From: Haliclystus octoradiatus
Lineage: Eukaryota > Cnidaria > Staurozoa > Stauromedusae > Haliclystidae
Direction of reading: 5' to 3'
Assembly (NCBI GenBank): GCA_916610825.1
Contig: OU744446.1
Location: forward strand, 32,592,225 to 32,656,224
Length of the DNA: 64,000 nucleotides
Shown here: positions 1 through 64,000 of the stretch, in pieces
Position numbering within the stretch: position 1 is the stretch's first letter
Layout: each line of letters starts with the position of its first letter
The notes under the pieces: model-generated
What the model was told of the DNA's origin: nothing
Database searches by the model: none
The model's input: the letters and a program-made list of their open reading frames with translations, nothing else
Translations under genes and position numbers: made by a program

Positions 1-1158
1 CCAGTGAAGATCTGATGAGCAAAGAAACAAAAAACCTCATAAACTGATTGACTTCATTTAAATCTGTACATATAGAAGTATATTTCAGGATGGGAGGGAG
101 AAAATCAAAAGTAATTTACATGAAGACCCTAGGAGCCAATGAGTCCTGGGAGATTAGCAAAAATTTAAAAGAAAAGGGAGAAAATTTATAATGAAATTTC
201 CATAATTGAAAAAATATGATTTCTTTCTTTTTGTAAAAATATAAGAGCAAAGATGGAGTTTTTACCAAATTCTGTGGCAATTGTCCCTAAACTAGAAATA
301 TGTGCTATTGCTTGCGTGATGTAAACATGAAATAATTTGGGAAGTACGAATTACATTCCTGGAAGAAAAAATTATTTTAACTTGCTCTGATGGAGACTAA
401 TAAAATTTATTAAGATGTTATAGTAACTACATTTATTTTTGTATAGATCGAATATATACAATGATGCATCTGACATGTTATGTGTCTGAATACTGATACA
501 GTCAAACCTGTTATAACGGTCACCTCTATACAGCGGCCACCTATCTATAGTGGTCACTCTTGCAATGACTAAAATAGTATTTTCTATTGAATCAAACCTG
601 TATATAAAGGCCACATGTCTATAGTGGTCAATTTATCTGCCTCTGTTAACTGGCCAAAATATACAGGTTTCACTGTACTGATATATCCTAATGTAAAGAC
701 TAATTGAAAATGGAGTGTACCCTATAATCAACATCTTCTCTGTAATACAAAATATTTGTACTTATGACCCATCACCTTGGATGTTTACCTAATATATACA
801 TGCACTAACTACTAAGCTGCCAACTACGCAATGCCAATACGCTACGTCAGCATTCTTTCAGTTGTCAAACTAAGCTATTGACTGATTTGGTTTTGCAGTG
901 GCAGATTAATGTCCATAATACAAGTCTGATGTATTTCCTCATAAAATTTGAAACTCCTTATTTCTATGAGCTGAAAAACTGAAAATCCAGTCAAGGGAAT
1001 TATTTTGCTGTTTTATCTACAGTTTTAAGTTTTTCTTCGTTTTTAATTAAACTAGGCTCTTATACATCATAATAATCTTTTTCAAGTAATTTCCATCTAT
1101 TGTCTGTTCATTTAATTTCTATTTATACATGTTGATCAGAAGTGTAATGAATTTCTAG
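1..1158. other. upstream intron of the KIF27-like gene
   Basis: Non-coding by all frames. It ends in a good acceptor (tttctag) and contains one hairpin MITE (497-677). Otherwise AT-rich with no recognisable element. Confidence 0.7.
497..677. mobile_element. MITE, family TACAGTCAAACCTGT
   Basis: 181 bp bounded by TACAGTCAAACCTGT and ACAGGTTTCACTGTA, with internal repeats of the ctatagtggtcac type. Further copies at 31235-31413 and in the 18.4-18.8 kb composite; fragments at about 14236, 20615, 26130 and 46290. TA at both ends suggests a TA target. Confidence 0.75.
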
Positions 1159-1266
1159 GGTGCTGGCAAAACGTTTACAATGGGAACAAGTGATGGCGAC
1201 TTAATGGTTGATGATACAGTTGGTATTTTACCAAGAGCTATACAAGAGATTTTTGAACGTTTATCT
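1159..1266 (+). CDS. KIF27: KIF27-like exon A: P-loop
   Basis: Acceptor tttctag, then GAGKTFTMG (end of the ATP-binding P-loop) and [16 protein letters not shown], closed by the donor gtaagt. It is 36 codons, phase 0 at both ends. Human KIF27 has GSGKTYTIG and [15 protein letters not shown] at the same place. Confidence 0.93.
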
Positions 1267-4200
1267 GTAAGTGAATACACTAGCTATTCCTACATACATA
1301 TATACACCTGTAAATGAAAGTGAAGCATGTATCCTGGGAATTAAATATTGGATTTTAGAAAATATGTTTCAATCCCCTTTACCTATAAAGAAATCCTATA
1401 TGATTAGGACCCATTGTAACTTTTTTCAAGTAGAGCCTTAGGGACGTGGCTAGGGCTATGTCCTTTTGCCCCCCCCCCCCGAGGTTTTCCGTTGAATCTT
1501 TGACAGGAGCTCTATACAGAGCCATCTACAGTATATACAAGAGCTGAAACATACTTTAAACACACCGCTTTGCCCAATGATTGGTTGTGCGCTTTTCGCA
1601 TGGGTACAGGGAGCCATTTTTGTTCAAATTTTTTGTGCGAAACAGATTTTATGGTGGAAGTTTCGTAACTTTCTCAACTTTCTTAATCAAGTTTCTAATT
1701 TTTTCGTTGATCTCAATTTAGCTTTGCATCGCCGTTTATAATTATTTAATGAGATTAAAGATGCCAGGACGAAATTCAAGTTACATACATTCTGGAAGTT
1801 TTTGACGTTGAATGCATCTTTAAAGTAATAAAATCAAAATCTGAAAATGAATCCAAATCAAGAAGAACGACGGCGATTGACAGGATTTGATAAATAAAAC
1901 TGACTCTGTTTTGCATGATTTATTGCAGACTTTAATTAAGTTGCCTCAATTGAAATACTATTTGATGAAATTGAGCTAGATAAATCAAAGTAATATTTTC
2001 CATTGCATTCTAAACCTTTTAAATCCAACTGCAGACAATTACAAGCATATTTTTGTGTATTAAGTAAGTCAATTGTGTTGACACCTTTCTTCAAACATAC
2101 CAAAGTTTTGACTGGACTTCTGTGCGAAAAGCAATTATAACGTAGAATGTTGGCAAAAAATCATGGTCAAACTTTCTGGTTGAAAATAAATTGTTCCTTT
2201 TTTGGTTTCAAAAAGGGACACAGGAATCTCCAAAATGCCATGTTTGAGGTCAATTTTGACGGGGAAAGAGTCACGCTGTGTCAAAACTCAACAACAGCAT
2301 GTACGAATAGTAATACGTTTTAAAAAAAGGCCAGATATACACTGTTACCCTGTCCTTTATAAAGTATTTTCTTAACTTTCCTTCTTATAATGTCATTTCT
2401 TTTTTGTTTCTATTTTCTCCACTGTAGCAGAACAACTGTGAGTGGCATATGAAAGTTTCATTTATTGAAATCTACTTGGAAGATGTTACAGATCTTTTAC
2501 ATAACGATGGCGGAAGAAAGGAATTATTTATAAGAGAAGACGACAAAGGGAATACAGGTGTGCTATTTTGCAAAATTGATTGACGGTTGGAGAATTGAGA
2601 CATTATCTTAAGTTTAATGCCAAATATTTTATATGTCAATTTCAAACTGTTTCACTTTCCATGTCTGAGTCATTTTACTTGTTTTCATAGCAGCCTTTTA
2701 CCGGTACTATAATTGTGATCATTATAGATAGATCTGTATTTCAGTGCATGAAATATTACATAGTGCAAATAATAACATTGTTGATGTCACGTCTTGAGTA
2801 GTATTGCTTGTATGTTTGAGGGGCGCAAGGTTACTTTACATGATTAATTGTTTAATAAATTACAGTACAGTACAAGCAAATTATACTAATACAAACAAAC
2901 TTTGCAAAATTATGCTAACATTTATAAAGATAAATGTTCATGTGACAACCATATATATATATATAGCTATACTATTGATCAGTTAAATAGGACATCAGGT
3001 CCTCTGAGAAGTGTTCAGCAAGGACGAGAATATCAAAAGAGAAGATGCAGCTGCTCCATGATGATGGTAATCTGTATGATAGTATTGAAATTACAGGAAC
3101 AGCAGAAAACATTTTTTTTGAAAATGCACAGTCAGGTTGAAATGAAATATTGACTTCATAAGAAGGGGACATTTGTGCCTATTGTTCATTTTTGTTAGCT
3201 TTTTCAGATTATATAAATGATAATCTGAGTCTTTGTTGAAATAACTAGTATATGCAGTTGATCTCCATGCAAAGATGGATATAATTTGCTTACGTTTGGC
3301 CTGGATATTGCAATATCGATATCTTGTCCCTCATAAAAGCTGAAAGGCACAACCTACAGATGTTTTCGGATCCTCATTGTTAGAGATCCAGAATTCAACA
3401 TCCGATCAAAGCCAGCATTTTAAAGATACAAGAACCTGGTTCCCGGAAGGCCAGAACAAAATCAGAAGATTTTCAATCTTATCATGATTATTCAAAAATT
3501 TTTATTGTTTTTAAATCGATTCATCTTGCTTCAAAGTAAGTCAAATTTCTGAAATTTTAAGATCAATTTTTCAAAACTATGAAGTATTATAAATTCAATC
3601 CTCAGAAGGTTTACAATCGAACACCACAGCTCCCAGAAGATACAGTAGCACGAGATACAGCAGCACAAGATATAGCAGCTTTTATAAGATATGAATTCAT
3701 AGCCAAGAAATCTTAGCAATATCATCATCATATTTTGACTTGCATTTAACTGCATACCGGTATACAATTATACATACATTTTTTTATACAAATTGCGTAT
3801 AGACAGTTACATTCTCTTACTGCTGAATGTATTTATTTACTATATTTTGTTATTTGTATTGATTGATTAATGTGTTAATTCCAAAAGAATGTTTAATCTT
3901 GGGTAATGTAAATGATGCTTTTGAGTATTCATTAACAAATGGATTGGTTGGAATAACACTTGGATGTTGAAACAGGATTTTATTAGACTGAATTACTGTA
4001 CATTGTCAGAAATTTCTTTTTATTCTGTTGAGGGTGTGAACTAAAGATGTGCAAATCCAACCGATTATGATTATTATCCGATATAGATAAGACCGATTAT
4101 GTCTTTTAATTCAGAAATATTTTGCTTTTATTACATCGCTTACATTGAAAGAGATTGCAGTTGGGTGACTTTGCCCTTGCAGCTTTTGAATTTTTGCATT

Positions 4201-7200
4201 AACAGGTTGCATAGATGTGTGGCTACATTTTCATTTTCTCGAAAAACAATTAAGCAACCAGTTCGATTGTCATCCAAAGTTGAAAGACAAGCATGTTTGT
4301 CAGTAATAAATAATTGGCCATTTATGCGGCCAATTAATATGCACTGGAAATCACAAGTGTAAAATGCAGCAGACTTTCCAGGGATAGATAGTAGTTTTAT
4401 TACTGTTGCATGTAACTCATTCTTGCCCTGGATTGAAAATAAGTTGTTGTTCGTCATTATCTCTTCTGTAAACTGATATGTGGTCAAGACTCTTTCCTCT
4501 TCTAAAATTTGGTACGCTTCTAAGCAGTCATGAAGATTACTGCTGTGTGTGGTTGACACGTCTAAGGGATCCTCTTATGATGATGTTTTTCAGCCAGGAC
4601 TTTTATTTGGTCCCAAATGTCTTCTCCGTAAATCTTCTTGTTTTGTATGACTTCTTAGCCAATCAACATGGAAAGGAATACACATACATTTGTCCTACCA
4701 TTTTCTGAAATTGATTGTCTGTATCATCGTTATTATTATTGTTGTCATGGTATTGCTGTAGCGCAGTTCCTTGGTGTACACTGAGGTGAATTAGATTGTG
4801 ATACTGTGTATCATTTGTATTTAGAAGATCTAATGCACGCTGCGATGTACATGTTTTGTATGGTTGAAACTCTGCACACTCCTTATTGGCTTTCTCAATT
4901 TTTCTCCATTCATTTTTTTGCTTTTCAGAGTAATTTGACGATGAAGTGGATATTGCTCTTCTCTTGAACATTTCTTCAATGCATTGAATTACACCCAGAT
5001 TTCTTTTGGTGTTTGCATTCTGAATGTCAAGATGGAATGGAAAGCTAATCCATACAACATCATGCCAAATGCCCAAATGTCAATGACCTTCAAATCCGCA
5101 CTGCTTGCATTATCAATGAAATTCTCTGGCAGCATGATCTCTGGTGCCATATGTGCCGGCGTTCCTCTGTCAAAGCTACTTGTTTAGGTGCATGTAGCTG
5201 TAAAAGTTTCATCTCTTTTGCTCAGCTCTCCCCGAAATCAGCTGACTTAGATTAATATGACTCGATTCCCATCCTTCCGGTATTGACTTCTCAACCAACA
5301 AAGGGCAGACTTGCATCTGTCCAACTGGAGACGATAGCGGCACATGAAAGCGTGTCCCAACTCTTGTAAATAGATGGCTCTGTAGCGGTCGCCTTCCCAT
5401 TATTATTTGTAGGCCTATCAATGACATGTACCATCCTCTTCATTAAGATGAAGAATGGACCTTTGCTGCCATCTTCTCTTACCAAAAAGAACATTTTATT
5501 TAAAAAAAAAATTTTGAATTTAAATTTTGAAATTCATACACTTTACTGTATTTATACTTAATTCTAGTATGCACCGCCGAAACAGTAAACAGACCTTGTG
5601 CTTCAACATCTGTTTGAAGCATTTCAGTTTCATTCGTCACACTGTCGAGATTACTTTCTCATATGGACTGAGCATTTCTGACCATGGCAATTCAGCTGTC
5701 GACGGGAATGAGCATGCTCTCGTCTGCCCTTTCTCTATATGGTACATCTGATGAGCATTCCAAACTTCTCATCTGACATTTCCCCTCTTTCTTCATAATT
5801 TTGAGTTGCAGCATATGGTACATTATAAATGCAGGTGACTGGTCCACAACCATCAAGGTATTTGTAAGCAGTTCTTCTCTATCTTGAGCTACATCATCTT
5901 CTGTATGTAATATATGTCAAAAATAACAATTATAATTAAGTATCTAACTACAAACGTAAGACAAAAAAAGCAAGCAAGCAAGACTTACAGTACCTCAAAG
6001 TGCAGACGTGAGAATGAAGGCTTCCTTAAATACTTTTTCTGTTTATTATTGTAATATTATATTTGTTAAGAACTGATAATGCTTTATTGAAATTATTGTT
6101 CTTTTCAGTTGTTGCTGGCTTAACAAAGCAAATTGTCACAAGCTATGACGAAGTAATGACTCTTTTGGATATTGGTGCTGCAGTGAGGCAAACAGCAGAT
6201 ACCAAAATGAATGAAGACTCTAGTCGGTCACATTGTATTTTTACCATTCATCTGGGTGAGTTTTGATCATTTAGTCAAAATAGTCCGGTACTGCTGTTTG
6301 ATACATTAAACCCAGGGACTGCTGAAAAATAGCTCATGAATTTATGAACTGCTCATGAATTGTTTATATATATGTGTGTGTCTTTATTGGAATAGTAAAA
6401 AAAAAAAAAAGTTAAACTAATTTCCATAAGAATACACACATATAAGGCATTTATTCAACGCTTTTATACTATGTGGTTAAGTTATAAATTTAATGACAGT
6501 TATAGTAATTATTATCCATAAAACATGAAAGTGAACATTTAAATGTGCTGAGAGAATTTGCACAAACGACATCATTCGGTAGAAATTCCAATGGCGCACT
6601 ACACAGTTAAAATAAAAATAATGTTTGACCTTAAGTTTGGAATTGTCGATGTGATAACTCATAGTGTTCCCACGGGTCTTTGTTTTCATCAGTACTAGAT
6701 CGTCAGGCAACTGCAGCTCAACTAGTCCATATATGATCTTATAAAATAAGTGTAAGTCAAGCTGCAATCGCAGACTCTCTAGTGACGGTATTCTAAGCTT
6801 CTTCAAGCGATCAGTGAATGACGGAGTGTCGATATATGAATGTTACATGAACACATTTCACTAACTTTTCATGCTTGTTCATGATCTTGTTATTAATATT
6901 TTGTGAGTTGCTTTAAAAAGTTCATGATCAAGTTCATAAAAGTTGCACCATTTATCGTCCATGAACAGCCCATGAACTATTTTCGCAAGGGGACTTTCAA
7001 TATATCGTTTTCACAAGTGCTGATATTTAGATACTTATATGTCCACATCTGTTTTGACTTAGAAAAGTTTGATCACAAATTATTTTAACTATGGAATCAC
7101 ATTATGTGAGCAATTTTAATGTTCTTATCAGATCATGCCTTTACCCTTTTAAACTCTATTCATCACTTCTTTTCATTGAAATCCATAAGGAGGATTAGCT

Positions 7201-10200
7201 CAGATGGCAGAGCAACCGAACTTCAGGTCGGATCATATTTGATCGTCCGTGGTTCAAATCCCCCTAAGGTCAACTCAGCCTTGACTTTATCTGAAACATC
7301 AAATGAGTACCATCTGCGGATGGCGGATGGAATGGTCCAGAGCGAATTGCATTGTGATTAGCTGCGGCGCATCGTTGCGCATTGACAATCAAGACGTATC
7401 TGCCATGAAATCTGTTGACATTGATCTGCAGTGTCGCGGCTGAGATCAACAAAGAGCGTTTAAAATCATTGCTCTCAGCGAAAAAAGCCACTCATCTAGA
7501 AATAGAAGAGTGGTACGGGTGCCTTCAGTAGGGCGACACCGTCTACATTTATTACAATTATTCCAGATTTCCTAGAATCCAGACTATTCTCGAAATTTAA
7601 ACAATCATGTTGTAAATTGCATTGTGACATGTCATATCTTCATTTCTTCAGATCAATTTTCTATCACAAATAAATGTGAACTTGGTAAGTTTTAATTTAT
7701 TTATTAAGATGTACTCTGTACAGTGAAAATATAAATTATTTAACTGTCTTGGCAAAAGTAGTTCACAATTTTATGCACATTTTATGATTAGTTTATGGAC
7801 CTCATGAGCTATTAATGGACCATTTATCAATGTTCATATACATTTCATGAACACTTAATTTTCAATAAAGTAAAGTTAAATAGCTTTTTCTTGGGCAGGA
7901 GTTTCTCCATCAGCTGATTGTCATTCCTTTTCGAGCACTTTGGAGGCATATTTGCAACATGGGAACAAAGATGGCTGACGCAAAGGAATTATTTTAGCTC
8001 TCTTCTCATTGACAATTTCAAAATTATTTGATCTCTCCTGTAAACTCTTTTGTAATCTAAACTCTAAACAATATGTTCTCACTGTCATAGAAAGATAGTT
8101 TAAATAGGATTTTCCTGCCAGGGAAGCGAGATTTTGTTCATAGGATCACAATTATTTTCAAACATTTATGAATAATTTAAAATCACACCGAAAGTCAAGA
8201 AAATGTAAAAATTAAAGAAAAATACTATTTACCTTCAAATACGATTAAAAAAATAGATTTTAAACTCAAGGATGATGCAACTTGAAATTGGTAGTCATAA
8301 ATAACTCTTTTATCGAAAAAAATTCTGTTTCATTTAGAAACAAAAATTGCTCAAAACGTGGCTTGAAATTTTGCGGTTCTAATGCCACTGTTTTGGTACA
8401 TTGCGTCAGCCATTATGGATGCCCATGGTCGCTATGTGTTTCCATGAAATTTGGCAATGGAATCAGCAGTCTATGGAAGTCTATGGTCTAAAGGAATAGA
8501 GCCCACCATCCAAGTACCAAGACCAAACAATGATGTAGGCCTAGACAAGACAGCAGATTTACCGTATTGTTATGTAGTTTTTTCTCTAATTTCAAAACAT
8601 TTTATGAATCTTTATTATTGATCAACCTAATGAACTCTTTCCGAAATTGGGTCTCTTTTTACATTTATGATCTTCATAATCTGTTTTTGCAAGTGTTCTA
8701 TTAAGATGTTTACTCGTCCATTGACAATACATAATATGTGTTAAAAATCTGAACTGATTTAATTTTGAAAATTGAGATCATCAAAGCCTTAAAAAGAAGT
8801 TCTGTTTCTTGACAATTCTATTTTATTTAAATAGATTACAAACCTTCAATAAATGTTCACATATTGTAATCTATCTATCTACTATCGTTTCAGATGTTTC
8901 CTCTACTGTAACTTCTGCAAAATTTAATTTTGTTGATCTTGCTGGTTCAGAACGACTTCATCATTCATTTAATCGAGGTGAAAGGTTCCGTGAATCTGTT
9001 TCAATTAACAGTGGTTTGTTATCACTTGGTAATGTCATCAGCATATTATCAGATCCAAAACGTCGTAACTTACATGTACCATACAGGGATAGTAAATTAA
9101 CACGTCTGTTGAAAGATTCACTTGGTGGAAATAGCAAAACATTATTAGTGTGCTGTGTTAGTCCTTCTACTTCTAGTATGGATGAGAGCTTAACAACATT
9201 GAAATTTGCTCAAAGGGTACGTTTCTGTAATGACAAGTTTAATTTTTTTTTAGAATATAACAAATGTTTTGAAACAATGTGCATGAAATTTGCCTCGATC
9301 TGTCTGTCAGTCAGTCTGTCACAAAATGTGAGACCCTTGGAACATTGTTCACTTATCCAATTGGTGAATGTTTCCAATTTCATGTCTCAAATGAGATTTG
9401 TTTTTCAAATGTTATTCTACTCACTGATTATATACTAGAATATATTAATTGTGGATATTGTCAATATGATTGAGAAGCCACAACTCATGCCATCTTTGAT
9501 ATGAAATTTAAGAGTTTGTGACTGTGAAAGTGCCCAGTCTTGAGTGAAAATGAACACGTCATGAATTGTTCATGAAATGTTCATGAAATGTTCGTGGAAT
9601 GTTCATGGAATGTTCATGGAATGTTGGTAAAATGTTCATGAAATGTTTGTAAAATGTTCATGAAATGTTCATGACATATTTATGAAATGTTCATGAAATT
9701 GTTTGTGAAATGTTCATGAAATGTTCATGGAATGCTCATGGAGTGTAGGGGAGAGCGGGGTGAATTGGAACAAATTTTCTTAAAAAAATTATTGCTCCAA
9801 AACGGCTCACGCAAAACTCACAATTTTGGTATCGATTTGTAGGAAATTGTCTGAAGTTTATAATGCAAAATACCTGAATATTGTCAAATCAAAGTTGAAA
9901 CAATGTTTAAAGGAAGAATGACATTTTTTCAAAACCGCGATTTTGCGAAAATGTGGGGTGAAACGGAATGACCACAAATTTACCATTATTTCATCGAATT
10001 TGTTCAAATAAATTGAGTATCATAGCTATTGAGCCTTTAAAAATTGATATCAACAATAATAAATTAGATAGATAAAGAAACTTACTTCCAAATATAAATT
10101 TATAAGATTATAATTTTCCATTCAAAAAAATGCGTCTCCGTAAAACACGATAACATTTTCCCGTACTAGTATAATTTTTCAAATTTCAGTTATAATTGAG

Positions 10201-13200
10201 AGAATATGAGTAAGGTTAATCATTCAAATGGGTTTTAATTAGATTTAACCAATATAATATGAATAAAACAACATTTAATTTCATGCAGCCTTCGACAAAG
10301 TCGCTTTCCTTCCGAAGGTGTCAAATTCAAAGAAACCGCTCATGCAGATGTTTTGTTTACATTATAATTCACATTGATTCACGAAGGAAATAATAAGTCA
10401 AAACAAGACAATGCAAACTCATTAATTTTACGTTGAAAATAAAACAACAAAAAGATCAATGGTTCATAGAAATAATACAAGGCTATTTACTAATGAAAAG
10501 AGGCAATTGAACCAATTTAATGGATTAATTTGAATGATTTCTTCTTGGTGTGAAATCAAAGGCGGAGCAACAACAAAGCAAAGCAGTGTGAAGCCAGACT
10601 GTGATTGAAATGTTTCCCGCCGTGTTCCATTCAACCCCATCGTGAATCTTGCAACATAAACACTATTTACTAGAAAGTTTGTTGGAAAAGACAAAAATGA
10701 CAACTGCCTACGTCATAACACGGAAATTCTCTACACAATGGTATGCAATAACACCTGATGCGTGAAGAAATGAAAATAAAATCAAACGCGATGTGAAAAG
10801 CGAATGACTTGCATCGCGCGTACAAATTTTCAAAGGCCTATAACATTTTATTTACTTTATGTATCGAAATGAAACTTTACACAATGTTTATACTATATAA
10901 GAACAATGTTCTGCTGCAATTTTGTAATTTTTGAGTCTTTAGAAGTTGTGTATTCCGATTCACCCCCGTTCCATTTCACCCCGCTCTCCCCTATATCAAT
11001 ATTATTGTGCATGAACTCATGATCTTATTTTCACAAGAAATTTATTCTTGGATTAATTTTGTTGTGTTTTCAAACCATTCTCTAAAAAGGTTCAAAAGGT
11101 GAAAAATCAGCCTATTGTTAATATTGCCACAAATGAATCTAAACTCAATCACATGAAAGAGGAACTCAAGGTTAGTATAAGTATCAAATTACTAATTTGG
11201 ATTCTTGTAACTTTAAATGTTCCTACGCTACCAAAGCCTGCCTGATTTCAAGCCCAATTTAGTACATTTAGTACCAATATTTGGTTTAGTCGAAGTTAAA
11301 AAATTACGTATTAATTGAAGCAGGTTAGGAGGGTTCTGGGTACGAGACACTATTATTTAGGAGCAATGATGCCATTATTGAATGCAAGGAATGATCAATT
11401 CATTATCGTTTGTTATCACTGGCTACCTTACACTGTTTTCTATCACGTTTCTTATTGTTGCAAAGCTTATACTCCTTGATCAACTAGAAATAGTCAAGAT
11501 GTTAACCTGATTTTTCCCTCCCTCCCAGGCAGCCCCTCTATACTTTACATTTGTAATATAGCTATTTTACTTTCAGTGTATTATTCCACTGATTATCAGT
11601 ATGACTGGTGCTTTGGCTGGTGACAGGATCGCTAGTTGGTTTAACGTAAATCTTAATTTTATCACTTCCACCATCCAAGCTCCAAACACCAAATCGCATC
11701 AATTTGATGTGTTTTTAACTTGCAATTAACGCCGTCAATTGAATTTTCTTTAAGACAGAATATGGATAGATTTTCAACTTGCACAAAATGAGATATATAT
11801 ATAGGGATAGTGATAGGGTCTGACAAAACCCAGTAACCCAGCAGCTAGGTTTCCGAAGGCTAGACGAAATTCCGAGGAAAATCGACTTTCCCTTTCAATT
11901 TTAATGAGTTTGAAAAACGATTTTCCGAAGGTGTAATTTGTTTTCAATCATGCTTGAAGGGTATATTGTGAACCTTTGTCTCCTTTAATTTTTGTTTTTA
12001 TCTTATTTTGAATACTTTTCTCATTTGAATGCCTCCATTTAAGTAAAATATAATTAAAATACGGCCGTCATACAAATGTTAACAATATGTCTGATTCTTT
12101 TCCAAGTTTGTTTAATTGTTCCTTGCAAAGTTGGGAAGAGACACCTTTGTCAACACCTCCAATGAATGACCACACAGTTCACACTTGAGTTACTTGATCT
12201 AAGAAAACCACAAATGCAAAAGGTTTTTTGCAGGGAAATCTAATTATTTTTTTTATTATTTTCAATGTCAAAATTGTCAAGGATTTCAAGAGAAACATTT
12301 TGGATGAAAGCCAAGACATATTGCTAGAATGTTTTCTCCAAAATTCTCCGGAATTAGAAAGTGTTGATATTTCAATCTGTTCAGTATTCCCGTGAAAAGT
12401 TTCCCGAAAATTTTTGATTATAAATCCAGGTTTCTGGAAGGCAAAATACTTTGTCGGACCCTACTAGTGAATGTGCTGTATCTGCACTTGAAATTAATTG
12501 AATTGTATTCTTGTAATCAAAAGACACTGAAAAACAAGCTTGAAACATACAACCATGAAAGGACTGACACAGATCATTCAAAGTAAGAAACTGTATCGAA
12601 TATGTTGTTTGTGTTTTATTTTCCCTACAGCAAGAATAGCACAGTTGATCAAAATATTTTAAACATGGGAGTGTCCATAATCCCTGCCCATTACATTCAT
12701 TTTTATTGTTTTAGGTTTTTATGCAACTGTTGTTATTGTTAGGGTGACCAATATCTCTTACGGTATTTCTATCTTGTAAATCTCTGAAAACTATAAGCAA
12801 ATTTTCTTTTAACCAAGATTTGATAAAAATAGGAATTCTGGAATCCCAGATCCTGGAAGATTTGAGTACGGTATTGTAAATTCAAAAGAAAATATATATT
12901 TTTATAATTTATTGGTCAAACTTCAACAAAAAATTCGGAAGAAAATGTTGAAATGCCTCTAGAATTCCAGAAGGCTTAACCTTTTGTCGCACCCTGCTTG
13001 TAAGAAATATTCAGATACAATATATTTGGTCAAAGAGCTATATCCACTCAAATATAGGATTATTGGCAAACCCACAAAAAGGTTCATAATGTTAATGTAT
13101 TCACATTTTCCACCTTTTAGAAAATATGTTGACATTTTTCTGGGGATCTTTCACAAACTATTCATGAAACAGTGTGGGCAATTCAAGTCTATGAAACAGT

Positions 13201-16200
13201 CTTGACCAATATTTTATTGTTTTTTTTTCAGCTCTGCTATTTGCAAAGAACTTGTTAATCGTATCACTGAAATTCAACATCTGCTTAGCTCAATTCTTCT
13301 ACAAGATAATATTGATGCAAGGACTTTTATCAAATTGAAAGAATGGAAATCCAGCATACGGCAAATGAGTACTGTTGTTGATGTATTACAAATATTTAAT
13401 GATGCCATGGAACAACACGAAAAAGTAAACGCATAGATCCATCATTGTTAAATATGCAGAGAATACCCGATAACCTATACATTTTCTTTGTCATACTGCT
13501 GTATGATATACATCAATATTTTGATACACCAGGGCGTAATATCCCTACTATTTTTCACTATGTCTTGATATTCACACATCTTTTCAATTACAAAGTTTGA
13601 TTACAGCGTATCCCCTGCGAAAAAATGTTCAGTTCATGAACTTTCTGGCAATTTCGCATTCATAAACCAGTTCATGAACCGGTTCACAAAGTATTCATGA
13701 ACTTTTTGTGACTTTTTATATCATAATTGCATAAACCAAATGTTGCTAATGTCAGTAATACTTTTCTGATATTTATTTGCAAGGAAATCTAGAGAAAATA
13801 GAAAGCAAATAATTTTAGGATATTGAATACTAACATTAATCTCTACCTTTCAAGTGAACGGAATATGAAATATGTACCTGGGGATTGTTCAAATGCTTTA
13901 CCGTATTATGCTCTATGCTAGACAATATATCAGTACAGGTAATTTTATATTTATTTTAGACGCACAGTCGAAGCTTGCAAACAGATATCAATGTCAATGA
14001 ACTTGAGCAAGAGAAATCCGATCTAACAGAAAGGTTGCATACCTTAGAAAAGGAAAACACAAGAAAAGAATGGCTACTCAATGAAAATAAATTAAATTTA
14101 GTTGATATTGAGTATGAATCAGACCATGAATTGACGTTGGTTGAAGATGTCACTGAAGAAAACAACCACACAGGGTCAATCAATACCAAAGGTATGTGTA
14201 CTACTGCAATAATATTTGGTAAAATGTTATAAAAAGGCATTGACCATTATAGACAGGTGGCCTTTATATACAGTGTTGATTTCAATGAAATCATATGTTC
14301 GTATGTTCGGTTTATATAAAGTAATCTGTTACATGCGTGTAGAGATTTACACATTAAAATTCGGTGAAGTAGAGATCGTAATTTGCTCTTTTCGACATTG
14401 AAAAAGCATTGTATACGGTGTCTTGCACAATATTTTTATTTGTGAAAGTTCTGTGAAAATATGCCGTATGGAGACTTATGAGTTTCTCCAGGTGCAAAAT
14501 GGTAAGAAAATACAAATTTCTAAATTGGCGTCAAGATTGTGTAACAGCACATAACAGTTTTAAGCGTTGACAGCTTAATCTAAGAACAAGAACATAATAA
14601 CACAACCCCTAAAACGGAAAGATTGCAAAGATATCAAACTCCTTCAATTATTTCCATTACTATAAAATGCCATTCTAGTGCACAGAGTGAATTTTCCCGT
14701 AGACTCAAGAATTCAGGATAGTGCCCAACAAGATTTTAACATTAGTAGTCATTGGCATTAACAGAAAGCAGGGTTCATATCACACTTGAAAGAGGGCAAC
14801 CATCTTCAATTAGTTTACAGCAAAGCTTTGAGATTTACCCTTGAGACAATAGGGTCACTGCAGAGGTCATTATCTGGATTGTTATTACTTCATGGTTCGA
14901 TTTGCAGTTTTTATACTCTTGTTGCGGGCGAATGTTAAACTAACTAAGGCTCGGTTTGACATTCTCTTGCGATTTCTGCTTAATAACCGAACACCTCATC
15001 CACCATGAAGTAATGTCTGTGTAATAATGTGAGTAGATGTTTTTCTTTATATAAAGTAGCCACATTGCATCAGTATTTTATCAGTATTTTATCAGTATTT
15101 TATCAGTATGTACTGTAATAGCAATCACTTTCGCTTTGTGTAGTCAAACACAATATACCAAAATCAGCTCCAGATCAAAGAAATACATTATATGCTGAGA
15201 TGGATCGTAAAATTCTTCAATCTAGCCCTGGTGCATTGGGATGTGACAGAATCATTTCTCGTTTCCGTGCCGAAAGTCAGTTGCTTGCATTGGAACTCAT
15301 GAAGCAAGATTCTGTTGCATATGATGACGATAATTTTAGTAGTGATGATAATGATGTCATTAAAGAACAAGACACCATTAAGGAAGCCTCTGTTATACCA
15401 ACGTAAGTACAATTACAATGACATAATTATATAAGATAAAACATGCAAGACAAGTGTTTACTTTGAACTGGGAAGCAAACATGATATTCCACTATCCCCT
15501 GTGAAATGCCATTGATGATTTTCAAATAGCCCATTTCATGAACAGTCCATTAAAAAGTTGATAAAAATCAACCATTTGATGTTTATGAACTTTTCATAAT
15601 TTTTTCATGAGTGGTTCATTAATTTAAAATATATTGTTCATGAACTCATGACATCTTTCATAGGAAAATAAATACACATAATCTTTGACCATTTATGAAT
15701 ACTGGGGCTCCTTTTAATTCGCAATAGTGACCAGACTTCACTTAAAATGATTTGTAAACGTGTTGTTCTCAAAGTCAAAGGGGGGTAAAAATGGTTGGTG
15801 TCTGAAACTTGAAAATCAAAGCCAAAATTCTAAAAATAGCTTTGAAAAATGTAAAAGATTAATCATTAAGTAATCTACTTCTCTTGTCTATATTGAATTT
15901 AGGTTTGTAACTATTCTCTTATATTGTTACAGTATGTTTAAGCCCTTTATATCGAATCCTTAACATTACAATAATTTGGCGCAGGTGCTTGGTTGGTGGG
16001 AGGTTGGCAACAAAATACATCAGCTTAGTTGACCAATGGCAGACCTGACACCACCAACCAAGCTCCAGTCACACTGCTAAATCAGTGGAATTCCTAGTTA
16101 TACTTACCTTTGTCAGCCAACAAGATATGGGAAGGAAGGGGAAAAAGTGAATAATAAACAGCGTAAAATATCAGCAGCACGTGAATTAACCACATCAACA

Positions 16201-19200
16201 AATAACAATAACAACAACATTGAAATTGTGTTAATATACAAACTAGACATCATTGATTGAGATGAATGGCTTCGACATAACAGATCATAGGATATATACG
16301 GTCTCAGATCAAACAAACCACTCGATAAGCATAAACTCCTCATTAACAATCCTGAACTGCACTGAGAAGTGGCTTAATCTAGCAGAGCTCTCGACCCTCC
16401 CACATTGAATGGGAGTCTACCACATTTTAGGGTCTTCTCCCGCGCTCCCACTATGGAAAAATTGATATCATAAGCTTTCAGCTCTGAAGGGACGAAAAGT
16501 AGCCAATAATAAACAGACTAAACATTGTAGTGATTGTACCTTTGTAGATCTTCGTAATATTGTATACAACGTGACTTGCTTTATTACAATTAACGAGATT
16601 ATTTTAAAATGGACATAATTTAAGCATCGAAATGAGATTTCATGTGTACAAATTGTATGCAGAATCACAAATCATGTTCTTCTTAAAATGCCTGATTTTC
16701 AATTTCTTTATTAAAAAAAAATACTCTAAAAGTTGTCAGAAGAGGCCTCAGGGACCATTGTAATTCTAAAAATTTTCTGAAGGAGCATGCTCCCAGACCC
16801 CCTAAGAAGGAGCCACCCCTTCAAGGTGCCTCCCCAGATATCTCCCTCTCCTTTTTGTCAAACACTATAAGTCCCGCTTTGATATACCGCAAATTGACGA
16901 GCGGTAAGCGGGACTTATTCCCTTCGTACAGCGTTGTGCAGGATTCTGCACAACGACATTCTCTTTGATCGTATTGTTCTGACAAATTATCACGCATTTG
17001 ATGTACGCGGAAAGACGGGGTTCAACATTACGTAAATTAATGAAAGATGCAACATGCAAGCCAAAATAAAATGAATTAAATCTATATGGTTATTAAATCA
17101 AGTCGATTAACTGATTGCTGTCAAAAATTACAAACTTATTTCAACATCATCATTCAAAATACAGATGGTAAAATTATCTGTAAATGTTTTCACCCTTCAG
17201 GATTGTTTAATATTGTATCATTGTGAATGCTTTGGGTTACCATCGAAAATTCAGCAGTTCCATGTCGTGTACAAGAGCAAGGGAAAGATTTATTCAGAAT
17301 ATAGCAACATTCAAGTGTAGTGTTTATGATTTCAACAGTGAATCATATTTCAATCTGCATTTCGATCTCCAACGAGCGCTCGAAAAGTTTGCAGTAAACA
17401 GCAGCGTTCGCTAAATCATTTACTTGCCAGAATCAGTAGGTTAGAATAATAAAATCAGTTTTCCAGTTTAATTAGCTCCAATACCCTGAAATATATATAC
17501 AACAAGTGACTCAAGCCACTATTTCTGTCAAATATTTTAGCATCTTTTAAAATTTCAGGCTTATATATTTTACGACTCATTCGCTGTTGACTGTTGACAC
17601 CCTGGAATACTCAAATAAAACTACGTCATCGACGCGATTTTGTTGGCGGTTTCTCTGTTTTCTAAAACAATAGAATTGCCAAATGACACAAGTCTCACTT
17701 ACCAACATATCAAAATCGTCAAAGTAAAAGTGAGACTTGGGCAAGTCAATCTACAAGTAGACTTTATGCCAATTAGCAAAAGAGCTTGCAGCGGGATTCA
17801 AAGATAGTGTTTAATCTCAGTAAAGTTTCATTTAACTACAAATAAGCCCTTTAAAAAGAGTCACATGGCTTAAAGGTTCTCAATAAATGATGACGATGAC
17901 GATAAACATTTTTCAATTAGCTTGTAGCAGCATTTGTTAAGCTCGTTTTACATAAAAGTTACACTGATTTTAATCAAACTCTCTTTAATTAACAGAAGCA
18001 TAACAAATGTCCAACAGCATAAAGTGTCATCTGCACGTGAAAGAAGGCGTCTAATCAACAAGGTCAGCAGGATACATGTCCAATGTCGAATAGAACTCAC
18101 TATATACTGACAAGATCTGACCATATATTGTTACGTTACATATTTCGATGGTGTTACAAATAGTTAAGCTACCATTAATTTGTCCAGATCGAATTCAAAT
18201 ATTTATTAAAGTCATAGAAAATTTGTGTGACTTGGTATTGGCTTGGAAACCTCGGAAACTGGATTTGAGAAAAAAGGCACAAAAAAAAAGATCAATTATA
18301 AAAAAATATCCTGTAACAATTAAAATGGTCACTATCTTATCAATACTCAATCGGAATACTATAAAATATAATATTTAATATGCCAAGATATAGTGCCAGT
18401 AACTCACATAGCAGACAACCCGTTTACAATGGTGTCATCAAATGGGTATCAATTATGCACTGTATGCAGCTGGCCTTTATATCAGGGTTCACAAACTGAC
18501 ATCAGAACCATGAAAAAAATGGTGAAATTTTATTGGGTTTTTATGGCATTTTCACATTTTAATATCGTGAATATGGATGTTTTTGTGGTTTTCACTTTTT
18601 TACATTTTCCTGTTGTTTTCACAACACTAACACATTTTTCATGGCATTTTCATTGTTTTGATGTCCGTAGTTGTTCATTCAATAGAGAATTCTATTTTAA
18701 ACATACCAAAGGTGACCACTATATAGACAGATGGATGTTGTATAGAGGTGACCATTTGACTGTGTGAAGAGCTGCAACATACTGCTCTGCTGCACATGAC
18801 AAGTGCTGATCTGTGCCATGGAATTGTCTGAAATTAATCTGTTGTACTATGCCCAAGATAAGTAATCAGGGTCCGACAAAGTCCGGAAACTTGGAAACCT
18901 AATTTGCGGAAGGTTAGCCAAAATGTTGCATATAAAGCTAAAATAAAGTTTAGATTTTACGCTTTTATGTTATTAAAATTACTTAAATACTTTTCTAACG
19001 TTTATCTAACAATATAAGGTTTGCAGAAGGTAAAACATTTTGTTGGACCCTGTAAGTACCGGTAATACATATTTGGCTGCTATTTACAGGTAAAACTACC
19101 ACAGTGTAAATCATTTTGCTTATATAACAACCATCATTGTTGTCATGATTTCTTTTGTTGATTATAGACTGCTTCAAAATTACCAATCAGAAATAAGAAG

Positions 19201-22200
19201 ATTCCTCTTCAACATAATTTACGGAAAAGTAAAGAAGTGTACCAAGTAGACTTGGAACAATCTCTTCAAAAGAGTGAAAATCACAAATTTCAGCTAGAGA
19301 AATTGACTACTGATATCAGGCAAGCTTTAAGGCCTTTTCAAAATGCATTTCATGACATTTGTGTATGTTAAAAAAAAATGACGATTCTAAAAGGTATTGA
19401 ACGATTTAGTGATTGCGGCTCACGTCAAGCTGTGCAGCATGACCAGGATCCAGGATGAAATGTTTGACCATTTAGAATCCTAGAGGATTTTTCTTCTGAA
19501 TTTTCTCTAGCCCCACGGAATCTTGGATTGCAGGATTTCTACTTTTGTCGGATCCTAAAGCATGACCACCCTTGCTGAATTTTCAAATTTCTGTGAACTG
19601 TTCATGAATAAAAACGCTGATGAAAAACATCAATTTAAAAGCTTTCACAAAATGTTGATTAACTCATTAAATCTTTTCTCAGGGGTAATTAAATATTTAA
19701 TATTTTATAAGATGTCAAATTTATAGAACAGAAAAATTATTAAAATTGATGTAACTGACTGTTGGATGCGAACAATAATTTGACTTTGATACATTTTTTA
19801 CTCAGGTGTCATGAAGAAGTATCATCTAAGCATAACATTGAAATTGAAAATTTACGAAGTGCTAAACAGATATCACTAGATAAGGTAAAGATATTAGAAG
19901 CTGAAGTTAAATCTTCAAAATTTGAACTGGAAGAAGCGAGAAAGAAGTTAAAACGATATAAGGAACAACAAGAGAAAAATAATGATGAGAAAAATGAATT
20001 AGAAATTGAATATAATACAAAATCGAAGCAAATGAATAGCAAAATACTTGCATTAGAAACAGAAACGTTGGCAATGGAACAGATATCATTGATGTATGAA
20101 GATAGCAAAAGTCGAATTAGGGAATTAGAGAATGATTTAATATATGCAAAAGAACAAGAGAATGAATTAAAGCAGCAACTCGTTATAGAAGAAAAACACA
20201 GGATGGAAATGGAAGAACGACTAACAGAGTTAGAACTAGAAAAGAATAAGAAAGGCGGGATAAATGATGACAGATCTTATAAAGAATCTAGGGTAGCTGG
20301 GAAAAATGGAAAGTATGTTTAAAAATTGAAAACAATTTAACTACTATGTAATGTTCATGTAACAGCCATTTTCTACAGTGGCCTATGCATAAATCATTAT
20401 TCTACTTTGACATTAGTGTCTGATAAAAGGTTTAGCTTGCTGGAAGCATTTTCAACATTCTCTTCTGAATTTTTTGTTGAGGTTCGACCTATAAATTAGG
20501 AAAATATCAATATCAATTTTCTTCTGAATTTGCTCTAGCCTTCCAGGATCGCAGCGGTACTCTGTGGTACTCTGGTTCTATTGAAACAACCCTGTGCATA
20601 AAGTTCACCTGTCTATAGTGGGACCAGTTTCAGATGATTGTGACTTGCTGTACTGTTTTACTGTAATAGATTGTCTAGGAACTAATGTCATTGTGTAGGT
20701 CAGTAAATCAATGTGTACAATAGTAAACAGAGATTATATTACTTAATTATACAAATATTAGTATCCACAGTATTTGTAATTACATTATGTTTTTATTGCA
20801 GAATACTTGATGAACAATTCAATTCCGAAATTGAATGGATTGAATTTGAGATCGATCGTATTGCTTCAAAACAAATAGAAGCAAAGCATCGTGAAAAAGA
20901 GATTGATATACAGAATGAGGCATTACGAAAACGTGAAGCTTTGATCCAGACCCGAGAGAGCATGGAATCAGAGAAACTGAGATGTAGTCAAATACTTGAA
21001 AAGGTTAAGTATCGAGAAACCATAAGTATTCATCGATATTTCTCTCTCCTTGATATTAGGAGATTTTCTATTCGTCTCTATATCGTATGTTGTTCTTCTG
21101 TTTTTGCTTTGCGCGGTCATGTCTCTCTTAAAAATGTAGCTAGAGTTAGGATTTTGTGCGCCACTTTTTTAATGCCTAAGTTGCGGGCCGTCTCTGCGCG
21201 CTTTTTCTATATAGTCAATTGGGATTAAAAATTCCTTTGTCTAGGCAACGTTGCAAAGATGTGCGAACTGCATTAAAACTTGGGGGAAGTAATCGCACAA
21301 AGCAAAAACACAAGAAGAAAATTTAGGAATAGAAAATTGTTCTCTATCTAATGACGCAATCTCCCAAAATCTGGGATATACACTTTAAGGCAAATTACTG
21401 TGGTTTTATCTTTTGAATATTTTAAATACGAAAGTTTTTACCACTCTTTTGAACTTCGAGGAGATCATTTCTGCAAAGACACCTTTTTCAAACGGAAGTT
21501 ACAGACATTTAATTCGGTAAATCTACAATCTGTGTAGAAGTATAGTCCCATGGAAAATAATCAAACAATCATACGGACATTTCTACTATCAGATAGTTAT
21601 TGGAGATAGTCTAGAATTTTTCACCATGATATTCTGAACTAATTAGAATCAAAAAATATTTTCAAAAGTGCACTGGAGCTTGGTCCAGGCCTTTTCATTT
21701 CTATCTGTGTTTGAACGATAAGAGCCTGAATCTAATTCCAGTGCATATTTTATATTATTTTTTGACTCTATTTAGTTCAGAATATCATAGTGAATAATTC
21801 TAGACTATTTCCAATAATTATCTGATAGTAAATGTGTTCGTATGATTGCTTGATTTTTTCAACGGGACTATAACACTAATTGTCTCATTTCATATGTATT
21901 TTAAGTAATAATTCCTTCATTGTAACCTTTCAAAGGCTGTGTATGAAAGTGACATTTCATATGATGTGAATGACTGTCAAAATGGCACTGTATAATATCG
22001 ATATCATTTCATGCTCCGAATATTGGTCAATTAACCAACATCCCCCTTGAAAAAAGCTTCTACTTTCCCAATTTGTGGATAACTAAGTCATAGAAAATGT
22101 CTATTTTTATGATAGGACCTTCTGAAAGTGTCAATCCAACTTGACAATGTAAACGAACAGCTTCAACAAATGGCTGTGAACAACAACACCGTTGGAGCAA

Positions 22201-25200
22201 CTTCACGTCTTGAATCTAAAAGGAATGATCTTTACAGCAAAGCAACAGCTATAGACCAGCAGTTAAAAGATGACAATGCACTAGAAAGGGTTGATCAAAG
22301 TGCAATGTTTGAAATCAACGAAGCAATAGATGCTGTTAATATGTCGATTGCATACAATAAAGAAATATTAAATCAGGATAGGCAAACATTCAGCGAAGCT
22401 CAAATAGAAAAAGATATCAATTCATTATTTAATGCTGTCGGTAAGATGAACAATCAAGAACTTCATCATGTCACTAGAGGTCTTATGGAAAGAATGATTG
22501 ATTTGAAAACAGAAGTTGATGAATCTTATGTTACTATAGATACACTTAATGTAGATATTGCTGATCGGGATAAAGCAGGTTTGGAAATGGAACGTTATTG
22601 TAAGAGGATAAAGTTACTGGCAGACAGACAGATGGATGAATGCAAGAGAAATCAACAACAGGAAATTCAATCTCTGAACTCACAAATAAATGAGTTAAGG
22701 AACAATCGACACAGTGAATCAAAGTATGCATTGATAGTGGAGCTTCTTCTTACAAACCTGATCTCGTTAAGGCCAGTTTACACAAGAACATTTCCTGTGA
22801 CACATTCCCACGTGATACATGAAATGCGACCGTGTAGATAGCAAAATATGACATATTTTTCTGTGAAACGTCTATGCGATGGAAGTCAACATTTTGTGAC
22901 ACATTAAATTTGTCACAGGAAATGTTCTCCTGTAAACTGGGCTTTATATTTTGTTGATTATTCTCAAAAAGCCTACAATAGGGGTCACAATACAATATTG
23001 ATTACCATTTATATCAACTGAATATACAATTGGTGAAAGTTTGCAGCCGATCCGATAAGTAATAACGGAGATATTTTAATATTTTAAAGAGTCTATTTCT
23101 TCGACATGTTTGTTTATATAGATATACAATTCCGTCTCTAACTAATTTAAAATTAAATTGAATATTGAAAAGTTTGAATATTTATTATGTCACAAAAATT
23201 AACCCCGCAGCAGAACAACTCTTTAAAACATTGATATCTCTGTCATTTCTTATTGAATTGTCTTTAAAATTTTACTAATTAATTTTTCAGTTTATATACA
23301 TTAGAATCAATCATAACCTTGAGAAATGTTTTTAGCAAAATAATTATTTTGTAGTATCATCATTTGGCGTTTGACCGATTCAAACCTTCTACTTTGTGAT
23401 TAAAATAGATGTTTCTTCAGAATCTAGAATCTGTGATAACAATAGGGGATTTCCTTTACAAATTCTTTCAATTGCAAACAAAGATATTTCAGACGTATTT
23501 CCAAATGTATTTACATATCTGATATCAGATTGCGATTTTTTTTTTTATTAAAAACGGTTACTTAATGGTGTTTATATGATTTGACAAGGGACGCATGATA
23601 GTTTCTATTTTGCATTGGCTCATATATTGATCATCATATTTCATGGTAATTTTGTTCATCGTGGTTTTATCAGGTAATCTAATTTTCATTAATTTATCTT
23701 GATAATTCATATTTGTGTTTTCTTGTTCTGTAGTAAGCTTGAAAAGAAAATCAAACAACTAGAGAAAGATCTTTATTATTACAAACGCACCAGCCGTGAC
23801 CTTAAGCACAAGTTGAGAGAGTTCATGCCTGCTGACTCAACAAATAGAGCGTCGTCATCTGCTTCTATGGAAACAAGAGAAGATCAATCTCTACCTAGTG
23901 ATAACAATGAGTTCCATCTTCCACGTGTGAATGATTCACCTTCAAAACTGGGTAATATCAATACAAAAGGAAACAAGAATGCGCTGGCATCAAGGCAGAA
24001 CCTCTTAGACCGCATTGCAGCAGAAGAACACAGAAAACTCAAGGTATAATCACCGAAAAAATGATTTGATATTTTGTAACTTCAACATGAGCTGAATCAG
24101 TAAATTGTCATTAATCACCACATGCTACCCAATGTCACATTTGCTCTACCAAATCTCTTCAAAACGCTCCATAACAACTAAATATATACCAGCTGTATTA
24201 TCTGAAGTATAATCAAAGCACTTAAGGCTGAGATTTGTGAACTCACATTTATGTACATATTGTTCATGGTTTCAATATTAAAATCATTGTCCTTTTTACA
24301 GAAGATCTTTGAAGATCAACATTATACTCCATCTGAAAACCATTCAAAAGAATCTAGAAATTCTAAGTAAGTTGACTATTTATTAGAGAAGCTATTATTA
24401 GATGTTCCATATTTGGGAAATAGTGATTTTTATGGACATTGCATGTCCAACCTTATAATAATAGTGGTAATATTTAGTAATCCCCCACAGCTCCAATGTT
24501 TTCAGAGCAAATCCAATATCAAGGGCTGTCATTGTGCCAATGGAAATCGATATAGATGCCAACTGCCATGGAATCTACAAATCCTAAAGCCCCGGCCAAA
24601 TGACTTTTTTATTTCGTCAACATTCATCGGATAAAATCCGATGGATTTTTGCGTTTTTTCACCAACATCTTGAGGGTGGCAGAGAGGGTGGCCAAATGAC
24701 TTTTTATTTTCGCCAACATTCATCGGATTTTGTTGAGTTCATTTTTGACAACAGTGGTTGGTATTTTGAGGCTTGGAAGCTAGTCAATCGAGTCCAATAA
24801 TCCTGAGACAAGCTACGTCATTGTTGACCAATCAGAGGAAGGTTCAAATTATCAACAAAGTGCAACAATGTTAGCGAAATAAAAAGTCATTTGGCCACAT
24901 CGCCAACATCGGTAGAGAACAATAGAACTCAACAAAATCCGATGAATGTTGAGGAAATTTTTGAATGTATTCAAAATCCAAATTCAATATCAGCCAACAA
25001 AATCCGAAAATGTGACGGTGGCCAAATGACTTTTTTATTTCGCCAACATTCATCGGATTTTGTTGAATTCATAAATGTTGGCAAAATAAAAAGTCATTTG
25101 GCCGGGGCTTAATGTCCGAGATTCATTCCTCTGCTAAAAAGGCTTTTGAGTTCATGAACCAATCAAACGAAGTAGCCTACATGGATATAAATTTGTGAAA

Positions 25201-26272
25201 TTGCCTTCGTTTTAATGAGCACTTAAAAAAGAGTTCACATTCATTACAAGCTGACACAACTTGATAGCATTTACTGCAATGATTTTCACCAAGTTTTGTT
25301 GATTATGAAAACCAATATGTGGTTTCAAATTTTCTATAGGATAAGCATATTTTTACAGCTTGATCCTTTCAAGGCAATCCTTCCTCTGTCATTTTATAAA
25401 TGTTAGAAATAATTGGCACATTATTTAAGTTCTATAATTGTAAGTTTTGATTTCAAAGTTGAACTAATAAATATGACGGTCTATGATAATGCACTGGAGC
25501 ATTAAATATGTACGGAAACTACATGCAATTAATTTGAATAAATAATCAATTGTATAATTTGTTTGTCTGTCTTTTTATTTAGGCCTGCTAAATCTCCCTC
25601 TCCTTCAGTTGACATTCAAGGTCAGTGTTTTGCAGAAGCAAATATGCTGTATCTGGTTGACTGGGTTGAGCAAGTGCTTGTCTTTGCTCTTTCTAAATTT
25701 ATATTCTTGCAGTTTAATCGTTTATTGTGCTACTTTCCTTTGTAACGCAAAAGGATATTAATTAAGCTGGATAGGTATAGGAATATTATTCAGCCTTGCA
25801 TAATATGAAAAAAGGAGGATTAGCTCAGATGGCAGGGCAACCGAACTTCAGATCGTATCATATCTGATCGGCTGAGGTTCAAATCCCCTGAAGGTCAACT
25901 CAGTGTTGACTTGATCTAAAACATCAAACGAGTACTATCTAAGGATGGAGGATGGAGTGGTCCAGATGGAATTGTATTGTAAGTAGCTGCGGCACATCGT
26001 TGCGCATTGACAATCAAGAAATAGAGGAGTGGTCCCTCTCTAGAAATGGAGGAGTGGTACAGGTGCCTTTGATAGGGCAACACTGTCTACATTACTCCTA
26101 TAATATGAAGGCTGCCGGTCTGTGACACTGTAGTTGTCAATTTATGCAGATCTGTTAGGTGGCTTTTATATACAATTAAAAAAAAAAAATTATCATCTTC
26201 TATTTCTATAACATTTTCATTTTTATCAATTCAGATTCAATTGATGGAGGTAATAAGCGGAAAGGCAACTAG
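1159..26272 (+). CDS. KIF27: KIF27/KIF7-like (Costal-2 family) kinesin, 5' partial, 18 exons
   Basis: Kinesin-4-type motor protein of the KIF27/KIF7/Costal-2 group, which in animals works at the ciliary axoneme and in Hedgehog signalling (family knowledge). Joined exons give 1172 residues plus stop. The motor part has the P-loop end GAGKT (residues 1-5), switch I NEDSSRSH (about 115-122), switch II DLAGSER, and [19 protein letters not shown] long coiled coil follows (about 530-1100), then [20 protein letters not shown], the conserved C-terminal block of KIF27. Exons: 1159-1266, 2428-2557, 6109-6255, 8894-9216, 11090-11170, 12524-12582, 13232-13424, 13960-14191, 15144-15402, 17996-18062, 19168-19319, 19806-20312, 20802-21003, 22116-22723, 23734-24043, 24302-24366, 25583-25620, 26235-26272. 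All intron phases agree. The first exon starts inside the P-loop, so one or more upstream exons (about 90 residues by comparison with human KIF27) lie outside the window. Assignment to KIF27 rather than KIF7 is tentative, since invertebrates usually have one ancestral gene. Confidence 0.93.
2428..2557 (+). CDS. KIF27: KIF27-like exon B: motor, IREDDKGNT block
   Basis: Encodes [17 protein letters not shown] and [11 protein letters not shown], matching the kinesin strand/helix that precedes loop 8. The acceptor reads tagcag, so either of two AGs three bases apart can be used (NAGNAG). The donor is gtgtgc, phase 1. Confidence 0.92.
4140..4559 (-). pseudogene. 139-codon open frame, possible transposon-type domain
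   Basis: Begins with a methionine and includes [37 protein letters not shown] and [15 protein letters not shown]. The order hydrophobic strand, D-x-HA, then V-F is loosely like the FDSHS/SHA module of peptidase-like proteins of large transposons (inference, weak). It follows the kinase-like remnant on the same strand and may belong to the same decayed unit. Function not recognised. Confidence 0.35.
4663..5916 (-). pseudogene. decayed protein-kinase-like sequence
   Basis: Minus-strand reading frames, broken by frameshifts and in-frame stops, carry the kinase motifs in order: LKSADFGES (DFG, about 5245), [14 protein letters not shown] (APE, about 5140) and [16 protein letters not shown] (subdomain IX, about 5060). 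An open 137-codon tail ends at 4663. Upstream, [16 protein letters not shown] (about 5850) may be an N-terminal part. It lies inside a kinesin intron on the other strand. It could be a retrocopy or part of a mobile element; no poly(A) or target duplication was found. Confidence 0.6.
6109..6255 (+). CDS. KIF27: KIF27-like exon C: switch I
   Basis: Encodes [20 protein letters not shown], then the switch I motif NEDSSRSH and CIFTIHL. Acceptor cttttcag and donor gtgagt. Phase 1 at both ends. Confidence 0.93.
6839..6992. mobile_element. GTTCATGAAC-family MITE, half copy
   Basis: Several ttcatga units and a right end tattttcgcaagggg matching the family end. The left end is lost; a separate left-end-like piece (ccagggactgctgaaaaat) lies at about 6312. 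Confidence 0.5.
7189..7549 (+). mobile_element. tRNA-derived SINE, copy 1
   Basis: Starts ggaggattagctcagatggc (A-box-like) with a B box ggttcaaatcc about 60 bases on, as in a tRNA head, then an unrelated body ending cgacaccgtctacatt. The second copy is at 25814-26093. The tRNA head does not fold well enough to be a functional tRNA. Confidence 0.8.
8894..9216 (+). CDS. KIF27: KIF27-like exon D: switch II and end of motor
   Basis: Encodes [11 protein letters not shown] (switch II), [33 protein letters not shown] and [20 protein letters not shown]. The reading frame stays open after 9216 only as intron read-through. Donor gtacgt. Confidence 0.94.
9560..9744. repeat. minisatellite of gttcatgaaatg units
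   Basis: About fifteen head-to-tail, slightly varied 10-12 bp units (ttcatgaaatg, ttcatggaatg). It ends directly at the left end of the transposon at 9748. The unit resembles the core of the GTTCATGAAC MITE family, from which it may have expanded. Confidence 0.85.
9748..10991. mobile_element. 1.24 kb DNA transposon with GGGGAGAGCGGGGTGAA ends
   Basis: Terminal inverted repeats GGGGAGAGCGGGGTGAA..TGGAAC (about 24 bp, one mismatch) at both ends, each flanked by TA, consistent with a TA target duplication. A second related motif (ggggtgaaacggaatgacc) occurs inside. No long reading frame, so non-autonomous. It sits between the last motor exon and the neck exon. Confidence 0.85.
11090..11170 (+). 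CDS. KIF27: KIF27-like exon E: neck
   Basis: Encodes [20 protein letters not shown], which corresponds to NIRNKPTVN of the kinesin-4 neck just after the motor. 27 codons, phase 0. The 1.24 kb transposon sits in the preceding intron. Confidence 0.9.
11814..12463. mobile_element. DNA element, family TAGGGTCYGACAAA, long copy
   Basis: Left end TAGGGTCTGACAAA and right end TTTGTCGGACCCTA are inverted copies. Internal motifs tttccgaaggc and tttctggaagg mirror each other. No coding capacity. It ends only 60 bases before kinesin exon F. Confidence 0.7.
12524..12582 (+). CDS. KIF27: KIF27-like exon F (short linker)
   Basis: A 59-base exon encoding [19 protein letters not shown]. The acceptor (caaaag) is weak and the donor gtaaga is good. 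It is needed because the preceding exon ends in phase 0 and the next begins in phase 2; this exon supplies exactly that change. Confidence 0.75.
12741..12995. mobile_element. probable degenerate copy of the TAGGGTCYGACAAA family
   Basis: Starts agggtgacca and ends ttttgtcgcaccct, with ccagaaggc near the right end as in the long copy. Ends only partly match. Confidence 0.4.
13232..13424 (+). CDS. KIF27: KIF27-like exon G
   Basis: Encodes [20 protein letters not shown] and [13 protein letters not shown], comparable with the LVDLKDTVRLNEKQQHKLQEW region of human KIF27. Poly-T tract plus cag acceptor. Confidence 0.88.
13612..13717. mobile_element. GTTCATGAAC-family MITE, left half
   Basis: Starts CCCCTGCGAAAAAATGTTC and carries gttcatgaac units and ccagttcatgaaccggttc. 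The right CGCAGGGG end is missing. Confidence 0.6.
13960..14191 (+). CDS. KIF27: KIF27-like exon H: first coiled coil
   Basis: Charged, heptad-like sequence ([20 protein letters not shown]) of 77 codons. Donor gtatgt, phase 1. Confidence 0.88.
15144..15402 (+). CDS. KIF27: KIF27-like exon [14 protein letters not shown] block
   Basis: Encodes [19 protein letters not shown], equivalent to human LDRIFAGFRTRSQMLLGHI, followed by an acidic segment [13 protein letters not shown]. Acceptor tttgtgtag, donor gtaagt, phase 1 to phase 2. Confidence 0.92.
15496..15665. mobile_element. GTTCATGAAC-family MITE, degenerate
   Basis: Left end CCCCTGTGAAA, internal ttcatgaac and gttcatgaactcatga, right end ttcatagg. 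More diverged than the copies in the ANKH introns. Confidence 0.5.
15982..16069. mobile_element. small inverted-repeat element, family CAGGTGCTTG..TGGTGGG
   Basis: gcttggttggtgg on the left is mirrored by ccaccaaccaagc on the right. A second copy is at 34692-34773, and a worn one near 11607-11695. Confidence 0.5.
17996..18062 (+). CDS. KIF27: KIF27-like exon J
   Basis: A 67-base exon encoding [20 protein letters not shown]. Acceptor attaacag, donor gtcagc. It bridges phase 2 to phase 0. A related unspliced-looking copy lies at about 16.15 kb (see findings). Confidence 0.82.
18461..18764. mobile_element. nested MITEs: TACAGTCAAACC type split by a GACATCA..CATGAAAA type
   Basis: The outer parts (ctggcctttatatcag and ttcaatagagaattctattt, ggtgaccactatatagac) match an intact copy at 31235-31413, but here about 180 bp (18490-18672) beginning ctgacatcagaaccatgaaa and ending ttttgatgtccgtag is inserted. 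The inserted type recurs at 32047-32270. Confidence 0.6.
18867..19052. mobile_element. short copy of the TAGGGTCYGACAAA family
   Basis: 186 bp with ends CAGGGTCCGACAAA and TTTGTTGGACCCTG, plus inner tttgcggaagg and ttgcagaagg. Lies in the intron before exon K. Confidence 0.7.
19168..19319 (+). CDS. KIF27: KIF27-like exon K, followed by a GC donor
   Basis: Encodes [20 protein letters not shown] and [19 protein letters not shown]. The only phase-compatible donor is CAG|gcaagc, a GC-AG intron. The alternative GT at 19364 gives the wrong phase for the next exon. Confidence 0.85.
19806..20312 (+). CDS. KIF27: KIF27-like exon L: central coiled coil
   Basis: 168 codons of nearly continuous heptads, for example [20 protein letters not shown] and [20 protein letters not shown]. 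Acceptor ctcag, donor gtatgt, phase 2 at both ends. Confidence 0.93.
20802..21003 (+). CDS. KIF27: KIF27-like exon M
   Basis: Encodes [20 protein letters not shown] and [20 protein letters not shown], aligned with LDEQKKWLDEEVEKVLNQRQ and KKREAIVSKKEALLQEKSHL of human KIF27. The donor gttaag overlaps the TTAA end of a foldback element. Confidence 0.93.
21005..21388. mobile_element. TTAA foldback element in the KIF27-like gene
   Basis: The right end CTGGGATATACACTTTAA and the inner arm tgtttttgctttg match the foldback at 50699-51641. The left arm is worn but begins with TTAA inside the splice donor gttaag of exon M and shares ttttctattc and tgtttttgctttgcgcggtc. TTAA targets are typical of piggyBac and Kolobok elements. 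Confidence 0.65.
21541..21872. mobile_element. hairpin MITE, family TATAGTCCC
   Basis: Two arms of about 140 bp are inverted copies: tatagtcccatggaaaa, caatcatacggacat, gatattctgaactaa on the left and their complements on the right. TA at both ends. No coding potential. Confidence 0.8.
22116..22723 (+). CDS. KIF27: KIF27-like exon N
   Basis: The largest exon (202 codons), encoding a long coiled coil: [20 protein letters not shown] and [13 protein letters not shown]. It corresponds to the EEEHVLFQLEEGIEALEAAI region. Acceptor gatag, donor gtatgc. Confidence 0.93.
22767..22946. mobile_element. MITE, family TTAAGGCCAGTTTACA
   Basis: Left ggccagtttacacaagaaca and tttcctgtgacaca, right the complement tgtcacaggaaatgttctcc then tgtaaactgggc. 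Inverted ends of about 32 bp, TTAA on the left and TTTA on the right. It begins about 45 bases after the exon N donor. Confidence 0.75.
23734..24043 (+). CDS. KIF27: KIF27-like exon O: conserved C-terminal block
   Basis: Begins [20 protein letters not shown] and [10 protein letters not shown], the strongest KIF27 signature, then a serine-rich tail. Acceptor tgtag, donor gtataa, phase 2 to phase 0. Confidence 0.93.
24302..24366 (+). CDS. KIF27: KIF27-like exon P
   Basis: Encodes [20 protein letters not shown] in the low-complexity tail. Acceptor tttttacag and donor gtaagt are both strong. Confidence 0.85.
24585..25112. mobile_element. compound inverted-repeat element, family AAGCCCCGGCCAAATGAC
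   Basis: Outer ends agccccggccaaatgacttt and aaagtcatttggccggggct. The same end sequence recurs internally at about 24690 and 25018 (forward) and 24879 (reverse), so one copy appears nested in or tandem with another. TTAA-like flank on the right. Confidence 0.75.
25583..25620 (+). CDS. KIF27: KIF27-like exon Q
   Basis: A 38-base exon encoding [12 protein letters not shown]. Acceptor tttttatttag, donor gtcagt. Phases fit both neighbours. Confidence 0.8.
25814..26093 (+). mobile_element. tRNA-derived SINE, copy 2
   Basis: Same order as the copy at 7189: ggaggattagctcagatggc, B box ggttcaaatcc, body and end gggcaacactgtctacatt. It lies in the last intron of the KIF27-like gene in the same orientation, with an internal deletion of about 80 bases relative to copy 1. 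Confidence 0.8.
26235..26272 (+). CDS. KIF27: KIF27-like last exon
   Basis: Encodes [12 protein letters not shown] and the TAG stop. Acceptor attcag, phase 1. This ends the protein with a short basic tail. Confidence 0.8.
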
Positions 26273-26675
26273 CCAAATCTTCATGTTGAAAACAAGATGT
26301 AGTTGAAAACGTTATCTATGAGCACAACTTATGTAACATGCTCAGATTGAAAACATATTTATCATAATCCTTTTGTAAAAAGGTATGTAAAATAATATAA
26401 TTGTAAAATAGTATAAGATAGAAATGTTATGAACACATTATTTTTTAAACACTCTCCTGTGAGTACACCAGTTGAAAATACCATGAATGTTGAACATAAT
26501 TATAATCATTGCATTCTATGAAAATTAATGCTCATATCTTTTTATAGCTATTTTCAATTTGTTCTTGATGTGTATAGATATTATTATATATAGGTGATCG
26601 ATTACAGTTGTATCGTTTAAAATAGGATTTTTTATCTGCAGCATAGTTGGCATTGTAAAAATTTAGCGTTGGTAA

Positions 26676-26681
26676 AATAAA
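26676..26681 (+). promoter_or_regulatory. possible poly(A) signal of the KIF27-like gene
   Basis: AATAAA about 400 bases after the stop codon, the first canonical hexamer noted there. AT-rich DNA gives such matches by chance. Confidence 0.35.
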
Positions 26682-27767
26682 TTCAATAGAAACGGTATAC
26701 ACATGTTGTTATGTATGATGATTAAACTGATTGTAAAACCCTTTCATTCATATTCGTTACACCTATATTTCACCTTCCTTTGTCAAAGATTGAATATTTA
26801 CTCACTATTATTGTTTTCCGGGCTGTGACAGTTCAACAGCGTTTAAATTGCGTACTGCTAATTCATAAAAATCAAGAAATATTCATGAAAAGCAGACCAT
26901 TTAACGTTCATGAACTGCTTTATAAGGTGATCATGAACTCGCCAAAGTGGTTGGGAAATGTCAAAGAAAATAAATTTGCCAATATCTGAGATACGTTCCC
27001 GGAAATATCCATATTCTCCCATCAAACATTGAAAATGGACTAAAATGAAGTTACCAAATTTATAAAAACCTTCAATGTGGACTTAAAATGGAAAAAGTTC
27101 ATGGTTTTATGGGTGAACTTTTCTTAAATAGTTCATGAAAATTTGGTCAATTTCACATCCACAAGACCTCCAGGAAATTACATATCAAATTATAACCCTT
27201 TATTCAGGAGTGGCACTAAAGGAGGACTAAAACCCCTGTTGTGGGGGATTCCCAGTCCCCTCGTCATGGAAGAACACTTCATTGTGGGCGAAATGTTTGA
27301 CACTTTCAATCATTTTTGAAAATAGTTTCTATAAATAGCCCCCTGTTCGGGGTAGTTAGTCCCCTTATCAGCGAAATACCAGTGCCACATCTGATTTTAA
27401 TGCTGGGTTTTGCTTCATTTCCATGACTAAATTTTGATTTCAATTCAAGGCATCCTGATTCATGCATCGCGCACACCATCTAGCCCTATATATAACTTTT
27501 ACTCCCTTATAAGGGAATGTATGTCCTGGATTTCCATGCCGACATTGTTCCCTTGTTTCGATCCTGCTTGACAAAGTGTTTCTGCTATCATCGCAATCAA
27601 ATTGTCAGATTAATGTGAGGCAAAAGTCAGATAGCTGCAAATTTATTCTCTAATTCAGGAGCATCTTTATTTTTTGGTAAATATGAAAATAGCATCAAAT
27701 GCCTTTATTTAACACATTCATTTTGTTATACAAATATATAAAACATATCTTTACATAATAATAATAA

Positions 27768-27986
27768 TAATACATAAGGATGGTGACTGAGTCAAAGAAA
27801 ACACATTCTTAATTTCTGTTACTATAGTTTCACGCAGTGTGCGATCATCAGACAGTTGATACTCAAGTATACTCAAGATACTCTATCTTGAGTATCAACT
27901 GTCTGATGATCGCACACTGCGTGAAACTATAGTAACAGAAATTAAGAATGTGTTTTCTTTGACTCAGTCACCATCCTTATGTATTA
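27768..27986. repeat. perfect palindrome, 100-bp arms, 19-bp loop
   Basis: 27768-27867 and 27887-27986 are exact inverted copies (checked base by base). The loop 27868-27886 repeats actcaagata. It is flanked by AAT repeats on the left and, 70 bp further on the right, by a large (AAT)n. It could be a young hairpin transposon, or a fold-back artefact of sequencing. Confidence 0.9.
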
Positions 27987-28047
27987 CAGCTCTGCCAATG
28001 TTTAATCGGTATTGAGCACTATCACATCTGACGATAGATAAATCTAT

Positions 28048-28651
<604 letters not shown>

Positions 28652-29546
28652 TAAAAGAGCATTGACTATCTATATTTTAAATGACCATGCTTAGTTTTAT
28701 ACAATTTTATTGCCAATAGGTTTTATATATATATATTCATGTACTTTTGATATTATAAGAATGAGATGTTGCATTGCCATTCAAGTTTGGTCTGCTTTAA
28801 AATGTCACGTATTTAATAAGCTGAAAAAACACAAATAATTCAGTTTGGCATTGCAATAGCATAATAAAGTGTCCCTTTATAAGCGTCATATTACCTAGCA
28901 TGCGCGCACACCTTACTTGAACATCTCACTTCCTAGTTCTTCTAGTTAAAATAATAACTTCTTAATTAATAACGAAGAAGAAAGATTTTCAGGTAAGGTC
29001 TGCACACAGGCTACATATTACCATGTTATCAACTCTGATATTGAAAAGACGAATAAACACAGAATATTTAATAGGCAAGTGGCTTATTTTTCTCTTGTTC
29101 AGTCTGTTACAAATTAGTAAAGGCTACAAACTCAAAGACTTCAGATACAATTAGAAGCTTAGTACTGTTTATCCCATTATAGCCTAATTAATGCTATTAT
29201 GATGCTGCTGACTACCTCAATACATATCACATGCACAATCTCTGCTCAATACAATGCGATTCCCTGGCCTAAAACTGTGCATATTGTGAATAAACGCCAT
29301 TTAATGTGATTATTAATTGGAAAAATATTTATGAACTGCTCATTAAATGTTAATGGTATGTTCATACCTTTGTAATTCTGAAGCAAAGAAGTCATGTTCC
29401 ATTTATGATTGGTTTTCCTTGACTTGAGCATATAGAAAACAGGATCCAGAGAGTATTCCCTGAACTACTCGCAAAATACTCATCAAGTGATGTGTGAAGT
29501 ATATAGTTCTTAACTAAAGGATTTAAATGATATTTTACCTACAATC

Positions 29547-29630
29547 CTATGACAATTCTAGTTGCTCTGGTTCAGAAATATCTTCATCATTTGGTTTAAT
29601 AATACGCTCAGATTCCATGTTAAATGTTTT
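29547..29630 (-). CDS. ANKH: ANKH last exon
   Basis: Encodes the acidic tail KTFNMESERIIKPNDEDISE and EPEQLELS, then TAG. The tail aligns in position and charge, not sequence, with the human C-terminus. Confidence 0.8.
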   Translation of the reverse strand, partial: KTFNMESERIIKPNDEDISEPEQLELS

Positions 29631-32600
29631 CTACAAATGTCAATAAGAACATACTTTTTATTATATTCAGATGATCAATGTAACTTGTGATGTGATGTGA
29701 TGTGATATATATTTGGTCATAAAAAGCATACATATTTATAAAAAGTAAGCTAAATAAATTATGACCAGGGTCAACCCTTAAGCAAAACTGCTTGTTTGTT
29801 TGGGTGACCCCATAATTATAATCCTCAAATAGTTGAGAAATTAGGTATATAGGCATATGAATAATATTATTAGATCTAAGTAAATAGAAATATTATAGTA
29901 CTTAATATGGTTTCACATTTTTCATTTTGAATTAAAAGTAATATATGGTAGCCTAATAAGTGTAATAGTGTATATGGTACTTGGGGTTGAATAAAAGTGA
30001 ACGTCCTAAAAATCCTAACCCTTTGGAGAATCCCTCGTGAAAACATGAAAATGATGATAATGTAAGTTTATTAAAAACAGGCCATTCATCATTTCTAAAC
30101 AGTTCATGAACTCTTCATTTTCACAGGGAGCTTGAAAGAGGAGCAACTTCAGAAGAAAATGACAAATTCTGATTTCTGACAAATTTTTATAGTGCAACAT
30201 CACAACACCTATGAATAACAGCTCAGGAGTTCATGAACTGTTCATGAACAGTTTGTGAAGGTTCATCATGGAAATTGGGGCCATTATAACGTTTATGAGA
30301 TGTTCATGAACTCCTGAACTGTTTTTCGCAGAGGAAGTGCAAAAAACCCGTTGAGTTCATGAGCTATTCACAAACCACATGAACTGTTCTTGAACCATAT
30401 GAACTGTTCTTTAACACTTCATTAACTTCACAAACATTCATATAATGTCTATGAACCGTTCATGAAAATTAAATGGCCTGATTTTCCGTAACTATTCATG
30501 AACTATTTTCACAGGGCCGTAGATTTCCTTCTTTTGATTTAACTAATGACGTAATTAAATTCAGCTGCTAAATAGTTGATCAAATCGCCAGGGCGAGGAT
30601 TGATAATCACATAATTATCTTCCCTATATTTTCTTTCTTAAAATTTTTCATGACTATGTTACATTATTACTCATTTTTTTTCCAGTTTTTATTCTCCAAC
30701 TCAAAAATGATTCAATTTATAAATTAAATATTTGCTTAAATCCCAATTCAAGATGCAGAAGACCTCGAAAAACGCAATTGTTCAAAAGTTTTGATATTCC
30801 AGAGATATTGCATTTTTTTGCGATATACGTAATTAATTTTGATTGGCTACATCGTTTTTCTTTCATGCAAAGGAAACTGATTGTCAGAGGCTATTATCAC
30901 TATGGCAAAAAAACAGACGGGGAAATATTTCCACAGTTTCTTACTAACAAATTTTGCTTTATATAATAAATATTATTAATTTATATATTACCTTAGATGT
31001 ACATTGAAGATATATGATAGCCAAATAAATAGATGAAGCCTCTGCAACATAACCAAGGACCAATGCAGTCACGCCCATAACAGCACCATGGATACTAAAA
31101 TTTTAAGCACAAGATACAATCAAAATCACGTCAAAACTTATGCAAGGCTTATAACAGAATACCAGCTTTTGCAAATATCAGGTATAGCAATCTGAATGAA
31201 TGATGACAATAAATAACTGAAGCAAACAATCAAATAGTGAAACCTGTATATAGCAGCCAGCTACAAGAGGTAGATACATTGACCACTATAGAGAGGTGGC
31301 CTTAATATACAGGTTTGATTCAATAGGAAATACTATTTTAAACATTGCAAGGGTGACCACTATAGACAGGTGGCCGCCGTATAGAGGTAACCGTTATTAC
31401 AGGTTCAACTGTATGGTTTCAATACAATAAGATAATGTTACGAAGTGTTGTCGTATCATTAGGCATATGCATCATCCTAATAGAACAATTGGGCATTTTC
31501 ACATCGGCGATGTTGGTGTTCCATAACAATACATCCTGGGGAAATTTTCAAAATACATCACCAGCGTTATAAATCTTTTCTTTAGATAACTCTAGAGGGA
31601 ACTGTTGGAGACCTACTGAAAAAGCTCTATACAAAGGGAATATATAAATTGATGATTCAAGTTCATTGAGTCCAATAAGATGTAAAGGTTGATGAAAATG
31701 ATGAATTTTTAGAGAACTTGATTATACTGTGGAAAAACGACAAACCATGATTTTGGAAAGATACATATATTATAATCAATATAGAGTATAAAACAGAGAC
31801 GAGGCAAAACGGAAAAGGCTTTGCCTCGTCTCTGTTTTATACTCTATATTATGCTCTGTCCTAAAAAAACATTGAGCACTTTCATATACATGTGTGTATA
31901 AGAGTTTACACTCAATACAATTAATTTTTTTAATTAATTATTATTATATTATAATCAATAGGCCTACATATCACTGTGTTCTTGGTACATTAAAATACAT
32001 TGAACAAGTTAAAAATTCCTGTTTTAAAATTGACCCGTTGATCATTGACTAACACTACTGACATCAAGACCATGAAAAAAGCTTGAAATTTCATGGCGCA
32101 TTCATGGCATTTTCATGGCATATCCACATTTTAATATAGTAAATACGAATGTTTTCATCGTTTTCAAACTTTTTCATGGTTACAAAATTTGTCAATTTCA
32201 CTTTTTCGCATTTCCATGGTGTTTTCACAACTCTCTCATGGCATTTTTAGGGTTATAGTGTTGGTAGTGTAAAAGAGATCATTGATTTGGACCTTGATCA
32301 TTATCAGGCAATAAATAGCTATTAAAAAATATTACAATGTGTTCATAAATTGACCTCTAAAAAAGCATTATATTTACACAAAGACAAATTGCAAATTTTA
32401 AAGAAAATGATTGATTAACTATAAAATAACATTGCAGTATAAATAATAATCAATAAATAATCAATATATTAGTACAGCATATTGTCATACTCACCCATGA
32501 CGAGGTAAAATAAATCCTAACATTGTTACAGTCGCCAATCTTGAGACAGGACTCACATACAACATCTTTGTATTCTTAACTCGAATAAAATGTCCACTTG

Positions 32601-35600
32601 CTATTGCTCTAAAAAATACTGCAAACAAAAAAAATAAGGCAGATCAGTGCTGTTTTTAGCCCTGGCGAAAAATGTTTTGTGTTCATTAACGGTTCATGAA
32701 CAGTTCATGAACTTTACCAGCATCTATGAACAGTTTGTCAAAAACACCCTATATACTTTTTATAAAATTTGACCAATAATGTTCATGAACTGTTTTCATA
32801 GGGTCATTTCGTGTAATTGCTATTTCATTATGTTTATATCGTATATTGGTAAGTAGTTCTTGTGTTAAAATATCTCTAGTAATTATTGTTTGCCATTGTT
32901 TAAAAGTATAAAACCGTTCCAATAAATTAAATAGACAAATAATTTTGATTTTTATATAAATATTCATGTAACTTTCAACTCTCTCTTTTTATCTCGCCTG
33001 AAGATGATTTCAGATTAAAACAAAACTGTTGCGCCAACTACTGTGTGTTTTTTTTACCGGATATACCATCATCAAATGTTTGTCAAGTAGGCATTTACAA
33101 AGATCATTAATAATTACAATTTGTATTGCTCATTAATAGTCCATAAACAATTTAACTGTTTATGAAGTTTTGCGGGGAGTGGCAAAGCATGTTGTTATCA
33201 CAAAGATTAATTAATCCAATCCAGATCACAACTTCGAGGATCATCTTTGTTAGGAGTGATTTTGAAATCAACAAACAATATATCCCTTTGCCTTTTTCAG
33301 ATTGTACTAATTGTCACGAAACGTTTAGCCTCTTGGAAAACTAATACTGGAATACTTCTAATTTTGTTGTAAAGTCCCCCTGTGAAAAACAGTTCAGGAG
33401 TTCACGCACAGTTCATGAATAGTTCATGAATAGTTCATGAAGGCAGAAGGTTAAATGGCCCCAAATTGTCATGACCTCCAGAACTGTTTTCGCAGGGGTC
33501 AGGTCCATAAAGGGGTTCATAGATCATAATAACGATAATTTTCTTCTAAAATAACCTAGGATTGCAGGATTCCTCTAATTGTTTGACCTAGACGGTTAGG
33601 CCACATCTAATTTTTCTTGATTATATAATGAAGATGGTCCGTGGCTAAGTCTATAGAAGGCATACAAATTTGTAAATGATTATATACCTGGTATACAAAG
33701 AGAAGAGAAGATTTTCAAAGGCATACGACTTTCAATATAAAACTCTTTATCCACTTTGTTGATTTCCGCTAAAAGTGTATCAGAGACTCCAGGAATCCAA
33801 AACATAGAAAACATCCACTACAAAAATATTTTCAAATTAAATATTCAATTCATGAATAAGTGAAACTTTCGGTGAAACTCTACTACTGTTTCCATGACCC
33901 AACAAAGGTTGCCTTCTCGAATCCTAGAGTCATTTCAACATTTTGTTACACACGTAGGCCTACAGGATAATGCATTGACAACAGCAATACATTCCACTGA
34001 CATGTTAATCCTGTACACATATTTGTAATGACTAAGTTGAGGTTTGATCCATATACCATTAAAAATATCAATTTATTGTGAATATTCTCTAGCCTTCCAG
34101 AATCTACTTTTGTAAGAACCTGGTTGAAACGTTGTCAATAACCCATGTTCAAGCAATTAAATAGATACTGCAATACCCATGCGAAAAACAGTTCAGCAGT
34201 TCATGAACGTTAAATGGCTCCAATTTTCCTGAACTGTTCCTGAACTGTTCATGAAAATTTGAGGCCAATTAACGTTCATGAACTGTTCATGAACTCCTGA
34301 ACTGTTTTCGCAGGGGTACTACTGAACAATTTTTATTCTTTTAAAGTCTTCCAATGGGGTCTCTTATGTAAAATCGCTTTAAATAAATTGTTGACTGTGA
34401 TGTAAAGTAACTAAAAAATAGGTTGGTCATTATTCAATTTCTCTTGAACTACTTTAGACACAAATATAAAATCATTTTAAATTAAAATAGCCATATTGTA
34501 TATTTAGCATGCTGTATTTCACATTTTAATGTTTTCACGTCTATAATATTTACAATCTGATTTGAGTTATATGGCTCTCCATACTAAACAAAAAATAATT
34601 GTTTCCCTTGTGTATTTTACAAAAAGATAAAACTGTACTTGTTACGGTTTTTTCAATGTTAAACTCATCCCACTGATGAGGGTTGGCACTTCAGGTGCTT
34701 GAGTGGTGGGAGCTACGAGTTTGCGGTTTGCGTTGGACCAGCTAGAGATCCTGTCACCATCCTCAAGCACCTGTCACATTGATAATTAGTTTCTGAGTTT
34801 CTGGTGAGTTGAGGCATCGTTGGAACAAATAATAGCGAATAAAACGTTAGCGTAATGATCGATGCTACGTGCTAGCGAATTCAAACAAGAACGACACTGA
34901 TACCTTACATGAGGTACCTCACCAGTCACCTTTCTTATAAGGTCATCAAATTATTTTGCTCCGTAACTCCTGCGCATACTTCCACACCGCTGACCTTGAA
35001 GCAACATTTTGAGTAAGTACTTTACTACATAAACGTGCGAGATTGGTATAGTTTGAAATAGCCTAAATTACAATGTAGCCCTAGCCCATTTCATTGTTTG
35101 AAATGTCCACTTGGGCAATCAGTAGGCCTACCGACGTCATCTAATATTATTGAGAGCTGTATTATTACCAATAGTAGGTCCTAATATGCAAGATTGGAAT
35201 TATTTTACTTACAACCATAGATAGAACAAGACAAGATGAGTAAAATGGTACTAATTGATTCATGTTTCGTTTTGGTTGATCCCTTTCTGGTTTCTACAAA
35301 CAAAAATACAATAGTCTCAGCCAATGTTTACAAGTGCAATGCCAGGTAAATTATTCTTTATAGTACATAGTAATGAATTATGAAAAGGGTGGCACAAACA
35401 GTCCCAACCTAAAAACGAAGTTCACTGAAGCTACAGCAAAATTCCAAAGTTTTCCAAAGTTATTTACTATCATTTATTTCTTTTTTCTACAATTCAAAGA
35501 AAGATAATTATATCATCTTCATTTTCCGAATTTAAACATTTGGCCATCAGAAATATGAAAACTGAACAGTAATCTCAAAACAATTGGATTTCAACTCATA

Positions 35601-38600
35601 AATTGATAATAAATAGCTCAATAATTACAGTCCAAACATCACGCATATGCAATTATTGATTTAGTTCACTTATATAGTTTTGGAGATTGCATTTAATTTT
35701 TGTTAGAAAGCTTCTGCTCTGATTGTTAATTAGTACTTTTTCCTAAAATAAATTCCCATGCACAAACTGATTGTGGACATTGGAATGGAGTACAGTTATT
35801 AAAAAAAAGTATTACATGTGATTAAAGGTTGGTTTGCAAAGCAAAAAGTTTTGTGCTATCTTGGGTATGAAAAAGACATTTTATCTGAGAGGCGAGAAAT
35901 TTTAACTATCTCTACTACTATATAAAAATGACCTTCAAAACTTTGTACACGTTAATCTCAAAAACCATGCGAAGAAAACCTGAACATCATACATCATTCG
36001 AAAGCTCTCTTTCGTGGTCTGAACATAGGCTATATTTAATTTTGAAAAATCAACTGAATTCGGCGTAAGGAGCAAATGCGTGCAGGCAATAAACCGTGAG
36101 TATGATCAACTGTTTTGAAATCTGGAACAAAACCAAAAACATAAATTGGGATGATGACGAAACTACTTCTACTTTTGTGATTATTGATGTTTAATTAACT
36201 GTCAGTTAGATTCTACTTTTCCAGATGTACTCTCAGCTGAAAATCATTTATAAATTTCATTACAGAGAGTGCTGTGTTTACGAAATTCAAAAAAACCTAT
36301 GAATTTTGAACAATATTTGGTTTCAACCGTTTGGATTGTAAAAACATCAAAACATTTGTACAAAATTGACAGAATTTTACTTTAAATAATACTTTTAAAT
36401 CATGAAATATTGTTAGCATAAGCAGGACAGGTATGGAAGGATTATGACATTTTAATTAACACACTTTCATTAGCTTTTAATAATTAAAAACTTATGTACA
36501 TTGTATACATATAAGGCTTATGAAAACTGAATATTTAACATTGACAATCTGTTTATGAACTGTTGAATAGTTGATATGAACAATTCATAAACAATTCATT
36601 CATTAACTCATTAACATCGTTTACAATGGTAGAGTAGATGCGTGCATAGACAAGGAATGATATCTAACCCAGGACTAATACATAGATATTTCAATAACTC
36701 TGCTATGAAATTCTGTGGACACTCACTAAGTAGCTAGATTCACTTGGATGATAAATAGATTCAAGTTTATCCCCTGCGAAAAAAGTTCACGAGTTCATGA
36801 ACGTAAAATTTCCCAAACGCTCATGAACTGTTCATGAATTGTTTATGAAATTTCAGGCAATTTCACATTCATTAACCAGTGTATGGACAGGTCTATGAAG
36901 TGTTAATGAACTCTTTGTGTGTGTTTATGAACTGTCCATGAACCCACAAAAAAAAAGTTCAAGTACTGTTTATGAACTGATGGATTTTTTCACAGGGGAA
37001 ATGACAATGCCGTCAAGATTCAATCAAACTTAGCATTTAATTGGTGACAAACAAACAAGTAGGTTATAAAGAAATTCAAATTGGATTCAGTAACATTTTA
37101 CAGCATTCTAAAATTGCGTACTAATTTACAAGTCACAAAATTTTCACCTACTTTTATAAAGACTGACTCTACTGCACGCAATTCGTTCAACCATCCATAT
37201 GGAACATGAGCAATTGGATAACAGACTGACATAACAGCAAGAGCCTATAATAACCACCAATGTAAATTCATAACTGTAATGTATATTGCATGTGAGTGTG
37301 AGATAGCAACATCCTTTCAAGCACTTTTAGGTTACAATTTTAGCATAAATATTGTGAAAGTGACTTTTTATTCTAGTAAAATCATCTGTTTGAAGTTGAT
37401 TCAGGCAAATTCCATAGGTTTATCCATTGTTATCAAAGTGCCTATGCCATATTAACAGATGACTCCCAACCCCTGCGAAAAAGTTCATGAGTTCATGAAC
37501 GTTAAATTGCCCAAAAGTTCATGAACTGTTCATGAACTTTTTGGGCAGTTTCACCTTCATGGACCAGTTCATGAACCGGTTCATGAAGTGTTTATGAACT
37601 CTTTGTGACTGTTCATGAACTGTTCATGAACTCATGGATTTTTTTCGCAGGGGAACCCCTGCGGAAAACAGGTCAGGAGTTCATGGACAGTTCATGGACA
37701 GTTCATGAATGTTAAATGGCCCTAAATTTCCATGAACTGCTGTTGAAGGTCCATGGACTGTTAATGAACAGTTTATGAAATTTTGGAGCCATTTACCATT
37801 CATGAACTGTTCATGAACTCCTAAACTGTTTTTCGCCAGGGAAAGCAATCAATAATAATTGGATGAATGGTGATCAAATTCTTCTTTGGGAAACAAAGTT
37901 TATAGATATTGAACAGCAAACCCAATTTCATGCGCAGAATATATAACTCCTGTAAAAAACTCACAAGTTTATCAACAATTCATGAACTTTTTATAATGAA
38001 TTCATAAACAAATCATAAACTCAGTAAATGGTTTCTAAGGGATTAAGTTACATCATTTACCTTGGTTGCTTCTGATTCTGTGTAGCAATCAAATCTATCT
38101 CTTATGACAAATAAATTAACAAGAGGACGACTAATTCTTTGTACAAACTGAACAGAGGCAAGTGGTAGCCAGAACAAGACAACAGCAATATAAGTGGGTG
38201 ATTGGTAGCTTGAACCGTCCTCCTTTTGAAGGAATAAAAAATAAGAACAGATTTAGACAAGCCAATTGTAAGAAGAATGAGAGAACCATTTAGTTAACCA
38301 TGGTACAACCCCTGTGAAAAAATCCACGAGTTCATAAACATTTTTTTGTGGGTTCATGAACAGTTCATGAACTTTTGGGCGATTTCAGGTTCATGAACTC
38401 ATAAGCTTTTTTTCGCAGGGGAATACCTAGATTTGTTCCTGAAGTTTTCTCACTGCTAAGACTCCGGTGAAAAATTCATATAAACTTGACTCGAGGCTCG
38501 TAATATAGTTGACACACAAACGTTTATTGCCTAATGCTCCCAGAAATGACGGAAAGAAACACCTCTTTAATATCTTATCTGAATAATATTTATCTATTGT

Positions 38601-41600
38601 GCATCAATTACAAACTTTCTTAACTACTTTCAAGTAATGTTATGGTTTCCGTATCAATAAAAATAAAATATTTGTGCAGACCTTTTGAACCTACAGTGAG
38701 CTGTTTTCTTTGTCTTTGGAATGCTTACTCCTAAATGCCAACTGGCTTGCGTATTGAATACTTACAAACTTACATATTTTAGGAGACAAAATTAACTGTT
38801 TTATTTGATTGTAAATCGTAAGGGCCTACTAATTGTGGCGATTTTGATCAAAAAACAAGGAACTTGAGACAAATTCAGAACACTTGTATGTGAATATTGT
38901 TGTTCAGGAAAATATGTTGTAAAGAAGATAGGCCTACAGTATATTCAATTATGGTCTACTTACGGTAATTATCACTTACATTGTCTGGTGCTTCTTTCCA
39001 TGTTGGTTGACGGTGAATTTTGTAATAATAGAAGATAACAACAATGAGCATCCGTGCTATTGTACCACAGTAGACAGCACAAGTAGGCACAATAAGTGCA
39101 TTTGCAGCAGCATATTTAGACTGCAGCAAGATAGCAACAACAATGATCTAAAAACAAAACATTAGATAAAATTAGAAAGTATACTACTTAGTACTTTCGT
39201 ATTAAAATAGTTTCTACATGATGATTTTGTGAGGAAATCGAAAAGGTATTCAATTGATATTGTCGTAAGAAATTGTGATGATGATAATTCTCATTGTATT
39301 TATAGCGAGAAGATAAGAATTCCAGTAGGATCTGTTTCATAGTGACTATTGTAGGTCTTCCTATTTCATATAGCAGCATGCAACAAGAACAACAACAACA
39401 GGAGACAGCTCATTGAATTCTGAGAAGAGATGAAAACTCTTAAATTGAAAGATAGCATTACAAGTTGGATAACAGCTACAAAAACATCATTATAACATCT
39501 TTTCTGCTTGAAATTAATATAATTTCTTAAGAAATACATGAGATAGGCTACAAGGGCTTTTAGTAGTTAAAAATCGTTTTTTTCTCTTGAAAAGGCTCAA
39601 GCAGCTAACAAACACATCTCACAAATGGAGATGATGTGAACGTAAAACAGCGGATGCATAGTCCAAATCGCACACCACGGAAGAAAATTGACACATTTTT
39701 GACAGAAAAAATAAATTCCTCCTTTGAAAAATTTTGTATCTCAAGTGTTTTTTAATAACTTTTATTCATTTCAAGCACAATAAGTTGTCTCAAAAGTTAT
39801 TAAAGTGCACATGACACAAAAAGAGTCTAAAAGGTGTTGGATAGCCCTGATTATAACTTCAGCTAACAGAATCTGTGTTATCATGCTTCAATGGTGTCAT
39901 GTGCACTTTAAATGTAAATGACCAGAAAATTCATCATTTCTTCACTCATTTATTCATTCATTCATTCATTCATTCATTCATTCATTCATTCATTCATTCA
40001 TTCATTCATTCATTCATTTCGTAAATAAACAATAAATAGAAACAGAAGGAGTGGATTCAACATGTCATCTCTATCAACTTCCAGCATGATGGTCAAATAA
40101 GCTGGAATTGATTGGAATGATTAATTTCATTACCTGTACAACAATATCAGCTATAGATGCACAACTGACGATGACACTGTGCTTGAATTTTATAAGGATG
40201 CCAGCATGAACCCATGCCTGGAGAAGAAAAGATACAAAATAATCATCCACACCCCTGCGAGAAACTGTTCAGGAGTTGATGAACAGTTTATGAAAAGTTT
40301 ATGAACGTTAAATGGCACCAATTTTCATGAACTGTTCGTGAACTGCTCATGAACCTTCACGGACAGTTCATGAACAGTTCAATGAACACAGTCTGTAGGC
40401 CTATAGACTATAGACTAACAGTCCGCCATTGTGGTATTTTCAATGTAGGCCTATCATATTTAAACTAAGAACATCAATCAGCAATGGATAACAACATTGG
40501 TGGAAATTAATGACTACAATGTTTGACATAAGATCATATTTTGATAGACAGAATGAAACAAAAAACTTCTAAAAAATAATCTATTTGTTATGTAAACATC
40601 GTGGCTTTCAACGCATGTGTCAATGCTATGTTATTGATTTTAAGAGAAGTATGATGATCCATTGATTTTTAATAATCAACAGTAGAAATGTAGATCGTAA
40701 CCCCTGCGAAACACTGTTGAACATGAACTTTGGAAAGTGACTTTCATGAAACATACATGAAAACCTTAGGCTATAAACATTTCATGAACAGTTCATGAAC
40801 ATTAAATGGACCAGTTTTCATGATTTATTCATGAACAGTTCAAGTAAAATGGGTTAGACCATTGAACTGTTTTCACAGGGAACTTCCATTTTCATCTAAA
40901 AATGTGACAATTAGTAAGAAGAAAAAGGAAAAGAAAAGTATTTATTTCTTTCATTGTTGTGGAATACACCGTGTTTGTTCACATTTAAACTAAGTATCTG
41001 TAAATCAGTTCACAGGAAAGACCATCAAAGCTCTATACAAACTAGATGATCTTTCCCTTCCAGCGTGAGTCACACTGCAAGAATTGGGGAATAGTACACC
41101 GGACAGGCAAGGGGAGAGTTGTACCCCAAATTTGTGTAAAATTGTATAAAAAATCTGTATTGAGTAGAAATGATCAGTAGCCTAACAATCAATTCTTATG
41201 TCAATAATATCGTTGGAGATAATACTCACAATTCCATCTAGCAGAGGAAACAAACAAACATAAATAATGGCTCTTTTTGCGAGAACAGCAACTGGACCTG
41301 AGACGTGGTGTAATTGATTGATTATTACATCACCAAAATCAGTCAAACCTTAAATAAAGCAGACAACATATTGAAATGGAATGAAAATAAATAAAATATA
41401 TACTTGAAAAAATTTAACTGGGAATATCATATTAATTATTCACCATTTGTCGTGTGGGTAGGCTATCATATCACCATGTAACTAGGCCTACCTATTTTTT
41501 AACCCATCTACTTTGAATCAGTTACATCAAAAGCTGACTGATTCTCAGTTGCATCGAGGTCCAGCTGTGATGTATTGAGGTCCATTCAACTATAGGTTAT

Positions 41601-43005
41601 CTCAAATACAGAAACAGATTTTATTTTTATTCAAACTAAAACCCCCCTGCGAAAAACAGTTCAGGAGTTCCTGAACTGTTCATGAACAGTTCATGAAAAT
41701 TTGGGGCCGATTAACGTTCATGAACTTTTCATGAACTGTTCATGACTCCTGAACTGTTTTCGCAGGGGCCGTTCTGTCCAAAGTCACCCGCGTCTGAAGT
41801 GACCCCAGTCTCTCCTACTGATAAGTAGGAAAGATATTTTTGTAGATGATCATATAACATCCTTAAAATGTGACAACGAATTGATCAAGGAAATTATTCA
41901 AATATCTTACAATTACAAACATTATGCATATCCCCTGCGAAAAACAGTTCAGGAGTTTATGAACGTTAAATTGCCCAATTTTTATGAACAGTTCATGAAC
42001 TTTAATGAACCTTCACAAACAGTTCATGAAAAATTCCATGAAAATCAGGTCATATTAACATTCATGAACTCAACAATTTTTTCGCAGGGTGGAACCTCAC
42101 CTGTGAGCAAGACAAAGCACAAAAGCCCAGATGCAATCGCAGACAATAATATTAGAACTTTCCGTCTGTCTTTTTGACAATTAACAAGAACCAATGACAC
42201 TTTCTTGAAATCAGACAGTAAACCACTAAATAGTTTTGTTAGAACATATGCGATACCAAACCCAGCATAATCGAATATAGCAGTGTTGGAATTTGCAATT
42301 CCTCTATATAATGCCTATTAGAGGAAGAAAAAATAAATCTATTATTGGTTACAACATGACATATACAGTCAATATTACATAATACGTTATCGTATAATTA
42401 CGTTTTATCGATTAATAAGTCAACTAATTATCATTGAATAATACGTTATCACGCAGTGCGCTTTACCGCACAATACGTTCTGCATAGATGATCCCGAGAG
42501 AGCTTTTCATCACTTAGCGCATTAATATTATAATTTGATGCTTTGTTTTGCTGAGGTGTCAACAATCAAATCTATTAAAGCGTTATAATCTACCATGGTC
42601 CGTTTCAAATTTACAGGAGATCTTCTTTATCATGCTAGATTCGCTAATTAGCATATAGCAATTATTGAAAATGTAATGCAATGGTAACCATGATCAATCA
42701 CGTGACAATAGTCAGATCACTATGGGAAAATACAAATTTGAACTGGCAATAATTTATTGCCAATAAAGTTAAATTTGGGGTTACTTAACCAATTCATACT
42801 CTGACTTTAAATTTGCTTTAACTTAAATAAATTGTAAGCATATCATCAGTATAATTTATTTACCAATAATATTGTCAATATTATTATCATTAATCCAGAG
42901 ACAACTTACCTGCTCTCCAATGTCAACAAGCACATTTGTTAATGCTAATGGTATAAAAAATCGAACAAGTGAAAGAAAAAATTGTAATTTTGGATGACCT
43001 TCCAT
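29547..43005 (-). CDS. ANKH: ANKH homologue (progressive ankylosis protein), 12 exons
   Basis: Multipass membrane protein of the ANKH family (MATE-like fold), linked in vertebrates to export of ATP, citrate and pyrophosphate and to control of mineralisation. Joined exons give 485 residues (human 492). Signatures along the protein: FFIPLALTNVLVDIGEQ (near N-terminus), KLFSGLLSDFKKVSLVLVN, VIINQLHHV, AWVHAGILIKFKHS, FVQRISRPLVNLFVIRD, YPIAHVPYGWLNELRAV, GIHGAVMGVTALVLGYVAEA, then an acidic cytosolic tail. Exons, 5' to 3': 43005-42910, 42314-42101, 41348-41230, 40217-40134, 39147-38980, 38222-38061, 37244-37152, 35293-35213, 33817-33688, 32618-32495, 31094-30992, 29630-29547. Every junction is GT-AG and frame-consistent. 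The start codon follows a possible acceptor (atatcag), so a non-coding first exon is possible. A 4.7 kb transposon lies 197 bp upstream. Confidence 0.96.
30218..30334. mobile_element. GTTCATGAAC-family MITE
   Basis: Body caggagttcatgaactgttc on the left and its complement on the right, with the right end gtttttcgcagagg. Contains the family core (ggccattataacg). Confidence 0.75.
30341..30516. mobile_element. GTTCATGAAC-family MITE, diverged
   Basis: gttgagttcatgagctattc at the left, aaattaaatggcctgatttt core, right end ctattttcacaggg. It adjoins the copy at 30218. Confidence 0.6.
30992..31094 (-). CDS. ANKH: ANKH exon 11
   Basis: Encodes IHGAVMGVTALVLGYVAEAS and YLAIIYLQCTSK, matching human [20 protein letters not shown]. 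Phase 2 to 0. Confidence 0.94.
31235..31413. mobile_element. MITE, family TACAGTCAAACCTGT, intact copy
   Basis: Ends tagtgaaacctgtatatag and ttacaggttcaactgta, with two internal ggtgaccactatagacaggt-type units. 179 bp. Confidence 0.75.
31778..31850. repeat. perfect hairpin, 31-bp arms, 11-base loop
   Basis: Arms 31778-31808 and 31820-31850 are exact complements around acggaaaaggc-type loop sequence. It may be a very small MITE; a small-RNA hairpin is possible but nothing else supports it. Confidence 0.85.
32047..32270. mobile_element. MITE, family GACATCA..CATGAAAA
   Basis: Starts aacactactgacatcaagac and is rich in tttcatggcattttcatgg, ending agggttatagtgttggtagt. Same family as the insert at 18490-18672. 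Confidence 0.55.
32495..32618 (-). CDS. ANKH: ANKH exon 10
   Basis: Encodes FFRAIASGHFIRVKNTKMLY and SRLATVTMLGFILPRHG, matching human [20 protein letters not shown]. Confidence 0.93.
32660..32803. mobile_element. GTTCATGAAC-family MITE
   Basis: Left ccctggcgaaaaatg, internal acggttcatgaacagttcat, right gttcatgaactgttttcata then ggg. Confidence 0.7.
33377..33498. mobile_element. GTTCATGAAC-family MITE
   Basis: Ends CCCCTGTGAAAAACAGTTC and GAACTGTTTTCGCAGGGG with the core ggttaaatggccccaaattg between. 122 bp. Confidence 0.85.
33688..33817 (-). CDS. ANKH: ANKH exon 9
   Basis: Encodes WMFSMFWIPGVSDTLLAEIN and SRMPLKIFSSLCIPG, matching human FVMFWTPNVSEKILIDI and VVPLRIFSFFPVP. Donor gtatat. 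Confidence 0.93.
34176..34316. mobile_element. GTTCATGAAC-family MITE
   Basis: Left CCCATGCGAAAAACAGTTC, right CTCCTGAACTGTTTTCGCAG then GGG. The two halves are inverted copies; core acgttaaatggctccaattt. Confidence 0.88.
34692..34773. mobile_element. small inverted-repeat element, family CAGGTGCTTG
   Basis: CAGGTGCTTGAG at the left is mirrored by CTCAAGCACCTG at the right. Second copy of the type seen at 15982. Confidence 0.55.
35213..35293 (-). CDS. ANKH: ANKH exon 8
   Basis: Encodes KPERDQPKRNMNQLVPFYSS and CLVLSMV. Weakly conserved, but the frame, length (27 codons) and splice sites fit human TAAHIKKFTFVCMALS. Confidence 0.85.
36771..36998. mobile_element. GTTCATGAAC-family MITE, long form
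   Basis: Ends CCCCTGCGAAAAAAGTTC and TTTTTTCACAGGGG. 228 bp. It has the long-form core with gttcatgaattgtttatgaa and tgtttatgaactgtccatga. Confidence 0.85.
37152..37244 (-). CDS. ANKH: ANKH exon 7
   Basis: Encodes SVCYPIAHVPYGWLNELRAV, matching human [20 protein letters not shown]. Donor gtaggt. Confidence 0.95.
37470..37653. mobile_element. GTTCATGAAC-family MITE, long form
   Basis: Ends CCCCTGCGAAAAAGTTCATG and TTTTTTCGCAGGGG, with ccagttcatgaaccggttca near the middle. Two bases separate it from the next copy. Confidence 0.9.
37656..37841. mobile_element. GTTCATGAAC-family MITE, short-form variant
   Basis: Ends CCCCTGCGGAAAACAGGTC and TTTTTCGCCAGGG, core gttaaatggccctaaatttc. Lies back to back with the preceding copy, separated only by AA. 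Confidence 0.88.
38061..38222 (-). CDS. ANKH: ANKH exon 6
   Basis: Encodes VVLFWLPLASVQFVQRISRP and LVNLFVIRD, matching human [20 protein letters not shown]. Acceptor caaaag is purine-rich but gives the only open frame. Confidence 0.93.
38309..38421. mobile_element. GTTCATGAAC-family MITE, internally deleted
   Basis: Ends CCCCTGTGAAAAAATCC and TTTTTTTCGCAGGGG. 113 bp, lying about 90 bases upstream (in gene direction) of ANKH exon 6. Confidence 0.85.
38980..39147 (-). CDS. ANKH: ANKH exon 5
   Basis: Encodes IIVVAILLQSKYAAANALIV and a membrane segment, then YYYKIHRQPTWKEAPDN; matches human [20 protein letters not shown] and YYKNIHDIIP. Confidence 0.94.
39951..40018. repeat. (TTCA)n microsatellite
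   Basis: About seventeen perfect TTCA units. Confidence 0.97.
40134..40217 (-). CDS. ANKH: ANKH exon 4
   Basis: Encodes AWVHAGILIKFKHSVIVSCA and SIADIVVQ, matching human [20 protein letters not shown]. Confidence 0.95.
40252..40387. mobile_element. GTTCATGAAC-family MITE, right end lost
   Basis: Left CCCCTGCGAGAAACTGTTC, core gttaaatggcaccaattttc, then repeated gttcatgaac units. No CGCAGGGG follows. Confidence 0.75.
40701..40880. mobile_element. GTTCATGAAC-family MITE
   Basis: Ends CCCCTGCGAAACACTGTTG and GAACTGTTTTCACAGGG, core cattaaatggaccagttttc. Confidence 0.8.
41230..41348 (-). CDS. ANKH: ANKH exon 3
   Basis: Encodes LTDFGDVIINQLHHVSGPVA and RAIIYVCLFPLLDGI, matching human YYIINKLHHVDESV and RAFLYLAAFPFMDAM. 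Confidence 0.95.
41644..41768. mobile_element. GTTCATGAAC-family MITE, near-consensus
   Basis: Ends CCCCTGCGAAAAACAGTTC and GAACTGTTTTCGCAGGGG, with aaaatttggggccgattaac in the middle. 125 bp, almost a perfect palindrome. Confidence 0.92.
41932..42089. mobile_element. GTTCATGAAC-family MITE beside the ANKH exon 2 donor
   Basis: Ends CCCCTGCGAAAAACAGTTC and AATTTTTTCGCAGGG. Its right end is 11 bases from the splice donor of ANKH exon 2 (intron starts at 42100). Confidence 0.88.
42101..42314 (-). CDS. ANKH: ANKH exon 2
   Basis: Encodes ALYRGIANSNTAIFDYAGFG and KLFSGLLSDFKKVSLVLVNC, matching human ALNRGIAA and [20 protein letters not shown]. A MITE right end lies 11 bases beyond its donor (gtgagg). 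Confidence 0.95.
42910..43005 (-). CDS. ANKH: ANKH exon 1 (start codon)
   Basis: Encodes MEGHPKLQFFLSLVRFF and IPLALTNVLVDIGEQ, matching human RFLVPLGITNIAIDFGEQ. Donor gtaagt. 32 codons. Confidence 0.93.
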
Positions 43006-44352
43006 TTCCTCCTGATATTATTTTGTTAATTCATACTATTACTTTGCCAGTTTGTTTACACACGTGCAACTTTCAGCTTCATCTTGCAGCATTATTTAAC
43101 CATTTACTTCTGTATATTGCTCACATTTCAAAATTCAACTGTAAAATGCAAACACATGATTATAGCCTCATTTCGATGCTTGATTATTTCGAATGTGACT
43201 GGGTAAACGGAAAATTCAACTCGCGTCAGCTCTATTTAGTATCCAGTCTACTTTTTCAATGCTATCGACGCGGCTGCGTTTTCTGCGTAAAGCTACTTGG
43301 CGTTTTAGTTGACGTTCATAACTTCATATTGAGGTTTTAATCATGGCGATGGCGGTTTAATCTTTGCAGTTTCCAGACTTTGTTAGAATGAAATTGTTGG
43401 AAACACAATGTAAAATTGTTTGAAATGATGGAATCAGTACAGCCTCATCTGCAACAAAGTATTTATTTTTATGAAGAAGATATATTTAACTGAGATGAGA
43501 TGGATAAGTGAAAATATTCATTCAAGTGAGTTTGTCTGAATTCGAACTGACACGAGTTGACATGAGCCTAGCGCGAGTTGACATTCTTATCTTCGTTATT
43601 GGCGTTGATTTCTTCATATTCTAATTCCCCATTTTGCTTCAATAACAGAATAAGCAATACCTTCAAGTCAGTTAGTTAGTTAATTTGTATGTGGGTAATA
43701 TTGCGAAGATGTTTGTCCACATCACACAACAAGCATTTTATAATTTTCAGCGGGTTGGGCGAAATTCACAAGCTTAGTAAAGAAAACGTCATCGAAAGAA
43801 CATGATATATCATCATTTATCCAGAGCCTTCAAGTTTGAATTAATTATTTTTCCAAAGAGCAGAGACATTTGAGCTCAAGTCAATTTTGCTTCTTAAAAA
43901 GTCATTAACAGACATAACTGCCTCGGACTTTGCTGAAATACTCTCGGAAACTACGTAAATATAATAGTAAAACCAATTTAATATAACACAGTATCACACG
44001 TTCAAGGGCGATCCATGAAGTACTCAGAGAGTCAGAGTCAGACTGGACCCTCCCTGTATTCAGCAGTACACTTTCAAATAACCCGCATACCTTCTATGTA
44101 CGCCAGGCTACTTGCAAAGATTCCCCCTCTTGATCACTAGTCTCTGCTTTTGTTGTTGTGGTTTGAGCAAGCAAGGCAACAGATTCTTTAAATTGCTGAT
44201 TAAAATGCCCGCAAAATTGATGTTTGTAGAGCTTTTGTTACTATTAGTGTGCCTCCGGTGCCAAACCTTTTCAGGGACGATTTAAAGATACATCTGTAGG
44301 CCTACTGTGATGATTGGTACCCCTCCACCTTGTACCCGCAACTGTACGCTTG

Positions 44353-44527
44353 TTATGTAATTTCCGAGATCTCCAATAACGAAACATCACCAGCAATCGT
44401 CTGCAAATTATTACTGAACTGAAACGTAATTCTGTTGCCCCAAAACATTTCCAGGGAACGCTCTTTCTTCTCAGGGGTGCAATCACCCTTCTCTGCAATC
44501 TTGTTTATTGATGACCCCTGATTATTT
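44353..44527 (-). pseudogene. transposon coding remnant
   Basis: After a possible acceptor (aatcag) the minus strand reads GSSINKIAEKGDCTPEKKER and SLEMFWGNRITFQFSNNLQT before a stop. Coding-like but not recognised. Inside the 4.7 kb transposon. Confidence 0.35.
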
Positions 44528-44920
44528 CACATTGAACTTATATCCTACACTATTTACATCCAGAATCGGATAAAAATTGATATTATTTTATGATTCATAA
44601 GCCAAACCCCAGCAGAAAATTCACATTTCTTATTTATGAGAGCAATTACCGGAAGGCTATGATATTTCACAATAAACTAATGCAAGAAAAAGTAGGCCTA
44701 ATTCATCATTTATGCTTTTAAATATACCCTCAAAACGTTTTAAACTTGACTCCTGCAACCTATTGTTTCCCGCAAGATGAGATCAGACTTTTCATTAGAT
44801 ATTGAACAACATCATATTTTGGTTGTAATCATAGGCTACTTTAAGTTCTTTCAAAAGTTCTGACGGAATTTATAGAGAGAGAGCGCTGGATTTTTCATGA
44901 AATGTATCGTAAAGTTTTAT

Positions 44921-45099
44921 TATTGACTTTCCTTCCATGCCAAGTTGTTGCTGTTGCCCAATTTGTTTTTGGTTTCAAGGATTTTTCTTTGCAAAAGTAT
45001 GTCTTGGAAGCCATTATCAGATTGGTATCAATCTTGCAGCATCTTTTACCATGCATTTATAATGTTGTCATTGAGGCGACCATCATCCATTTCAATTAG
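44921..45099 (-). pseudogene. Ulp1/SENP-like peptidase N-terminal remnant of transposon
   Basis: Minus strand reads MDDGRLNDNIINAW, a frameshift/stop, KMLQD..SDNGFQDILLQ. This resembles the WLxDxxINAAQxLLxxQFP..GxQDTLL start of Ulp1-type cysteine peptidase domains carried by some DNA transposons. Broken by two stops. The match is by eye. Confidence 0.45.
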
Positions 45100-46455
45100 C
45101 TATCAAAAAAGACATAACTAAGTTAATGATCTGTACTTTCTACACATCACGCGTCACACATGCCACAAGAAACATAACAGACCAAATGGTTAATCCTGTG
45201 AGAGATTGTTACAAATTCAACTTGATAATGTAGTACCTTCCTTTCATGCATCGATAATACATGTATGCGATTCATGTTGAATGGATTTCTGATATCTGTA
45301 ATGCACTTGAGCAAATTTACACCTCGCTGGAAAGCTTCAGATTCAGGTCTTCATATCTGCAAATGATAATTGATTGTTTCATAGTTAACATAGTGTTATA
45401 TTCAAGCTTTCTAGCAAAATTTGACCTCCCTGTAATCAGCAGTACTCAAATGACCCCTGGAGGCTATATGTTGTTTCTACTTATTCTATTTATCCACTCT
45501 CAACATCCTTGTTGGGACAATTTTTTTATGTAAATTATTCTTGGTTAGTGTGGATAGAATAATGTTGCAAATTTTCGATTTTCAGGAGAGGTCAACTGCG
45601 TAGCCTCCAGATGTCGCTATGGTGTATTCTAGATTATTATGTGTGTCATTAGTTGGGTTTGTTCTAAGTTTATGATATACAACTATTGATTATAAGATTA
45701 TTGACTCTATAATATTTGCTGCTTATATTTGATCATTATTAAATGGAGGGTGTCATGTTTCAAATGCATCACTTGGTACAAACTAGCATTCGACTAATAT
45801 ATATTTTTTGTTCATATTCACTTGTATTTGAAATAATAGCTAGATATAATATTTGAAATGAAATTATATGGTAGCCTACAGTTATAAATGTTTGGAGGTC
45901 ATAGTTTTCAAAGTTACACTTCTTTATTGCCCTTCAGAAAATTGACATCATTTTTAGATTGTGTTGTTGTTTTGTTCTCCCAATATTTTTCAGGGGCCAT
46001 TTCAGGATTTTTTCAAGGGCCGTTCTCATAAAAAATTCCTCAAGTCCTGTTAATAGAGAGGCCATTCCATTATTTCCACTTTTAAAAGAATGACGAAAGT
46101 GTTCCTTTAGCTCAATATATTGGTTAACTAGCTGTTTATGGATTTCATGGGAGCAGGAATTACCATTACAAGTATGTTATTAGAATAAATCTTATGAAGG
46201 GTCTTTGACATTTCCTGTTTAGACAACACGCTTTCAAAGGATAATTCAATGAGTACATCAAGTCACATGGTACATTTCTACAACATTGTCATGGCTGCAA
46301 TAGACAGGTGGCTACTGTACGGAGGTGGCAAAAATTGGGAAAATACACAAAACTTTTTGAGATTCATCCCTTCAAGTAGTCTTCTTACTACTGTATTTCA
46401 TATTTAATCTGTATGCTGCAGAGATGGATCTGTATATAACTGACTGCTTACTTAC

Positions 46456-46542
46456 TTTGCAAACTTTTGGTTTGGGCTGTGATTTCCCATGCTGGTAGAC
46501 ATACACCTTCTGATTCAAAGCTATGTACGGTACGTCATTGTT
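46456..46542 (-). CDS. exon-like segment inside the transposon
   Basis: 29 codons between acceptor cgtttag and donor gtaagt, reading NNDVPYIALNQKVYVYQHGK and SQPKPKVCK; the other two frames are closed. Function unknown. Its 5' phase (0) does not match the donor phase (2) of the next exon upstream unless the A6 run at 46685 has lost or gained a base. Confidence 0.4.
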
Positions 46543-46667
46543 CTAAACGTAATATGAATTTTCAGATCAGATAGTTCTGAGATGTAAGAAATTCCTTAAT
46601 TGAGAGGATTTCTCGCAAGTAACAAGACATTCCCACAAAGTAGTTTTGTTTGCATTTTTACAGTTGT

Positions 46668-46982
46668 TTAATTGTCATACCTTTTTTCCAAAACCCTTCT
46701 AGCAGTATTCCACACTACAAACGTTGTTGTTGTTGCCAAGCTGAAATGCCTGATAAGGTTTTCAGCTGCATCTTGATTTTTCGCTGTCCCGCTTGACTCG
46801 GTATCTTGTCTTGAAAACAGAGATTCCCATGCTGCTTGAGGTATAATACTGGTTTGTTCTATTTGACCAGATTCTATGATGATGGGATTACGTTCCAATT
46901 CCAGAGTACTGACTTCATCTTCTTCCAATTTTTCAACTGATGCTAGATTACTGGACTGGATTGATCCATTTCAAATTGTTAA
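46668..46982 (-). pseudogene. frameshifted reading frame inside the transposon
   Basis: 86 codons from a methionine (46928), including ELERNPIIIESGQIEQTSII and HFSLATTTTFVVWNTARRVL, a possible membrane segment. A further methionine upstream (MDQSS) is separated by a 5-bp tandem duplication (ccagtccagt), which breaks the frame. A donor-like aag|gtatga follows. Not recognised. Confidence 0.4.
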
Positions 46983-47300
46983 TCAAAATCCATGATCCAT
47001 GTTAAAACGAACAATAGAAGAATTGATCTCTTTGATCTGACGACACGTGTGATTTGAATCACATTTCCCGCCAAAAAACATGAATTTCTATGATGCGTGG
47101 GACGTTTGATTTTAAAGTTACGACTTTGGTTGGGAACGGGAGAAACAACTCAATTTTTTCGTAATTTACGTTATACATGAAGATATTATTACTGTTACTA
47201 TTATTACTGAACAGTAAAGGAACATCATCTAAACTTTTCGCGAATTTTTTTTGGGATTTTTGTTCTGCAATTCTTCCGCATGTTTATTCAAAATGACTCT

Positions 47301-47595
47301 CAACTCGTGTCAGCCTTAATTCAACTTGTATCAGCTTCATAAAAACATATCAAAATAACAGACAATTTCATCGCTCTGGATGCATTCTTATAGGGCATAA
47401 ATGATCCAAACTGATATAAAATGATGCTGTAAGACTTTGATGGGTTTTCTTGGTATATCATAAGCATAAACAACAAACTACTTCTGTTCTTTTTTATATT
47501 TCTATACTATCAACTCGTGTCAGCCTCAATTCAACTTGTATCAGCTTCATAAAAACATATCAAAATAACAGCTAACTTCATCGCTCTGGATGCAT
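47301..47595. repeat. subterminal 85-bp direct repeats of the transposon
   Basis: 47301-47385 and 47511-47595 are near-identical (caactcgtgtcagccttaat and tcgctctggatgcat segments). The first bases also match the motif in the terminal repeat, so they are likely transposase-binding sites (inference). Confidence 0.8.
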
Positions 47596-47937
47596 ACATT
47601 ATTGCGCTTGCCTCGCAAAATATGTTATCCTACATATTCCCCTTATAATTTTGATGAGCAATACAGTAAAGGCAATCGTGAAAGCTTACATGTTGCAGCA
47701 CGCTACTCTGTGTTGCTGACTTGAATATTGCAGTTACTTAACTACGACAAACGCCATTACTGAATGCGATTAAGTAGACGATAGACGCAAAAGCAATATT
47801 ACGTGGAAACGTAACCGCGCTCGTACTATTGGAAAAAAGTAGACTGGATACTAAATAGAGCTGACGCGAGTTGAATTTTCCGTTTACCATGTGACTGCCT
47901 GATATAAAAACCAGGTAAAAACATGTGACGGTAATAT

Positions 47938-48259
47938 ACAGGGACGTGCCACTTTATTTGGGTCCATATTCCAGCTGAGTAAAAACTTTTTGGGTATGAC
48001 ATTTCAAATTTTGGAACCTTTGGAACCTTTGGATGTCCTATCCCTGACTTTTTCCAGAACTTTGAAAAAATTTTGCATCATTTTGGTTTTTTTACTCAAA
48101 ATCAATCAACCTTGCTGAAACTTTTTGAGGAGCATTTTTAAATTCTTGGAATTTTTTGGGTAGCATCAACAGAATTGTTGGAACTTTTTGGGTAATTCAC
48201 TCTTTTCCAAAAATGGCACCCCCCCCCCACGTCCCTAAAGAACTGGAGTTACCCCCCGT
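47938..48259. mobile_element. MITE, family CCCGGGGGTAACTCCA, left end truncated
   Basis: Shares gggtccatattccagctgag, ttttgggtagcatcaacaga and the right end ctggagttacccccc with the complete copy at 56700. The left 20 bp are missing. Confidence 0.75.
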
Positions 48260-48732
48260 GGTCCTCATTCCTCGCGTGAAGTATTAACGCAACTAACGGG
48301 TCTGCGCGTCAGGCTAACAGATTGTGACATTGTTGTTGTTGTTGTTGTTTAATTTGCCAAATCTAAAAAAATATATATATTTGACAAGTAGATACATGGA
48401 CGCGTTGGGCATCCACTTACGTACATCCTCAATAGATAAAATATGATAATATGCAGTACAGTTTGATCGCTAAATAGAATTTCGTTTATTTTTTAAAGAC
48501 TTTCATCAATCTTCATTCGTTTTTACATTAAATTGGCAGCGTCCATTGATTTTTAATGAATTTATTTTTTCTGTTCTGTATTTCTTCGAAAAACATTTTA
48601 GCATGAAAGATTGCAACAAAAATCACGATTAAATTTGGTCTGATGTCGGAACATTTTCTTTTATGTTAAAAATATGAATATGAATATGAAGGGTGACGTT
48701 TTATCTGCCTTCATTTTCGCCTGCATATAAAT

Positions 48733-48898
48733 GGCGTATTTAGAGAGGTGTCGAAGGCTTATTTGCATTTAAATACACCTAGCCAAGCCGTATTTTGGCA
48801 TTTTAACCGGTTAAAATGCAACAGCCGTATTTATTGAGCGCTATAAGGCGTTCTCCAGCCGTATTTTAGGCGTAAATAATGCTCGAATTAAATACGCC
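48733..48898. mobile_element. palindromic element with ggcgtattta ends
   Basis: Left ggcgtattta and right taaatacgcc, with a central palindrome ttttaaccggttaaaa flanked by gccgtattt motifs. Probably a small foldback. Confidence 0.45.
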
Positions 48899-49302
48899 TG
48901 CACTATTTTCGCTCAAAACACAGCGTTTAGCCATAGCACATAAAGACTAATTTTGTCTTAACAAATATATAGAAATATATAGAAATTATAATAGAAAGAA
49001 TCAGGTCTCAAGCATTGGAATATAGTGCAATTCATTTCTAACTCTAACTTTTAAATTTCAACTTAAATAGAACAGCACATTCCTTAGATTTGAATCCATC
49101 TAATTATTTTAGATTTTTTAAATTCCATTGTAAATATATCATTAAATTTTTAACTTGTAGAGCGCATAGAACAGCAGTGAGTATATGCGCTATAAAAATA
49201 CTGTTATCATTATCATATATTAATTGACAATTTATAACTAACCTAGCTCTATATAATACAACCTAATTATTAATCAAAGATCAATTTTTACAGCCTAGTG
49301 CA

Positions 49303-52300
49303 GTATGGATAAGATTGAGCCGCCTCCTGCATTCCATATTAAGGAATCAAACCATTCTCGTGCCTGGAACATTGATGCCAGCATCTCAATGTGTTTTGGT
49401 TGCCACAGAAAAAGATGAAAATGTGACAAGGTGAAGAGATATATTCTATTAGCCAAAATAGGAGCAAAAGATAAGGAAATATATGACCTATATTTTCCTT
49501 TGATAACGAAGAACAAAAGATGACCTTTGATGTTTTGGTTTAGAGCCGTTCCGTGAATATTGAGTTCCACGAAAAAACATCACTTTTATCAGACATCAAT
49601 TCTAACATCAAATATAATGACTTTGTCACAGTTGTCAAACAATTGAACTCAAAATGTGAATTTTCAACACTCAAAGATTCTCTCATTATAAAATATATGA
49701 TTGTTGTGGGTGCTCTTGAAAGTGCTTTGCGTGCAGCGGGATGATGGGTTAGCCACTCACAGAAGCTATCAGTGCAGGATATGCCGCAGAAAAAGAAAAA
49801 CGCAAGCAGACTCAATCCTCAACAACGTTCCAAGACTGCTCCATCTCGAGGCAACGAGGTGATGATATTAAAGTGTCCGGGGTAATTGTCCAGCTTATGG
49901 AAAGACGTTCCAACTGTCATTGCCAACGGTCAAATCATTTTAATTCATGTTGCCCATCTACGTCTGCCCATCAAATTCAATCTGATAGTCCCGCGTTCTG
50001 CCTCAAGCAAAATTCTAAATTTTAACATTGATTTCAAACTCGATACTGGTGCTCGTTTTAATATTCTTTCAGACAAGATGTACAAAGCTATCATCTCACC
50101 ACCAACTGCATCTCAGACATTTGTCAACGTCTCCACTTACAATGACTCTCAAATCCCAATCATTGGTCAGCGAGTCGCTACAGCTGGTCTTCGTGATAAA
50201 CCATAACCATTTAAAGTTCGATTTCTTGCTTCCAGTGCTGCCTTAGCAAGTCAATCAATCAATCCATTGCAAATCAATTTCCTGACTGCTTTGTTGAATT
50301 AGGTTGCCCTCCTAATACTCCTCATATTGAATTCGATCCTGCTGTTTTTCTGCAGTTGTTCCTCCTCGCAACAACCCTTTTGCTGTGTTAATTCTTTGGT
50401 AATTTTCGAAAAACTCAATGCTGCTCTTCGCATCTGTTTCGAATCAGCCCAACATTATCGATTACCCACTGCTGAAGATATCATGTCCCAAATGACAGGT
50501 GCATGCTGCGTTTCTAAGATGGACGCCACATCCGGCTACTGGCACATACCTGTATAATAACCAATATTCCAAGAAACTGTTGCTAACCTCATATCGGGAC
50601 ACTCTCAAAATGGCATAGTTGTTTGGGGTCGATCAAGACAAGAACACGACAAATGCCTCATTGATGTCATACAGAAAATAGAGCAAAGTTGCTCAAGCTT
50701 AAAGTGTTTATCCCAGATATTGGGAGATTGCTTCTTTAGAAAGAGAAAAATTTCCTATTCGTACATGATCTTCCTGTGTTTTTACTTTGCGCGATCATTT
50801 CTGTCCTTCAAATATGCAGTCAAAGTGACGATTTTGGGTTAATTTTGTGTCTCACTCGTTTTCCTCGAACAGGAACCCACTTATTTTCAACAAGAGAGTT
50901 TACACCGGAAAAAACATTAAACTTTTTACTTATTTGTCTCTAAATAAAAAACCGCTAAACCAAATGACAATCTGCTTTCGGAATGAAATTTTAACGTTCA
51001 GCTGAAGATTTAGAGCTGTATTTGATCAATAGTCAAGATCCAGGTAAAGAGATATAAGCCTCTAAAGTCAGAAGTTTTTAGTTTTAGATTTTTCTCACTC
51101 AAGTGCTCACACGATTAACACCTCTTTGCGAATTCGTCTAAGCATATTCGGCATAGTTGATGCGTATTAAAAATAGTCACACACCTTCAATAACCAGCAG
51201 CGATAACCTGCTTAGACGAAGTCGTAAAGAGGTGCTAATCGCATGAGCACTTGAGTGAGAAAAATCCAAATTAAAAACTTTTGACTTTAGAGGCTTATAT
51301 CTCTTTACCTGGATCTTGAATGTTGATCAAATATAGCTCCAAATCTTCAGCAGAACGGTGAAAATTTCATTCCGAAAGCAGATTTTCATTTGGTTTAGCG
51401 CTTTTTTATTTAGAGACAAATAAGTAAAATGTTTAGTGTTTTTTCCAGTGTAAACTCTCTTGTGGAAAATAAGTGGGTTCCTGTTCGAGGAAAAAGAGTG
51501 CGGCACAAAAACGTAACTTTGATTGCATTTTTGAGGGGAAAATACTTGCGCAAAGTAAAAATACAAGAGGAACATGTACTTATAGAAAATTTTTCTCTAT
51601 CTAAAGAAGCAATCTCCCAATATCCGGGATATACACTTTAACCTCGGAAAATGTTCTTTCGGATGTGGCAGCCTTAATTGTATTCCTTGTCACTTTTGTG
51701 TTCCTCAAGTCCCACTTGAAATATTCTCTACACTCAGACATCTGATAGCTTCACCTCCCACACTGTAATTCTACGATCCAATCCAAGTTTATCATTACGT
51801 CTCCATGTTGATGCTAGTTAAGAAGGCCTTGAAGCAAGGTTTGAAAAGGAAATCAATGGTAACTGGAAACCTCTTGGTTTGCATCTCATTCTTTAACTTC
51901 TGCGGAGAAAAAAAGAGCTGAATATTTTCACCAGTATTTGCATAACCAATATTTCAAAGTTCTTCACGACAAACAACCTTTGCTAGCTATTTTCTCAACA
52001 AAACCTATCAACCACTGTACACTTCGTATTCAAATGTTTATGTTTGGTCTACAAAGATACGATTTTGAATTGACATATGAACCAGGAACGACAACACTTG
52101 TGTCAGATGCTCTCAGCCAAGCTCGAACTTGCAATTACAACTCCAAGTCAATACCACAAGACCAAGATGTAGAACTCTATGTGCATGCCATGATATAACA
52201 CATGCAAATCAGCTACAGAAGACTAACACAGCTGAAGTCAGAAACAGAAAAGTATCAAGTGCTGGTGATCCCTGACTTCTCGCATCAAAGAAGAGCTAGC

Positions 52301-52680
52301 CTCAAGACGAACACTCTATTCCTGCTCAGTTGAAACATATCATCACAGTATAGTATTAGTCATCAGATGATTGATGGTTGCACTGTTAATGATGGTTTTC
52401 TACGAGAAGGTCAACAAATAATTGTTCCTTCATCGTAACGAGCCAAGATGGAAGACATATTGCATCAAGGCCATTTCGACATGGAAATGTGCAAACAACG
52501 TGCTCATCAAACAATATATTGGCCAGGTCTCCGTCAACAATGAATTGACCACATGGTTTCCAATTGTTCGTTTTGTTTAAATCATCGTAATCGGATATCA
52601 AATGAGGCTATACCTCAACCAGTTCCCAATCAACTTTGCACCAAAGTTGCAACCGACCTCAATTCGCTTTGAACAATCGG
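49303..52680 (+). pseudogene. decayed Ty3/gypsy retrotransposon gag-pol
   Basis: Fragments in the right order, in several frames with stops. Gag-like (KVKRYILLAKIGAKDKEIYD at about 49430; CEFSTLKDSLI at 49650). A zinc knuckle at about 49885 (CPAYGKT then CQRSNHFNSCC after a frameshift). Retropepsin LDTGARFNILSDK at 50040. Reverse transcriptase YRLPTAEDIMSQM and KMDATSGYWHIPV at 50457-50557. RNase H LQRYDFELTYEPGTTTLVSD at about 52050. Integrase zinc-finger region (GHFDMEMCKQRAHQTIYWPG) at about 52470. It is split by the foldback at 50699-51641. No LTRs were found around it. Confidence 0.85.
50699..51641. mobile_element. TTAA-bounded foldback element, about 450-bp arms
   Basis: TTAAAGTGTTTATCCCAG at the left and its complement CGGGATATACACTTTAA at the right; the arms stay alignable for about 450 bp (shared segments such as tcgaacaggaacccacttat and gagatataagcctctaaagt). 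Only a short middle is unpaired. Inserted in the gypsy remnant, so it is younger than that insertion. Related to 21005-21388. Confidence 0.88.
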
Positions 52681-52861
52681 GATTGCTTACTTGTGGTTGA
52701 CTAAACATCCTAATTTGCCAATAGTGAGAAAACGTAGTACGAGATATGTTCCTTCTTTTTATGCCAATTTGATTGTAATTTGATACCAATTCCACAAAGG
52801 GGACCGATTTTATTCACTGAATAATACTTTTTTCTCAAACGCCGATTTGTAACTTCAATAA

Positions 52862-52933
52862 GGGGGTGTAGCTCAGTGGTAGAGCGCTCGCTTTGCATGC
52901 GAGAGGCCCGGGGTTCGATCCCCCGCACCTCCA
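52862..52933 (+). tRNA. tRNA-Ala (anticodon TGC)
   Basis: Complete cloverleaf: acceptor GGGGGTG/CACCTCC (one G-T pair), D arm GCTC..GAGC, anticodon stem CTCGC/GCGAG with loop TTTGCAT (TGC at 52894-52896), T arm CGGGG/CCCCG with loop TTCGATC, discriminator A. A short T run follows at 52937. No intron. Looks functional rather than SINE-derived. Confidence 0.95.
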
Positions 52934-53244
52934 ATATTTTGATCCTTATATTTAGGTTGCTCACTGAGGGGACGAGAACTTCCATATGGCACTATACGAG
53001 AATGTGCCAATATTTTAGGTAACATTTTGGGACCAAGCTGGCAATTTTGGGGCATCAAATTTTCAATTTCGGAATTCTGTTATGAAACTTTTGGTTCCCA
53101 GCTGTGAAACCGGAATTTCTCCGGCTGTGAGGTACGGCAATCCCTGCTGTGAGGCACCAAAATGGCAATTTTTTGAGCCAAATGCCAGGAAATCTTGAAT
53201 TTGCAATTTTGGGGTATGTTTTTAAGTGAAACCTGCAATGTTAC

Positions 53245-53452
53245 TGTCGTATAGCTATAGCTGACTTTGCTATAGCGACATTGAGTCCCAGCGAACACAA
53301 CGACGGTCAAATTGGAACTAATTTATTATTCAAACTACACATAGATAGATTACAGGAATTACATAGGGTGATGACGTCAATTACACATAGAATTACAACT
53401 TCACATATACAAGACAGAACAGCTTGATTATTACAAATTACATTACACAACA
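53245..53452 (-). repeat. 3' LTR of the TRIM
   Basis: 208 bp, near-identical to 53982-54189; preceded (minus strand) by a purine tract. Confidence 0.92.
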
Positions 53453-53570
53453 TCCCCCTTCCAACTTTAAGGAGTGGCAATCATACTTTTACAAATTTTA
53501 TCAAACAATTTCTAGCAACTTACGATAATACATTGTTAAACAAAACCTTTAATGTTTCTTGACAAATCCC

Positions 53571-53712
53571 TGCATGTTTCAGCAGTTTATAAAGTCCATT
53601 GCATGTTTCAGCAGTTTCCTTGCATGTTTCAGCATTCCTTGCATGTTTCAGAAGTCCTTGCATGTTTCAGCATTCCTTGCATGTTTCAGCATTCCTCGCA
53701 TGTTTCAGCATT
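53571..53712. repeat. 20-bp tandem repeats inside the TRIM
   Basis: Seven units of the type tgcatgtttcagcattcct. The 66-codon frame over it is only the translated repeat. Confidence 0.9.
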
Positions 53713-53981
53713 TTCAATAGTGTCGTTGTTTCTTTTAGCAGAGGTGGTTTAACTTGCCTGCTTAGTTGATTTCTGTGTTTCTTTAGGTAGATTTAATCTC
53801 CTTAATACTTCGTCTCGTTGTGTTTCTTCTTGGCCGATTTGTCTCTGCAGAGGTGATTTTAACATGCACATCCCTTTGATATCTTCTCGTGTTTCGTTTC
53901 TTTTGAGCAGACGTGATATTTAACTTGCTTTATACAGTATACTTCAGCTGTTTAGTTGAAGCCCACCCGGGGACGCCAAAT

Positions 53982-54189
53982 TGTCGTATAGCTATAGCTG
54001 ACTTTGCTATAGCGACATTGAATCCCAGCGAACACAACGACGGTCAAACTGGAACTGATTTATTATTCAAACTACACATAGATAGATTACAGGAATTACA
54101 TAGGGTGATGACGTCAATTACACATAGAATTACAACTTCACATATACAAGACAGAACAGCTTGATTATTACAAATTACATTACACAACA
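53982..54189 (-). repeat. 5' LTR of the TRIM
   Basis: 208 bp; followed (minus strand) by the primer-binding-like site. Confidence 0.92.
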
Positions 54190-55900
54190 GTTACCACTCT
54201 GGGATCTGGATCCATCTTCATTTCCTTGCCACTCAGTTTATCAAGCAAATTTCACCATTGTCTTCCGTAAAGCTAATTCTGAAACGATAACTTTACAGCC
54301 ACTCAAAATGTTGAATTTCCATGGGCACCATTACAGAAGTCAAAAAGATTAAAAAGGTTAACTACGCAAATTTTGACCACGCATAATACGCAATTCACCA
54401 AGCGCGGTCACGCGATCCAAATATCAAGGACAGCTTGGCGCTAGCCGCGAAGCACTGGATCCTTTCCATACAAACCCTTGCTATTTCTGATATACTGTTA
54501 TGACATTCGGGGCCTCATTTCGAGGGATTTTAATGAATTTAGATTTCTTAATTTTTCCCATAATACATAATTTTAATATCTTGAAGTTATACTCTTGCCG
54601 ATTTATATGCTATTTATGTAAGAAGAGTTTTAAGGCAAATATCTAAGGTTTATATAGTCTGCTTCAGGCTGTGTTCACACATTCCATGTACTTAGAAAGC
54701 TTGGAGAACAATGGCATTGCTTAGTGAATTGCACATGGTATGGTCTGTACATTTAAAGTAAAGCAACGAACTCGCAGAGCGACTTAATAAACTACTAGAG
54801 GTATAACGATATGTTCGGTAAAGCGATTAAATTTAGTTATACAGGTAGCGTTGTCATAATCTTTTGACTTCACATCTATTGAAAATCGTTGATCTTGTCT
54901 GCCATCCTTTCATCTAACTGGTAGTTCACGGCCTTACTCTACAAACATAAAGTTGAAAGTCGCTATGAAGTTAAACATACAAATAAACTTCAAGGATTTA
55001 TTCATTAGGAGGCGGTTGCAAAACAAAATGTATTTATAAAAAGAAACTAATCTAGGAGGTAAGAAATTAACCAAAACGATAAGACGTTATTGTAATAAAT
55101 TCAAGGGTAAATATTGTTGGGGTGAAATATATGATATTTTTGGGACAAACAAGAAAATTAATAAATATGAATTAGCAGGAAAAATCTTTTAGTAACAATA
55201 ATATTTTTAAAACCAATGAACTTTCCTATGCAGACCTATACGAATGTTGCTATTAATATATAAATACGAATGCATAGTATAATGGAAAAATTAATTGTTA
55301 CTTTGTTGCCATTAAGTAGATTCACTATAGTCAAACATAGCTAAGAAGTCACGTGACTTGAATCGGGTGTATACATGCATTCGGATCTGTCTACAAAATA
55401 AATTTGTTTCCTTAAAATTTTTATTTAAAATATGCTAAACGGAAATTTTTCTGGATTGATTGCTAGATCGTCTTCGACCATTTATTGAAGCTATATTCTC
55501 AGTATTCAAGAAAATGAAAAGGGCAATAAATAGACTACAAACTGATGTAGTTTTGAAGTGTTCCATACGAATCCTCCTTAATTATATAAACACTTTTCAC
55601 ATACAAAATTTTTTATAAAATTAAGTTTATATGCAGCGAATGTTGTTACTTAAAAAATCTTGAAAAACTAGCTTTTCGGTGGATTTCATAAGGAGATACT
55701 TTGCTGGGTATGATACCCCATTATATGCCAAAGCCGTGAATTATTCATAAAAGCCATAAATTGGACGTTTAAATAAATAACTTACAGATCCGAAAATTCA
55801 ACAATAATCCAAAAGCGGTTGCTTTGAACAGATTTTACATCAGCGAAGCGAAAATAATAGAGCAGCAGCCTTCAATCTTGATCCGCGTTGTTGTATTGTC

Positions 55901-55933
55901 CAGTCACGTGATTGTTGAATTGTCCAGTCACGT
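55901..55933. promoter_or_regulatory. paired GTCACGTGAT E-boxes
   Basis: tgtccagtcacgtgat occurs twice, 21 bases apart, with a third gtcacgtgac at about 55351. This is the E-box/CLEAR-type motif bound by bHLH-ZIP factors. It lies 1.3 kb before the next gene; function is inferred only. Confidence 0.35.
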
Positions 55934-56699
55934 GATCATAGTCTCGAAACTTTGCAATATTTGTCTATACATAAGCGGTGAAGTGCCACTCTTTAAGGCT
56001 AAAATATACGATATCTTTCTAATTTTGAAGTAGCAATTTCAGGAAGTTTGATTATTGTCCAAGAAACCTCATTTATACACTACTTTCGACTCAAAAGTAC
56101 TATACAATGAGGAGTTTATTGGTCAATTTGTCAATTTCTTTTGAAGATTGGGGTGTGACGAAATATTGTGAAATATTTCCATCCGCCTCAACACGGCACG
56201 AATTAACATGGCATATCAATTTTGTTGTTGTGTTGTATCCACCCAACCGTTGTCCTTGTTTGTAATTTTCGTTTACTTTTTATTTTGTAAATTACCTATG
56301 ATGTAGTACAACCACGAGTACGAAATATTACGAGCTCGTTTACATACATATGCAAATAAACTATGTATAACTACTTGTCATTATTTAATTGTTTATATGC
56401 GTTTATACTAAGGGTTATTGATTTGAAATTCATTAGTATAAATTGCGTAACATATAGCGTACAGACACAAACCCAGAGTCACGCTGAAAAATATCATCAT
56501 TATTAATATAGAAAGGTTTTCGAAGTACACTGCGAAACTGTTTCATTTCTCTTGACAATTTTTGTAGGAAAAGTTTAGACTCAAGCAATGGGATTTTTTC
56601 GCACAGTACTTTGCATTTTGTTAACATTGCATTCGATCAAAGAAATCAAATCAATTGATCAACCAACCCAACCGACAACAATATCAGGTAAACTATATG

Positions 56700-57010
56700 C
56701 CCGGGGGTAACTCCACTATGACGGCTATACGGGGACGTACCACTTTTTTGGGGTCCATATTCCAGCTGAGAAAAAACTTTTGATTTCGATGAGATTTCAA
56801 ATTTTGGAGATGTTGGGTATCCTATTTTTGACTTTTTCAAGAATTTTGAAACATTTTTGCATTATTTTTGTGTATTTACTTAAAATCAATCAACCTGCTA
56901 GAATTTTTTGGGTAGCATCAACAGAATTTTTGGAAATTTTTGGGTACTTTACCTTTCTCCAAAAGTGGCACCCCCCCGTCCCTGAAGAGCTGGAGTTACC
57001 CCCCCCCGGG
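56700..57010. mobile_element. MITE, family CCCGGGGGTAACTCCA, complete, 8-bp target duplication
   Basis: Ends CCCGGGGGTAACTCCA and TGGAGTTACCCCCCCCCGGG, flanked by ACTATATG on both sides (56692-56699, 57011-57018). 311 bp. An 8-bp duplication fits hAT- or MULE-type mobilisation. Confidence 0.88.
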
Positions 57011-57246
57011 ACTATATGAAGCATAGAGTTTGGCATTCTTTCGAGGCCTGTTCACAAAAATGCTGACGTTGTGATATTACATTATAAATTTGTCCTAAAA
57101 CAGCTTGACTGGAAAACTCTTAGATTCTTGCAAGAATAATGTTTTGAATAAGGAAATGTTTGCTATTTCTTAAGCCAATCTTCCTTCTTTGCGTCCAATT
57201 TTGAAGATTATTTACTTTAATTGTGGAAGTATCATTTTAGCTCAAA

Positions 57247-57283
57247 ATGAGAAAACTATTCCTTGAATCCCCGCTTGAATTAG
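57247..57283 (+). CDS. unknown gene, exon 1
   Basis: MRKLFLESPLEL plus one base, donor gtatgt. The phase (1) matches the next exon, which then reads GMELPSLEEIL. Confidence 0.65.
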
Positions 57284-60200
57284 GTATGTCTTCTTTCAAG
57301 GATCAACAGTTTTACGTTTACAAGTATATCTGTCTATTCATATCAGAAACCTTTTTCATACTTCAGTGTTAAACAAAGCACATCGTAAGGAGAGGATCTG
57401 GAGAAGTACATTATATTGTCTATATATAATAGCGAAATGATATTCCTTTATTTATCGAATATATTTATTTGAATCTAATGCTTTTGTAGGAATGGAGTTG
57501 CCATCTTTAGAGGAGATATTGCAAATTATGCCAAGTAAAGGAAATTACGAACTTGGATGTTTGAAGTTTAATTACAAAAGAATAGATCAAAAACTACTTT
57601 TTGAGCCTGATTTTACCAATTGTAAAGGAAAACCATATATATCAAAACTTATTCAGAAATTAATGCCTTCAATAGAACTTGATGAAGTATTATCTGAAGC
57701 TATCCCTGCCGCCATATTTTCAGTGAAGTACTTTGAAATAGATAGAAAGGAAAATAAAATATTTTTGATAAGTGAAGCTTCAGAACCATTTGAGCTTATT
57801 GCTGACAGTTTGCAAGTAGAAAAAGGCCAATTGCAATTTGGCATGCCTTTAGATACAGATAAAATATCATTTGAAACGATAAGAGTTGATTTATCTGGTA
57901 AATTAAAAGTAGGAGAGAATACAGTTTCAATCAAAGTAGAAAAGAAAGAGAATTCGAAAGAGTTTTACATTTTTAGTCAAATTGATGGTCTCTCAATATC
58001 TGATTTTACGTCATTGTTTAATAATGCTAAAATACAACCAAGTAATACACCAACAACTATCAATACTGTCACGGATCAACAATTAAATTCTGTTACGTTA
58101 TCTGGTTGGAAAATGGAAGATGGATCATTTGAAATTGTTATCAAAGGAGTAGCTATTAATTCAGCTATTTTTAAAACAGGAAAAGCCTTTGGTCTTGTTC
58201 AAAAATCAGTAGATGAGGAAACAATATTTGGTCTTGTAATTTACATTAAACAATTATCACCAGGAGATATACTATCCAAGCTTTTCAAAAAAGATATGAG
58301 CAATGTACCATTTTTAAAAGATCTCAAAGTGGATTTCGTTTTAAAAGCAGCCAATGGGGAAGTGTTATTGTCAAAAGATGATGACCTAAATAAGGTTATT
58401 AAAGAATTTTCAGCAGATGAAAAGGCTATGTGTAAAGGCTTAACAATAGATGTAAATTTACCAAAGGATAAATTATTTCCAAATTTTTTACCAAAACAAG
58501 TTGGTATGAAAAAGAATATAGCTCCACAACAAATCCTATCTAAAATACAAGAATATGTACCAATAAAAATAGATATTGACTTATCAAAATTAAAATTTAA
58601 ATTACCAGATAGTTATAATGTGAGTTTAGAAAGCCTTGCGAATGGTATTTCACCAACAATTAGCAGTTATATACCACGAGGTATATTCAAAGATGGAAAA
58701 TTACCATTTGTACAAATCAGAAAACTTGAATTTGATGTCGAGAAAGGTTTTATTGATGTTGCTGTGTATTGCCCAAGTACGGTTGTATTAATTGGTGGTG
58801 TATTTGAATTGAATAATTTATTTATTCATATCACACACAGAGGAGAGGGGAGTCCATGGAATTTCCATCTTCAATCATCTCAAAAATTGTTTGGCTGCAC
58901 ATTAGAGACAGATATATTAAAGGAAAATAATGATTACGTTGTCAAAGCACAGGTTTTGAAATTAAGTACTATGGATGTAATCAAATATTTTGCTGGTGAT
59001 ATGTCAGAAGGAGGTATGATGGAAATGTTTGATTTTTTGGATTTTGGTGTCAGAGATTTCACCTTTGAAGCAATCATCAAAGATCAATTGAGCATTAAGT
59101 GAGTAAAAATAAGCGTTGTGTTTAACTTACAAAATGCATGTATGCGTGTAATAGTTCAATTTATTGTTTGGAAAACCCACTATGTTCCAGAGTTCTCTAG
59201 AATAATGAAGGTGATATGTGTAAGTGCTGTCTTCTTCATGGCGTATACTATAGGCCATCCATAAATTTTGTACTCATTAAATGTCCAAATGTTTGACACC
59301 CCTCCAGCTGTACGCAGCTTTACGTTTTTGAAGCATCCATCTTCTGCTTACAATCTGACAGATTTGCAATCATCCCCCGCATGTTTACTAAATTTGTTTT
59401 TGTTATTTCCGAAAGAACACAAGGGAATATGCTAATTTTCAGGGTATATATGAATTTATAGTTTATTTTCCTGCAATAAAATAGATTTAATCATCAATAA
59501 ACTGATAAATAATCATATCATAATCTTTCGAAATGTGCTTCAGAGACAGTCGCGATGCGTAGGTACTTTGATGGTTGACACACCCTCCTTCAAGTACGCA
59601 GCTTCACGCTTTTGGTATGACACCCTCCCCCGCAAATGATTACGTAATTTATCTCTATTGGTGGCCCATAATCATAACGGTGTCTTGGTCTTTCTAAAAA
59701 TGTACCATTCCAAACTTTTCTTCTTTAAACAACACACCCGAATCAGATGCCAATGCATATATCGAGGTGAACTCGGTTTGAATTAATGCAGCCTTATGGG
59801 AAGTGATGAGCTTCCTAGAATCCGCGTGTCATCCGCAAAAGAGGAAACAAAAGTCTGCTGCACTTGCTTATCGAAAGGAGGAACCCTTGAATTTTCTTCG
59901 TCTTCATATAACTTCGTATCAATGAGTTTTTACCTAATAATTATACATAATGAGAGTAAGCAAATCATGAATAAATATAAATAAATACAAGATAAATACA
60001 TATCAATTGACGTTTCGACTAAGCACAATCATTTCATCTTCAGAATTTGATTTAAAAGAAATATACGGGGAAATGTATTAAATAATTTAAAAACTTCATT
60101 AATATTTGTTATTTTGCTATTTAAACCCTTGTAAATCATTTTATATTTCTTTTCAAATTGAATTCTGAACATTACATGCGCAAAGTCAATTCGTCAATTA

Positions 60201-62355
60201 AATTTTTTTTTTTCTATCGCTTACTTTTTACATAGTGTGTGAGTCTTTTTACGCCTCGTTAAAATACATAAAAGGTTTTTATCTGCTCCATGTTTGATGA
60301 AAATACTGCGATAGAAGTTCTATTATTCTGTAGATTGCATCAAAGGTCAAAAGTTTTACAGATGAAATTATATACATCTTTAAACACCTGAGTCACTCAA
60401 TTTGATTGCAAGGATAATACTTCAAATTTTACTATCCTTTTTCAAGATTTAAAGGCAAGCCAATATTATTCGGCCATTCAAATGCATTTATGGAGGGAAT
60501 CATTGAAAAAGGAGCCTCAGGATCACGTGTTATCTTTGGTTTAGTATTAAGAAAAATGAGATTGGATACACTTATCAAAAAGATGACTGGCAAGGACATA
60601 CGTGGTTGTATGTGGCTGACACAAATGGATGTAGGTAAGAACAATGATCAGTGCTACATTATATTAGTATACATCTGTCATGTCATTAACCTGAATGGAT
60701 AATGGGATGATTGAGGACATGAAATTGATTGGAGATATTTTCAAGTTACTTTCCTTTAAAAGGGAGGCCACAGTAGCGCTTCGGATAATTGATGCGCCAG
60801 GTGAAGATCCACTTAAGATCACAAATTATTGAATTTCATCGTCGACTCAGAAGTTTGATCTCATGACCAACTGAAAATGCAGAATTGTCTTGAATAATTT
60901 GTACTTGATTGTTCGTGTATCATTATAGGTTTAAGTGTCGTATTTCAAAATGATGAAGATGAAGGCAAATTTGCGTTTGAATCGTCAGAACTTCACAACT
61001 TGCCACTTGATCAAGGTAAGGATTTAATTTGATAATGGGATACTTGTATATAAGTTGTATGAATTTTAATGTATTTTTGGTAAATTTTCCTTTGAATAAC
61101 ATTTTTTAACAAAAGATAACGATAAAAAACAACAACTAGTTGTAGACAACGTTTCGGTTACAATGATGATAACCATCATTAGGTCAAAGAAAGAAGAAAA
61201 TAATTGACAAATTATATATAGGATAATTGTTAAATTTATTACCCTACATATAATTCATGTCGTTAGCTTTTGTTACTGTATTTACTTACTTATTTTACTT
61301 TATTTATTTTGAAAATGAAAGTTTGCGACTACATTGATTACTGGTTTCATGAAACTTTTAATAATGTATTCAAGTCATCAAATCAATAGAAAATACACAA
61401 CGTCTAATCATCAAGGCTATTTTTTATCACTGCAAACTTAGACACTATAACTAACAATGATTCAGTATATCTCCCTTTATAGACGTTATTTCTTAGAGAA
61501 TTATTCGCAACTTATCATCTTTAAATTATGTAATCATATGCATTATATGTTAGTGTTGTGCGGTCTTGATGCGCTTGTGCGCATGGCAGGATCAATCCTT
61601 AAACTGAAATGTTATACCAACCAGATTTATATCTCTGTTGTATGGACATAGCATGCTACGTGCGAGAGACCTTGCTTCGATTCCTCGTCGATTCACATAC
61701 GTTATTATTATAGTATATGTCTGTGAATTCGTTCATGTTCCCCAAATAAACAAGCACTTACGCTTACGGGGTAACTTTCAGTCATAAATGTATGAAAATG
61801 ATTTAGATGTGTGTATTGTAATATTTGGATTGATGCTGTATCGAATCTGTGTAGTCAGCTTGGAGCCTTTGGAAGACTTAGGAGAAATGATCAACCTCTG
61901 ATAATGATCTTTCAATACAATATTCCAAATATTATTTCAGAGCCAGTCAAGTAACCTTACTGACAGGGTAGTAGCTGTATGGGGTTACCAGTAGACAATC
62001 CGCCTAAAGTTTTCTTCTGTACAAATAAATCTCGGAATTAAATATTTACGTTTGAATAATCCTTTTTGACCATTCATAGGTGTGAGTCTTCAAGCAGAAT
62101 TCAAGCTACCTGATGATTGTCAAAGTGATGTTTTATGCGAACAAATCAAAGACATGATACGAAATGATGCACACTTACTTCTTAAAGGCAAATTCTCGTC
62201 ATCTGGTGTTGAATTGAGAGCTACGTATTTAGGCAGAATTAAAGTTGGGAATCTCAATATAACGGAACTTTCATTGGTGGTTACCGTTGGAACATCTAAC
62301 TCACTTTTTGTTGAAGTTGTGCTACTAATGACTGATCCAAATTTGAAGTTTAGAG
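57247..62355 (+). CDS. unrecognised repetitive beta-rich protein, 3' partial
   Basis: Five exons (57247-57283, 57490-59098, 60447-60634, 60929-61015, 62080-62355), all GT-AG and frame-consistent, give at least 732 residues. No signal peptide or membrane segment. Alternating hydrophobic/charged stretches suggest beta-sheet. Internal repeats are visible: AINSAIFKTGKAFGLV ... IFGLVIYIKQLSPGDILSKLF resembles HSNAFMEGI ... VIFGLVLRKMRLDTLIKK, each followed by a D-V-xx-L segment. Near the end VSLQAEFKLPDDCQSDVLCE and LLLKGKFSSSGVELRATYLG. The start at 57247 follows an in-frame stop, but an upstream exon is not excluded. Exon 5 ends in a possible donor (gtgaga), so the gene probably continues past 64000; if that donor is not used the protein would stop at 62420. 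I do not assign a function. Confidence 0.75.
57490..59098 (+). CDS. unknown gene, exon 2 (large)
   Basis: 1609 bases fully open, from acceptor ttttgtag to donor gtgagt. The in-frame TGA at 59100 lies in the intron. Contains two to three of the repeats. Confidence 0.88.
60447..60634 (+). CDS. unknown gene, exon 3
   Basis: Acceptor tttttcaag, then FKGKPILFGHSNAFMEGIIE and MTGKDIRGCMWLTQMDV; donor gtaaga. It continues the repeat begun at the end of exon 2. Confidence 0.8.
60929..61015 (+). CDS. unknown gene, exon 4
   Basis: LSVVFQNDEDEGKFAFESSE then LHNLPLDQ, donor gtaagg, phase 1 at both ends. Confidence 0.8.
62080..62355 (+). CDS. unknown gene, exon 5
   Basis: VSLQAEFKLPDDCQSDVLCE, later VVTVGTSNSLFVEVVLLMTD. 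Donor gtgaga after LKFRG. The 22 codons after it are probably intron. Confidence 0.78.
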
Positions 62356-62454
62356 GTGAGAAAGGATTATACGATCATCATATACAATCGTTCATTATTG
62401 ATAATTTGATGATCATATAATTGTAAAACTATTGAAAGTTTATTCTACAATTAA

Positions 62455-62641
62455 ACAAATAGTTCATACCTTCCGTGAACTATGCTCTGATAGCACCACT
62501 CGAGTCACTTCAGGAGAAAACTCGAAGGCGAAAATTACTCGCCGAGGCGGCTCGTAATTTTCTGATGCCTTCTCGTTTTCTCCTTACGTGCTTCTCGTGG
62601 TGCTATCAGAGCATAGTTCACGGAAAGTATGAACTATTTGG
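62455..62641. mobile_element. hairpin MITE, family AAATAGTTCATAC
   Basis: Arms of about 88 bp: aaatagttcataccttccgt and gaactatgctctgatagcac on the left with their complements on the right. It begins 100 bases after the exon 5 donor. Confidence 0.85.
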
Positions 62642-64000
62642 TTTAGAAAATAGCCAGCCCCGAGTTGTGACTGTTGGGGACGTTTTTTCATGGCATTTTC
62701 TTATCTTTCAATCCATGATCAAGTATGTAATTCTCCTATTTTCATGACGTCACAGGAAGAAAGCTGAGTCAAGAGATGAAAACTTGCCTTTTTTTAATTT
62801 AACTAAAAGCTATGAGGAAAATTGATATCGAGAAATTTATATTTCTCTTCTTGATATTAAAAGAATGGATGCTTAACATCGTTTTCTTACATAGTCATGG
62901 ATTCTTATCTTTGAACAATATTTTCTATTTTTTATGTGTGTTATTCATTATGGAAAATGAATGGGAAAACTTGAAATGGAAAGAAAATGTTTCTTACCTA
63001 TAATTTGAAGAATTTCGTAAAAAGCCGTGAAAGCGTGAAGAAAGAAATAAAACAATGATAGATTTATTGACTAAATGTTTGCTAATTGCCTATTTAAAAG
63101 AGCAGATTATTGAATTTATGATAACTTTTTAGAATGTTGCTAACCTTCATTTGGAGAAATGGTTTAACTATTTGAAATTTTAGCGGTTGATTTTGAGTTG
63201 CCTATGTTATGGTTTTGGTAGTTTACGAAAAGCTTATCTTTCTACGCCAGGAATTTAGTTTTATACTCATATCTAGGAACTTGCAAAAATTGGCCATAAA
63301 AGGATGAGGAGATGTATTAATGAAATGAAGTTATGTTATGTTATGTTATGTTTTCACAATTATCAATAAAGTAAAAGTTACGCAAATGTTTTTGAATTGT
63401 TAATTTGTGCAAAATATTTCTATACACTTTAAACATGTTTGTTTACTGGCTCAGATGTTTCTCCTGCAAGCCATTTGATTTATTTTGAACAACTGAGAAA
63501 CTGCATGAAACAGCTAGTCACTCAATGAAATTGTATATGACTCTACAAATATTCACTGTATTTGCTTTTACTCTTTATTTCTTGCTAGTTTATAATGCCA
63601 TATTTAAATAATTATCGGTTGTTTGGTATTTTCATAAATTTCTTGAAATCGACTGAGTCAAGCTCGGCTATGGTGAAATGGCGTTATTGGCGTTAACCAA
63701 TCAAATTGCAAGAATAAATCGTAGCAGATCCTTGATATGTTCTAATATGACAATGACATGGTAACCGAACGTAATGTAACCATTTGATTACTTGGTTTAC
63801 ATGTTTGGAACTTTTAGGATAAACAATTTTCATAATTCCCGTCAAAATTTGACAATACAATTTTGGCAAGCTGAAGAAGAATAACTAAAAGTATATTATT
63901 AAAAAAATATTATCAACAAAAAGATGTCTCTAATATAAAAAAGACTGACAGTATGAAGTTTTCATTTCATCCGAGGAAATTATAATGAGCAAAAACATTG
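62642..64000. other. probable intron or downstream sequence of the unknown gene
   Basis: No convincing exon found. Contains a short (ATGTT)n run at about 63332-63352. Otherwise AT-rich. Confidence 0.5.

Follow-up and report, generated by a model that had tools for sequence, protein, structure and literature searches.

Palindromic miniature repeats of the stalked jellyfish Haliclystus octoradiatus have the features of non-coding cut-and-paste DNA transposons

The genome of Haliclystus octoradiatus contains a dispersed family of short repeats that are very probably miniature, non-coding DNA transposons of the cut-and-paste type (MITEs), a reading founded on target duplications at their flanks and on related sites that lack the element. 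Copies have common terminal inverted repeats, CCCCTGCGAAAA(A)CAGTTCAGGAG, enclosing a body of TTCATGAA palindromes that are mostly 11 bp apart. With this family the genome of a stalked jellyfish gains a mobile family. The assembly, jrHalOcto1.1, is described as having nine chromosome-size scaffolds (longest 39,977,743; N50 28,991,210; N90 20,733,292) (PMC9975415). The family was noticed in an initial annotation of a 64-kb stretch of this genome, referred to here as the window.

The palindromic unit singled out in that annotation is a genuine repeat, as GTTCATGAAC occurs in 31 exact copies in the window against 0.09 expected, a number reached in none of 100 shuffles. Allowing up to 2 mismatches in 12, we called 14 left ends (about 0.9 per shuffle) and 18 right ends (about 0.8 per shuffle) in the window. 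Nine two-ended elements were delimited by such ends, while the reversed window and each of 30 dinucleotide shuffles contained 0. Eighteen of the 31 exact units fall inside these nine elements and 13 outside, some of the latter in half copies. The ends had been described correctly, as had the 125-bp copy at 41644-41768, and the reported core motif is present, though the arms have two cores, GTTAAATGGCCCCAAATTT and GTTAAATGGCTCCAATTTTCC, of which it is one. The initial count of at least 16 copies or half copies is borne out only in part: we recovered the nine two-ended elements, a further element whose left end has decayed and several half copies, and a total of 16 is not established.

The nine elements, none of which is assigned a strand, are located between 33 and 43 kb of the window. 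Two of them, supported by their ends and flanks, lie at 33377..33498 (122 bp, 2-bp duplication TC) and 34176..34316 (141 bp, TA), and a third, at 36771..36998 (228 bp, no duplication scored), belongs to a second subfamily with a GTAAAATTTCCC core. The remaining six lie between exon matches of the ANKH gene: 37470..37653 (184 bp, second subfamily, AA), 37656..37841 (186 bp, AA), 38309..38421 (113 bp, AA), 40701..40881 (181 bp, decayed, no duplication scored), 41644..41768 (125 bp, CC) and 41932..42090 (159 bp, no duplication scored), the last of these 17 bp from an exon match. AA alone separates the elements at 37470..37653 and 37656..37841. The element with a good right end and a decayed left end occupies approximately 30207..30334, its left limit being approximate (end-profile matches 30334-30295 and 30217-30245), and half copies with a good left end and no right end lie at 40252..40390 and 13612..13740, with approximate right limits. 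At 9537..9766, TTCATGAA-type units form an 11-bp tandem array in which no ends were recognised. Strand is likewise unassigned for these four features.

The identification of ANKH in the initial annotation is upheld by six exon matches to PF07260 on the minus strand, at 42108-42326, 41221-41358, 40098-40220, 38983-39150, 38046-38186 and 37122-37244 (E values from 1e-9 to 5e-4, some of them weak), which place the gene at 37122..42326. Six of the nine two-ended elements sit between these matches, short of the 11 to 13 copies that had been ascribed to the ANKH introns; none of the nine overlaps an exon match, and the elements at 33-37 kb are 3' of the last match. The family explains at least six insertions between the exons of one gene.

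Two properties of the flanks, namely 2-bp duplications and empty sites, show that the family inserted as a DNA transposon. Our sample comprises 56 two-ended elements, some of them the window copies and the rest taken from loci that had been picked for a 21-mer match, for similarity to one copy or for density, and this choice of loci biases the lengths and copy number drawn from it; two elements of the sample, in locus L031, are tandem duplicates. An identical 2-bp duplication flanks 36 of the 56 elements, while 1,000 shuffles of the flanks gave 8.26 on average and never more than 18, so that the check for target duplications proposed in the initial annotation had a positive outcome. Longer duplications were seen in one element at 3 bp, in one at 4 bp and in none at 5 to 10 bp. 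The duplicated pairs are composed mostly of A and T, with AA and TA found ten times each, AT five times, TT and AG three times each, and TG, CT, CA, TC and CC once each. Absence of an exact 2-bp duplication from the other 20 elements reflects either decay or wrong end calls, an example of the latter being a 327-bp pair in L032 that is almost unit-free.

For the empty sites, the joined flanks of each element were compared with the DNA collected here, 23 of the 56 elements being set aside as having joined flanks that contain units. Related sites without the element, most of them with a single copy of the duplicated pair, were identified for 4 of the 33 elements with usable flanks. The element in L022 has one such site, located in its own locus at a distance of about 1.4 kb, which matches at 94% over 115 bp with a single TA and an alignment whose left side covers about 17 bases. 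Sites for the L023 element lie in the window at 51443-51638 (77% over 198 bp, with a gap-free junction and TT for TA), 21086-21170 (78%) and 50702-50910 (75%, where 2 additional bases lie close to the junction). Four sites for the L028 element (75-79%) have gap-free junctions, with a single AG in three and AC in one, and each of three sites for the L040 element (71-78%) has a single TA, with gaps elsewhere. The window stretches that provide the L023 sites (21086-21385, 50702-50910 and 51443-51638) are copies of another dispersed repeat. The target beside the L023 insertion (L023:1608-1630, CCCCTTCAAAAATGCAGTCAGG) resembles the element's own end; since the element-free window copies have a similar stretch, it belongs to the host repeat, and its likeness to the end is due either to chance or to target choice.

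The family extends throughout the genome (261,861,806 bases in 33 contigs searched). An exact 21-mer of two units is present in 6,283 copies (3086+3197) and the exact 23/24-base end, CCCCTGCGAAAA(N)CAGTTCAGGAG, in 1,474 (764+710), with 0 matches to the reversed control of either; a wider end pattern that admits both subfamilies matches 1,873 times (966+907; control 0). The genome search that had been proposed for the 125-bp copy, performed with window positions 41645-41767, returned at least 116 matches (40 of 515 candidates scored), some of them one place on both strands, dispersed over C1, C2, C4-C8, C10 and C11, which are the nine chromosome-size scaffolds. The initial annotation had allowed that the copies might turn out to have no common ends genome-wide; common ends were found, and together with the 2-bp target duplications and the empty sites they sustain its proposal of a MITE-like family. 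As the exact end pattern fits 26 of the 112 ends of the 56-element sample, the 1,474 exact ends suggest a total of some 6,000 ends, or about 3,000 elements, an estimate that is good to an order of magnitude only because the sample is biased. The family's exact end was not found in viral contigs, nor were three exact units found in bacterial or archaeal contigs, and papers that hold GTTCATGAAC seem, from their titles and the first lines of their abstracts, unrelated to any repeat family.

Within the copies, neighbouring TTCATGAA units (with up to 1 mismatch) are spaced 11 bp apart in 238 pairs, and 27, 26 and 21 bp apart in 40, 31 and 30 pairs, respectively. Lengths range from 65 to 361 bp (77-327 bp in the 56-element sample) and are graded at intervals of about 11 bp; they do not form the two classes first proposed, short (about 120 bp) and long (180-230 bp). 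Among 51 elements of 100-260 bp there is a length period of about 11.5 bp (R 0.53 against a null 99% value of 0.40); periodicity at exactly 11 bp is not significant (R 0.29), and the length ladder is therefore not clean. From 15 elements of 193-228 bp we aligned the 12 that have a GGCTCC core, the other three being without it, and found 84-98% identity to a 217-bp consensus and a mean pairwise identity of 89%. This alignment contains 68 gap runs, 36 of a single base and 1 of 2 bases, and 20 of the 31 runs longer than 2 bp are exactly 11 bp. Many long copies have the GGCTCC core near one end and a GGCCCC core near the other, with CCTCACAGACA between them. In the 125-bp window copy a single core remains; two units and no core are left in a 65-bp copy (L089:513-577), and a 361-bp copy (L090:1787-2147) has its core repeated by amplification. 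Copies of the second subfamily contain cores of the GTGAAATTGCCC type, and their terminal sequence tends to be CTCATGGATTTTTTTCGCAGGGG.

The two ends of a copy also tend to differ. An end with five A residues is paired with one with four in 18 of the 25 copies in which both ends could be scored (4 were A4/A4, 2 were A5/A5 and 1 was of another kind), in 9 of 9 copies under a stricter rule, and in all seven close facing pairs noted by eye among the first 100 exact-end places listed. This difference is a tendency and not universal, yet it supports an asymmetric founder, and the fact that both the ends and the arm cores tend to differ suggests that copies descend from such a founder with later mixing. 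Among 33 end matches outside the 56 elements that were inspected by eye, several belong to pairs missed by the rule and others to truncated copies. L040 contains array-like stretches, and L031:1500-2210 holds tandem copies of an element plus its flank about 194 bp apart. Two family copies, in L034 near 280 (minus strand) and in L089 near 8893, are broken immediately after their first unit by CAGGGTCCGATAAAA-type sequences that resemble each other, as though this position were a preferred one for another element.

The family is thus of a familiar general kind: its copies are short, non-coding and numerous, and have terminal inverted repeats, a target duplication of fixed length and empty sites, as MITEs do. 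What sets it apart from other MITEs, as far as could be tested here, is a body that consists of a ladder of self-complementary 10-bp units at a pitch of mostly 11 bp. Repbase holds unclassified DNA families that are defined by a 2-bp duplication, and these are similar in being defined by their ends and such a duplication. Copies of the present family share their ends, inserted with a 2-bp target duplication and are dispersed over the nine scaffolds; they were presumably moved by a transposase supplied in trans. Their lengths likely changed by slippage or unequal exchange between 11-bp units, because, of the gaps longer than 2 bp among aligned copies, those of 11 bp are the most frequent and because both the two-unit and the amplified-core copies exist. 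By analogy with TNPA in Spm/En, there is about an even chance that the units are subterminal sites for a trans-supplied transposase or accessory protein; such putative sites would occur about once per helical turn, each with twofold symmetry. The stepped range in copy length could allow one to measure how few putative binding sites suffice for mobility, and a host factor that binds the palindromes, if there is one, could give these thousands of sites an effect on the host. The initial annotation proposed, as an inference, that nuclear-receptor-like half-sites and TTCnnGAA in the unit could let copies spread regulatory sites.

Regarding the origin of the family, it is possible, though less likely than not, that its members derive from a CMC-type (EnSpm/CACTA/Mirage) element. 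The 2-bp duplication falls within the 2-4 bp given for CMC elements (PMC4482050), and this class carries subterminal repeats bound by a TNPA-like protein, TNPA being described as recognising subterminal repeats with a cis-acting role in excision (PMC2613891). CACTA/EnSpm elements with TNPA-bound repeats (PMC2613891) resemble the family in having inverted ends and, after them, short motifs that recur in both orientations, and a CACTA element at L089:1779-7562 is of the same plan, with inverted ends and then short repeats that face inward on both sides. However, that element has CACTACC ends (CACTACCAAC), a 3-bp TAT duplication and CCGTGAAAA repeats, whereas the family has CCCCTGCG ends, a 2-bp duplication in place of the 3 bp of the examples seen, and units that are each a palindrome. 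CMC elements have CACTA- or CACTG-type ends; the CCCCTGCG ends of the family are not of this type, and CCCCTG is no CACTA end. Moreover, the 8 of 36 PF02992 places that were inspected (L051-L058, with flanks of about 1.5 kb, beyond which the real ends may lie) have no left end and no matching end pair, L051 has two weak right-end-like matches of 10/12 bases that lack the preceding CTG, and one more place, in L089, has other ends (9.9 kb read). Other superfamilies were rejected on their duplications. PiggyBac, Kolobok, Tc1/mariner, hAT and MULE elements make TTAA, TA-only or 8-9 bp duplications, and the family's 2-bp duplications include AA, AT, TT and AG besides TA; the TTAA and 8-9 bp types are also at variance with the single match at 4 bp and the 0 of 56 at 5-10 bp. 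We consider it highly improbable that the family arose without transposition, by expansion of a palindromic 11-mer as a tandem satellite or simple sequence: the end-free array at window 9537-9766, the array-like stretches of L040 and the tandem copies with flank in L031 point that way, but this reading is contradicted by the ends that copies share, by their 2-bp duplications and empty sites and by the presence of matches on nine scaffolds. Satellite expansion may be a secondary growth inside copies.

Internal deletion of an ISL2EU transposon (PHIS superfamily) is an unlikely source of the family. ISL2EU elements occur in animal hosts and make 2-bp duplications, specifically AT in A|AT|T (PMC4482050), they are abundant in this genome, and in one ISL2EU-type family TTCATGAA units are clustered between the two genes. 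This cluster, at L044:2640-2805 beside the DDE gene, is like a MITE body without its ends, and it may represent either a nested copy, possibly a decayed one, or shared putative binding sites. The duplications of our family are not AT-specific, AT making up 5 of 36 against 10 each for TA and AA. At the one (left) boundary seen in each of two ISL2EU-type families, AT adjoins AGAGCG (9 of 9 copies of one family) or AGGCC (L063 and L064) and not CCCCTGCG. Comparison of the 16-base end with 20 stretches upstream of other DDE genes, on one side each, gave at best 12/16 (L070) and otherwise 11 or fewer, which is at the estimated chance level, and no ends matching the family were found in ISL2EU loci L041-L050 and L060-L067 or in these 20 stretches. 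The nine copies of the ISL2EU-type family at L042-L050 (C6, C11, C1, C4 and C5) contain reading frames for a 525-aa DDE protein and mostly a 917-aa YqaJ protein; near-identity extends over about 3.1 kb in eight of them and about 1.9 kb in L042, and this family has likely been active very recently.

PF13359 was detected at at least 150 places in the genome, PF09588 (YqaJ) at 96 and PF02992 at 36, many of the PF13359 and PF09588 places being close together. In the loci read for these three domains no transposase gene was surrounded by the CCCCTGCGAAAA end pair, and by eye no exact family end lay within 5 kb of any of the 11 PF13359 places listed for C1 up to 17.42 Mb. The larger transposase-encoding element with the same ends that the initial annotation proposed looking for was not found in the loci read, nor was any transposase-coding relative with the MITE ends, a weak negative from a limited search. 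Two candidates for longer elements were discarded: the end in L034, since the next 6 kb (L059) show no such element, and facing exact ends about 2 kb apart in L090 and L091, which belong to separate short copies. A further reading, which we regard as doubtful, is that the MITEs were moved by a transposase of an undescribed lineage whose 2-bp duplications at CCCCTGCGAAAA ends are relaxed and A/T-rich, and which acts with a dimeric protein loading palindromes about once per helical turn. If that were so, the body would be a nearly pure array of binding sites for this protein, and copy length would read out the number of sites that mobility needs, which is two in the 65-bp copy.

The window has further features beside the MITEs. 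A trinucleotide (AAT-type) microsatellite of about 640 bp at 28016-28662 gives long one-residue runs in several frames, and a 208-bp direct repeat is present at 53245-53452 and 53982-54189, its copies 99% identical and 737 bp apart. Rfam identifies one tRNA gene in the window, on the plus strand at 52862-52933.
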